A stretch of DNA of 64,000 nucleotides from positions 5,410,648 to 5,474,647 of the forward strand of contig CM073329.1 of NCBI GenBank assembly GCA_037043015.1, read 5' to 3'. The translations under genes and the position numbers were made by a program. The DNA comes from Bryum argenteum (lineage: Eukaryota; Streptophyta; Bryopsida; Bryales; Bryaceae). Of this stretch, positions 1-64,000 are shown piece by piece; within the stretch, counting starts at the first letter, position 1, and every line of letters begins with the position of its first letter. The notes below the pieces were generated by a model that ran no database searches, had not been told where the DNA came from, and saw only the letters and a list, made by a program, of their open reading frames with translations.

Positions 1-119
1 AAGAATGAGCATATGTCAAAAATACCTCATATGCCCAATTTGGACGGAATTTGAGTAAGATATGGCCATTTAAAAATATTGGTGATTGGTTTTTTTGTCC
101 TCAGTGAAGTACCCATTCT

Positions 120-510
120 GTGGGTACATTAGTTCGACTTGAGCTAAACTGTATTTTCCCAAAATCATTGAATATTCTCATTATAACGAACTACATGTTT
201 TAGTATTAATCTTAATTGCTAACCAAAGTACTAAATGTTACTAAGACATCCCCTTAGAGTTACAACATTAATCTTGAAAGCATAATAGTAAATGCAAGAG
301 CATGGAAGTTTCTTTGGAAGTGAAAACATTCATTGATGCAATTGAACCTACTCGCGAGACCCGAGGTTCCTCTAGCGATTTCCTAATTTTGTAAATGCCA
401 TTGCTCTATCTCTCATTTGAAGAGTTTAAAAATCAAAGGTTGCAAACTTCACTCTCCTTATTGAGATACATTCTAATCCATAGGTATTATTTACGATTGA
501 GTTGACCAAT
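120..510. repeat. Dispersed repeat, copy 1 (related to 32640-33510)
   Basis: The stretch from about 135 (ttgagctaaactgtattttc) to 215 matches 32650-32720 closely. A second block around 395-440 (gtaaatgccattgctctatc) matches 33445-33490. Order and orientation are the same in both places, so these are two diverged copies of one dispersed element. No coding frame is visible. A poly-A-rich run follows at 588-626. Confidence 0.6.
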
Positions 511-890
511 AGGGGCAATATTATTTTGATTCCAATAATAGGTTTATTTGAAACCCCAAGGCCCCGCCATATGGTTCAATCGGTGGGGAAAAAAAATTTA
601 AAAAAAAAAAAAAATAAAAAAAAAATGCAACAGCAACCCAAATTTAAACATAAATCTCAGATCCGTTGAGAAATAGAATAGGAAGTCTCTTTCGATAATT
701 GGAACAAACCTACATATGACACTAATCAACTAATCAACAACTCTTGTGTAAGTTAGTCTTCTCTAAGCTTTGCTCAACCATTCTTGTACAATAGATTTCT
801 TGAAGCCTTTGAAGCCTTTGACCAATCTACTGTAAATACGTATGCTAACTTGAAATACAGCCATTTTCCGGACCATGTCCATTGTAACTG

Positions 891-1340
891 TGCCCACTCC
901 AGTGACTACTGTAGAGGCAGTCGGCAAACATGTCTAGTCAGGCGCTCCGCTTGACCCGCTCCTACACAACTCATGGTCCTCGCAACTCCTCCTCCGTAGG
1001 GTTTCACTTTCAACTTCGAAGCTTCCTCTGCTTCCGTTTCAGCTAGGCAGGTTGTGTGGTGCTAGAATTGTAGAGGACGTAGGTTGATAAGTCGCATAGG
1101 CCAGTTAGAGGGGTAGACTGTAGTATCGACGACCTCCAGGCCATTGCCGGAGACTTCACCGGGTGACCCTTTTGGAGCGGATGAGGGACATGCTCGATGG
1201 AAGATGAAGGGTACTGAACGTCGATGAAGGAAGAGCCTCATTTGGAAGGAAGGAGTCTCGACGGACGATGCAAAGATCCAAAGATCGGAGTCCAATCGAC
1301 CCCTTCGGAGCTCTTGCCCCGCCACCTCCGCACCTCTCCT
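891..1340. other. GC-richer unassigned segment, possible gene fragment
   Basis: Base composition rises sharply relative to the AT-rich flanks. On the plus strand an ATG at about 930 opens a short Ser/Arg-rich peptide (MSSQALRLTRSYTTHG) that resembles a mitochondrial presequence and is followed by a GT donor-like site at about 996. Further short open stretches lie at 1140-1320. I cannot join them into a recognisable protein. It may be a gene relic or an old retroposed fragment. Confidence 0.25.
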
Positions 1341-1341
1341 A

Positions 1342-2840
1342 TTTTAGCAAAAAGAAGCTTGTGTCCTCGGAACGCTTCACATGTTTTATAATGTTTTATA
1401 ATTGGATAAATATTACTTTAACCCTTTATGGTCCCTATTCAAGATTGTTTTCAAAGATTTGTTATAAAATGGTCCATGAATCACGAAAATGGACTTGATA
1501 TACAAATCAAATTTGTAGATGTCAATGTGAAGATAACATCCAGACGGTTAATTTCGTCATAATCATTGTTATTATTTTAAAAATAATTTTTCAAGCTTCT
1601 CTTAAAATTCAATTCAAAATCCAAAATTAACATAAAAAAATATTAAAATATTGTTATGAAATTAGAATAACATGCACTACAAGATGGGATAGTTTGCATT
1701 ATTTGATCCTACATGTTATGAATAATCATATATTTAAGATCTCACTTTTTGAACTAGGAATGAAACTTGACCTAAAGCTCTATGGAGGCTTGGTAGTGAG
1801 ATAGGATCACCGAAAGAGAAATTGTAACTTATTTAGACTTTTTAATCAATTCAAATGAAGTGGTGAAATGGTTCATCAATAAATTCTAAAAGTACTTAAA
1901 TGTTTGCTATTGTGGCTTGCGAAAAGGCAATATGAAGTTCAATGTGGCTAAATACATTTGTCACCCCTTGAAAGGATTTTGTGTTCAAACATTTGTCAAC
2001 TCTTGAAAGGGCAACATTTGTCAACTCTTGAATGGACAACATTTGTCAACTCTTGAAAGGATTTGCCCTTATACCTTGTTAATAGTCAATGTATAAGCCT
2101 CCAAGCAAGTTCCATGTCTAAATTGTCATGTCCAGACGGACAGACACACAAAAAACACCCTTCTTCCTTACAATTATTTGAAATTTGTATTTGTAGCAAA
2201 AACTTTGAAATACAAAAGCAATAAGTATGTAATTTTTTAAATTGAATTAATACATATTCTTTGAAGCAATTTGATGACTACAAATAACCAATTTTTAAAA
2301 GAGTGATATATAATGTGGACATCGGCTATGTAATATTGATGCGTTAGTCCTATGAATTTTTATCATTCCATCACCTTCATACGGTTTATATTAGAAAATA
2401 AAATTGTTAATTATCCCCAACCCATTTATCTATTTTTCTACAACTTTTCAAAGTTTCGGTGGTTTTAAATACTTGCAAGTAAAACCCAGCCTATAGACCC
2501 GTATGTCCTATGATTTATTTTTTCGTTTCCATAATTTTAACAAGGTAAAATTTGCTTGTTAAATATTTTAAATTATTTCTTGTCCCCTCTTTTGTATTTT
2601 TCCTCTATTATTTAAAGTTTTGGTCACTTCAGCCACTTCCAAGTAATTCGGGAAAAATAGATCCCATTTTCCTAAAATAATTTTGATGATCCCATACTTT
2701 TGTAAGGTCCATAAGAGCTAGTCCACATATCAAAACATCTTTTTTTAGTCTTTCAAAACTCCTCAAAAATCGGAATCGACCATAAAATGGTTGGTTGAGC
2801 TCTTACGGGGTTAACTGGCCGTTATTGCCACTTTAAACCC
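1342..2840. other. Gene-free AT-rich stretch
   Basis: No frame longer than about 75 codons and no RNA gene seen. It contains about three to four copies of a ~28 nt direct repeat (acatttgtcaactcttgaaa) at about 1955-2060. The rest looks like decayed repeat DNA. Confidence 0.5.
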
Positions 2841-2844
2841 TTAA

Positions 2845-3451
2845 CCCTTAAGCGGGCCGAATGTCGAAAAACGACATTTTGGATGACACCAACTTTGGAG
2901 AGCCATAACTTCTTCATCCGGACTCCGTTTTGGACGAAATCACTTGGGTTGGGTCCCAAATCAAGTCTAGTTCATGTATTAGAAATCTCAGATCCATACA
3001 ATGAAGTATGAATTAATGGCATGCATTTCAGTGACAGCAGCCTAGTTTTAGACATTTTTTCCTTTGTAAAATTTAGGGCAGTTTTCACCATTGCAGGGCC
3101 ATAATTTGCACAAAGAAATTTTTCTCATGGTTTTTTTTTGTTCAAGGATGCTACTGAGATGAAGGTGAACAACATTCTAATTGGTGACTTTTTCATTGCA
3201 ATAAGTCTAATGGTAGCATTTTCACTTTAAAGTGAAAATCATGAAATTATGTGATCATTTTTGAGTATTAATACATTATGATCTCGCAATCTATGAAGCC
3301 TCATGACTCAAAATTTGACCCACATGATGTTCAATATGTCTACGACAAGATTGTACGGTTGAGATTTGGATAACACACTTTTACCTCCACCTATGACAAT
3401 GCTTTTGAGGATGTGTTCATTTTACTACAAATGAGTCAAACCATTTAGGGG
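2845..3451. mobile_element. TTAA-flanked MITE (piggyBac-like termini)
   Basis: The segment starts CCCTTAAGCG and ends TTTAGGGG, and is directly flanked by TTAA at 2841-2844 and 3452-3455. CCC...GGG ends on a TTAA target duplication are the hallmark of the piggyBac superfamily. Assignment to that superfamily is inference, since there is no transposase. A 15-bp palindrome, TGTCGAAAAACGACA, lies at 2862-2876, 17 bp from the left end. The adjoining interior (about 2880-2910) reappears in reverse orientation near 38655-38700 and 62250-62340. Confidence 0.6.
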
Positions 3452-3455
3452 TTAA

Positions 3456-3934
3456 GCATACACTTAAGGGTACATGTCTGTGATTAGTTTTTTAAAACTT
3501 TAGTGTCTAAACTTCTTTTTTTTATGCACAAATATTATTATTTCTAAATATAATTTAAGCCAATCATATCAATTTTCAATCAAGGTTTAAAAACATAAAA
3601 TTCACAAACTTGACAACTTCTATTTCTTGAACTTAAAAGTTGAATATAAAACATTCAATTTCTAAATTATAATCAAATTTGCTTTGTAATTTTATTTTTG
3701 AAAATAATAAACACTTATTGAATGATGAATTTTTTCCTCATATTAGGAAGTTATGATCGTCCACTTTATTAGGTCGAGGTATTTGGATTTAAAATTTCTT
3801 ATTTATATTTATATATGTGAAGAATGATATTTCCAATCATTCCCTAATTTGAACTTCCAACATCATTTTTTTTACATAATTGGACAAAAAAATAAGATTG
3901 AAGGTTAACAATGTTAAGTCATTTTTTTAATTTA
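3456..3934. other. AT-rich stretch 3' of the transposase gene
   Basis: No gene seen. The stretch probably includes the right part of the Merlin-like element, but I could not identify a convincing terminal inverted repeat with an 8-9 bp target duplication here or in 4850-5150. Confidence 0.4.
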
Positions 3935-4849
3935 TTAAACCGGACCAAGGATAGGATGATATTGTACAATATGTTCTATTAAAGTGAAAAATGCACTACC
4001 AACATTTTGAACATACTTTCGTCGCCATAGATATTCTGCAAAATAACTATTATAATGTTTCTTTACTGTACCATATTGCGGTAAAGAACGTTTTACTGCA
4101 CTCCATGTTCCTTCGATGGTATTAGTATGCGCTCCCGTATTTGGATCACGAAAATGTAAGGAGTGATTCACCGTTTCGTGCGAATAGCCTAAATAACACA
4201 AGCGCTCCCTGTTATAACCACGCCAACAATCGCTAATAATAGTACTTCCGGGTTCGACAAATTTTACAATTATTTCTTCTAATGTTTCCGCCGTTCGATT
4301 AGGGACACATGTTAAAAAAATATTATCCGATCCACGTTCGACACCTCCAAAAACCCATTGTCCTTCTACTCGCCTACCACGATTATATTTCCTTTTTCCA
4401 AACTTACTTTCATCAATCTCCACTATTTTTCCTTCACCTCCAATTCTATCCACATCTTCATCATTTATTACTAGTAAACAAATCTCTCTACAATAATTAT
4501 ACCAATCTACGGTTGTATGAGAATCTCCAATGTTACCATGGACAAGAGCTACCATTTGACTCGTTTTAGTAGCCCAACAATACATTAGAGTAAGTGCTTG
4601 TTGAAGGGTTAACTTGGATTTCTCAAAAAATGTCCCCGTTCTTCTTGATTTTGTTTTTCTACAACCAACCCGTCCACATCTCCATATAAAACCATCTAAC
4701 CTCCTTCTCTCTCTTACTTTACCCATAACCATACCACAAGCTTCACAATCCATCCTAACTGGAAGTAGTTGCAAATCCTGAGCAAAAGCAATACAAGATT
4801 CCAAATTCTTAGTTCTCTCTGTAAACTCGTGCATTGTAATTGTGGCCAT
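3935..4849 (-). CDS. Merlin/IS1016-type (ISXO2-like) DDE transposase
   Basis: This intronless 304-aa frame encodes a cut-and-paste transposase of the Merlin superfamily, related to bacterial IS1595/IS1016. An N-terminal zinc-ribbon-like module carries C35-x2-C38 and C58-x4-C63. The ISXO2-like catalytic core follows: D146 in VEIDESKFGKRKYN, D207 in IISDCWRGY and E246 in HTNTIEGTWSAVKRSLP, which together form a complete DDE triad. Spacing and motifs match the family. The frame has no stop or frameshift and its length is normal for the family, so the copy may be recent or active. Base composition is like the surrounding AT-rich DNA. Merlin is best known from animals, so its presence in a plant context is unusual. 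Terminal inverted repeats were not resolved. The family assignment is secure; activity is inference. Confidence 0.88.
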   Translation of the reverse strand: MATITMHEFTERTKNLESCIAFAQDLQLLPVRMDCEACGMVMGKVRERRRLDGFIWRCGRVGCRKTKSRRTGTFFEKSKLTLQQALTLMYCWATKTSQMVALVHGNIGDSHTTVDWYNYCREICLLVINDEDVDRIGGEGKIVEIDESKFGKRKYNRGRRVEGQWVFGGVERGSDNIFLTCVPNRTAETLEEIIVKFVEPGSTIISDCWRGYNRERLCYLGYSHETVNHSLHFRDPNTGAHTNTIEGTWSAVKRSLPQYGTVKKHYNSYFAEYLWRRKYVQNVGSAFFTLIEHIVQYHPILGPV

Positions 4850-5704
4850 TTTTTAATTTTTTCTATATAGTGTGAGGTTTGGGTTAGGAACAAAAAAAAA
4901 AATCAAAGTTATACACAAAAAAACAAAAAAAATACAAGAGGGAAAATAATTATATATAACTTAATTAAATCTACAAATTTAGTTACTTTACAATCCACTA
5001 AATATTTTTTTTAGAGAATTAAAAGTACAAATAATTAAAGAAAAATATTAGTAAAAAGAAAAAACAAAATAATAAAAAGAACCAACAATTCAACAATGAA
5101 CAACCAACAATTTTTCAAACCGCTATGCACAGAACAAGTGTAAGGAGCAATTATTTGCGATGAAAGAGCAAGGTTAGATCTAGCAAAACTAAACAGTAAA
5201 AAATGTGGATTGTGAAGGAGTGCCCGGAGTTGCCAAATGTGTCCAGAGCGCGATGCCGAAGTGTTGACACTGTCTCGGTAGCAGGTTGCGGCGATGTCTC
5301 GATAGTAGGTTTCGGCACAGTCTCGGTAGCAGGTTTGTCGATCGATGAGATCACCGCGCCGGCGCCCTATGGTGCTCTACAGCTCCCGATGTGCTTAGCT
5401 AATCTCTTGTTTATCACTAAAAACATGAGTGAGAGACAATTGTCAACAAAGAATGAGAATAGACAGAAAGAGGTCGGAATGCTGTGCTACCTGATCTGTA
5501 GAAGTAGAAATTTATATAAATCAGATTGACCGTTATAGAACGGTTAGAAACGGCTCTCCGAAGTCTCGATGTTCTCCATTGACGAAAAGTGAATGACTGG
5601 AGAAAAACAAAAATGAATGTCTCTTCACAATACAAAGCATCCATTCGATTTTCATCATCGAACATCCTTGCGAATGGGGTCACCCGACGCTCCTCCGGTG
5701 ATAG
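4850..5704. other. Gene-free stretch upstream of the NB-LRR gene
   Basis: AT-rich to about 5150, then GC-richer. Positions about 5271-5338 hold three diverged copies of a 24-nt direct repeat (gtctcggtagcaggtt...). The open frame across it reads as a Val/Ser/Gly repeat and resembles no known protein. I see no TIR, coiled-coil or RPW8 coding sequence here that could supply the missing N-terminus of the next gene. Confidence 0.4.
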
Positions 5705-8426
5705 AAGGAGGAGGTCGCTTCTGCTACATGTGTCCCCAAGAAGCACAGATCGAGAGAGACAGCAGATCAAGTGGGCGAATGGGCTGATGCTCTTGGCAAA
5801 CTGGCGGACATCACTGCGTCTGTTTTTCGTTCTTCTGATTACCGTGGGTGAGTTACGTGCCTTTCTAGAAAGTGCAATATGCTCATACAAGGAATTTATA
5901 TATTCAGGAGTGCTTTTTTCGTCCGATCGTGCTGCAGGGATGAAGCAGAGTTGAAGCAAGATGTGGTTAATGCTGTCTTGCCTCTGGTGCCTCAATTTCG
6001 TCCATTGCAAGTTGAGAAGTACCTGGTTGGATTGGAGGGACATCTGGAGGCATGTGTAAGTGCCGTGAATGCCATGTCGGATACAAGAAGTGTACTGGGG
6101 CTTTTCGGTACAGGTGGGGTTGGCAAAACATGTCTTGCCAAGGTGGTGTATAACCACCTAGTTACCCATGGGGAGTTCAAAGCTGCATGTTTCTTGGAGA
6201 TTGGTCAAACTTTACGTTCAAGCAAGAAACCCATGAAATTAAAGTGGCTACAAAGTTTGCAAGCACAATTGTTGTGGGATCTTTTGCATGTAGGGGAAGA
6301 GAAACAAAAACGACAAGGCTATGAGTATTGGTTTGACAAACTATCAAGTTTGGGTCGAGTGTTGATTGTCTTGGATGATATCCAAGACAAAGATCATTTC
6401 GACAAGCTCATTCCGATTGCAGATGCTCTTGCAGAAGGGAGTTGTATCATTGCCACTTCTCGTGATCGACATCTTTTGAAGCTTATTTCTTGTGATGGTC
6501 ACTTTTTGAAGCGCATTGATGGGAATGCAAAGTTTTACCTCCATAAAGTGACACCGTTGGGCAGCGAAGACTCTGTGAAGCTCTTCAAGTGGCATGTATT
6601 TGGTGATGAGGAACCTCCTGCGAAGTTCAAGACCTTGTTAAGTGGTGTGAGCCAAAAATATGGCGGTTTGCCTTTGGCATTGAAGGTAGTTGGATGTGGA
6701 TTGCATGGCAAGACGTCAGACGAACAACAACGATGTTTATGGCCGGAGGCTATGGAGGCACTAGGATATGTTGACATAAGAAAAGCATTGGAGTGGAGCT
6801 ATGATTGCCTATCAGAATCAGAGAGGGTAATGTTTGTGGATATTGCTTTCTTGTGTTGTGGGTGGAGAAAGGATGATACTTTACGGATTTTGGAAAGTTG
6901 TAGAGATTGTTCATCATGTTGTGGGAACAAGTCACCCAATACTTCTTTGGAACGCCTCATCGACAAGTCTTTGGTCACTCTTGACTACAATAATCACATC
7001 AATATGCATGCTCTTATACAAGAATTGGGTTCATATATTGGAAAGGAGAAGGGGAGCCACTTGGTCAAGGAGGTGATGAATTTTAGAGTAAAGGTAAGTT
7101 TTAAAACATTTCTAATGTAACCATAGGGATGGTTTGAAATTCGTTTTTGTTATTTGAGTTCAATCTCATTTAATTTAGTGATGGTGAGCTTGTTGGATAG
7201 AATAAATGAATTGAGATACTAGTTGATGCATGATTGTACTTGTTTGATCATTTTAGTAACCATGTGGTAATTATCTATGTTGTACAGAGTGGAGAGAAGG
7301 TGAGGGCATTGAGACTTGCCAATAATGGTGGAGCCATTGAGGTTGATGTGGAGAAATTCAAAGAGATGCCCAATTTGCATTTACTTGTCATGAATGGATG
7401 CGTTCTATATGGGAACAGTAAGGACATCTTTGAAGAAGTGCGGTACTTGCAATTTAGAAATTGTACAATTGAACACCAACTATCTATACCAAAGTTAATC
7501 AACTTGGTATCAATGGACATCTCTGGAAGTTTGAAGCTCATGGGATCGGAATTTTCATTTGAGGAATGTTGTATCACAATTGTTGAAGTAAGTTGAGGAA
7601 CTTCTCAAAACAAATCATAAATTGGATAAAATGATCTTACAAAGATGGAAACAAAGCTTACACATCAATTGCAAAGTGAAACTGTAATAACCTTAGAGAA
7701 ATGTTTACTTGTTGTAAAAATTTGATAGTTCTAATTCTTGTTGTTATTTAAACTTGGGCGCTTTTGCAGGGTTGCCCAAACCTACTAGCCTTGGATTTGA
7801 GAGATTGCGATTGGATCACAAGTCTGCCATATTCCATCGGGCACTTGTTGAGACTGCAAGAGCTCAATTTGAAAGATTGCTTCAAGTTGCAGGAGCTCCC
7901 TGATTCCATGAGCAAGCTTATATCCTTGCGAAAGCTCAACTTGACGGGGTGTGAAAGCTTGGTAGCACTACCCAAGTTCATCACTTACCTTGTCGGTGAG
8001 GCATATTGGTATGATGTGACGTGGCGGAATTTTCCTCACAATAACTTCACCATTTGTAACTATATTGAGGGATGTTGGATTCCTCCTACCGGTTTCTCCA
8101 CCATTTGTAAGTATAATGAGAGATTTTGTATTCTTGATCCTCCTCCAAATTTTAGAGAGGGAATCAAAATCAGCTTAGACCCACGCACCGGATGTTCTAT
8201 TTTGGTGGGTGGTGTCAACAAAAGTATTGCAAGCAAATGCTTAGTGTTTGCAGACATTGAGACACCTGCGACAAAAGCAATGGATTGTCATTTGATCCTT
8301 CCACTTACTTCTTCACCTCTCCCATATTTAGACGAATTTGAGCAGATGATAATGGAGGAGTGGGGGAGGTTGCCCCAAGTAACATTTCTCGACAACCATG
8401 AGGCCTCATCAAGTGAGAGAGATTAG
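5705..8426 (+). CDS. TIR-class NB-ARC/LRR immune receptor, 5'-truncated (exons 5705-5847, 5938-7093, 7288-7587, 7770-8426)
   Basis: This is an intracellular NLR immune receptor. The four exons join in phase. Exon 1 encodes the linker that normally follows a TIR domain (EWADALGKLADIT), but its frame opens after a stop at 5702-5704 and has no ATG, so the TIR domain is missing. Exon 2 holds the NB-ARC: P-loop GTGGVGKT (6107-6130), kinase-2 VLIVLDDI, RNBS-B CIIATSRDR, GLPLAL and RNBS-D FVDIAFLCCG. The MHD motif reads MHALIQELG. Exons 3-4 give only about four or five leucine-rich repeats (for example LLALDLRDCDWITSLP), then about 130 residues of unassigned C-terminus. The lost start and MHA variant suggest a pseudogene, or a start in an upstream exon not seen. 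The NLR call itself is certain. Confidence 0.85.
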
Positions 8427-9452
8427 TGTACAAGTATAGTGTGATCAATTACTTCAAGTATGTAACATATTTTCAACCAGTAAGTTGTAACCAAATTTAT
8501 AGCCTCAACATGCGTACTAGTTTCTTAACCATTTGAGCTCAAAAGTCATATTAGATATAGTGATCAAGGTCAATGTCATGATTGAGTGGCTCATTTTATA
8601 TCCATCGATGCAAATGTGTAACCCCCAGATGTTCTAGCTTACTTTTAGTTTAAGAATTATCAATTTCAATTGTACAATCTTGTAATAATCATATTTAAGC
8701 ACAAAACAAAATTGGGTCTTATAGAGCCTCATGTAATGTTGAGGCCGTTTAAGATTGTGAAACTCTACCATCTTTCTCTATAGTAGAATCACAACCAAGT
8801 AAGATATGAGCACCTAAACATAGGCATCCTCTAGGTATGTGCTGAACAGACTCTTGTAATGAAGATTTGATCATCCTCCAATTACCTTTGATGTATCCAC
8901 TGTGTACATATAGTAGGGTGTTTGATTGTTGGTCAACCTACATTGGTCACTTCAAAAATTTGTAACTATTATTGTAAGTGTTCTTAAATATCCTAAAATT
9001 AAAGAAACTTCATCTTTTTTCCTTGCTACTCATTGAAGATAAGGAAGACTTTAAATGCACCAAAGAAGGTATTCATACCTTAACCAATTGCAAAAAGGAA
9101 TCACCAATTACAAAGTTGTTCACCTTTATCTTGATAACATTCTTTAATCAAATAAAACTATGGAATGTTTTGGTCACTCAAATAAGAAGTTTGCAATGGT
9201 GAATACCACCCCAAATGCTACAGAAGAGTGTTATTATAAGATAAACCTCTTGCGCTAAAAAGTATATCATATACTCAAAACACCGCCAGACAGAGGAAAT
9301 GAAGGAATACGATACGCAATTTTAAGTATAAAACTCTAAAGTGAACTCACAAATTTTCATTACAATCGTAAAGAAGTCGCTAAATATGCACTGCACAAAT
9401 CTCAATGCACAAACTATTCCACTTCACATCATCTATCGAACCCTTTAAAAGT
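8427..9452. other. Intergenic, 3' flanks of NB-LRR and DHAR
   Basis: The two neighbouring genes converge here. I see no frame beyond 74 codons, no RNA gene and no recognised repeat. Confidence 0.5.
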
Positions 9453-10641
9453 CTACGCAACCAAAGGGCCAGGAAGATTGAACTTCTTCTGCCATCCCTG
9501 ACATATCATCTCATCTGGAGAGTTCGTCTTCTTGAAACTTGGACGCTCCTCCAGCAACTGCACACCAATACCTCACTCTCAACTTATATATGCGACATCC
9601 ATCTCTCTCACATGTGAATTGCATTCTCCAAACAGAACTGAAGAACAGGGCTTTGTCTTTTAAAAGAAAGTGTTTGTCAATATAACAGGACGAAAACAAT
9701 ACCTCAATGTAGTTGAGCAGGGCTGTGAATTTGGCTGGGATTTTGAACTTCATGAAGTGAGCAAGTGCCACTCGCATGTGATGCAGCTTTGGAATCAAGG
9801 CATAGTCAGAGTCGGAAGGATTTGCTCCACCAATGTAAGGACCCTGCATCAGAATGTTATCTCAGAACTACAATACTGTTTCATTAAAAAAAACATCAAT
9901 ATCTCTTAAGTAAAAACAATCATGTGTAGGAAATGAAAGAACATTGTCCACCTTCGCTCTGAGATGCTCGTCCAACGCCGCCAACTCTTTGATCAACGCG
10001 TCCTTGCTGGGATCATCAGGCTTCTGGCTCTTCAAGTAACTCGTGAAAGCTTGAAAAAGGTTCACTCCCCTGTCGACAGACTTTAAATTTAGGACGACTT
10101 AAGCTTTCCCCACATCGTATTTGATACTTCATTTTGACTATTCATGCATTTATGACATAGAAGCTTACACTTGTTTGTACTCCTGGGGAGTAGCCAACGA
10201 AACGGGATACTTAGTCTCCAGATGCTCAGCGATCTTATCCGAGTCTTGAATCCATTCTTCCCCATCACGAAGCACCGGCATCAAGCCCTTGGGGTTCTTC
10301 TCCATAAACCTGCAATCCAAAATTAATAAGCACATACACACATAGAATCATCCAACGCAAGAATTAGGATTCGAACAAGTACCAGTCAGGCTTATTGTCA
10401 CCCTCCTCGATGTAAGTCGCTGTGTAAGGCAGCTTCTTCTCTTCTAACTCAATGTAAATCCGCTGCGAGAAAGGACCTGTACCCAAACAATCATGCTCAC
10501 GTTAGCAGTAAAAACGTATGCTCCGAAATTCTACGATGCCAGTTTCAAGAAGGAAGAGAGCTCACAATCGCCTCGCTCCTTGCTGGGACTGCCAGATCCG
10601 GACTTGGCCTTGCCAAAAGCTTCCAAATCGATACCAGCCAT
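9453..10641 (-). CDS. DHAR: Dehydroascorbate reductase (GST-like), six exons, 224 aa
   Basis: Glutathione-dependent dehydroascorbate reductase, which regenerates ascorbate from dehydroascorbate in the ascorbate-glutathione cycle. Exons on the minus strand: 10641-10566, 10476-10383, 10309-10169, 10069-9952, 9843-9703, 9557-9453 (675 nt, all phases agree). The catalytic thiol motif CPFSQR falls at residues 26-31, split by intron 1. The thioredoxin-like N-domain has GLMPVLRDG and DSDKIAEHLE. The helical C-domain has FQAFTSYLKS and ALIPKLHHMRVALAHF, both diagnostic for DHAR. The product ends in WQKKFNLPGPLVA. The start is the ATG in good context (GCCATGGCT). Length is typical for a cytosolic DHAR of about 210-220 aa. 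The donor of intron 4 (GTGGAC) is weak but gives an open frame. Targeting is uncertain; see the upstream ORF finding. Confidence 0.93.
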
Positions 10642-10860
10642 GGCGACGAATGTGGGTTTCTAATGTCTCAAGAGTTGATTATGCGATCTGTACTGAAACA
10701 GCACAATGCATCAGCATAACTGAATCGTTTGTGCAATAAGATATTGAAATTCGAACCCTTCGTTTGGGACTTACGGATTGTTGTGGTTGTTTTCGATGAT
10801 GATCTTGCGAGAGAGAGAAGTGAAAGGTGGGTTTTATGTAGCGAGTTGGCCATAGTGCAC
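10642..10860 (-). promoter_or_regulatory. DHAR 5' leader with possible intron and upstream ORF
   Basis: A candidate 5'-UTR intron runs 10774-10693, with donor GTAAGT and acceptor TTTCAG. An ATG at 10853 opens an upstream frame whose first 27 residues (MANSLHKTHLSLLSLARSSS, then Thr-rich) are Ser/Arg/Thr-rich with almost no acidic residues, like a plastid transit peptide. None of the splice combinations I tried joins it in frame to the DHAR ATG, so it may be only a uORF. Confidence 0.3.
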
Positions 10861-11023
10861 TGATCTTTGAGGGGGAAAAGAAAGCAAGTGCGAGCTGTGA
10901 AGTGAAAGAGAAGGCCACTTGGCGACGATCGGAGGGCGTGGAGCTTTCAGTTGTCCATGGTGAGCTTGTGACACGCCTTCCTCCGCCATTTGCTTACATG
11001 AAGCAACTGCCCCTGCACACTTG

Positions 11024-11044
11024 TGTTTGGGTGGGGGGGGGGGG
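11024..11044. repeat. Poly-G tract
   Basis: A run of guanines interrupted by one T lies upstream of the DHAR gene. It is the most G-rich short tract in the window and probably unstable in length. No function is implied. Confidence 0.6.
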
Positions 11045-11186
11045 CGCCTCAAAGAATCGAGAAGAGGGAGGTTCACTGCTGAGACGGCCACGTGTCTTCT
11101 TCTGTTTGGATGAGACCTTAGAAGATCTGACGTGGAGGTGTTCAGGTTCAACGGACTTCCGGGTCTGGAAAGGAGAATGTCTTGGT

Positions 11187-11640
11187 ATAGTAAGGTGCTC
11201 AATAATGGCTCAATTTTCAGCATGTATAGAAATGTCACTACGCTAAATTTGATAATTAGTGTTAGATTATTATAAGATTTGAAAATGAGATAAGTTTTTA
11301 CTTTTGTTTAAAAAAATTTACCAAGAGCATTGATTCTGATACTATATAAGGACCCCCATCTTGGCCAATATAGTGGGTAAAATTATTGAACAACAGTAAA
11401 ACCTTATAACATGTTTATGTAAATTAGTGTATCTAACACTAATTATCAAATTTAGTGTAGTGCAAGTAAATTTATGGCATGGGGAGAATTAGTAGAAAGA
11501 TGGAGCAAGTGGAATCATCATTTTGGACTCTCCTGCAGTGAGTAATAACTTTTTAAGTTGGATATACATGTGTTTCTAAAATGGTGTTCTAAAATGGTAT
11601 TTTTAAAATGGTGTTCTAAAATGGTGTTCTATAATGGTTG
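11187..11640. repeat. Dispersed repeat copy A, interrupted by a TA-flanked MITE
   Basis: The left part (tagtaaggtgctcaataatg, from 11187) and right part (catggggagaattagtagaa, from about 11478) match the uninterrupted copy at 16391-16590. The intervening 11241-11457 is therefore a later insertion. Toward the right, short repeats of the type aaaatggtgttct are amplified at 11575-11640. Confidence 0.7.
11241..11457. mobile_element. TA-flanked MITE, copy 1
   Basis: Terminal inverted repeats are about 27 bp: left CGCTAAATTTGATAATTAGT, with its reverse complement at the right end carrying one mismatch. Both ends abut TA, consistent with a Tc1/mariner-type TA target. Comparison with the empty site at 16391-16590 supports insertion. 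There is no coding capacity. A relative in the opposite orientation lies at 13272-13489. Confidence 0.65.
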
Positions 11641-13268
11641 TTGTGAGTACATGGTAGTAAAGTATGGAGAAGCTATATGTACCTTTGAGTGAGGATTACT
11701 GGAGCTTTACTGTGGGACGTGCTCCTGTTTAAAACACTCTACAATATAGTAAGAGGGTTAATAAGCGCACAAAAGTCGAATTGGCAAGATCATTGAGAGT
11801 GGGCAATTTTGGGAAATGTGCAAAGTATGTGAGCGATTTAATCAATAATCTTGGCTTTACCCTAAAATATTTTGATTGATTTTGGAAGTGAACTCCATTA
11901 TAGGGACCTCAATATTGATTAACTTAAAAAGTAATGAATAAGTACATTGAATTCGGGAGTTGTGATGTACCTCCTACTTGGATGTTCCCAGTGAGCACCT
12001 TTTGATCACATGTGCTTTTTAAGTCTCCTACCCTAGTGTGAGTGAGTTTGAAGGGAAGTAAAAAGAATTGGGACTTATGACATAGGACCACCTTAAAACG
12101 TTCATTTACCTAAAGGCAATTGAATGTGCATGTTCCAGACACCAAAGTAAACAAATGCATCGAGAGAAAAATAATCAATTGTGCAAGAAAAAAATGTACT
12201 CTTTTCTCAATCCAAAATTCTTGCAAAAGTAAAAATAGATTACTTGGGACCACATAAATATGAAAAGTTGACACGCTTATCAATGTCTGTATACCACAAT
12301 ACACACCTAATATCTTTAGTAATATGTTCTGGTCACAATATCCTTCCACGCTTAAATCAACGGTATTCTTCCACCCTTAAATCACTTGTAAATATAAAGA
12401 GGGTCGAAATTCGATGTGCTACTTTCATGAGAAAGAGCCTCCAGTTGATAGCTAAAAGACAGTTCCAATTTTATGGATCTAGACACTACAATACTCTCTT
12501 AACACTCACGTATGCTCTCCACTAATCCTTAGTGTGGCAGAACCATCCAAATCGGAGAAGAATGTTCGAAACTATAATATTCCTCTCATACATTTTTGTC
12601 GTTCCTAAAAACAAATTGTTGGATCCATCCTATACATCTCAACACAATGCATTACCATGTGTTCCAAATGTGTTTGAGAGAGTATCGATATCTTTTGGAT
12701 AAATTTGCACAATGACTTGTTTTGATTTGCATTTACAATTTTTAAGGTTCTTATAAAAGCAACATTTGACGCAAGAGGTAACGATGCCAAGGCGAGCAAG
12801 AGCGTAAAGGGAAGCACCATCTATCGTACAATGTATCTTGGACGATTGTCCGCAGTTAATGCATTAGATTCATCCTCTTCACCAAATATAACAACTGAGC
12901 ATCAATCCATCCGTAAAAATTGTTGTACAATCACTTAGTATGCGCACATGAGGCAAACAAAGCCGTGTGAAGGCATATGTGTGCCTTCGACATTCGGCGG
13001 TTTGTTTGAACAAAGGCACACAGAGGAGTGTGACTTTCCCATGCAATTGCCGTCCATCTACAATATGTTAACCACTCTTTAACTCGCGCAACCAATCACA
13101 TGCTAGATTGAACACGTAAAAAAATATTCACACTCACATCCCACCCTTGCTTACTACCATGCATCCGGATTGTCTGCTGCTCAAGGTTTCGCGGGAGTGA
13201 GTGCATGAGCACAATGTGTGAAGAGAGTGAGCGAAACTTCTGAGCAACTCCCTTAAAGAGTCAATATG
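11641..13268. other. Gene-free stretch
   Basis: No frame longer than about 114 codons and none resembling a known family. No RNA gene or clear repeat structure seen. Confidence 0.45.
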
Positions 13269-13271
13269 CTA

Positions 13272-13527
13272 CACTAAATAGGTAGATTAGTGTTAGATAC
13301 ACTAATTTATATAAACATGTCATAAGTTTTTACTGTTGGTCAATATTTTTACCCTCTATATCCGCCAAGATGTGGATCCTTCCAGAGTATCGGAGTCAGT
13401 AGTCTTGGTAAATTTTTTTTTACCAGAAGTAAAAACTTATAGCATTTTCAAATCTTATAAAAATCTAACACTAATCTACCTATTCAGTGTAGTCCCAATC
13501 TAACACTAATCTACCTATTCAGTGTAG
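13272..13527. mobile_element. TA-flanked MITE, copy 2, with duplicated right end
   Basis: The left end reads CACTAAATAGGTAGATTAGT. The matching inverted right end is at 13460-13489, with TA at 13270-13271 and 13490-13491. The interior is the reverse complement of the copy at 11241-11457. The final 35 bp, including the right terminus, is tandemly duplicated through 13527. It sits about 150 bp upstream of the ABP1 start codon. Confidence 0.65.
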
Positions 13528-13679
13528 TCCCAATCACTTACCACAGCCTACCACATGCCCCATGGGAGCGAAGGAAATTGCCTGCCCACATGACTCATGT
13601 GCCCAGGGCAACTCTTTCCACACATGTGTTCTTGGTTGACCGAAGCTCCTGTTCCGCTTGAATGCTCCGATTCTCGCTC

Positions 13680-16037
13680 ATGGCGCTTTCGCTCCAGCGA
13701 TGTCTCGTCTGCGTGCTGCTCATCACCGCTCTCGCCCTCGGGGTAGTAGGTACGCACATTCCCCTAATCCCATTGCGCTCTCTTTCTGAGGGAATTTAGG
13801 GTGTGGCACTTTGTCAAGATTGAAGTTCCTTGATTGATTGATTGTGTTGGGAGACAAGCGTCCGAATCAAGCCATTCCCAGTTCTAGACAAATACGATTG
13901 AGGATTCGTTGTTTAGATACCAGAAAAGCGTCATGTACGTACTACTAGTCCTTGTGAAAGTTACAGATTGATGGTTGTGGAGCAGCCTGAGCAATGGCAC
14001 TCAATCTCGTTGAAGAAAATAGCGCAGTGAAAGAAAAGAAAGAAAAAGAAATGATGATGTTTTCTTGTTTGGTTTTGAATTTGCTTGTGAGACCTTCTTT
14101 CAATTGCAAGAGTTGCTTTCAAATTGGTTCTAGAAGCTGGAAGAAGACTCTAGCGAGTTCAAGAATGGTGTGTATGAACCTTGATGGTTACCTTTGTGTT
14201 CAAGTTTCAAGAAGTGTTGATCAATTCACTCATCGAGCTTGTGGTATGTAAAACAGAGTCGTCGTCTTCTGTTGTGAGAGAGATTGCCAAACTGAAGCAG
14301 GTCGATGACATTCCCAAATTGGCACACATCACAATCGCCGGAGTTCGAGATGGTCAAAAAGAGGTAAATAATGTATCTACCTACCAGTAGCACAATGCTT
14401 TTATCAATTGACTTAAACCTCTATTTTGTTTCCGTAGGTTGTCTATGGTGCACTTTTACGAAGGAAAGATGGTAGAGATTGAGGAGGTAAAATTTGCCAT
14501 AAAGAAATGCAAAACCTCAATTCCGTCAAAATGGCATTATCTAGTGCATTTTCAAAATGACAATCTTGAAACAATGAGAGAGTGCGGTGGTGATATTCCA
14601 AGGTCATACAAATTTTGGTATAGCAAAATGGCACTTGGAATAGCGCCATTTCAATGAGATTGAGGTTGCAACTACATGACTCCATATTAAATTGACACAT
14701 ACAATCTGTCAATTGATCAACATTGAGGTAATTGAATGTCGAGTAGTGTCATCTTACATCTTTCTTAATATAACCAAATTCTTAGTAATTGTTCATATGT
14801 TTTAATCTATGAGGATGTGATCAATCGGAGAGGTCTATGCAGTTTGTGGTAACCACACATTTAACTACTCCTAGACTAAGAGCAGTCCATCAGAAAGACC
14901 GTTGGGGCTCCCCCATGCTCATGTGTACAAGATACAATGCAAACACGAAAATGCAAATCAAGAGATCTTTGGAGGATAAAAAGATCCTCACATGCCCCAA
15001 TGTAAATCTCCAATTAGTTTAGTGATCACTCCACAAAATTGAAAATTCCAAAATCTGCTCCGAGTACAAAATTCGTGAATGAGTCTGGATTTAGTTAAAT
15101 GTGGCATTTGTGGTTTTCCCAGGTTGAAGCATGGGTAGAGACAGTTGCACCTGGCGGTGGCACACCCATCCATCGCCACGACCAGGAAGAAATCTTCATC
15201 ATCCAGAAAGGAGCAGGAACTGTGTACATTGCTTCTCCATCGGAGAACAACTTCCCAGGAGAGCCTGTTGCAACACCATTTTCTGCCAACTCTACTTTCT
15301 CCATTCCACCAAATGCAGTTCATCAGGTAAACATTCAAAGATCCCTGCTCATTCACTTTCTCTTTCACCACTTTTCCTAGTTCTTGATTATAGTCAATGT
15401 AGTTTCTCAAAAGAGTAAATTGTGATTATGTAGGTTCAAAAATCTTTCCCTGATTGTTTTGTTTTGTTTTCACTTGGAAATGAGAACAGGTTCGGAACGC
15501 AGGCGATGAGGATTGCCAGTTCTTCGTCGTCATTTCCAAGCCTCCAATGCAAGCGTAAGAACTGACTGAGCTCCTTTTACTTGACATTTTGGAATTGCTC
15601 GATATGTCTATTTCAAGAATAAAGAATCAGGTCATGCTCTCTACAACTCCGTAAAGTCGAAATCAACCACAAAATAATATGCTGTTTTTGCAAAATCTAA
15701 AACTTTTGATTGAATACAATTCAAGATCCTTACGATAAAAACAGATGGGTAGACTAATTAGACACTTGTAAAGAAGTTTACAAGTTTTTCCGAAAATTGT
15801 TTTCTATTCACGGATTTCAGATATGGCCGTTTGGAGGGTCACTATAGAGCTTCTCCTTTACAGGTTAAATGCCAAATTGTTGTCTATGAGCTCAAAGGAT
15901 GTTGTTGCGAACTTTGTTGACTGTGGTTGCTATGGTGGTGGAACGGCAGGTACGTTTACAAGACGTGGGACACACTCCATGAAGACGCTTTTTTACTACC
16001 ATTACCATGGGACCAAAGTGAAAAGGATGAGCTCTAG
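13680..16037 (+). CDS. ABP1: Auxin-binding protein 1-like ER cupin (ABP1), five exons, 177 aa
   Basis: ER-resident cupin of the ABP1 family. Exons 13680-13749, 14257-14363, 15123-15326, 15490-15554, 15950-16037 (534 nt, all phases agree). Residues 1-23 are a hydrophobic signal peptide. The cupin metal site is TPIHRHDQEEIF, with H76, H78, E82 and the distal H126 in PNAVHQ. These match the zinc and auxin ligands of ABP1. The conserved sequon NST is at N115. The C-terminus is EKDEL, an ER-retrieval signal. The last exon was found by homology (YVYKTWDTLHEDA) beyond a longer frame at 15823 that is intronic. Oddity: the mature protein has a single Cys (C136), so the intramolecular disulfide of seed-plant ABP1 cannot form. 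Intron 2 carries a MITE. Confidence 0.92.
14513..14667. mobile_element. AACCTCAATTCCGT-type MITE in ABP1 intron 2
   Basis: A 155-bp element with inverted ends: AACCTCAATTCCGTCAAAAT at left, and a right end in the reverse sense finishing GAGATTGAGGTT. It is flanked by a perfect 4-bp duplication, GCAA (14509-14512 and 14668-14671). A second, 256-bp member lies at 50103-50358. There is no coding capacity; superfamily unknown. Confidence 0.75.
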
Positions 16038-17097
16038 ATCTCAACTTGGTGGGTTTGTTGTTCATGTAAAGTGAAAATGTGTTGATATTCTGGTTGGGTA
16101 ATTTAGAAGACTAATTTCTCAATTACGAATGTCATCTGAACTTTCTTCAAGAGAATTGCTCAACTATATTGAATCTAAATTTTGTTGTTTGCGTGGAAAT
16201 CATGAGCTAAACAAAGAAGTGCTTCTTTGGAAATAGTTACCCTTTCTTTTCTATTGTGCTTATCACAGCTCCTTGGAGGAACTACTAACAGCATTTTTGG
16301 TCATTGTTTCTACTTAAGTGTTTAATACTTATCAACATTAACATTTTTTATGTTCACATCATAACCTCAAAATCTGCCTGATAATTGTCAATAGTAAGGT
16401 GCTCAATAATGGCTCAGTACAGGAAATTGATAGGGATGTTACCAGTGCAACATATCTTTTGTGCATGGGGAGAATTAGTAGAAAGTTAGAGCAAGCAGAA
16501 TCATCATTTTTAAGCTCTCCTATAATGAATTATGCATTTAGAAGTTGAATGTTCAGGTGTTCTCAAAATGGTGCCCTAAAGTGCCCTACCTTCCCATCCT
16601 ACAAGTAACAAGAACTTTTCCTTCCAACTTAAACATTACAATTCCACAAACTGTGAGGATCTGAATCTTCCAAATGACATACATCTACACCCATTCTTAG
16701 GTTCTTCATCTTCCATATGACATACACGCAGTTAGGTTCTTGAGCATACACTTACATACTTCAAAATTAGTTACAAGTTAAATAATTGCACCTTCCATAG
16801 AAAAAAAAGGCCGATTTGAGGCCATTCTCCTCTAAGAAGTTGAACAAGTGAAATCTACTAAAGCAGGAGCAACTATGACAATCAATGTATCTGCTATCAA
16901 CATACAGTACGTATCTCGAACATGAATTTTTAGAAAAGATGCACATCGTCGCTATACAAATTTTTCTAATGTTCTCTACAGATCCTTAATTTACATAACG
17001 CAAGAATGGAGTACCTTCTGCTAAAATTCGGAACACCAAACACTCCTCATCAAACAAGTAATGATACACTATCACATGAAACTTACACTAAAAAGAT
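16038..17097. repeat. Intergenic with dispersed repeat copy B (16391-16590)
   Basis: The 16391-16590 segment (tagtaaggtgctcaataatg ... atggggagaattagtagaaa) is the uninterrupted counterpart of 11187-11640. The rest of the interval between ABP1 and the convergent MurB 3' end shows no gene. Confidence 0.6.
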
Positions 17098-19075
17098 CTA
17101 GCTCTCCGGGCTGTAGGGAACATACAAGACTTCATCATGTAACCACAACCCAAACTTCCGGTGCACTTGCTCCTTCACCAAAGCAATAAGAGCCTGCATA
17201 TCATGTGAGTTGGAGCCTCCTGCATTGATGAGAAAGTTGGCATGCTTCGCCGAGATTCGAGCTCCCCCAATTGCTACCCCCTTGAGGCCAGCCTTCTCTA
17301 TCAAAGCTCCAGCCGACTCACATCCCGCACCTGGATTCCGAAAGACGCAACCTGCACTCCTCTCGGACACGGGTTGTGTCCGCTTCCTCCTTCAACATGC
17401 CAATCTCACATGATTAGAAGGTTTCTATGTAAAGATTCCACATTATCAACTTCTACATGAAGAGTCTGAAAAGGAAAGCATACGAAACACTCTTCATGGA
17501 TCTGGTCTGGCTTGTGTCCTTATTTGAGGATTCGGTTCCACCATGAGGTTTTGGGTATGATACTCTCAAGCTGATGAAAAATTCTCAAACAAGTGCGAAG
17601 CAGACGTGATCAGAGACTGGGGGTTCGGGTTCTACGGATGTTGATGCATCCAAGCTTGAGCTGCTGCATGTGGAGCATCGATCACTTCTGCTCGGCACTT
17701 GTTTGAAAATTGTGATTCGTTTTGAGTGCTATACTCAGAACCTCATGTTTGTGGCACCGGATCTGTTAAAACTCCACCACTCTTTCAAGCAGAGAGAACA
17801 AAATGTAACCAGTATGCAGATTAGGGTTTGAGGTTTAAGGTTCATGAGCCTGTAGCAGCATTCTATGCAAGTGAAATAAGGGTGGTGGTGATGACGCACC
17901 TTTCGAGATACATACGCTGCCGTTGCTTGGATTCAGAGTTGGGCTGCAACGCAAAAGTGGCAGCCACAATCACAGCGGAATCACGCATCTGCTGAAACGG
18001 CGAAGTGCGGTACTCAAAGCTCATTTCACCTCGAGAAAGCGAACGTGAATCGCCACTTGTTGTCACAAGCTCCACACTCTCCACTACCTCACCTGTTTCC
18101 TGTCTCACATTCGCACATGCATCCATTCTCAAGCTGCCCCACCCACCGAACAACAATAAAAAATCTTGTATTGCAATGCTGCAATCATAGATTGTGATAG
18201 TCAAACCGAATGAACTGTTCGTGTGATGGTGTGTGCAGAGATTGGTGGTACCTGGCCATCGGCACCGGCGTTCATGTACACGGCGCCACCGACAGTGCCA
18301 GGGATGCCACCAGCGAATTCAAGGCCAGAGAAGCCTTCACGAGAGCATTGAACGCCGAGCATGTTGAAAGCGTAGCCACTTCCCACACGATACGATCCCG
18401 GCGTTTCCAGTCGCTCTAGAAAGTCGATTCGATTCAGGATCACACACCCGTCGAATCCTCGATCGTCGAACAAGCAGTTTGAGCCTTTGCCCACCACGAA
18501 CCACCGCTCATCGCAACTCGTACAATACCTGCGAGACACAAAGCTCCAATCCGATCAACCACCGTATCTGTTCATGCAAATGACTATGTGTACCGATCCA
18601 TCTGATCACCTACTCAAAACGAAAGAGACGATCATTTGCCCCCATTTGTTACACTCCGAATGGAGCACACCCCGGCAGAAAACGAGGAGTATTGAAGGAA
18701 TCTAAATGTCCTGGAAATAGGGGCGAAACCCTAAAAAATGATAGATATGATTGAATGTTCGATGATTGTTGATAACCAGAGCATCACATCGACGACAGTT
18801 CGATAGCAAATGTAAGCAAACCTGAGTACGGATGCCATTTCGGTTGCCGTTTTGACCTCCACGAACATCTTGGCGGGGCCGCCGATACCCCAGCTGCTGA
18901 TCTCGCTAAGCATCTTGCCATAGCTGAAATTCGGAGCAGCACAATTCACTTTACAATGTACAACGGCTTGCTTGCGATATTCTACTTTCGCAGTACGCGG
19001 TCTCCAATCCAACGGTACTCGCCGTCTCCATGAATCAGAATGCGGTATGCAATGCGACGAGATAGCCACCGCCAT
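17098..19075 (-). CDS. MurB: UDP-N-acetylenolpyruvoylglucosamine reductase, plastid-type MurB, four exons, 340 aa
   Basis: Reduces UDP-GlcNAc-enolpyruvate to UDP-MurNAc with NADPH and FAD, in peptidoglycan precursor synthesis. In non-angiosperm plants this acts in the plastid wall. Exons on the minus strand: 19075-18822, 18528-18252, 18099-17900, 17389-17098 (1023 nt, phases agree). Residues 1 to about 48 are basic, Ser-rich and transit-peptide-like. FAD-domain motifs are SSWGIGGPAKMF (60-71), VVGKGSN and GLEFAGGIPGTVGGAVYMNA (about 154-172). Arg208 sits in FEYRTSPFQ. The C-terminal domain has SAGCVFRNPGAG, AGLKG, SAKHANFLIN and the conserved E330 in LHDEVLYVP. The proton-donor serine of bacterial MurB is Cys here (C258). 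The gene shares a short divergent promoter with BUD32. Confidence 0.93.
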
Positions 19076-19238
19076 AGCTACACTCTCCCTTCATACCGGA
19101 AACCACGAGTTGGAAGACTGCGATACTACTCTGCAAGAGAGCATTTCAGCTGGTAACCGGCTAATACCCGCCTCACCTCGAGTCCTTTAGGGCTTCAGGG
19201 TTTTAGAACAGCCTCATTTTATCAAGAGACTCGACGCC
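19076..19238. promoter_or_regulatory. Bidirectional promoter between MurB and BUD32
   Basis: Only 163 bp separate the two divergent start codons, so both 5' UTRs and the core promoter lie in this interval. I see no clear TATA box for either direction. Co-regulation is inference from layout. Confidence 0.6.
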
Positions 19239-20905
<1,667 letters not shown>

Positions 20906-21114
20906 GCCACCACATTCCAAGAATAGTGCAGCACATCATCTTCCTAGGTTGAAAAGTACTTTTCTATACACGGGCTGTATATAAAATCATGCCGCAGAAT
21001 GAGGGTCAAGTGACAAAATTGCTTATGGTTCAGATAAGCGCCCACCGTTAACTTCAGAAATGACCCAGAAGTGGGTCGGTATAAGTTAGATGACCGAGGA
21101 TGCTTCGGTGTAAG
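20906..21114. other. Convergent 3' flanks of BUD32 and the WD40 gene
   Basis: No gene or repeat beyond the two 3' UTRs. Tail-to-tail spacing is about 210 bp. Confidence 0.5.
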
Positions 21115-24100
21115 TTAGATGTCTCTAGTCTCGAGTAAAGGATGTGTGAGTCGCCAACGCGGGCTTGACTGTTGCCGAACATTTTGGTACAGCACCTGCA
21201 CAAGGTCCAAAGTTTGTGAATTAGAGAATGATACGGAATGAACATCCTTTTGCCAGTGACCTGAAAGGTTCAATAGAGAGTTTTCGAAGCTTACGACTTT
21301 CTGATCGTCGCCTCCTGTGCAAATAAATTGGTCCTTTGGTGAAATAGCCACCTGATTTCAATGGAGCAGTATAAATAAGGATCGAATAATCGAGCTATGC
21401 AGAAGAAGAAAAAAAAGCGAGACAGTAAATGGCACTTAGAATCGAATCTTATACAATGATTATTCCACACATATCCATTATCTAATCGTCATGGTACGAT
21501 TGGGCTGAGGGAGTATACCGTGTTTACACAACGAGAATGAGCCGAAATCTGGCGTACACATGGCTGTCCCAACGATGGATCCCAGATCGCAACACTGGGA
21601 TGCAAAAGCACGCAAGGAAGTTAATATAAGCACTGTGGAGGTACCCTCAAAAACCTCTACGAACTGTGGAGGTACCCTCAAAAACCTCTACGAACTGTGG
21701 AGGTACCCTCAAAAACCTCTACGAACTGTGGAGGTACCCTCAAAAACCTCTACGAACTGTGGAGGTACCCTCAAAAACCTCTACGAGCAGAAGAACATGC
21801 CTGACATGTTGGTAGTTTTCTACGCACCAGTGGCTAGGGAGGAATTAGCATGTTATAAGACTTCCCCCTTGATGGTTATACAACTTTTGAGCATAAACAT
21901 CCAAAGATATGTAAAAAAAAAACACTATTCAACTCGACCTCAATAGGTTTTAAGTTGTTAAGACTATGTAAAAAAAAAAACACTATTCAGTTCGACCTCA
22001 ATAGGTTTTAAGTTGTTAAGACTTTCGATATAAGCAAAACTAAGACAAGGCGCTCAAGGCTATCTCTTACTAGAAATCTTGACTGTTACTAAGCAACGTG
22101 ATGAAGGTTAGGTCCGACATGCTCTCACCTGCCATTGCCACTTGCAGTGACAAGAACGGGTTCATTCTGAAACCATCGTGCATCATTCACACCTTGATCA
22201 CCCACATCAACATACCTGCAACAAGAAATGAACACTTCAGCTGGAAAGTGGAGAGCAGAGTCCAAGTAGGAAGCACATGTTGTGTACCCAGGCACTTGTA
22301 GAAAGTAGAATCAAAGTACCCAGGCACTTGGAATGCGTTTTCTGCCGTGGGCATGGGATCCCCGTGGCTTAAATGGTGCAAGGCTCGAAAAGACTTGTCC
22401 GTGGTGGGTGGTGCGACGTTGCAACTGGGACTTGTAGGACTCTTCAAGGGCATCATACGTGTGTCCCATATGAAGGTGCAATTCCCCGTGCATGAAGCTT
22501 GGAAAAAGGTCTCACAGGAACTAAAGGAGACGGATGTCACCTCCCAGGTGGAACTGAGTGGCAATCTGACAATATTCCCACCAGTCCTCGCATCAAAGAG
22601 GTTGGTACTTCCATCTCCGGAACCTACTCCACAACCATCACCAGGTAACATCTCTCCCCATATTAGTGACTGTCCATTGTGTGCACAAGCTTGTTCTTGT
22701 AAATGTTCTTGTTCTAGCAGCTAATATGATCCAGATTAAATACTCCCTATTCTCTTATCGTCATCATGTCACGGTTCCGAAGTTGAAATTTCAGTGTTGA
22801 TGATACAACTGGCTCAAAACAAAGTACATCTTAAACATAAAACTATTAACAGTGGTTGAACAGGCATTCATAGAAAGGAGCATCACCAGAAACATATTGC
22901 CCTTCAAAACACCCTGGAACTTACTCATCAACTTGGAAACCAAATGAAGGCAGTCAAGTGAGGAATACCTGTTATGACACTGGACCCAGCGGCATTGGTA
23001 TCTAGACACGTTATGAACTGCAACCACACGGTTTGAATCAGGCCACATTTTTCTAAACTATCAATCGAATTGCGAGCTAAGTCCAGGTTAGATATAATCG
23101 TTCAAAATTTAAATTTGTGTTCGTTTGAGACTGAGGGAACAATGGCGTTCAATGGCGTACTGACAGTATCATGTGCAGGAAACGTTGCGAGATTGGCCAG
23201 GGCATCAATGTCCCAAATCTGCACAATTGCTGGTTTGCCACCTGGTGAGTCGCTTCCACAAACGAGATACTTCTCATTGCAAAACTTCAAAGCGTCCATG
23301 GATAAAAGATCTGCCTGCTCCTGCCTGTCACCACCATGAAGTTCAGCATCGTCTGAATGATGCATTGCAGCCTCAATCTACATTCAAGCTTTCAATTGAA
23401 TTCGGCAAGGCCCACGGGTTTTAAATAATTTGCTAGAGAAAACACATTCAAGAACCTGACATTTTTCAGAACTTCAAGCAGACCGTGTGGTCAGCAATTT
23501 TATTTTGTAAGTAACTAGGTCACAACCAACCTGTAGATGGCATTTAAATCAGACGCTAATTCTCCGGTTGATACGTTCCAAAGCAAGAGCTGATTGTCTC
23601 CTTCACCCCCACTAGTTGCCGCAAGACCTATTTTCCACAGACGACATTCTTACTAAATGGAAGTAATTTATAACTTTAAGAGAAGAACAGCGTTGGAGAA
23701 ATTCCTTAAGGAGTAAGTTACTTCCGAGTATGAACCATAAATTTCAGGCTACAGAATAGGTGGTATGCTCACAAGGCTGAAGTTCATTGACGGTCATTGC
23801 ACTGATTTTCTTCTTATGCCCTGGAGCACCATCATCTGATCCAGGCCCTAATGTGTGAAGACAGTTCCCCGACCTTGACTCCCAGACCTGCGAATGTTGT
23901 TCAAATGTTCATATAAAGAATATAATCATGTAAGAATCGAACATAACTTCACAGTCATGAGAATTGATGACTTTAAGGATTGTAGCAAAACCTTGACAAC
24001 ATTGCTTGCACAAGAAATAACCCTCTCTCCGCCAAGTGCGAATTCCACTGCTTGAATCTTGAATAAGACCACATCAAAGCAATCGTCACAAGTGAGACGA

Positions 24101-27100
24101 TTCAGATCATCCGCTAGCGGAACCAATACAACTTAAGGCTCTTAGAGCGTGAATGTTTCATAAATAGAAGCATGAAAGTTTCATGAATGTTTCAAAAGTA
24201 GATACAGCCATCTCACTGGGCATCAGAAAAATACCTGAGTATTGTGCCCAATCAACTCCTTTCCCCGGCCAGTTTCGAGATTGTAGAGCAATAACTCATG
24301 GGGGGGCTGCGCTCGTTCCAGATAGATGCGTTAGTATTTATAAATCTGACAAGACCTGAGTGTACAGACTCAAAATCGAATATCAGCACCTTTATTAGGA
24401 AAATTCTACGAATGCGAAGTTGCTTCTGGAACATAAGACTGCAGAGCACACCTCATTGCAGCTCACAGCCAATAGTGGTTCTCCGCCTGGATGGAACCTC
24501 ACATCGAGTACTTTCTGTATACCTTGCTGAATCAACCATGTGTAAGATTTACAACCGTGAATAAAAGTATTGATGTAACAAACTTTGAGCGAGCAGTCTA
24601 AGTTAATGAGTTCTCCAGATAGGACAAGTAGGCGTCAAGATGAGAAATTCCTATTTACTGTACAAAATTGGCTGTGGGTACAGAACACAAAGTAAAAAAG
24701 AAAACATTACATTGAAACCGAAACAAGACTAGGAAAACGCTCTTCAGTAAGTTGCCGTGGGGATTCATGATTAAACAAGCATGGAAAACTCCACAAATAT
24801 CTTAAAGGGCGTATTTCTCATTCCATTTCAGATGGAAATAGGTTACTCACATCCATTCGTGTGGTGCCTAATGGTTGAGCTATTGCTCTACTAGAAGTGT
24901 AAGCACACCAGCTTGGCGTCCAAGAGGAATACTCTCGCATGTGCAAAAAATTAGAGGGCCCTAATCTTTGCTTGTCCAGCGAATCCCAGCCTGCAGAAGA
25001 ATACATCCACAGTTAAGCTAGAGAGCAGTATATTCCTAGAAAACGTAAGCCTTAGAAAAGGAGAACATCAACCATCACACATATGGAGATTAGACAACTA
25101 AGGGTGATAATGGGATAAGTTGCTGAAAAGGAATCAAGGCAATGCTGCTATGCTACATGAGACAGATAAACACTGGGAAGATACTTGGTCAGATAAACAT
25201 ACACTAAAAGGAGATCAACATACACTAAATACGATATGTTCATTTTGATAGAACCATATACCATTTAAGGTAGTGACCCATCTTTTGCCACGGGTACCAA
25301 CTTCTTTGGGTCGATATGCAACTGTTCCTGAATTTGCCCCCTGCTCACGTTCTTTCAGAGAGTCAATTATGCTTGGTACTCCAACTTTAGAGTCTGCAGT
25401 AACACCTGTTGACCAAGATCACTTGAGAGGTAAATACATGTAAGAACATTCAGCTGAAACGAATGCCGAAATTGTAAACTTCATCAACGAAGGTGGTTTA
25501 TTCATGCTCGCAAGGTCAGCTCGAGCTGAAGGTCTAATATTTGCAAATGTTGTAAGCTCTAATAACCATGAAAGGTCTAATATTTGCAAATATTGTAAGT
25601 TCTAACAACCATGAAAGTACCTCTCGTTCAAGAACGGAGATATGACTTACCTTGATTGTGCAATTTATTACCTATAGATGCGTCAGAGAAAGCCCAGGCA
25701 TGAATATGAGTGTCTGAACCCCCTCGACTCTTTCCACCACCACCACCTTGCTTGAGCTTTTCTCCTTTGCTTGTTTCATGTAAATCAAGATCTGATCCTT
25801 TGCATCTTGATAATGTCTCTCTCAACCGCATCTCTAATAATAAAATCCTGCTCTACGTCAATACACACCTTGCTTGTCAAGATAAAGTCCCCTCACAAGC
25901 CTCGTTCCTCCCACAAACAATATTCATTACCTCGACAAATTTAAAATGAGCATGTAAGCAATGAATTTATGTCTTGAAATGAAGAATGTTAGGTGGAAAG
26001 ATAGGGAGTGATGGGTAGATTGGATATGAAAGTGTGAAGAAGAAGACTCCATACCTTTCAAGGTTAGCATGAAATAGACTTTCGTTCAACCTATATGATC
26101 TTTTTGATTGATAATGCCCAAAGGTCATCCCATCAATGGTGGGACTATTACACCTTCTCAAGGTGAACACTATGCCAATCACTAGTGCCTTAAACCTTAG
26201 AGATAATTGACATCTTATCCCCAAAGGGCAAAGGGCTTTGAGGTACTCATACAACGAGGTCCAAGAACCCCACCATATTTGAATGGACTACAATGGTAAG
26301 TGTCACACCATAGTTGGTTGGACTACAATGGTAAGCATCACGCCAATAAGGGAAGCTGAACTCACAACCTCCTCATTGGGCCATGAGCCCCAACCACCTT
26401 TGGCCTAATAATTACCTATACAATACTTGTGCAGGTATATTTGAAAAAATGGGACTCTAGTCAACAAAGATTATCGAGATTATCGCAAAGTACGTCAAGT
26501 GTAGATACATTGATAAAAGATGTACTCCAGAAGACCTCACCGAATATGAGGATCGCCTAAACATGCAAGAAGGAAAATTCCAAACGAATCAAAAGAAAAC
26601 TTACAACTCGTATTTAGACAATGCGTCCATTTTATCCACCGTCACCGGTCTTGCCAATTTCTCCTTAATTGTGGGCACTGGCCTATCAAAACGATCTGAG
26701 AATTCACACTTCTACCACCAATCACTCAAACAATAAAGTTTACAAGGTGGTACACAGATAACAAGTCAACAAGGCTGCAAATCTTCATCCAGATTCGAAC
26801 ATGTCACATTTCATTAATTATGTACTCAATTGAGGATACAATTTTCACAGTTATGATCAAAAGCCGATACTATCTCCTATCAAATGTCTAAGACTAAAGT
26901 ATAGATGAGGTTCTTGCCTGGACTGTAGACAGACCTCGGCCGTTTGAGCCTTTTAGAGTATGTACTGGTTCCACTGGGCTTCTCAACTTTCAACTCTGCA
27001 CTTGAATCTACCTGAGAGATCGCCACAGTTTCAAAAAACCATTGGGAACAAACTAATGCGAATCTAATTTGTACTTGGAACATTGTTGGACAAAAAGAAA

Positions 27101-28168
27101 GGATCCCTGACTAGTCTCAGCGGTTGTACACTTTATTACGCAACTGTTAAGGAATCCCTCATTCGACTCATTCCACATCTTGATCGAAATTCACAGCACC
27201 TCGGCATTGCTTTTCTCGGTGTCTAGAAGCAGTCGCCATTGCTCTCTCCATGTTTCTGCATCAAGAATGCTAGCTTCTTCTGCCTTATCTGTATCAAGCA
27301 GATCATATGATGTTACCCCCAAAACAACAAAACATATCCTTACTTGTTGCTTTTAGAACAAGTAAGAGGAATCCAACCGAACATTCTTGTAGAGAACTGT
27401 ATTATAAACTTATCAAAGAAAAAGCTACCATTGATCTATCATGTTCTGTGCATTGAAGAGCATGCAATCTGAAAAAGCAGAATGTCACTTCGAGGTTGAA
27501 GATCATTCACATGGAAATTCGAGACCAAAGTAGGAAAACGGTAATAGCAAGAACATAACCTGAATCATACTTCGCCGCCTTGGCCGGTGGTAACAGATTC
27601 TGTACCAATTCCTGACTCCACTGAAGCTGGTAAGCATCCTCCTGCTTTTCTTCTGAACCTTCTCGACTCACCTTTGAGCCGAATCGACCATTTGGGAGCC
27701 GAATTTCATTCGTCAAACGTCGCTCAGGAGGTTTCTTCACAACAGCTGGTGGCTACATTCGAAAGAAAACTCACCATAAGCACCAAGAAAGCATAATCCA
27801 ATACAAGAAAGCTGAAAGCAATTCGAAAAACGAACCTTCTTCCCGCCCTCTCCTTTGTAATTTCGACCATGCACCAATCGTTGATGACACTTCTGAACAT
27901 AATGAACCAAAACTCCGTGACTATGATACTGCTTCATTTCTGTGGCGTAAGAAGGATTGCTCTCTAACCACGCAGAAACCTCCGCCGAGTCAACAATTTT
28001 TGTCCGGTTTAAAGACTGTAACCAAATCCATACTGGTTTCCACTTCTCAGAAACTGGCTTCCCACGATTGACAAGAACATCACCATTGCTGCTTATGTCT
28101 CTGAGACGCTTCTTCTTCTCAGAGTTTGGACTCTGCGCATTCGAAGTTTCACCTTCCATCTTCTGCAT
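21115..28168 (-). CDS. WD40-repeat protein with unassigned N-terminal region, 20 exons, 837 aa
   Basis: Exons on the minus strand: 28168-27836, 27752-27560, 27288-27200, 27011-26918, 26695-26605, 25847-25651, 25405-25262, 24990-24851, 24526-24452, 24306-24235, 24057-23992, 23887-23773, 23627-23531, 23324-23165, 23017-22969, 22626-22320, 22215-22129, 21594-21528, 21351-21295, 21195-21115. They sum to 2514 nt and every junction is in phase. Residues about 428-837 hold six to seven WD repeats (LLLYNLETG, VWESRSGNC, LLLWNVSTG, VQIWDIDA, NCTFIWDTRMMP, SVAIWDPSLG). The first ~110 residues are a separate domain (WIWLQSLNRTKI, YHSHGVLVHYVQKCHQRLVH) that I cannot name, then a charged linker with a basic patch (SKRLKRPRS). 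ATG at 28168 or 28159 is possible. Function unknown; probably a scaffold, perhaps nuclear. The exact ends of exons 10, 14, 16 and 19 are less certain. Intron 4 uses a GC donor (GCAAGA). Confidence 0.82.
21632..21786. repeat. 31-bp minisatellite, five copies, in WD40 intron 17
   Basis: The unit actgtggaggtaccctcaaa plus 11 bases begins at 21632, 21663, 21694, 21725 and 21756, and the copies are essentially identical. It starts about 40 bp from the acceptor of exon 18. The near-perfect identity indicates recent expansion. Confidence 0.95.
21909..22022. repeat. 57-bp tandem duplication in WD40 intron 17
   Basis: Two near-identical copies of a segment with a poly-A core, followed by cactattca(a/g)(c/t)tcgacctc, begin at about 21909 and 21966. 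Confidence 0.85.
26150..26412 (-). mobile_element. tRNA-derived SINE, copy in WD40 intron 5
   Basis: On the minus strand the head has a box A-like GGTGGTTGGGG and a box B-like GGTTGTGAGTTC. The body matches the SINE at 56402-56760 along its length (gggctttgaggtac, aggtccaag, ctcctcattggg in plus orientation). It is diverged, with a short internal duplication (ggactacaatggtaag twice), and is older than the 56.4 kb copy. Confidence 0.65.
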
Positions 28169-28761
28169 AATTACACATCCAATTTCTCATGACAAGATTT
28201 AAGACCTACAGCGTCGCCATATTGAACGTCCATGGCCTGGCAGCAATCACAAACGATCGACCTTCTCATTCCGCTCAACGTAAAACCCTAACATAACGGA
28301 AAGCATACGAACATATTCTTCTTCAGCAATGGAACTAATTACAATCACAAGATACATTGTAATTTTGCACAAAGAAGCGACTAGACCCGAAAAGCAGCAA
28401 TAAAAGATGAAAGAAAAATATAATGCTGACCTTAATTGCGACAAATGAGGAATCGTAGCGACAAATTAGGTTTCGTAAAACTTCAACGCAGCAATTTACA
28501 TGAAGCTTAAATAAAAAAGCTTCTTTACTTAAGTGTCCTTATACAGCGCTCCCAGACTTGACACTCGAAAGACTACGGAATTGCCAGTGCTTACATGATA
28601 AATAACGGCAATTCTAGAAGTTGAAATTTCTTCTTCCAGTGAACTTCAGATTTTCGCGATGAAAAGAAAAAGTGCGATTGCGATTGCGAACCGAAAAGAG
28701 CGATTCACGAAACCCTAATATAAGGTATGTTCCTACTTAGAGGTGGTTTTTGAAGGTGGTC
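28169..28761. promoter_or_regulatory. Upstream region of the WD40 gene
   Basis: Holds the 5' UTR and promoter of the minus-strand WD40 gene. No other gene, RNA or repeat seen. Confidence 0.4.
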
Positions 28762-28764
28762 TTA

Positions 28765-29267
28765 GGGCCGATTTACACCTAGGGGACGGGCCAATTCAGC
28801 CCGTTTGAGGGCTGATATCCTCACTCGTGATTGGCCGAAAGGCAAAAATTAGGCCCAACCCCCTTACACCTAGAGGCCGGGCCAATTTGGTGGCAGAATT
28901 TTTTAATCAAGAAATGCAAGTTCTGACATGGCCCGAGCTCGGTGAATTGGGTGCACCGAGAATGGAAGGCCAATTCTTGGCCTCGGGGCCAATGTCAGAT
29001 TTGTCTAAAAAAACTTTTTTTTTTTAAAAACAATTCTTTTTCACCAAATCAAATCCGTCCGTTTTTTGAGAAGTGCTGAATTTTTTTGGACTTTATTGAA
29101 TTGGCCCGGCTTCTTGGCCCGAAGGCCATTACATATGGGAAAATCGGCCCCCATTCTAATCATATTATAATGAGGACTTGAGGCCGGCCCCAACCCAAAA
29201 ACAGGCTGAAATTTCAAGCAATTGGCCCCAAGAAAACTTGGCCCGGCCCCTAGGTGTAAATCGGCCC
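28765..29267. mobile_element. Harbinger/Tourist-like MITE with TTA duplication
   Basis: About 30-bp inverted ends, GGGCCGATTTACACCTAGGG at left and the complementary sequence at the right, with one mismatch in the next ten bases. The element is flanked by TTA at 28762-28764 and 29268-29270, the 3-bp target typical of PIF/Harbinger. A second, subterminal copy of the motif (ttacacctagaggccgggcc) sits at about 28863. It is GC-richer than its surroundings and has no transposase. Confidence 0.8.
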
Positions 29268-29279
29268 TTATTTCTTTAA

Positions 29280-29640
29280 CCCTCAAACGCGCAAGCAAAG
29301 TCAAGGGGCTTATTCCCAACAGAATCTTCTTTGTAGCTCTCACTGTACTCAAACTTTTACTTGTATTTTGATGTCAAATTGGTCGTCTTCTTTTGATGCA
29401 TTCAAAAAGTGAAAGTTTACAATTCAAATCACAATTTGTATGAGTGATTTTATGTTTTGAAAGGATTGTGGTAGGTAGGTTGGGGTTGTGCATAACCTTG
29501 CAGGAGGTTGCAAGCTCATCATTGATTGGTTCATTCATGATGCCCAAGTTCAAAAAGTGCACTATTTATGATGCCTAAGTCCAAAAGATGCTTTGATCCC
29601 ATTTTGGGCTGCCCGTTTGAAACCCCGTACGTTTAAAGGT
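29280..29640 (-). mobile_element. TTAA-flanked MITE, family 2, copy 1 (decayed end)
   Basis: The left end reads CCCTCAAACGCG after TTAA (29276-29279). The right end ACGTTTAAAGG abuts TTAA at 29641-29644 with small changes. The whole interior is the reverse complement of the element at 32091-32451 (for example tgatgtcaaattggtcgtct against agtttgacatcaaaatacaa). Confidence 0.7.
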
Positions 29641-29644
29641 TTAA

Positions 29645-32086
29645 AATAGTGTGTGTCTCCACCTACATTCTTTGGTAATTACCAATCCTACAGAAATGTT
29701 CACATGGAAAACTTCAAAGAATGAAGGACAAAAAACTATTAGCTGATATTTGAGAGGACAAAAAATTATTGAGCTTTAGTAGGCAATTGTTAAGGAAGAG
29801 CCATAATTAGAAAGATTCTTTAGTTTTGAACACTTAAGAGTGGTCATAGTTAATGAGGCCTTTAAGGAGCAATTCTGTAATTGAGGTTACCAAATATGCC
29901 ACTTTTCCAAGCCACATTGATGAGTGTATTTTCTAAGAAGAAGGGATTTCTCTAATTTTGTGAGGGTATTAAGTTTCAACATATGTTCTAAAGAAAAGTT
30001 AGTTGGAAAGAGACTTCAAGTTTGTGTATATTAAAACCTCTATTGTAGCTCTCTAATATCACAAGTTTAATATTAGGTCTTTTGTCTTCCAAGGAAGGAT
30101 GGACTTGGCATGTTTTGCAAAGAAAATATTTTATCATATTCTAACCTCGTCAATAGAACACCTGAAAACAACACCTGAAAACAGTGCGGTACTATCACAC
30201 AAAATTTCACTCTAAACCTTTGAGTCCATTCTCAACGGACTGGCTAAAGGGGTAAGATTGGCTACATTTAGTCTAACAAAAACAATTTTCTTCTCCCAAC
30301 ATACTAGCTATTTGACCCGCCGCCAAAGAGAGTACACATGCCCAGTGAAGCTAGCGACAATCAAAGCCTTGTTACTCACCTGGCTACCCACCCAACTCCC
30401 ACTTGAACGCGTCATTTACTTGAAACTTTTAGGAAATTCGATCCTCCCTTTTAAGATTAGTTACCTAAAAACTTTTGAATTTTAAAACTTCAGGTACTTA
30501 CGAATTTTTAGCATAGTGTGGTGGAGGGTGGAGTATAGCACAATATCGAAAGGTGTAGATTCAAAAAGGTGTTATATTTACCAACCTCTCGTCCTTGCCT
30601 AAATTTAGTTGGTCATTTGGCCAATTCGTAAGGAATGTCATACGAGCATTCTCAACGGATTAGCTAAAGGCTGCAATTGGTTGAATTCGGGGGCAAGGGT
30701 CTCTTCTCCAATCAATTAGCAATCGTTGGCTATCTTTGGCGGTTTGCTAAAAAGAGGCCCTCTCATGGATAAAAGTAATGATTTCAAAAAAAATCACTAC
30801 ACACATTGACAATTCATGCATTCGAAAAATAATTGGCATTTAAAAACGTTAAAAGCAATTAACTTCAAGCAACCATACAAAAACAAAAACAAGGCTTGTA
30901 TTGAGTATATAGTGCAAAATATAGTTACCTACAAATGAATAAATAAGAACACCGAACCCTTGTAGGCCTGGCGTGAATAAAATGCACGTTCGACCTACCC
31001 TTGATGATATGCCCATGGGACATAACAACAATGACGTATGACTACTAACCCCTCTAAGGGTGGACACTATAACCTAGTTATAACCTAGTTACCTACATAG
31101 CACTCTTATTCACTCTCTAAAACATTGGAGGTTAACATCTTGTAGTAGATGGAGGTACTAACAAACTCATTATCTCAAAAAAATAAAATGGAAGACATGA
31201 TAATGATTTGGGCAATCACCTAAACACATCTACAAGCAAACATTTATTACATTACTTGCTTGTTTTCGAATATCAACAACAACATATCCTTTGGACTTAC
31301 CCAAAAAATGATAATTTTAAGTGGGCACGTTCTTGGTCATTGGTAGTGGATAAATCCATGCAAGAACATTCTTTCATCACTCTTAACAAACTACTATATT
31401 CTTCTTAAACTATTCTTTCATCACTCTTAACAAACTACTATATTCTTCTTAAACTATTCTTTCATCACTCTTAACAAACTACTATATTCTTCTTAAACTA
31501 TCACTAGGCTCTCATTGCTTAATTCGAATATTAAAAACAATAGATTCTTTGGACTTACTAAGAGAATGACTATTTTAAGTGGGCCATGTTCTTGGTCATA
31601 GGTAATGGTTAGATCCATGCAAGAACATTCTTACATTCTTCGACTCTCTTTTAAGCTTAATTTGGAGATGGATAAAGATGCATATTGAGGATAAATATTC
31701 CTTAGGCTATTCCAGTACTTGGGAATTGAGACAATACTATTTTATTTTTATCCAAAATTGGGTCCTCATTGAAATGTTGTGGCGAGTCGATGTTGTTTCG
31801 AAGAATATTCTTGCAATGGCACATGGTCCCTAGCTTGACAAAAAGTGGGCCATGTTGAGCATTACCTTCCAAAGTTTGGAGACTCTCCCAAGAAAATATT
31901 TATATTATTTTATTAAATTTGGAAACCCTCATTCTTTCTAGTTTTGATTTTTGTGCCCCTTTGTCATCTTGTAAAAGAATAAGTTGGTTGCTAGTAGCTT
32001 CATCCCCACCGAATGAAAATAAGGTATGATAATCACTTAGAGCTTATCATGTTTGCCACTTTGTGTGGCTATAGGAAACTAACTTG
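29645..32086. other. Gene-free repeat-rich stretch
   Basis: No gene seen. It contains two direct copies of cattctcaacgga(c/t)t at about 30221 and 30650, bracketing 430 bp. A 3' SINE fragment (about 30958-31071) matches 56450-56560. Three exact copies of a 44-bp unit start at 31368, 31412 and 31456. Confidence 0.6.
31368..31499. repeat. 44-bp tandem repeat, three copies
   Basis: The unit attctttcatcactcttaac plus 24 bases starts at 31368, 31412 and 31456 without visible change. A diverged relative of the flanking sequence (tcttggtcataggtaatggt) follows at about 31588. Confidence 0.95.
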
Positions 32087-32090
32087 TTAA

Positions 32091-32451
32091 CCCTTAAACG
32101 CCTAGCTATACGGATTTGGGCAGCCCAGTATTGGATCACAGCATCTTTTGCACTTGGGCATCATGAATAGTGCAGTTTTTGAACTTGGGCATCATGAATG
32201 ATCCAATCAATGATGAGCTTGCAACCTCCTACAAGTATTATACAACCCCAACCTACCTACCACAATCCTTTCAAAGCACAAAATCACTCATACAAATTGT
32301 GGTTTGAATTCTAAAATTTCACGTTTTGAATGCATCAGAAGAAGGTGACCAGTTTGACATCAAAATACAAGTGAAAAGTTGAGTACATTGAGAGCTACAA
32401 AGGAGATTCTGTTGGAATATGACCCCTCGGGTTACCTTCGGCGTTTAAGGG
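32091..32451 (+). mobile_element. TTAA-flanked MITE, family 2, copy 2 (intact ends)
   Basis: Perfect 12-bp inverted ends, CCCTTAAACGCC and GGCGTTTAAGGG, each abutting TTAA (32087-32090 and 32452-32455). The pattern is that of piggyBac-type elements. The 361-bp interior has no coding frame of its own and is shared in reverse orientation with 29280-29640. Confidence 0.8.
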
Positions 32452-32639
32452 TTAATAAATTGGGGCCTTTATTATGGTTACCGGGCAACAAAAGTATTCT
32501 TACTTTTGAGTACGTATTTATGTATGAGAATATATGCACCATACAAAAAAATAATTCTACAAAAAATACATATTTCGTTAGGATGGGAATATTGAAATTA
32601 TCAATTCATGGACATGATGGAAATATTCAAATTATTAGT

Positions 32640-33510
32640 TCATGGACAGGTGAGCTTGAGTCGAGCTAAATTGTATTTTCCCAAAATCATTGAATATACC
32701 CATTACAACGAAACACATGTTAAAATAAAGCTAAAGCTACAACTAATTCAATGTAGAGATGGTTAATTATTCAAAATGGTTGTTCTTTAACATATGTGTA
32801 GCATTTAATAACTTTTTAAGGATTCAAGTCCACTTTTTAACATTATGGTTATTTGTAAATGTAAATTCAAGTGATTCAAACTACCAATAACATTTGATGA
32901 TAATAAAAAAAGAATAAATCTCAATAATTAGTTATAGAATATGAATGCTAAAATTTAACACAAAATTGTCAAAAACACTTAACAACATTCTTGACTTTGT
33001 ATCATTTAAATTCAATACCTTTATTATATTCCTACGTCTTATGTAGATTTCACAAAGAATATTATATTGAAGAAAAAATTGACATATGTAATCGTGTTAT
33101 CGTTCCAAAAAGACATGAACCTATCAATATCATACTATACATTAAAAGTGAATTACAACACCAACTCAAGAGTTGCTTCGAATTTGAGAGGAAAAGACAA
33201 GAGAACATATATTAGGCCGACTGGGGGTTTAGAAATTAAACAACTAAAGAAATGATGGTATGAACTCAACTTTTCAGGTTCAAGTGACATAGACAACACT
33301 TTTGTCCCTTGTAGCAACAAAAGTGTACAATTATGAGTGGCCAAGAATTGTTATTAGGGCCAAGTATGATATTGGGACAATCAGCTAATAAGGATCGAAC
33401 ATTATGGCGAGACTCTGAGATCCCACATGAATTATGGTATCTAGTAAATGCCATTGCTTCATCAATATTTATAACATTTGAAAACAAAGGTGGATTTTTT
33501 TCTCCTTATT
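32640..33510. repeat. Dispersed repeat, copy 2 (related to 120-510)
   Basis: Matches the start of the window in two blocks (32650-32720 and 33445-33490) in the same order. The copy here is longer, with extra sequence between the blocks. No gene seen. 33511-34030 is likewise gene-free; its 33720-33810 segment carries the catgaggc-ttatagattgcaag motif that recurs at 3290, 39995 and 63690. Confidence 0.5.
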
Positions 33511-34034
33511 AAAATTAATAAAGTGTAGAGATATTTTTTGTTGAGGTTTCAATGAAAAGTTTTGCCATATTTCAATATTATATATTAGGAAATTTCCAAC
33601 CTTTAAACTTTTAATCCTTAAACTTCCCTACCATTTCCTAGTCAAAAACACAATTTTCTGAAAGTTTCTTAAACAAAAATGAAAGTAAGTTATTCAAAGC
33701 TCAGCAATGGAATCTTGTAGTAAACTTAGTCTAGGTCATGTGGATCAAATTTGGAATCATGAGGCCTTATAGATTGCAAGAACAAGATGTATTTGTACTC
33801 AAAACGATTATGAGATTGCATTTTTAATTTGAAGTAGAAATACTATCAGCAAACAAATTGCTATCAAAATCTTATAAACAAGAAAGTTGTCCCCCTTCAT
33901 CTCAAAAATACTTGTACATTCAAAAAACTCTAAAAGCAATATTCTTGGCTCAAATATATGGTGTCCAATTGTGAAAATTGCATTGCACAATACAATCTCA
34001 TCAACATGTATCAATACACAATCACGCTTGTTAA

Positions 34035-34700
34035 CCCCTAAAGGATCTTGATGCGAAATTGTTTAAATCATGAAAATAGACATTCCCCTACTTCAGGCCT
34101 TAACCCTTAAGCGCCCACAGTGTCGTTTTTCGACATTCTGGATGTACGGCTCCGTCTTTGGTGTACAACCTCGCTTTCATCCCATCGATTTTTCATCCGC
34201 CATTTTTTTTGCGCAACTCCTCGGTGGGTTTACTCTACTCCCTCCTTGGATAAATAGTAAAACCTTGATCCTCAATTTGTGAGAGTGGGCGAAAGAGATT
34301 TTTCATGAAAGTTTTGGTGGTGTGATCTTCACCCCTTTTTTGCATGGATCTTGAAATCCATACCTCCAAATGGCAAGCAACAAAGAAGATCCTACAGTTG
34401 GATTTTCCATTTTCATCTTTTATTTGTTTTTACGCAGTTTTGAAAAAATCAGCATTATTACCAACTGTTAGGAGCTTTACCCCCCCCCCCTTGGGCGTTT
34501 AGGGGTTAAAACTCTCAATCTAAGCATTATTTGGAAGATCCAACCGTACGATCCTAAGGTTAACTTAGCCTTCCACTCACTGGCCAAAATTGAATCGTTG
34601 ATTCTTCTTCATTTGTGAGATTATAATGATCAAAGTTGGCTAAATTTTCTCCGTGCTGAAATTCCAAAATGCGATTTCCGCTTTGTTGGACCTTTACGGG
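34035..34700. mobile_element. TTAA-flanked MITE (outer), split by a second element
   Basis: Left end CCCCTAAAGGATC after TTAA (34031-34034). The right end is the inverted counterpart (reverse complement CCCGTAAAGGTCC) before TTAA (34701-34704). A second TTAA element occupies 34104-34505 inside it. Confidence 0.6.
34104..34505. mobile_element. TTAA-flanked MITE (inner, nested)
   Basis: Starts CCCTTAAGCGCC and ends GGGCGTTTAGGGG. TTAA lies at 34100-34103 and 34506-34509. The palindrome TGTCGTTTTTCGACA is at 34121-34135, at the same 17-bp distance from the left end as in the element at 2845. A run of ten C at 34481-34490 precedes the right terminus. Confidence 0.65.
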
Positions 34701-34989
34701 TTAAAAGTTAAAACACATCAATATAATGTACACAATAGATTTCAACAATCAACCTTAGAAACAATTTTACTAAAAATATATATTACACAATGCGATACGA
34801 TCATAATAGTCAATCATTACTTGCTTATCAAGAGACGACAATAAATTCTATTGTACAAACTCATCGAAAATAGATCCGATAGGCAATCATCATGTGCATT
34901 ATTGAAACACAACAATATAATGTAGACAATAGATATCAACAATGAATCCTAGGAACTCTAGATTTCTAAAAATATCTATATTACAATAC

Positions 34990-35235
34990 ATGAGGCTTTG
35001 TCTCACACGACGGTTCCGCGCTGGAATCCGTCGTCGAGACTTGCCTCCTGTATCCACACTTCCCGCTCAACCGCTCAACCAACCTCCTGTATCCACACTT
35101 CCCGCTCAACCGCTCAACCAACCTCCTGTATCCACACTTCCCGCTCAACCGCTCAACCAACCGCTCAATCAAGCACCGTCAAGGCTTATTGGTGCACACC
35201 GACGTCGGCGAATTGTGTGATTATATTTGCCTGAG
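34990..35235. repeat. GC-rich insert with 39-bp minisatellite
   Basis: Three copies of the unit cctcctgtatccacacttcc plus 19 bases start at 35044, 35083 and 35122. The segment interrupts an AT-rich array monomer, and array sequence resumes at about 35780 (tacgatccttacattccatc). The 39-bp period keeps three frames open, but the peptides look like an artefact of the repeat. Confidence 0.75.
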
Positions 35236-36384
35236 CAATATCATTGATTATCATTTTTATTTTTATTTTTCTTGATACTTCATAAGTATAGAAAACTGAA
35301 ACCACATCTCATCATGTGACACACTAATAAGAATATTTTTGTTTATAACTTTTAAAGTTTGTCTAATTTATTCTTTCTAATCAACAACTAAAGAGACCCT
35401 AAAAAATCATGCACCACAATGAAAACAAATTATATATGGCTAAAGAGTTTTTTTTGATCCACAGATTATGAGATATACACTCATGGCCTACGGTTGCTCA
35501 GTACTGAACCTGCAAACGAACGTTATAATACCCTTTTACAAAGAGTAAAGGGATTCCAACGGTCAATACCCATTTTGAGGGATGATCCAATGGAATGTTA
35601 TCGTAAAATAAAATAGAGACCATGTTTGAGACCATTGATGTATATTTTATTATTCTAAATATATAAATTTGATATGTATTTTTTAATATTTTCTGTATCA
35701 ACTAATTTGAAGTTTATGAATGTTTCATAGCTTTAGGCAATCCAAGTTGAACGTGCTCAACGGCACGGGTCCCACTAGTATAATTACATAGTACGATCCT
35801 TACATTCCATCATCACTTGCTTATCGAAGAGACAATAGTAAATTCTATACGACAAATACATCATAAAGGTTTCAATAAAAAAAAATATTATACAGTATGA
35901 TGTGAATAGTCAATCATCACTTGCTTAATAAAACTTAATGTAAACTTTATATTAACAACAGGTCTTAATAGTCAATTCTCATTTGTACAATAATAGTCAA
36001 TCTCTCAACTGTTTGTCTCAACTATCAACAACAAGGTCAACTACTGCGTGCTTGGTCAACTTGTGGAAAGCATTGGTATAACTCTTTAACATTCTCTACA
36101 ACAGAACTGCGTTGCGGCCTTAGTGGTCAATCATCATTTGTATGCATGAAACTATCAATCCTCTACGACATCAATCAACCCTAAACCCTAAATTATGGAT
36201 CCCAACCTAAAAATAAACTTGAAATTCAACAATGGATTTAGGAGGTACAACTGCTTGAAGACCATGCAATTTTTGGGTTCACTTTTTGAACTCACGGACA
36301 CTTAGGAATGACCTTCTCTCGGTTTACACCACATCCAAAGACCACAACTTCTAATCAATGAGACTCTTGAGGATGAGCCATGAC

Positions 36385-36675
36385 CTAAATAAGGCCAAAG
36401 ACAGGAAAATAAGCAAGGGTATTTTGTCCGCTTTGTAGAGTGGAGTGAAAAATAGGATTATCTCCATATATATTTGAGGAATTGCGGTCTTCGAGAGTCT
36501 TATACATTGCCTTCAGTACAATATGATCAATTGGGTTCCCAATAGGGTTTTTTTGACGTGCAATAAGAAAGAAAGTGCCAAAGCTTGAGCATGCTCTTAT
36601 TGCATCCCAAGATGAAAGCAAAACTGGGATTGAGAGAAGAGGTATTTTCAAATATACTTTTAAGAAATTTTGCAT
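36385..36675 (-). other. Open frame conserved between array units
   Basis: A 96-codon frame with core GNPIDHIVLKAMYKTLEDRN ending FHSTLQSGQNTLAYFP. Related frames on the same strand occur at 45342-45563, 56027-56296 and 60055-60333, with cores such as KDHIVPKAMYK, SSNIYGDNSIFHSTLQSGLN. No match to a known domain. It could be a relic of a mobile-element or organellar gene, or chance. Confidence 0.3.
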
Positions 36676-36713
36676 AGATTTTTGAAATATAAAACTAAAA
36701 AATGAAAAATCCT

Positions 36714-36785
36714 AGCGGAAAAATGGACTTGAAACCTAAACCTGAGCCTTGGCAAGGCTATACTCTACTATTAAGCTATTTCCGC
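36714..36785 (-). pseudogene. tRNA-Gly(GCC)-like sequence, array unit 1
   Basis: 72 nt on the minus strand. The acceptor stem GCGGAAA/TTTCCGC is perfect. The anticodon loop TTGCCAA gives anticodon GCC. The T-loop is TTCAAGT. The T-stem (TAGGT/CCATT) and D-stem closing pair are damaged, so it is probably not functional. The sequence is of bacterial/plant-mitochondrial tRNA-Gly type, unlike cytosolic plant tRNA-Gly. Confidence 0.8.
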
Positions 36786-38639
36786 TAGCTCCAACAAGGA
36801 TCACTATAAATTAGTGCTACAAGAGTTTCTCGAGGGAGGGGTAAAGAGCCCCCCAAATTTTTAATGTATAAGCTTAAAATGCCAAATAGTATGCTCCTAC
36901 TATAAATTGGGGCCTTAGACCCCATTTTTGAATCAAAATCATCAAAAATGGTCGTCAAGGGTCCAAATCAAAAATCACAAGAATTTTGAAGAAAAAATGC
37001 CATTGGCTGAAACGTTGGTAGCAATTATTTACACGCACCCTCCAACAAGACAAAACAATGAGGAAAAAGTAAGAATGCCTTTATTACACTTATCGAATCT
37101 ATTTACTTATTAAAGTTTGATAGTTTGGCTATACTTAGGATTCTTGTTTCTAATATAAAACAGACTTAATTTGTCCAAAAGTAACTACACGGTAGAAGAT
37201 ACCACAATAAAAATATTAACTAAAGTAGTTAATTTCTATTTATAGCAAATGAGTACACAACCGACACTCAAAAGCATTGTCACTTCCAAATCTTTCAAAA
37301 CATCTTCTCAATACAGAACTACCGAGGACATTTTCCTTGAAAATATCCCTTTATTAAGTTGACTATTTCCACACCGCTTTTATTTTAAATGTATACAAGT
37401 ACACAACCCAATCTATCATTGCACAGAATCAGAGATAAGCAGAGATCTGATACCACATTCTGTGTTGTCAACATAATCACTGACTTTGTTCTACAATTGT
37501 TAGAATATGGTCCCTTTCAGTAAATTACAGTCCATTTTATTTGAAAATTAAATTATATTACTTTTGAACCTAGGGTGTATTTTATTCTTACAATACTTTG
37601 ACTCTCAGTTTGGCAAATAATAAATCTTATTTTTCGATATCAAAAATCTGATTTTTTTTCGGTTTAGAGAAGACATATTGGTACTCAATTGTGGCAAAAA
37701 TAGGATTGAAAATGAAAATTTAGTTAATTATTTGGCCTTGGGGTATGGGATTATGGCAATATTGTGGTTATGTCCTAATATTTGAGTAGATGGGACAATG
37801 GTAGATGGTATAAAAATTGTAAAGGGATGTTGTGACAAAGTCTACAAATAATATGAGGCGTGATATGAAAGATGTGAGATACAAGTTGGTACTAATAGAG
37901 TGGGATCATCTCATTTCCTCATGTAAGTTGTTCTTGAATTCTAACTTGTAAATGCATATGACTAATTTTAGCCAATACGACAAATTTTGAAATAAAGTGT
38001 CATGGATGAAAATGAAGGGTGGCTCTTTAGATCTCAATTGTCAGAATAATCTTGGCTCAAAGAATACTTTGGAATGGTGAAAACTACCAAGAAGTTTCAA
38101 AAGGGAAAGTAGTCCAAATCTATACCTCATTCACTCAAATCTATGCCTTATCTTAAAAACACGTCTAATTTGGTCAAGATTTCTACACTAAAATTGGACG
38201 TTAACCGGAATCATCTCAAAAGATAAATTTGAAATTCAAGAGTGGATGAAGGAGAGATGTCACATACAAATCATCATTTCCAAATACTTGTCTATAGATT
38301 TGCAATGATCCAAATACTTGTCTTTATATTTGCAATGATATTTCATGAAAAAAGTGAAACATCATTGCAAAACTAAAGACAAGTATTTGGATTAAAAAGC
38401 TTCCAACTAGAAAGCTCTTAGGAATTAACTTAAGATCACACTTGTGTAAAAATGTACATGAATAATAATTTTTTGATCTAAAATAAGGGAATGGAACAAT
38501 GAAACATGCCAAATATTTTTTTAAATACAAAGTAATGAAATTGTCACAAGAATTCATGCCATTAATTTTAACTTTTTGAATTTAGATAAGGCTTTCATCA
38601 TAAGAAAATAGATTTCTTTAAAAATTAAACCGAAAAATA

Positions 38640-38731
38640 TCCATCAAAAAGGAAGTTTGAATGGAAAGATATGGCTCTTCAAAGTTGGGTTGCCATCTAA
38701 AATAATCAAATTTAACATCTGGTGCGTTTAG
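38640..38731 (-). mobile_element. Relic end of the 2845-type TTAA element
   Basis: In reverse complement this reads CCCCTAAACGCACC ... ATGGCAACCCAACTTTGAAG, matching the left part of the element at 2845-3451. A second relic is at about 62240-62372, where a 50-bp tandem duplication (gagaagatatggctctttga at 62251 and 62301) is included. The TTAA flank is mutated in both. Confidence 0.5.
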
Positions 38732-38768
38732 GGGATAGTGAATGGATCCCTTATTAAGAACAAGATAC

Positions 38769-38796
38769 AATATATATATATATATATATATATATT
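38769..38796. repeat. (AT)n microsatellite
   Basis: Uninterrupted TA dinucleotides. Similar runs lie at 44120-44147 and 44802-44848. Confidence 0.95.
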
Positions 38797-41700
38797 AGTT
38801 GAAGACAAAATGATTCCAAAAATTGAATGTAAGCTACATTTTCTATCATGATGAGTTAACAATTAATCATAAAATCAATTTAAATAAGACTTTCTTTCAA
38901 GCTATCTATATCTCAAATCGATCTGACATGTCATGTAATAAAAAGGTGCATGTTGACTGTATAAGACCTTGTAGTAATTCTTATGTAGCATACTTTAAAA
39001 CAAACACCTGGGAGAGTACATTCACATTACATTTGGACCATGTAAGTCTTGAATTGTATTCCATACGCACATTTGATTCCTATTGGTGTAAGTGTTGCAA
39101 TTGGAGCCACTCACTAGAGGCCCTTATATAGTGTGCCTACACTTTTGATTCTTTTATTTTGGAACCCATGAGTCAATTGTAGAAAATTCCATTAGTTTGT
39201 GAAATAGGGCTTTATGCTATATATTTATTAAGGAAGTCACTAATTGGATTTTAAGAACCTAAACAACTACAAATTAATAATAGACCTTTAGTTAAGTGCC
39301 TCTAAATTTGGGGCTTTTAAGCCTTGTTTTGGATGAAAGTCAATGATTTATTTAACTTGTTGTGTTTATCATAGAACAAGTTGTAAAGCTTCAAATCTAT
39401 AAAAGTACACAACCCTATCGCTGCACATATAGGCAGAGATATAATACTACATTCTGCATTGTACTCATTATTGCTGCACATATAGGCACAGATATGATAC
39501 TACATTTTGCGTTGTACACATGATAACTGACTTTGTTCTACAAGTTGTTTGAAAATGGTTTCCTTGTAATAAATTTGATTCTTGTTGGATATATTATCCA
39601 TTTTGTATGCAAATTAATTCCGGTACTTTTGAGCCCATGGTGTATTTTATTCTTACAATACTTGGTCTCACAAAATAAGTCGTATTTTTGGGTGTTTAAA
39701 ATGTGAATTTTTGTTTAGTTTAGAGTAGTCATATTGGTACTCAAAGAAATGGAATTAAAGAAAAAATAGGTTTGAAAATGCAAAATGAGTTGATTATTTG
39801 GCCAAGATATTGTGGATTTGTGGTTATGTCCTAATCTTTGAACTTTAACCCGTAAATGAAAATGGCTATTTTAACCCAAAAAACACAAACTTGAAAAGAA
39901 AGTGTCATGGGTGAAAATGAAGGCAAGTTGTGTAGATCTCAACCGTACAAACTTATAATTGACTTATTGTGCACTATTTTGAAAAATTGATTGAGTCATG
40001 AGGCTCCATAGATTGCAAGATCATAACATTCTAGTCATGCGTTCATTTGATCATACGCTCATTTGATCCCTATTGGAGTAAGTGTTGCGATTGGAGCCGC
40101 TCATTAGTGGCGCTTATATAGTGGGCCCAAACTTTTCATTCTTTTCATTTGGAACCAACGAGCCAATTTCTGAAAATTCCAGTAGTTTGTAAAATAGGGC
40201 AGCAGGCTATATATTTATTAAAGAAGTCACTTCTTGGATTTTAATGACATGTACAACTAGAAATTAAGAAAAAAAAATCTTTAATTAGGTGCCTCTAATT
40301 TGGGGCTTCTAAGCCTCATCATGGATTGAACTCAATGATATTTTTTTAATTGGTTGTGCCTATCTTAGAATTGGTTGAAAAGTTAAAACTAATACAATGT
40401 CAAGCATGTTACTTTTTTGGGTCAACACCTACTGCAACTTGTGTCTTTTTGAGTTACTTGAAAAGAATTCAAGTCCATTTTTGACATTTTGATTGATGTC
40501 TTGTAGTTTGTTTTTGAGATATTAGTAGAACTTAAGCTAGGATAGTCCCTAAATTGAGACCATAATTCATATAGCCACCAATAAATTCCTCTCCTGTAAA
40601 TATCAAACTCAATATTGTATTCACATCCCTAGAACCATATATGGTAAACAAAAGCTTGCTTTCAGAATATAATATTTCCATTTCAAAAATATGATGGCAT
40701 CTTCTATGGTAGTAACACCTACTCTTATGAATTTGAGGAACTTTGCCTATGTCCAATGGAATATATTGCATGTTAGCAATTTTTTTTAAAGATTGAATCC
40801 AAGGAGGATAATTATTATGTCATTCTTTATAGATACATTTAAAATCATCAATGATTACCAAGTTTGGACACCTATTTATGTACATAGCCCCTTTTAAAGA
40901 GCGTACACACTGGCATGTTCCCTTTATGTGACTTGTGCAAATCAAGGCTTTTATTGAATTTGACGAGCCTTTGCGTTGCCTAAGGCATGTAGTATTTTGT
41001 GTTAGATTTTTTAGTGATAGAATCATTTGCATAGAGGAAGAACTCCATGCCTCTTGGGACTGGCATGAATAGTGTGTCCTCTTCACATGTTCTTATATAC
41101 AACCTTGAAGGTCATCATACAGATGGTGAATTATGTGTGTACTATGATAGGCAACGCTTTGCTTTAGAGTGAGAGTGGGTGCATATAAAAGAAACAATGA
41201 AAGACAATGAGTGCATCTATAAAATTTCCTACCATCATGCATTACTTGAGCTACATGTTGACTAGACGCACATTTCATAGTAATAATTTCAAGCGCACGT
41301 TAAAATCTTATAATTATTAGCACTAATTGAAACTTTCTCTTGGACTTAAGAGTTACTACTGATTGGGTTTAGAAAGTTTTTTCTTCAAGACTCTCTCAAG
41401 GCTTATAGATTACCTTGCAATGGAATTCTCTTTCATTTGCCTTGAAAAACTAAATAATAAGAAATCTCGTAACTAAACGTGTATGCATAGATATTGTAGT
41501 AGATTATGTGTAGTACACACAATCACTCCCTTTGTTCCACTTATTATGGATTTATGGACTTAAATGGATTTAAAAAATGGATTTAAATGTTCTATGTATT
41601 GGGGCCTTAATTAATAACCATTGACACACCCTTATTGAGTAATTATGTTTTTTTATTCTTTTAGTTACATACTGGAAGTGGCACAAATAGGCTTTGTTAT

Positions 41701-43689
41701 TTGATTAACGTTCATGAATGAATCAAACTTATTTTCCTAAATGTGTAGTCTACCTACCAATTTTTATCTTACATTTATATTCTTCAAAATAATAATAATA
41801 ATAATAATAAAATACTATGTTCATGGATTTCTATGTGTGGTCGTTTGGAGGTCAATGTAAAGGTGTTTCGCGAGGGGTTAAAATGTGTTTTTTTACATGA
41901 AGCACATTTCAACACCTAAATGTACCCAATTATAGAAGAATGAGTTGCATGTGGACAATATATATGAGACCTTGTAGCTATTGAATATGTTTGTGTGACT
42001 ACTTTCAAAAAAAACAACCACAAGCATATTAGGTGATTTTTATAATATTTGAAACATGTAAGTCCTAGCTGTATCCTATGTGTACACTTGATTTATATTA
42101 AATCAAGTGCTTGAACTATGGTTGCTAATTAAATTAACTTAGCTTGGTAGAATCTCAATTTCAAGTTCTTTAATTGTAAAGTCATACTTAAAACCATCAA
42201 TGTCAGTAAATAGTACTGATAAATCAAATCTTGCCTTCGAAAATCTTCGAATATTTCTATTTCAAAATTATCATGACGTATGTTGAATTGATTTGATATA
42301 TAGATACTTAAAAGCAAGTTTGTGCTAGATGTTGACCATGACTAGATCTTATATTCATCATTTCAAATTATAGCCATAACAACCTAAAGTGCATAACAAT
42401 TTGTGCATGTTTAGATATATTTAATGTGACATGTAATCATGTAGGTGAAGTCATCATTACTAACTTTGTTTTGTTCTTTTCCTTTTTAGAGAACACTAAC
42501 GACTTTATTCTACATAAGGTACGTCTTGTAATCATTTGTGATAAAGATGAGGGCTTACAATCATTGACTTTATTCTACAAACATGATCTCATGTATTGGA
42601 AATAAATCTTATTTCATTTATCTAGATTTATTAAATTGTCTAGACTTTAGTATTGTAAGAGTAATAAGGTATAACTGAAAATAAGATTTTGATTGAAATT
42701 ATAGTTGCATATATTTGCAAAAGTATGATAACAATATAGTTCAGTTTTGTATATGTGAAATTTGATGTTGTAAAATAATTCAATGTAGATTATTTTATAT
42801 TTAGATCATTTTCCTTTAGATCATAACTACATGATGCTTACAACAAGGATACTTTTTCTTAAAATATTTTACTTTCTCTTTCACACGCTTCTCATGGGAT
42901 TTGGATATAAAATACTCTCTTTCATATGCAATTTTAATACTTGCATGTTTGTTGAATCCTGTCTTAAATCGACAGAATTGTATCTTTAACATCATTCTCA
43001 TCTTTGGTTTGTTATGTGCATATCTCACTTTGTCAAATGTAAATAGATGGAAAATATTTTATAAGTTGGATATTTATTTTTATAAATGAATTACAAAATA
43101 TAAGATTACACAAGCTTTTAACACTCTACTGTCCAACCTAAAGACGAGTCAAAAGTATTTCACCCTCCTACTTCAAACAGTATTAACACTTGAAAAAAAA
43201 CACCAATTCCAAACTTGAATTCAACCTTATTATTCAACATAGAATTGAATACTTAACTCAAGATGGTCGCAAATTATATTCCACCAAATAGGTCATATAC
43301 TTTTTTATTGCTTCCGATTTTGGTATCATTAAAACTCTCAAAAACTTTGCCACAATGAAAGAACCATTAAAATTAATCAGAAATCAAACTCAAGAATTCA
43401 CATTGAAATGACATAAAATTTCTAAGTTCTAGAAATACATTGCACAAAACACTCCCATCAACATGTATCAATACACAATCACGCTTATTAAAACACATCA
43501 ATATTATGTCCACAATAGATTTCAACAATCAACCTTAGAAACAATTTTACTAAAAATATATATTACACAATAGAATATGATCATAATAGTGAATTAATTA
43601 CTTAGCAATCAAGTGACGGCAATAAATTCTATTGAACAAACTCATCGAGAACAGATCCAATAGGCAATCATCATGTGTCCTATTGAAAC

Positions 43690-44118
43690 ACAACAATATA
43701 ATGTACAAAATAGATATCAACAATCAAACCTAGAAACTCTAGATTTTTAAAAATTTATATTTACATAGTCCTATCTTTACAATTCATCATCACTTGCTTA
43801 TCCAGACATACTAGTAAATTCTATTCGACAAATCCATCACAAAGGTTTCAATAGTCAAATCATCAAATGTACCAATCAAACACAACAATATAATGTACAT
43901 AATAGATATTGATAGTCAATCATAGAAACTCTAGTAATCTAAAACTTTTTAATTACGCAGAACGATCCTTACATTCCATCATCACTTGCTTATTCAAGAC
44001 ACAATAGTAAATTCTATACGACAATTACATTGTCAAGGTTTCAATAATCAATCATCTTATGCATTATGGAAACAAAACAACATAATAGACATAATAGATA
44101 TGAAGAATCAATATTAGT

Positions 44119-44149
<31 letters not shown>

Positions 44150-44160
44150 GAACACAATAT
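43690..44160 (+). repeat. ~190-200 bp tandem monomers within an array unit
   Basis: Monomers begin with a cacaacaatataatgtacat-like motif at about 43690, 43881 and 44083. They contain ttccatcatcacttgctta and caaatacatcataaaggttt-like blocks. Equivalent runs start near 48645, 54740 and 58940. Divergence between neighbouring monomers is substantial. Confidence 0.7.
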
Positions 44161-44795
44161 GATGTGAATAGTCAATCATCACTTGCTTAATAAAACTTAA
44201 TGTAAAAATGTAAAATATATATTAATAATAGTTCTCAATAGTCAATTCTCATTTGTACAATAACAATCAATCTCTCAACGGTTCGTCTCAACTATCAAAA
44301 CACAGTCAAAACCAGTGCATCCAACCACAACAAGGTCAACTAAGGCACGATTGGTCAACTTCTAGAAAGCATTGATAAAAGTGTTCAACATTCTCTACAA
44401 CAGAATTGCGACCTCAGTGGTCAATCATCATTCAAATGTATGAAACTGTCAATCCTCTACGACGTCAGTCAACTACTCACTGTAGTCGGTATGGTCGATA
44501 ACGAACATGATTGACGGCCTCAGTGGTCAATCATCATTTGAATGCATGAAATTGTCTATCCTCTACAACATCAGTCAACTCTAAACCCTAAATCCTAAAT
44601 TATAGATTCCAACATAAAAAATAAAATTGAATTTCAACAACGGACTTAGGAGGTACAATTCCTTGAAGAGCATGCAATTCTATACAACATGTACATCATA
44701 AAGGTTTCAATAATCAATCGTCATATGCATTATTGATACACAACAATATAATAGACATAATAGATATCAATACTCAATCTTAGTTTTATATTTAC

Positions 44796-44834
<39 letters not shown>

Positions 44835-45671
44835 TATACACACACACAAAATGATCTGAATAGTCAATCATTACTTGCTGAATAAAATTCAATGTAAACT
44901 ATCTATTAATAACAAGTCATAATAGTCAAATCTCATTTGTACAATAATAGTCAATATCTCAATTGTTTGTCTCAACTATCAACAATAAGGTCAACTTATG
45001 CACGCATGGTCAACTTACGGAAAGCGTTGGTATAACTCTTCAACATTCTCTAAAACAAAATTGCAGCCTCAGTGGTCAATCATCATTCGAATGTATGAAA
45101 CTGTCAATACTCTACGAGGTCAATTACCCCTTAATTCTAAACGCTAAATCGTGGATTCCAACCTAAAAAATAAAATTGAAATCCAATAATGGATTTAGGA
45201 GGTACAACTCTTTGAAGACCATGCAATTCTTGGGTTCACTTTTTGGATCTACGGACACTTAGGAATTACCTTCTCTCGGTTTACACCACATCCAAAAACC
45301 ACAGCTTCTTAACAATCGGACCCTCAAGAATGAGCCATGACCTAAATAAGGCCAAAGATGGGAAAATAAGCAAGGGTATTAAGTCCGCTTTGTAGTGTGG
45401 AGTGAAAAATAAAGTTATCTCCATATACATTTGAGGAATTGCAGTCTTCGACAATCTTATACATTGCCTTCGGTACAATATGATCTTTTAGGTTACCTAT
45501 AGGGGTCTTTTTGACTTGCAACAAGATAGAAAGTGCCAAAACCCAAGCACACACTAATTGCATACCAAGATGAAAGCAAAATTAGGATTGAGAGAAGAGG
45601 TATTTTCAAATATATTTTTAGGAGATTTTGCATAGATTTCTAAAGAATAGAACTAAAAAATGAAAACCCCG

Positions 45672-45737
45672 AGCGGATAAAGGGACTTGAAACTTCAACC
45701 TTAGCAAGGCTATACTCTACCGTTAAGCTATTCCCAC
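45672..45737 (-). pseudogene. tRNA-Gly-like sequence, array unit 2 (degenerate)
   Basis: Recognisable by position and by the D-arm and TTCAAGTCCC T-arm. The anticodon loop is mutated to TTGCTAA, and the 5' acceptor strand (AGTGGGAA) no longer pairs with the 3' strand. A clear pseudogene. Confidence 0.75.
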
Positions 45738-48700
45738 TAGCTCCAACAAGGATCAGTGTATATCTTTGCCACAAGGGTTTCTCGGGGGAGGGGTAAAGAG
45801 CCCCTCAAAAGTTCAATGTATAAGCTTAAAATGCCAAAAGTATGCTCCTCCTGAAACTTGGGGCCCTAGACTCATTCTTGAATCAAAATTATCAAAAACG
45901 GCCGTTGAGAGGTCCAAATCAAAAATCACAAGGATTTTGAAGAAAAGATTCCATCGGCTGATGAGGCCTTAGAAATGCTGGTAGCACTCATTTACAGGCA
46001 CCCCTCCAAAAAGACCTAACAATGTTAAAAAAAGTAGGGAGCCCTTTATTACACTTATCAAATCTAGATTCTTGATAAAATTTATTAGTTTGGCTATACT
46101 TAGGATTCGTATGTCTAATATAAAACAAACCTTATTTATCCAAAAGTAACTACACTATAGAAGACACCACAATAAAAATATTAACCAAAGTAGTCATTTT
46201 CTATTTAAAGCAAATGAGTACACAACCGACACTCAAAAGCATTGTCACTTTCAAATCTTTCACAACATCCTCTCAATATAGTACGACTGAGGACTTTTTC
46301 CTTGGGAATATCCCTTTATTAAGTTGACTATTTCCACACCGCTTTTATTCTAAATGTATACAAGTACACAACCCTATCTATCACCGCGCATATGGGCACA
46401 GATATTATACTACATTCTGCGTTGTACACATAATCACTATATTATACTACATTCTGCGTTGTACATATAATCACTGATTTCGTTCTACAATTGTCAGAAA
46501 ATGATCCTGTTTTAGTAAATTTGTTTCCATTAATAGGCAATGGTAGGCTTTCTTGTTGAATAAACAATCCATATTGTACCTTTGAGTCCAGGGTGTATTT
46601 TATTCTTACAATACTTTGATCCTCAGTTTTGCAAAAAATAAGCCCTCTTTTTGGGTATCAAAAATCTGATTTTTTTATTATTTTTTGTTTGGAGGAAGTC
46701 ATATTGGTACTCAATCGTGGCAAATATTGGTTTGAAAATGCAAAGTTAGTTAATTATTTGGCCATGGAGTATGGGGTATAATAATATTGTGGTTAAGTCC
46801 TTCTATTTTTTGATTACATAGATTACATAGGACAAAGGTAGATGATATAAAAAGTGTAATTAGATGTTGTGACAAAGTCTAAAAACAATATGGCACATTA
46901 TATGAAAGATGTAAGCTTGTTGTACCAATTGTAAGGAAGATTTTACCACCGCGAAGTTGTTTACCTTCTTTTAAAAACCGCCCTTGTACAAAAAGGTATT
47001 CTTGAGCAAAAAACATCTTGGCTCAGAGAATAGGGTTGCAATGGTGAAAACTACCAAAAAGTTTAGAAATGAGAAAGTAGTCCAAAACTATACCTCTTTC
47101 ACTCAAATCTATGCCTTACCTTCAAAACACCTCTAATCTGGTGAAGATTTCTACACTAAACTAGACTTTAACCGGAATCCATCCCAAAATATAAGAGTGG
47201 ATGAAGGAGAATTCACCTTAAAATCATCCATTCTTTTACTTGACGAACCTAGTTTACATGTTCTAAACATGGTTTGTGCTAGTTGTTGACTAGATCTTAT
47301 ATTTATCAATTCAAATTGTAACCATAAAAATCTAAAGTGAATAACAATTTGTGCATGTTAAGATATTTTTGATGTGACATGTAATCATGTAGGTGAAGTC
47401 ATGATTACTAACTCTATTTTGTTCTTTTCCTTTTTAGAGAACACTAATGACTTTATTCTACATAAGGTACGTCTTGTAATCATTTGTGATAAAGATGAGG
47501 GCTTACAATCATTGACTTTATTCTACAAACATGATTTAATGTATTGGAAATAAATCTTATTTCTTTAATTTTAGATTTATTGAATTGTCTTGACTTAGTT
47601 TGACATTGTAAGAGTGAAAGGTATAACTGAGAATAAGACCTTGATTGAAAATTATAGCTGCATATATTTGCAAAAGTATAAAAACAATATAGTTTAGTTT
47701 TGTATATGTGAAATATGATGTTGTAAAATAGTTCAATGTGGCTTATTATGGATTTTTATATTTACATCATTTCCCCCTACATAATAACTTCATGATGCTT
47801 ACAACAAGGTTACATTTTCTTAAAAATTTCACTTTGTCTTTCAGACGCTTCTCATGGGGCTTGGATATAACATACTCTCTTTCATATACAATTTTTATAC
47901 TTGCATGTTTGTTAAATCATGTCTTAACTCCACAAAAAATGTATTTTTAACATCATTCTCATATATGGTTTTTTATATGGATATTTCACTTCTTGCAAAT
48001 GTTAATTGATGAAAAATATTGTATAAGTTGGATTTTCATGTCTATAAATCATGAATTACAATTTACAAGATTACACAAGCTTTTAATACTCTACTATCTA
48101 ACCCAGAGACAAGTCAGAAGTATTTCACCCTCCTAGTATCAACACTTGAAAAAAGACACTAGTTCCAAGCTTGACTCCAACCTTCTTATTCAGTACAGAC
48201 TTAAATACTAAACTGACAATGGTTGCAAATTATATTCCACCAAATAGGTCATATACTTTTTTATTGCTTCCGATTTTGGTATTATTATTAAAACTCTCAA
48301 AAAATTTGCCTCAATGAAGGAACCATTTAAGTTAATCAAAGATCACACTCAAAAATGCACATCTAAATGACATAAAATTTCCAAGTTCTAGAAATACATT
48401 GCACAAAACAATCCCATCAATAGGTATCAATACACAATCATTAAAACACATCAATATTATGTACACAATAAATTTCAGCAATCAATCTTAGAAGCGTTTT
48501 TGCTAAAAGTATATATTACTCAATACAATACAATCATAATAGTCAATCGTTACTTGTTTATAAAAAAACGACAATAAATTCTATTCTACAAACTCATCAA
48601 AAACTGATCCAATTGGCAATTATAATGTTTATTCTTGAAACACAACAATATAATGTACACAATAGATTTCAACAATCAACCTAAGAAATGTTTTTACGAA

Positions 48701-50102
48701 AAATATATATTACACAAAACGATACAATCATAATAGTCAATCATTACTTGCTTATGAAGAGACGGCAAAAAATTCTATTTTACAAACTCATCGAGAATAC
48801 ATCCGATAGGCATTCGTCATGTGTCTTATTGAAACACAACAATATAATGTACAAAATATATATCAGCAATCAATCCTAGAAACTCTAGATTTCTAAAAAT
48901 TTATATTTATATAGTTCGATTCTTACAATCCATCATCACTTGCTTATCCAAACCTAATAGTAAATTCTATTCCACAAATCCATCAAAAAGGTTTCAATAG
49001 TCAATCATCATAAGTATCATTGAAACACAACAATATAATGTACATAATAGATATCAATAGTCAATCATAGAAACTCTAGTTTTCTAAAACTTCTTAATTA
49101 CAGAGAACGATCTTCACATTCCATCATTACTTGCTCATCCAAGACACAATATTATATTCTATACCACAAATACATCATAAAGGTTTCAATGATCAATCAT
49201 CATATGCATTATTGAAACACAACAACATATTACACATAATAGATATCAAGAATCAATCTTACTTTTTTTATCTGTTAAAAAATATATATTATACAATATG
49301 ATGTGAATAGTCAATCATCACTTGTTTAGTAAAACTTAATGTAAAATATCTATTAATAACAAGTCTCAATAGTCAATTCTCATTTGTACAATAACAATCA
49401 ACTGTTCGCCTCAAACTCTCAACTATTAGTAAAAACTTGTGCATTGATTTCAATAAGAACAAGGTCTACTACTGCACGCTTGGTCTACTTCTCGAAAGCG
49501 TCAATATAACTATTTAACATTCTCTACAACAGAATTGCGGCCTTGGAGGTCAATCATCATTCGAGTTCATGAAACTGTCAATCCTCTACGACATTAGTCA
49601 ATGACTAACTACTAGAGTTGGTATGCGTCAGTAGAACATGATTGACGGCCTCAGTGGTCAATCATCATTTGAATGCATGAAACTCTCAATCCACTACGAC
49701 GTCAGTTTACTCTAAACCCTTAACGCTAAATCCTCCGATGACGCTTTGCGTTCTGCTGGGGCCTCGGGCAGTAATCCAACTCCCGCCAACTCATTAACCT
49801 CAAAAGTAATATTGAAATCTAACAATGGATTTAGGAGGTACAAATACTTGAAGACCATGCAATTTTTGGGTTCACTTATTGGAACCACAAACACTTAGGG
49901 GTTACCTTCTTCTGGTTTACACCACATCCAAAGACCATAACTTCTAAACAATCAGACTCTCAAGGATGAGCCATGACCTAAATAAGGCCAAAGACGAGAA
50001 AATAAGCAGTGGTATTAAGTCCGCTTTGTAGTGTCGAGAGAAAAATAGAGTTATCTCCATATATATTTGAGGAATTGAGGCCTTCGAGGGTCTTATACAT
50101 TG

Positions 50103-50358
50103 ATCCCCAATTCCGTTAAAATGGTGTTATGCCGCTAAAATGGCATACCTTAACTTTATGAACTGTAGTTTAAAAACGATGTGATATAACAGAAATTGAA
50201 GGTGATATTATGGAAAATGAGTGACAATGTATATAAAGGAGTGATATTATAAAAAAATTGTGATATAACATAATACAGCACTCCTTGTGAGCGCATATGT
50301 AAGATTTGGTGTGACAAAATGGCACATGGCATAGTGCCATTTTAACGGAATTGAGGTT
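50103..50358. mobile_element. AACCTCAATTCCGT-type MITE in array unit 3
   Basis: 256 bp. The left end ATCCCCAATTCCGTTAAAAT and right end finishing TTTTAACGGAATTGAGGTT are inverted repeats that continue into ggtgttatgcc/ggcatagtgcc. A 4-bp duplication ATTG flanks it (50099-50102 and 50359-50362). The other array units are uninterrupted at this point, so the empty site is known. It belongs with the 155-bp element in ABP1 intron 2. Confidence 0.85.
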
Positions 50359-50555
50359 ATTGCCTTTTGTACAATATGATCTTTTGAATTCCCTATTGAG
50401 GTTTATTGACGCTCAACAAGAAAGAAAGTGCCAAAGCCCGATCAGACTCTTATTGCATACCAAGATGAAAGCAAAACTGGGAGAGAGAAGAGGTATTTTC
50501 AAATATATTTTTAGAATTTTTGCATAGATTTTTTATGAACAAAACTTATAACCCA

Positions 50556-50627
50556 AGAGGAAAAAGGGACTTGAACCCTCAACTTCAACCTTGGCAAGGC
50601 TATACTCTACCACTAAGCGATTTCCGC
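50556..50627 (-). tRNA. tRNA-Gly(GCC)-like, best-preserved copy, array unit 3
   Basis: 72 nt. Acceptor GCGGAAA/TTTCCTC has one mismatch. The D-arm GCTTAGTGGTAGAGT carries a conserved GG-equivalent. The anticodon stem-loop is TAGCC-TTGCCAA-GGTTG with GCC anticodon. The T-arm GAGGG-TTCAAGT-CCCTT pairs fully, with the pol III box B-like sequence GGTTCAAGTCC. It closely resembles my recollection of plant mitochondrial trnG-GCC. A genomic CCA is absent. Transcription in the nucleus is possible but not shown. It may equally be a well-preserved pseudogene. Confidence 0.65.
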
Positions 50628-51457
50628 TAGCTCCAACAAGGATCAATGTAAATCAATGCTACGAGGGTTTATCGGGGGAGGGGTAAAGAGTCCTACAATT
50701 TCTTAATGTTTAAGCTTAAAGTGCCAAAAAGTATGCTCCTATTGTAACTTGGGGCCCGAGACTCCATTTTTGAATCAAAATTATCAAAAACGGCCGCTAG
50801 GGAGTCCAATCATAAATCACAAGGATTTTGAAGAAAAAATCTCATTGGCTGATGGGGCTCTGAGAAACGCTAGTAGCACTCCTTTACAAGCGCCCCTCCA
50901 ACAAGACAAAACAATGTAAAAAAAAGTAAGAAGCCCTTTATTACACTCATTAGATCTATGTTCTTGATAAAGTTTAATAGTTTGGCTATACTTAGGATTC
51001 TTATTTCTAATATAGAACAAACCTTATTTATCCAAAAGTAACTTTACCGTAGAAGATACCACAATCAAAGAAATCAACTAAAGTAGGCATTCTCTATTCA
51101 TAGCAGTGTAGTACACAACGGAGAAAAGCAATCTCACTTTCAAATCTTTCACAAGATCGGCTCTATATAGTACTATTAAGACTTTTTCCTTGGAAATATC
51201 CCTTTTACTAAGTTAACTATTTCTACACCGCTTTTATTTGAAATGTATATAAGTACCCAACTCTATCTGTCATTGCACAGATAGACAGAGATATGATACC
51301 GTCTACATAATCCCTGACCTCATTCCACAATTGTCAGAAAGAAAATGGTCCCCTTCTTCTGTCAATTTGATTCTGGTTGAAAATGCAATCCATATTGTTT
51401 GCAGATTACTTTCAGTACTATTGAGCCCACGCTATATTTTATTCTTACAATACTTTG

Positions 51458-51612
51458 ATGGGTGTCACAAAAAAGTCTTATCGATGGGTGTCAAAAATAA
51501 GTCTTATTGATGGGTGTCAAAAATAAGTCTTATTGATGCGTGTCAAAAATAAGTCTTATTGATGGGTGTCAAAAATAAGTCTTATTGATGGGTGTCCAAA
51601 AATTTGATTTTT
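51458..51612. repeat. 26-bp tandem repeat, five copies plus a partial
   Basis: The unit gatgggtgtcaaaaataagt plus cttatt recurs from 51458. The equivalent place in unit 4 (57615-57688) has two to three copies, and other units have one, so the expansion is local to these units. Confidence 0.9.
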
Positions 51613-54600
51613 TTTTTTAGTCTAGAGAAGTTATATTGGTACTTCGAGTAATTGGATTTGTAGAAAAAATAGGTTTGTAAATGCAAAATTTGTTAATTAT
51701 TTGGTTTAGAGGAGTATGGTAATATTGTGGTTATGTTCTTCTAATATTTGAGTAGAAAGGACAAATGTAGATGGTATAAAAAATGTAAAGGGATGTTGTG
51801 ACAAATTCCACAAATAATATGACACGTGATATGAAAGATGTGAGACACAAGTTGGTATTAATAGAGTGGGTATCTCTTTGTGTGAGAAAAAAGATAAGAG
51901 AAGAAGAATTTTAAAAAATAAATAAAAATAAAAATAAAAAAGAAAAAAGAAGAGAAAAGAAGTCAATTTTGACATTTTGTTTCATGTGTTCTAGTGGAAC
52001 AATTGCACCGGTAAACAAAAGCTAGCTTTGCGAATATAATATTTCTATTTCTAAACTATGACGGCATCTTCTATGGTAGTAACACCTATTCTAATGAATT
52101 TAAGGAATTATGCCTATTTCCTATGGAATATATAGCATGTTAGCAATTTTGTTTATAGTTGAACTCAAGAAGAGTAATAATAATGTAATTCTTTATGGAT
52201 ATATTTAAAATTTTCAATGTTTACTAGGTTTGGACACCTATTTATGTAGATAGCTCTTTTCAAAGAGCGTGCACAATGGCATGTTCCCTTCATGTGACTT
52301 GTGCCAAACAAGCCTTTTATTGCATTTGATGAGCCTTTGTCTTGCCTATGGCATGTAGTATTTTGTGTTATATGTTTTTAGTGATAGAATTATTTGCATA
52401 GAAGAAGAACCGGAGGCCTATTGGGGCTGGCATGAATAGTGTGTCTTCTCTACATGTTCTTAAATATAAGCTTGAAGATCATCATACACATGGTGACATT
52501 ATGTGTGTACTATGATTGGCGATGCTTTGGTTGAGACTGGGTGCATTAGAAAGAAACATTAAAAGATAGTAAGTTTATTTATAAATTTACACTTAGAAAT
52601 TTTCCTACTATAATGCGTCGATTGAGCTACATCTTGACTAGACATATATTTCAGCGTAATACGTTTAATCGCACATTAAAATCTCATAATTATTAGCGCC
52701 AATTGAAACTTTCTCCTGGACTTAAGAGTAACTATTGATTTGGTTCAGAAAGCTTTTTCTTCAAAACTCCCTGAGAGCATATACATTACCTTGCAATGGA
52801 ATTTCTTTCATTCGCCTACAAAAAAACATATAAAAAAATCTCATAACTACACGTGTATGCATAGGTATTGTAGTAGATTTTGAGTAGTACACATAATCAG
52901 TAGCGTAACTTATTCTAAAAAAATGGGTTTCAATGTTCTATGTATTCTATTTTTATATATTTGTCAAAAGTTGATATTCTTTCCTAAGTTGATATTCTTT
53001 CAGAAGTAGATATTCTTTCAGAAGATTTGATCCAGCTTTGGGATTTTACTAGCATGCCTATTGCCTCTAGCCAAATTCATATTCATATAGAGTACGTGCA
53101 ATGAGGCTTTTCTCATACATTGGGTGATTTTTGAAATTTGTTCTAAAAAAAAATTAAAAACTTGCTTGCAACTAACTAACTTGCAATAGGGCCTTACTTG
53201 ATAGCCATTGACAAGCCCGCATTGAGTAATTAGGATTATTTTTTTAGTTACATACTATAAGTGGCACGAACAAGCTTTGTTATTTGATTCTATGTTTAGA
53301 TCTCCAAACATATATCTAAACATGCACAAATCGTTATGGTTAAAAGCAAGTTTGTGCTATATGTTGACTAGATCTAATATTTATTATTTCAAATTGTAAT
53401 CATTAAAATCTAAAGTGCATAACAATTTGTGCATGTTTAGATATCTTTAATGTAACATGTAATCATGTAGGTGAAGTCATCATTACTAACTTTGTTTTAT
53501 TATTTCCCTTTCTGGAGAACACTAATGGCTTCATTCTACACAAGGTATGTCTTGTAACCATTTGTGATAAAGATGAGGGCTTACAATTATTGACTTTATT
53601 CTACAAACATGATTTAACGTACTGAAAATATATTTTATTTCCTTAATTTAGATTTATTGAATTGTCTTGACTTAGTTTGGCACTATAAGAGTGAAAAGGT
53701 ATTACTTAAAATATAACTTAAAATAAGACACTGATTGAAAATTATAGCTGCATGTATTTGCTAGAGTATAATAACAATATAGTTTAGTTTTGTATATGTG
53801 AAATTTGATGTTGTAAAATAATTCAATGTAGATTATTATGGATTTTTATATTTACATCAATTTCCTTTGGATCATAACTCCATGATGCTTACAACAAGGT
53901 TACTTTCTTAAAAAATTCACTTTCTCCTTCATATGCTTCTCATGGTGTTTGGATATAAAATACTCTCGTTCAAATGCGATTTTTATACTTCCATGTTTGT
54001 TAAATCATGTCTTACTTCCACGAAAATGTATTTTTAACATGAATCTCATCTATAGTTTGTTATATGAATATTTCACTTTTCCAAAAGTAAATGGATGAAA
54101 AAATATCCTATGAGTTGGATTTTGATGTCAATAAATCATGAATTACAATTTATAAGATTACACAAGCTTCTAACACTATACAATCTAGCCTAAACACATA
54201 TCAAGAAGTATTTCACCCTCCTACTTGAATAAGTATCAACACTTGAAAAGCAACACCAATTCCAAACTTGAATCAAACCTTCTTATTCAACACAAACTTA
54301 AATACTAAACTGAATATGGTCCCAAATTATATTTCACCAAATAGGTCATATACTTGTTTATTGCTTCCGACTTTAGTATCATGAAAACTCTCAAAACCTA
54401 TGCCACAATGAAGGAACCATTTAAATTAATCAAAAATCAAACTAAAAAATGCAAATCTAAATGACTTTAAATTTCTAAGTTCTAGAAATACATTGCACAA
54501 TACGCTCTCATCAACATGTGTCAATACACAATCATGCTTATTAAAACACATCAATATAATGTACACAATAGATTTCTACAATCAACCTTAGAGACGTTTT

Positions 54601-56026
54601 TACTAAAAGTATATATTACACAATACAATTTGATCATAATAGTCAATCGTTACTTGCTTATCAAGAGATGGGAATTAAGTCTTTTGTACAAACTCATCGA
54701 GAACACATCCGATAGGCAATCATCATGTGTCTGCTTGAAACACAACAATAATGTACACAATATATATCAACAATCAATCCTAGAAACTCTAGATTTCTAA
54801 AACCATATATTTACATAGTCCAATACTTCCAATCCATCATCGCTTCCTTATTTACATATAATGGTAAATTCTATTCGACAAATCCATCAGAAAGGTTTCA
54901 ATGTCAATCATCATATGTAACATTGAAACACAACAATATAATGTACATAACAAATATCAATAATTAATCATAGAAACTCTAGTTTTCTAAAACTTTTTAA
55001 TTACACTCAATGATCCTTACATTCCATCATCACTTGCTTATAGAAGACACAATAGTAAATCCTATACGACAAATACATCTGACAGTTTTCAATAGTCAAT
55101 CATCAAATATACCATTGAAACACAACAATATAATGTACATAATAGATATCAATAATCAATTATAGAAACTCTAGTTTTCTAAAACTTTTTAATTACACAC
55201 AACAATCCTTACATTCCATCATGACTTGTTCATGCAAGAGACAATAGTAAATTCTATACGACAAATACATAAGGGTTTCAATAATCAATCACCACATGCA
55301 TTATTGAAACACAACAATAGTATATACATAATAGATATCAAGAATCAATCTTACCTTTTTCTTCTTATAAAAAATATATATTATACATTATGATGTGAAT
55401 AGTCAATCATCACTTGCTTAATAAAACTCAATATAAAATATCTATTAATAACACGTCTCAATAGTCAACTCTCATTTCTACAATAACAGTCAACTCTTTG
55501 TTTCAAACTCTCAACTATTAGTCAAAACTCATGCATTCAATAACAACAAGGTCAACTACTACACGCTTGGTCAACTTTTGGAAAGCGTCAATATAACTGT
55601 TTAACATTCTCTACAACAGAATTGCGGCCCGAGTGGTCAATCATCATTAGAGTGCATGAAACTGTCAATCCTCTGAGACGTCAGTCAACGACTCACGATC
55701 GGTATATGTCTATAAAGGACATGATTGACGGCCTCAGTGGTCAATCATCACTTGAATGCATGAAACTCACAATCCACTACGGCGTCACTTAACTCTAAAC
55801 CCTTAACGCTAAATCCTCTCATGACTCTTTGCTTTCTGCCGGGGCCTCGGGTAGTATTCCAACTCCCGCCAACTCACCAACCTAAAAAATAATATTGAAA
55901 TCTAACAATGGATTTAGGAGGTACAACTACTTGAAGACCATGCAATTTTTGGGTTCACTTATTGGAACCAGAGACACTTAGGGGTTACCTTCTCTCCATT
56001 TACACCACATCCAAAGACCACAACTT

Positions 56027-56296
56027 CTAAACAATTGGACTCTCAAGAATGAACCATGACCTAAATAAGGCCAAAGACGAGAAAATAAACAAGGGTATTA
56101 AGTCGCTATGTAGTGTGGAGTAAAAAATAGAGTTCTCTCCATATATATTTGAGGAATTGCGGCCTTTGAGAGTCTTATACATTGCCTTTTGTACAATATG
56201 ATCTTTTGAATTCCCTATTGAGGTTTTTTGACCCTCAATAAGAAAGAAAGTGCCGAAGCCCGATGAGGTTCTTATTGCATCCCAAGATGAAAGCAA
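56027..56296 (-). other. Conserved-frame relic, array unit 4
   Basis: An 89-codon frame related to 36385-36675, with core KDHIVQKAMYKTLKGRNSSN and then IYGENSIFYSTLHS. After that point the frame shifts relative to the unit 1 version, showing decay. Confidence 0.25.
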
Positions 56297-56356
56297 AACT
56301 GGGAGAGAGAAGAGGTATTTTCAAATAAATTTTTTATGAACAAAACTTTTAACCGA

Positions 56357-56399
56357 AGCGGAAAAAGGGACTTGAACCCTCAACTTCAGCCTTGGCAAG
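56357..56399 (-). pseudogene. tRNA-Gly-like 3' half, array unit 4, split by a SINE
   Basis: The 3' half (anticodon loop TTGCCAA, T-arm GAGGG-TTCAAGT-CCCTT, acceptor TTTCCGC) is intact. The 5' half is displaced beyond the SINE to about 56761-56792 and mutated (ggtagagtgtag still recognisable in reverse). Confidence 0.75.
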
Positions 56400-56401
56400 A
56401 C

Positions 56402-56433
<32 letters not shown>

Positions 56434-56760
56434 AACTCCGGTCCCTTTCTAAGGGGCCGGCGTGAATGAAGTGTCCGTTCGTAATGCTAATATCCCGATG
56501 GCCACCGGACAAGGGAACAATACTACTTCCCCCTCTCGAGGGTGGACACTATAACTACGCTAGTTTCTAGCCTAGTTACTAGTGCCTTGAAGATACTTGA
56601 CATAGTATCCCCCCAAAGGGCTTTGAGGTACCCATACAACAAGGTCCAAAGATCCCCCACAATAGTTGGGTGGACTATAGTGGTGAGCACCACGCCGGCA
56701 TGGGGAATAGAACCCACGACCTCCTCATTGGGGGCCTAAGCCCTAACCACCAAGCCCTAA
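56402..56760 (-). mobile_element. tRNA-derived SINE with (TCTA)n tail, full-length copy
   Basis: On the minus strand it starts near 56760 with pol III box A-like TTGGTGGTTAGGG and box B-like GTCGTGGGTTCTATTCC. A ~230-bp unrelated body follows, ending in a (TCTA)n tail (56402-56433). It has no coding capacity. It has landed inside the anticodon-arm region of the array's tRNA-Gly copy. Relatives: 26150-26412 and a fragment at 30958-31071. Confidence 0.8.
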
Positions 56761-59440
56761 CTACACTCTACCATGAATGGATTTTGGCTAGCTCCAACAA
56801 GGATCACTGTAAATCAATGCTACCAGGGTTTATCGGGGGCGGGGTAAAGAGTCCCCCAATTTCTTAATGTTCAAGCTAAAATGCCAAAAATTATGCTCCT
56901 ATTGTAACTCGGGGCCGGAGACTCCATTTTGAATCAAAATTATCAAAAACGGCCGTTAGGGAGTCCAATCAAGAATCATAATGATTTTGAAGAATATATC
57001 CCATTGGCTTGATGGGGCTCCGAGAATTTCTGGTAGCAATCCTTTACAAGCGCCCCTCCAACAAGACAAGACAATGTAAAAAAAAGTAAGAAGCTCTTTA
57101 TTACACTTATCAGATCTATATTATTATTAAAATTTATTAGTTTGGCTATACTTAGGATTCTTATTTCTAATATAGAACAAACCTTATTTGTCCAAAAGTA
57201 ACTGCACAGTAGAAGATACCACAATCAAAGAAATCAACTAAAGTGGGCATTCTCTATTCATAGCAATGAAGTACACAACGGAGAAAAGCAATCTCACTTT
57301 CATATCTTTCACATTATCGTCTCAATAGAGTACTACTGAGGACTTTTTTCTTAGAAATATTCCTTTATTAAGTTGACTATTTCTACACCGCCTTTATTGA
57401 AATGTATATAAGTACAACACCCTATCTGTCAATGCACAGATAGGCAGATTCCGCACAGATAGGCAGATTGACATAATCACTGTCCTTGTTCTACAATTGC
57501 CAGAAAATGGTCCCCTTCTGTCAATTTGATTCTGGTTGAAAATGCAATCCATATTGTTTGCAAATTAATTTCAGGACTTTTGAGCCCAGGCTGTATTTTA
57601 TTCTTACTATACTTTGATGAGTGTCAAAAATAAGTCTTATTGATGGGTGTCAAAATAAGTCTTATCGATGGGTGTCAAAAATTTGATGTTTTTTTTACTT
57701 TAGAGAATCTATATTGGTACTCAAAGTAATTGGATTCGTGGCAAAAATAGGTTCAAAAATGAAAAATTAGTTAATTATTTGGTCTCGAGGAGTATGGTAA
57801 TATTGTGGTTATGTCCTAATCTTTGAGTAGATAGGACAATGGGAGATGGTATAAAAAATGTAAAGGGATGTTGTGACAAAGTCCACAAATAATATGAGAC
57901 GTGATAGGAAAGAGTTGAGATACCAGTGAGAAGGTATAACCTAAAATAAGACCTTGATTAAAAACTATAGTTGTATACATATGAAAAATTATAATCAAAA
58001 TATAGTTTAGTTTTGTATATGTGCAATTTGATGTTGTAAAATATTTCAATGTGAATTCTTATGGATTTGTATATTTACATCACTTCCCTCTAGATCATAA
58101 CTCCATGATGCTTACATCAAAGTTACTTTTTGTTAAAAATTTCACGTTCTCCTTCATATGCTTCTTATAGTGTTTGCCTATAAAATACTCTCGTTCAAAT
58201 GCGATTCTTATACTTACATGTTTGTTAAATTATGTCTTATTTCCTCAAAAATGTATTTTTAACGTCATTTTTATTATGGTTTGTTATATGAATATTTCAC
58301 CTAACCAAATGTAAATAGATGTAAAGATATTGTATTAGTTGGAAATCATGAATTACAATTTGTAAGATTACACAAGCTTTTAACAGTATAACATCCAACC
58401 TTAACAGATGTCAGAAGTATTTCACCCTCCTACTTCAATAAGTATCAAGTTTTGAAAAAAACACCAATTCCAAACCTGAATGAGACCTCCTTGTTATTGA
58501 AATACTAAATTGAATATGGTTGCAAATTATATTCCACTAAATAGGTCATATACTTTTCTATTGCTTTGGATTTTGGTATCATAACAACTCTCAAAAACTT
58601 TGCCACAATGAAGGAACCATTTAAATTAATCAAAAAGCAAACTAAAAAATGCACATCTAAATGACATAAAATTTCCAAGTTCTTGAAATACATTGCATAA
58701 TACAATCCCATCAATAGATATCAATACACAATCATTACATGCTAATTAAAACACATCAAAAGAATGTACACAATAGATTTCAACAATCAACCTTGGAATT
58801 TTTTTTACTAAAAAATATATTACACAATAGGATATGATCATAATAGTCAATAGTTACTTGCTTATGAAGAGACGGCAATAAATTCTATTGCACAAACTCA
58901 TTGAAAACAGATAGGCAATCATCATGTGTCTTATTGAAACACAATAATATAATGTACACAGTAGATATCAACAATCAATCCTAGAAACTCTAGATTTCTC
59001 TAAATATATATTTACATAGTCCAATCATTACAATCCATCATCACTTGCTTATCGAGACATAATAGTAAATTCTATTCGACAAATCCATCAGAAAGGTTTC
59101 AGTAGTCAATCATCATATGCATTATTGAAACACAACAATATGATAGGCATTATAGATATCAAAAATCAATCTTAGTTTCTTTTAATCAATCATCATATGT
59201 ACCATCGAAACACAACAATATAATGTACATAATAGATATCAATAATCATTCATAGAAACTCTAGTTTTCTAAAACTTTTTAATCACATCCTTACATTCCA
59301 TCATCACTTGCTTATCAAGGACACAATAGTAAATTCTATACGACAAATACATCATAAAGGTTTCAATAATAATCAATCATCATATGCATTATTGAAACAC
59401 AATAATAGTATAGAAATAATAGATATCAAGAATCAATCTT

Positions 59441-59442
<2 letters not shown>

Positions 59443-59474
<32 letters not shown>
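59443..59474. repeat. Poly-T tract
   Basis: An uninterrupted run of T inside an array monomer. Other units have only a short ttttt at this place. Confidence 0.95.
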
Positions 59475-60054
59475 CTTCTTTTAGAAAATATATAGAGTAC
59501 AATATGATGTGAATAGTCAATCATCACTTGCTTAATAGAGCTTAATGTAAAATATTTATTAATAACACGTCTCAATAGTCAATTCTCATTTGTACAATAA
59601 CAGTCAATCTCTCAACTTGTTTGTCTCAACTATCAGAGACGTCAAAACTCGTGCATTCAATCACAATAAGGTCATGATTGGTGAACTAGTGCACGCTTGG
59701 TCAACTTTTGAAAAGCGATATAATTGTTTAACATTCTCTACAACACAATTGCGGCCTTAGTGGTCAATCATCATTTGAATGTCAATCCTCTACGACGTCA
59801 TCAACAACTAACTGCAATCGGTATGCGTCCATAAGGAACATGATTGATGGCCTCAGTAGTCAATCATCATTTCAATGCATCAAACTGTCAATCCTCTAAG
59901 ACGACCCGACGACGTCAATTAACCCTAAATCCTAAACACTAAATCCTCGATTCCAAACTAAAAAAGTAAAATTGAAATCTAACAATGGATTTAGGAGGTA
60001 CAACTCCTAGAAGACCATGTAATTTTTGGGTTCACTTTTTGGACCCACGGACAC

Positions 60055-60500
60055 TTAGGGGTTACCTTCTCTTGGTTTACACCACATCCAAAGGCCACAG
60101 CTTCTAAACAATTGGACCCTCACGGATGAGCCATGTCCTAAATAAGGCCAAAGACGAGAAAATAAGCAAGTATTAAGTCCGCTTTGTAGTGTGGAGTGAA
60201 AAATAGAATTGTCTCCGTATATATTTGAGGAATTGCGGCCTTCGAGAGTCTTATACATTTCCTTCGATACAATATGATCTTTTCGGTTCCTTATAGAGGT
60301 TTTTTTGACGCGCAACAAGGAAGAAAGTGCCAAAGCTCAAGGAGGCTCTTATTGCAGGCTCTTATTGCATACTAAGATGAAAGCAAAATTGGGATGGAGA
60401 GAAGTAGTATTTTCAAGTAAACTTTTAAGAATTTTTGCATAAGTTTTTGAAGAATATAACTAAAAATAGAAAAACCCAAGCATATAGCTCCAACAAGGAT
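60055..60500 (-). other. Array unit 5 block with deleted tRNA
   Basis: Contains the conserved-frame relic (core KDHIVSKEMYKTLEGRNSSN). At about 60470-60490 the tRNA-Gly sequence is almost wholly deleted: the flanks aaaacccaag and tagctccaacaag are joined directly. This gives an independent end-point of decay for the unit. Confidence 0.5.
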
Positions 60501-63500
60501 CACTGAAAATCAGTGCTAGGACGGTTTTTCGGGGGAGGGGTCAAGAGCCCCCCAAGTATTTAATGTATAGACTTCAAATGCCAAGAAGTATGCTCTTGTA
60601 GTAATTTGTTGCCGTAGACCCGATTTTTGAATCAAAATTAATAAAAAACACCCGTCAGGGGTCTGAATAAAAAATCACAAGGATTTTGAAGAAGAAATCT
60701 CATTGGTTGATGGGACTCCAAGAAACGCTGGTAGCACTCATTTACATGCGCCCTCCAACAAGACAAAATAAAAAGAGAATAGTAAAAAGGCCTTCATTAC
60801 ATTTATCAAATCTATTTTCTTAGTAAACTTTAATGGTATAACTATAGGCTTCTTGTTTCTAATATAAAATAAACCCTACTTATCCAAAAGTAACTACACC
60901 GTAGAAGATTCCACAATATAAATAATCAACTAAAGTAGTCATTTTCTATTCATAGCAAATAAGTACACAAACGACACTCAAAAGCGTTGTCACCTTCAAA
61001 TCTTTTTCAACATCCTCTTATTGCAGTACTACTAAGGAAATTTTCCTTGGAAATATCACTTAATTATTAAGTGGACTATTTCCGCACCGCTTTTATTTTA
61101 AATGTATACAAGTACACAACCAACCAACCAACCCTATTTATCACTACACGGATAGGCAGAGATATGATACTACAATCTGTGTTGTAAGCATAATCACTGA
61201 CTTTGTTCTACAAGTTGTCAAAAAATGGTCCCCTTTTAGTCAGTTTGTTTCCATTTAATAGGCAGTGGTAGGCTTTCTTGTTGAATAAACAATCCATATT
61301 GTACCTTTGAGTCCAGGGTGTATTTTATTGTTAAAATACGTTGACTCTCAGTTTGGCAGAAAATAAGCCCTCTCATTGGGTATCAAAAATCTGATTTATT
61401 TTATTTTTTGTTTGAAGAAAGTCATATTGGTACTTAAATGTGGCAAAAATAGGTTTGAAAATGCAAAGTTAGTTAATTATTTGGCCATGGGGTATGGGGG
61501 TTTAGTAATATTGTGGTTATGTCCTTCTAATTTTTGATTACATAGATTACATAGGCCAAAGGTAGATGATATAAAAAATGTAAATAGATGTTGTAACAAA
61601 GTTCACAAATAATATGGCACATCATATGAAAAATGTGAGCTTGTTGTACAAGTTGGTATTCATAGAGTGGGGTCATCTCATTTCCACATGGAGTCCTTCA
61701 ATTTTGAACAGCTTCAAATGCAATGGTGAAAACTACCAAAAAATTTAGAATGGGAAAGAAGTCCAAAACCATACCTATTTCACTCAAATATATGCCTTAC
61801 CTTCAAAACACCTCTAATTTGGTCAAGATTTCCACACTCAAACTAGGCTCTAACGGAAATCCATCTCAAAAGATCAATTTGAAATCCAAGAGTAGATGAA
61901 GGAGAAGTCACTTTAAAGTCATCCATTTTCAGTTTTTTCATTGTAGAAACATCATTGCAAATCTGGAGAAAAGTATTTGGATCACAAAACTTGCAGCTAA
62001 AAAGTTGTTAGGAATCAACTCAAGATCACACTTGTGTAAAAATATACATGAGTAATAGTTTATTGATCCAAGATAAGGGAATGGAATATTGAAACATGCC
62101 ACATGTTTTAAGAGGCAAAAACTAATGAAACCGTCACAAGAATTCATGCCATGAATTATAACAATCATTATGAATTGAGATAAGGCTGTTATCATAAGAA
62201 AAATGATTTCCTTTATCCCGACAAATCTTGTCAAGAACTAAGTCTGAATAGAGAAGATATGGCTCTTTGAAGTTAGGTTGTCAAATAATCAAATTCAACG
62301 GAGAAGATATGGCTCTTTGAAGTTAGGTTGTCAAATGATCAAATTCAACAGGTGGCGCGTTTAGGGGGTAATAAGTGGTTTCCTAAACTAAAAATAAGAT
62401 CCAATGTATATATCATTATAGTAATAAGAAAATGATTACAAAAATTGAATGTAAGCTACATTTTCTACCTGATGAGTAACCAATTAATCAAGAAATTAAT
62501 TTAGATAAGGCTTGCTTTCATGCTATGTATATCTCAGATCGATCTACTATGACATGTATTGGTAAGCCGCATATTGACTATATAAGACCTTGTAGCAATT
62601 TATATGTAGTATATTTCAAAACAAACAGCACAAAGAGTATCATATGCATTACACTTGGAGCATGTAAGTCTTGAATTGTATTCCATAAGCACATTTGATT
62701 CCTATTGGTGTAAGTGTTGCAATTGGAGCCACTCACTAGAGGCGCTTGTATAGTGTGCCTACACTTTTGACTCATTTATTTTGGAACCCATGAGTCAATT
62801 TTAGAAAATTCCATTAGTTTGTGAAATAGGGCCTTATGCTATATATTTATTTGAGGGAGTCACCACTTGGATTTTGAGAACCTAAACAACTAGAAATTAA
62901 GTTGTTAGGTGCCTCTGAATTTGGGGCTTCTAAGCCTTGTTTTGGATGAAACTCAATGATTTCTTTAAATGGGTGTACCTATCATAGAACAAGTTGTAAT
63001 GCTTAAAATCTATAAAAGTACACATCCCTATCACTGCACATATAGGTACAGATATAGTACTACATTCTGCGTTGTACACATAATCACTGACTTTGTTCTA
63101 CAAGTCAGTGAATTGTCCCCTTTAGGTATATTTGATTCTTGTTGGATATGCAATCCATTTTGTTTGCAGATTAATTTCAGTTCTTTTGAGCCGAGGGTGT
63201 ATTTTATTCTTACATTACTTTGTCTCAGAAAATAAGTTCTATTTTTGGGTGTTAAAAATCTAAATTTTTGTTTAGTTTAGAGTAGTCATATTGGTACTCA
63301 AAAGAAATGGAATTATAGCAAAAATAGGTTTGAAAATGCAAAATGAGTTGATTATTTGGCCAAAATATAGTGGTTATGTCCTTCTAATATTTGAGTAGAT
63401 AGGACAATGGCAAATTGTATAAAAAATGTAAAGGGATGTTGTGACAAAGTCCACAAATAATATGACATGTGATAAGAAAGTTGTGAGATATGAGTTGGTA

Positions 63501-64000
63501 TTAATAGAGTGGGGTCATCTCATTTCCACCTTTGTCCTTAAAATCTATGCTGTAAACGCATTTGGCTATTTATAGCCAAAAAACATAATTTAAAAAAAGT
63601 GTCATGGATGAAATGAAGGCAAGCTCGTTAGATTTGGACCGTACAAACTTATAATTGACTTATAGTCCACTAAGTTGATAAACGATTGAGTCATGAGGCT
63701 GCATAGATTGCAAGATCATAACATTGTAGTCATACACTCATTTGATCCCTATTGGAGTAAGTGTTGCAATTAGAGCCGCTCATTGGTGGCGCTTGTATAG
63801 TGGGCCTAAATTTTTGATTCTTTTATTTTGGAACCAACGAGCCAAATTTTGAAAATTCCATTTGTTTGTAATATAGGGCCGTAGGCTATATATATTAAGG
63901 AAGTCACTTCTTGGATTTAAATTAACATGTACAACTGGAAATTAAGATAAAACTTTTTATTAGGTGCCTCTAATTTGGGGCTTCTAAGCCCCATCAGGGC

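Follow-up and report, generated by a model that had tools for sequence, protein, structure and literature searches.

The window analysed here, a stretch of 64,000 nucleotides, contains five units (U1–U5) of a tandem array that reach the site of an embedded tRNA-Gly(GCC). All copies of the tRNA are on the minus strand and occupy the identical position in the unit. Using Rfam RF00005, which has a gathering score of 29, the U1 trnG-GCC pseudogene at 36714–36785 scores 45.3 bits and the U3 trnG pseudogene at 50556–50627 scores 52.3 bits, the highest value in the window. The U2 pseudogene at 45672–45737 has an altered anticodon and a 6-bp deletion (positions 47–52), and its score of 28.2 bits is slightly below the gathering score. 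The U4 copy, which starts at 56357, gives no Rfam match at E values up to 1. In U1, there are 5 substitutions and 4 of the 21 pairs are broken, while U3 retains 20/21, in line with the near-full pairing that had been proposed for this copy. ARAGORN, also suggested as a check on these intervals, makes a single call, tRNA-Gly(gcc) at 50555–50628 in U3.

The original prediction placed minus-strand copies at 36714, 45672, 50556 and 56357, at the same place in each unit, and this is confirmed by Rfam and by alignment. The deletion that it reported near 60470 is also real, as the tRNA is missing at approximately 60482 between matching flanks. Its view that every unit carries the tRNA was too broad: three of the five units in the window have an unsplit tRNA, one has a split copy (U4) and one has none (U5). 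The array has no recognizable coding content, in that its three stop-to-stop frames with a length of 100 aa or more (36385–36711, 38814–39131 and 54486–54800) have no Pfam match at 0.001.

The array continues on the same contig (C9) beyond the window, with 4–11 kb separating successive tRNA sites. Two of the array units found there carry the tRNA, one at C9:5491946 (U7, L032, 66.3 bits) and the other at C9:5481141 (L031, 40.6 bits). The U7 copy is near the score of the intact tRNA (68.8 bits) and retains all 21 pairs. In total, 6 of the 7 C9 units that reach the tRNA position keep all or part of it. A single tRNA-bearing unit is found outside C9, at C3:28396425 (42.4 bits). When the genome was searched with the intact tRNA at E values up to 0.001, 10 places were found (10/10 candidates scored), comprising six array copies, the C3 unit and three other insertions of mitochondrial DNA (mtDNA).

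Mitochondrial origin of the tRNA

The fragment that contains the tRNA has its closest matches, at 83–95%, in two large mtDNA insertions, on contigs C4 and C2. The two insertions are 99.65% identical to one another over 9675 bp and, in both, trnR-ACG and trnG-GCC adjoin nad2-, nad4- and nad5-type frames. Frames in the C4 loci match the Pfam families ATP-synt_A, Ribosomal_S7, Ribosom_S12_S23, NADH5_C, TatC, Cytochrom_C_asm and COX1. Proton_antipo_M was matched twice, and the names nad2 and nad4 were assigned in this analysis. The same loci contain tRNA-Glu, tRNA-Arg(ACG) and tRNA-Gly(GCC), as well as group II introns. The possibility that C4 matches to 36390–36672 represent nuclear repeats was rejected, as the gene content of the matched loci is that of mtDNA. 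An ATP9-like frame suspected by eye in locus L045 has no Pfam match at 1e-5 and is not claimed. C2 also has an independent NUMT (nuclear copy of mtDNA), L040, that stems from the same part of the mtDNA. Judged by the matches of the tRNA and both of its spacers to mtDNA loci, the source of the tRNA is mitochondrial, and the earlier assignment to a mitochondrial rather than cytosolic plant type holds. The units themselves are nuclear, as they lie within a 16.98-Mb contig and are flanked on both sides by dispersed or array-specific repeats.

A shared mosaic with a shared insertion

The tRNA belongs to the last of four mtDNA fragments, A to D, which occur in identical order in all eight units that reach the tRNA position. 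In U1, fragment A (36391–36454) is 87.5% identical over 64 bp to positions 2726–2664 of L043, a C4 mtDNA locus with a TatC frame at 1502–2239. Fragment A is short, at 64 bp. Fragment B (36462–36574) matches L045 6271–6386 at 81%, and L045 has a COX1 frame at 3043–3639. Fragment C (36573–36671) comes from a ccmF-type region, with 88% identity to L042 5218–5316 and L043 9340–9438; the neighbouring frame, L042 5350–6342, has a cytochrome c assembly domain. Fragment D consists of trnG-GCC with parts of both spacers, each of which has its counterpart in the C4 mtDNA locus. It lies on the minus strand in two parts: the tRNA side at 36667–36798 (90% to L037 632–501, with a 5 bp overlap with C) and the trnR side, made up of trnR–trnG spacer, at 37041–37129 (88% to L037 510–421, the match starting at 37040).

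The other units in the window are built in the same way from mtDNA matches. Fragments A, B and C span 45348–45629 in U2, 49984–50521 in U3 (where B is split by an insertion at 50103–50358), 56067–56336 in U4 and 60144–60436 in U5. The distal part of fragment D, on the minus strand, is found at 46004–46083, 50896–50986, 57056–57135 and 60753–60836, respectively, the last with 86% identity to L037 510–427. On contig C4, A, B, C and D are located at approximately 5357.7, 5382.3, 5364.4 and 5326.5 kb, although these reference loci on C4 and C2 are themselves nuclear copies, possibly rearranged, so that the original spacing of A to D may have been different. From these matches, the captured DNA reads as a mosaic of several mtDNA pieces, a feature absent from the original prediction.

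The joints are also shared. A and B are separated by 7 bp in 7/8 units and by 2 bp in U7. Between B and C, the matches share 2 bp in 6/8 units, with losses at this joint in U5 and in the C3 unit, and the C and D matches overlap by 4–9 bp in 7/8 units, with a loss in U4. Pairwise alignment gives a C/D overlap of 5–6 bp in U1 and U6. Microhomology is gauged here indirectly, from the overlap of matches.

In all eight units, fragment D is split by a MITE-like element of 242–260 bp, which is accompanied by a 9-bp target duplication. The U1 element is 242 bp in length (36799–37040) and is bounded by TCCAACAAG at 36790–36798 and 37041–37049. The 9-bp target is single in the mtDNA copies and in the independent NUMT L040, and is doubled in the units, in some with point changes. 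Part of the element is repeated across the genome. A Mutator-type MITE, which has a 9-bp target duplication and terminal inverted repeats, is a possible candidate family; the terminal repeats of the present element are weak, with 14–19 matches over the 26-base ends.

The shared fragment order and the shared element in 8/8 units place both the capture and the MITE-like insertion before amplification, as read from the alignments, and bear out the earlier proposal that capture of organellar DNA preceded expansion of the array. Only partial copies, and no clear empty nuclear site, came up when units free of the NUMT were sought. Here, a diverged partial unit at C2:9460 kb stops short of the NUMT position, and a partial copy on C9 (73247 in window coordinates) begins at the NUMT edge, where it is joined to a different part of a unit.

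Later damage in single units

In U4, the tRNA is interrupted by a minus-strand SINE-like repeat with a TAGA/TATC tail at 56404–56760, which was identified by alignment and repeat search and had gone unnoticed in the original prediction. The 3' part of trnG remains at 56357–56403 (94% to L037, the match covering 56351–56403), and the 5' part extends from 56761 to approximately 56788 (83% to L037 541–501 over 56761–56801), both on the minus strand. The SINE-like repeat is present at 95–97% identity in at least 39 other near-full-length places, with 40 of 2702 candidates scored.

In U5, fragment D (60433–60495, minus strand) is without the tRNA and retains both flanks, with 60433–60481 matching L037 631–583. 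In the tree of the units, U5 groups with the tRNA-bearing C3 unit with a support of 0.977. By its retained flanks, U5 is a unit from which the tRNA has been deleted.

Interpretation

The locus is very probably a complex NUMT that was amplified and left to neutral decay: capture of mtDNA, insertion of the MITE-like element, tandem amplification and pseudogene drift in each copy. At least four short mtDNA fragments were strung together in a nuclear repeat unit that is itself non-coding; they probably served as filler during double-strand break repair, for which end-joining is the likely route. Next, the fragment with trnG was interrupted by the MITE-like element, after which tandem amplification took place on C9, presumably by unequal exchange; one copy of the unit is found on C3. 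Afterwards, the tRNA copies drifted by point changes in the tRNA-bearing units, the 6-bp loss in U2, the SINE-like insertion in U4 and the complete deletion in U5. We infer that the tRNA copies are not transcribed. The kind of event is ordinary, but the record is neat.

The main alternative is that selection retains the sequence in most units, either as a working nuclear tRNA gene or as an internal pol III promoter serving the repeat, and the latter role had been suggested originally. Retention of at least part of the tRNA in 6/7 C9 units and the full pairing and high score (66.3 bits) of the U7 copy speak for such selection. In addition, the seven units other than U5 differ from the mtDNA reference at 36/498 tRNA positions compared to 100/567 in the 5' spacer, and in pairwise comparison of the units the tRNA has the lowest mean (0.133 versus 0.142–0.216). 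The lower distance to mtDNA could reflect constraint, or the spacer may have changed later in mtDNA. On the tree of units, however, the rate in the tRNA is not significantly below that of the flanks (0.424 versus 0.528 changes per site, P = 0.24). The stems show no protection either, as 20 of 29 distinct tRNA changes fall within them (stems make up 42/72 sites; approximately 17 expected). The A-box or B-box region, at positions that we take to be those of the tRNA boxes, is altered relative to mtDNA in 7/7 tRNA-bearing units, none being unchanged in both. Some box changes may be tolerated. Furthermore, units persist in which the tRNA is lost (U5) or split (U4). A rate close to that of the flanks, stem changes that are not avoided and box changes in every copy make a working tRNA or promoter role unlikely on sequence grounds, and we consider selective retention improbable. 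Fold energies of individual copies separated good from bad copies poorly and were unused. There is similarly a slim chance that the better-kept U6 and U7 copies yield a nuclear-encoded, mitochondrial-type tRNA-Gly or fragments of it, which would make an amplified NUMT a source of small RNA.

A tRNA at a fixed repeat position is typical of SINE heads, and there is a SINE-like element inside U4, so that a diverged cytosolic tRNA-Gly or tRNA-derived SINE head could be envisaged in place of an organellar tRNA. Instead, all 10 places found in the genome with the intact tRNA are array units or insertions of mtDNA, and mtDNA has a single copy of the site targeted by the MITE-like element. Moreover, the spacers on both sides of the tRNA match mtDNA, which refutes this reading and leaves it almost no probability. 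The same verdict applies to separate mtDNA insertions in each unit, or to late addition of the tRNA with U5 as the pre-insertion state. An independent NUMT from the same region does exist (L040), but the four-fragment order and the inserted element are common to 8/8 units, and U5, which groups with a tRNA-bearing unit, has the first three fragments as well as the two ends of D. These shared joints refute repeated or late insertion, to which we give hardly any credence.

Relation to known systems and significance

In plant complex NUMTs as described in PMC6215612, organelle fragments of different origin are joined at one nuclear site through microhomology of 1–7 bp or blunt joints. The array resembles these in its multi-fragment joining and overlap-type joints, and differs from them in its later history, in which the insertion was multiplied within a tandem array of non-coding units and was interrupted by additional mobile elements. 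It also resembles the organelle-derived nuclear tRNA genes of plants, in which tRNA genes reached the nucleus as part of transferred organelle DNA; among the complete tRNA genes of plastid origin in moringa, a fraction is reported to be expressed (PMC11110229). The moringa genes are plastid-derived and complete, whereas the array copies are mitochondrial and variably damaged. A mitogenome table for three liverworts names the spacers nad2/trnR-ACG and nad4/nad5 (PMC3187804), and these neighbourhoods are also found in the C4 locus. The liverwort nad2/trnR-ACG spacer has a repeat with trnR-UCU and trnY (PMC3187804), neither of which Rfam lists there in the C4 locus. An earlier account of a case like the array was not found among titles and abstract openings, in a search with partial literature coverage.

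The array provides an ordered fossil record of capture, mobile-element insertion, amplification and independent decay, in eight copies whose relationship is largely known. It can be used as a gauge of the decay of an organellar tRNA inside the nucleus. Views of tRNA or array function are unchanged by it. The array also calls for caution in annotation, as tRNA annotation tools will report some of these relics as genes.

The array and its tRNA calls

The tRNA locus of the array is an amplified complex NUMT (nuclear copy of mitochondrial DNA), which is a known kind of locus, and its history is unusually clear. The window (C9:5410648–5474647) belongs to a 258.8-Mb genome of 25 contigs. The array starts at ~34.7 kb, and unit-like sequence runs beyond the window end, to ~90 kb in window coordinates. 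Here, eight units are counted, namely those reaching the tRNA position. Inside the window, the tRNA is found at 36714 in U1, 45672 in U2, 50556 in U3 and 56357 in U4, where it is split, while in U5 the site at ~60482 is without it. Beyond the window lie U6 and U7 (tRNAs at C9:5481141 and C9:5491946), and an eighth unit, also with the tRNA, is on contig C3 (~28394.7–28399.4 kb). Partial copies short of the tRNA position, such as those at 88.7–90.2 kb and C2:9460 kb, were not counted. Another partial copy on C9 begins at window coordinate 73247 (L031 9247), with sequence that corresponds to 37123 and beyond, the outer boundary of fragment D; to its left lies a different part of a unit, so this locus is not a plain empty site. 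Within several units, a ~192-bp repeat forms its own small array (43488–44112, 48440–49258, 54541–55350 and 58746–59442), and a diverged copy is present on C2:9460 kb.

The proposed tRNA in the array units is supported by Rfam and ARAGORN, apart from the split U4 copy and U5. Rfam bit scores are 66.3 for U7, 52.3 for U3, 45.3 for U1, 42.4 for C3, 40.6 for U6 and 28.2 for U2, compared to 68.8 for the intact trnG-GCC in the mtDNA loci on C4 and C2. With the intact gene as query (E ≤ 0.001), the genome yields ten matches: six in the array, one on C3 and three in other mtDNA insertions. Separately, 38307–38393 matches a miRNA model in either orientation, with scores under the gathering threshold; this is probably an AT-rich palindrome.

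Mitochondrial source

The tRNA was proposed to be of mitochondrial type, and it is: tRNA and flanks match large mtDNA insertions on C4 (L036, L037) and C2 (L038, L039). The C4 locus has frames matching ATP synthase A, ribosomal S7 and S12, NADH5_C and two Proton_antipo_M domains, which we name nad2 and nad4, together with tRNA-Glu, tRNA-Arg(ACG), tRNA-Gly(GCC) and group II introns. The C4 and C2 loci are 99.65% identical across 9675 bp and are here interpreted as mtDNA recently copied into the nucleus; alternatively, they may reflect assembly error. For three liverworts, a study of bryophyte mitochondrial genomes names the mtDNA spacers nad2/trnR-ACG and nad4/nad5 and places in the first a repeat with trnR-UCU and trnY (PMC3187804), whereas Rfam found neither tRNA at that place in the C4 locus. 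Near the C4 end, ~9.7 kb of ccm-region mtDNA forms an inverted repeat, 96.5% identical (C4:36001–46000 versus C4:3001–13000), which recurs in part at C4:5.355–5.365 Mb.

A mosaic of four fragments

Fragment D, which carries the tRNA, is adjoined by three further matches to mtDNA loci. Fragment A matches near a TatC frame, B matches a locus holding a COX1 frame, and C matches a ccmF-type region. All four are present in identical order in 8/8 units, although a 256-bp insertion splits B in U3 and two units, U5 and C3, have a shortened C. A gap of 7 bp separates A from B in seven of the eight units, the matches of B and C share 2 bp in six, and those of C and D share 4–9 bp in seven (5–6 bp by pairwise check of U1 and U6). 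Complex organelle insertions that arise by end joining are recognized by joints that are blunt or show microhomology (PMC6215612). As the mtDNA reference is partial, additional fragments may exist; against this reference, C9 stretches 1–34500 and 87000–104000 gave no match at E ≤ 0.001. A 57–59 bp stretch like L045 7021–7079, a C4 locus with mtDNA, occurs in U3 (49735–49793, 98%) and U4 (55821–55877, 93%) and was not found in other units; it may stem from a second insertion, of organellar or mobile DNA, at a later time.

Order of events

In all eight units, fragment D is interrupted by an element of 242–260 bp, flanked by the 9-bp word CTTGTTGGA (tRNA strand; point changes in some units). The word is doubled in the units and single in both the C4 locus and L040, an independent small NUMT. 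This, with the splitting of D in every unit, gives the order: mtDNA capture, then insertion of the element, then amplification. Capture before amplification, as originally suggested, is thus upheld by the shared A–D order and the shared element. Terminal inverted repeats of the element are weak (14–19 matches across 26-base ends), and part of it matches many places elsewhere in the genome.

After amplification, U4 gained a ~340-bp repeat with a TAGA tail, which has 39 further near-full-length places at 95–97% identity among the 40 candidates scored of 2702. Tail and tRNA-like 5′ end suggest that it is SINE-like; no long target duplication was visible at its edges. U5 lost its tRNA: fragments A, B and C and the two ends of D are all retained there, and the unit clusters with C3, which carries the tRNA (support 0.977). 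The downstream tree also places U5 beside C3 (0.901), and the upstream tree groups it with tRNA-bearing U6 (0.960). Such partial conflict between trees from different stretches is expected with exchange between units.

Probable neutral decay of the tRNA

A role for the tRNA, the other possibility raised, is not supported, within what sequence can test. On a tree built from flanking columns of the seven tRNA-bearing units (leaving out U5, which lacks the tRNA, and L040, which is a separate NUMT), the tRNA has 28 changes at 66 full columns, or 0.424 per site versus 0.528 in the flanks, and 24% of flank blocks of equal length are as slow or slower. Stem positions (42/72) take 20 of the 29 distinct changes relative to mtDNA, with ~17 expected. 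In a simulation assuming 60% transitions, the number of broken pairs exceeds the random expectation in U1, U6 and C3, is not clearly different from it in U2, U3 and U4, and is zero in U7 (1.45 expected, P = 0.16). Positions 8–18 or 52–62, which we take to be the location of the pol III boxes, have at least one change in 7/7 units. Together, these results fit a neutral pseudogene.

Two comparisons lean toward constraint. Relative to the mtDNA reference, the seven tRNAs differ at 36/498 positions and the 5′ spacer at 100/567, a weak comparison because the mtDNA spacer may itself have changed since capture while the mitochondrial tRNA was held constant. Counter to this explanation, L040 differs at only 3/82 spacer and 4/72 tRNA positions. 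In addition, the pairwise mean between units is lowest in the tRNA (0.133 versus 0.142–0.216 by region), which leans against neutrality.

Other features of the window

Outside the array, a 305-residue frame at 3935–4852 (minus strand) has an ISXO2/IS1595-like transposase domain (PF12762, 4.7e-23). On the plus strand, domain matches identify a disease-resistance-type gene with NB-ARC and winged-helix domains at 5852–7120 (region 5852–8426), and the next frame, at 7752–8426, weakly matches leucine-rich repeats. A frame at 18201–18554 matches FAD_binding_4 and is presumably MurB-like; together with the mitochondrial gene neighborhoods, it suggests that the host is probably a moss. Perfect tandem repeats are found at 21632–21786 (5 × 31 bp) and 31368–31501 (3 × 44 bp).
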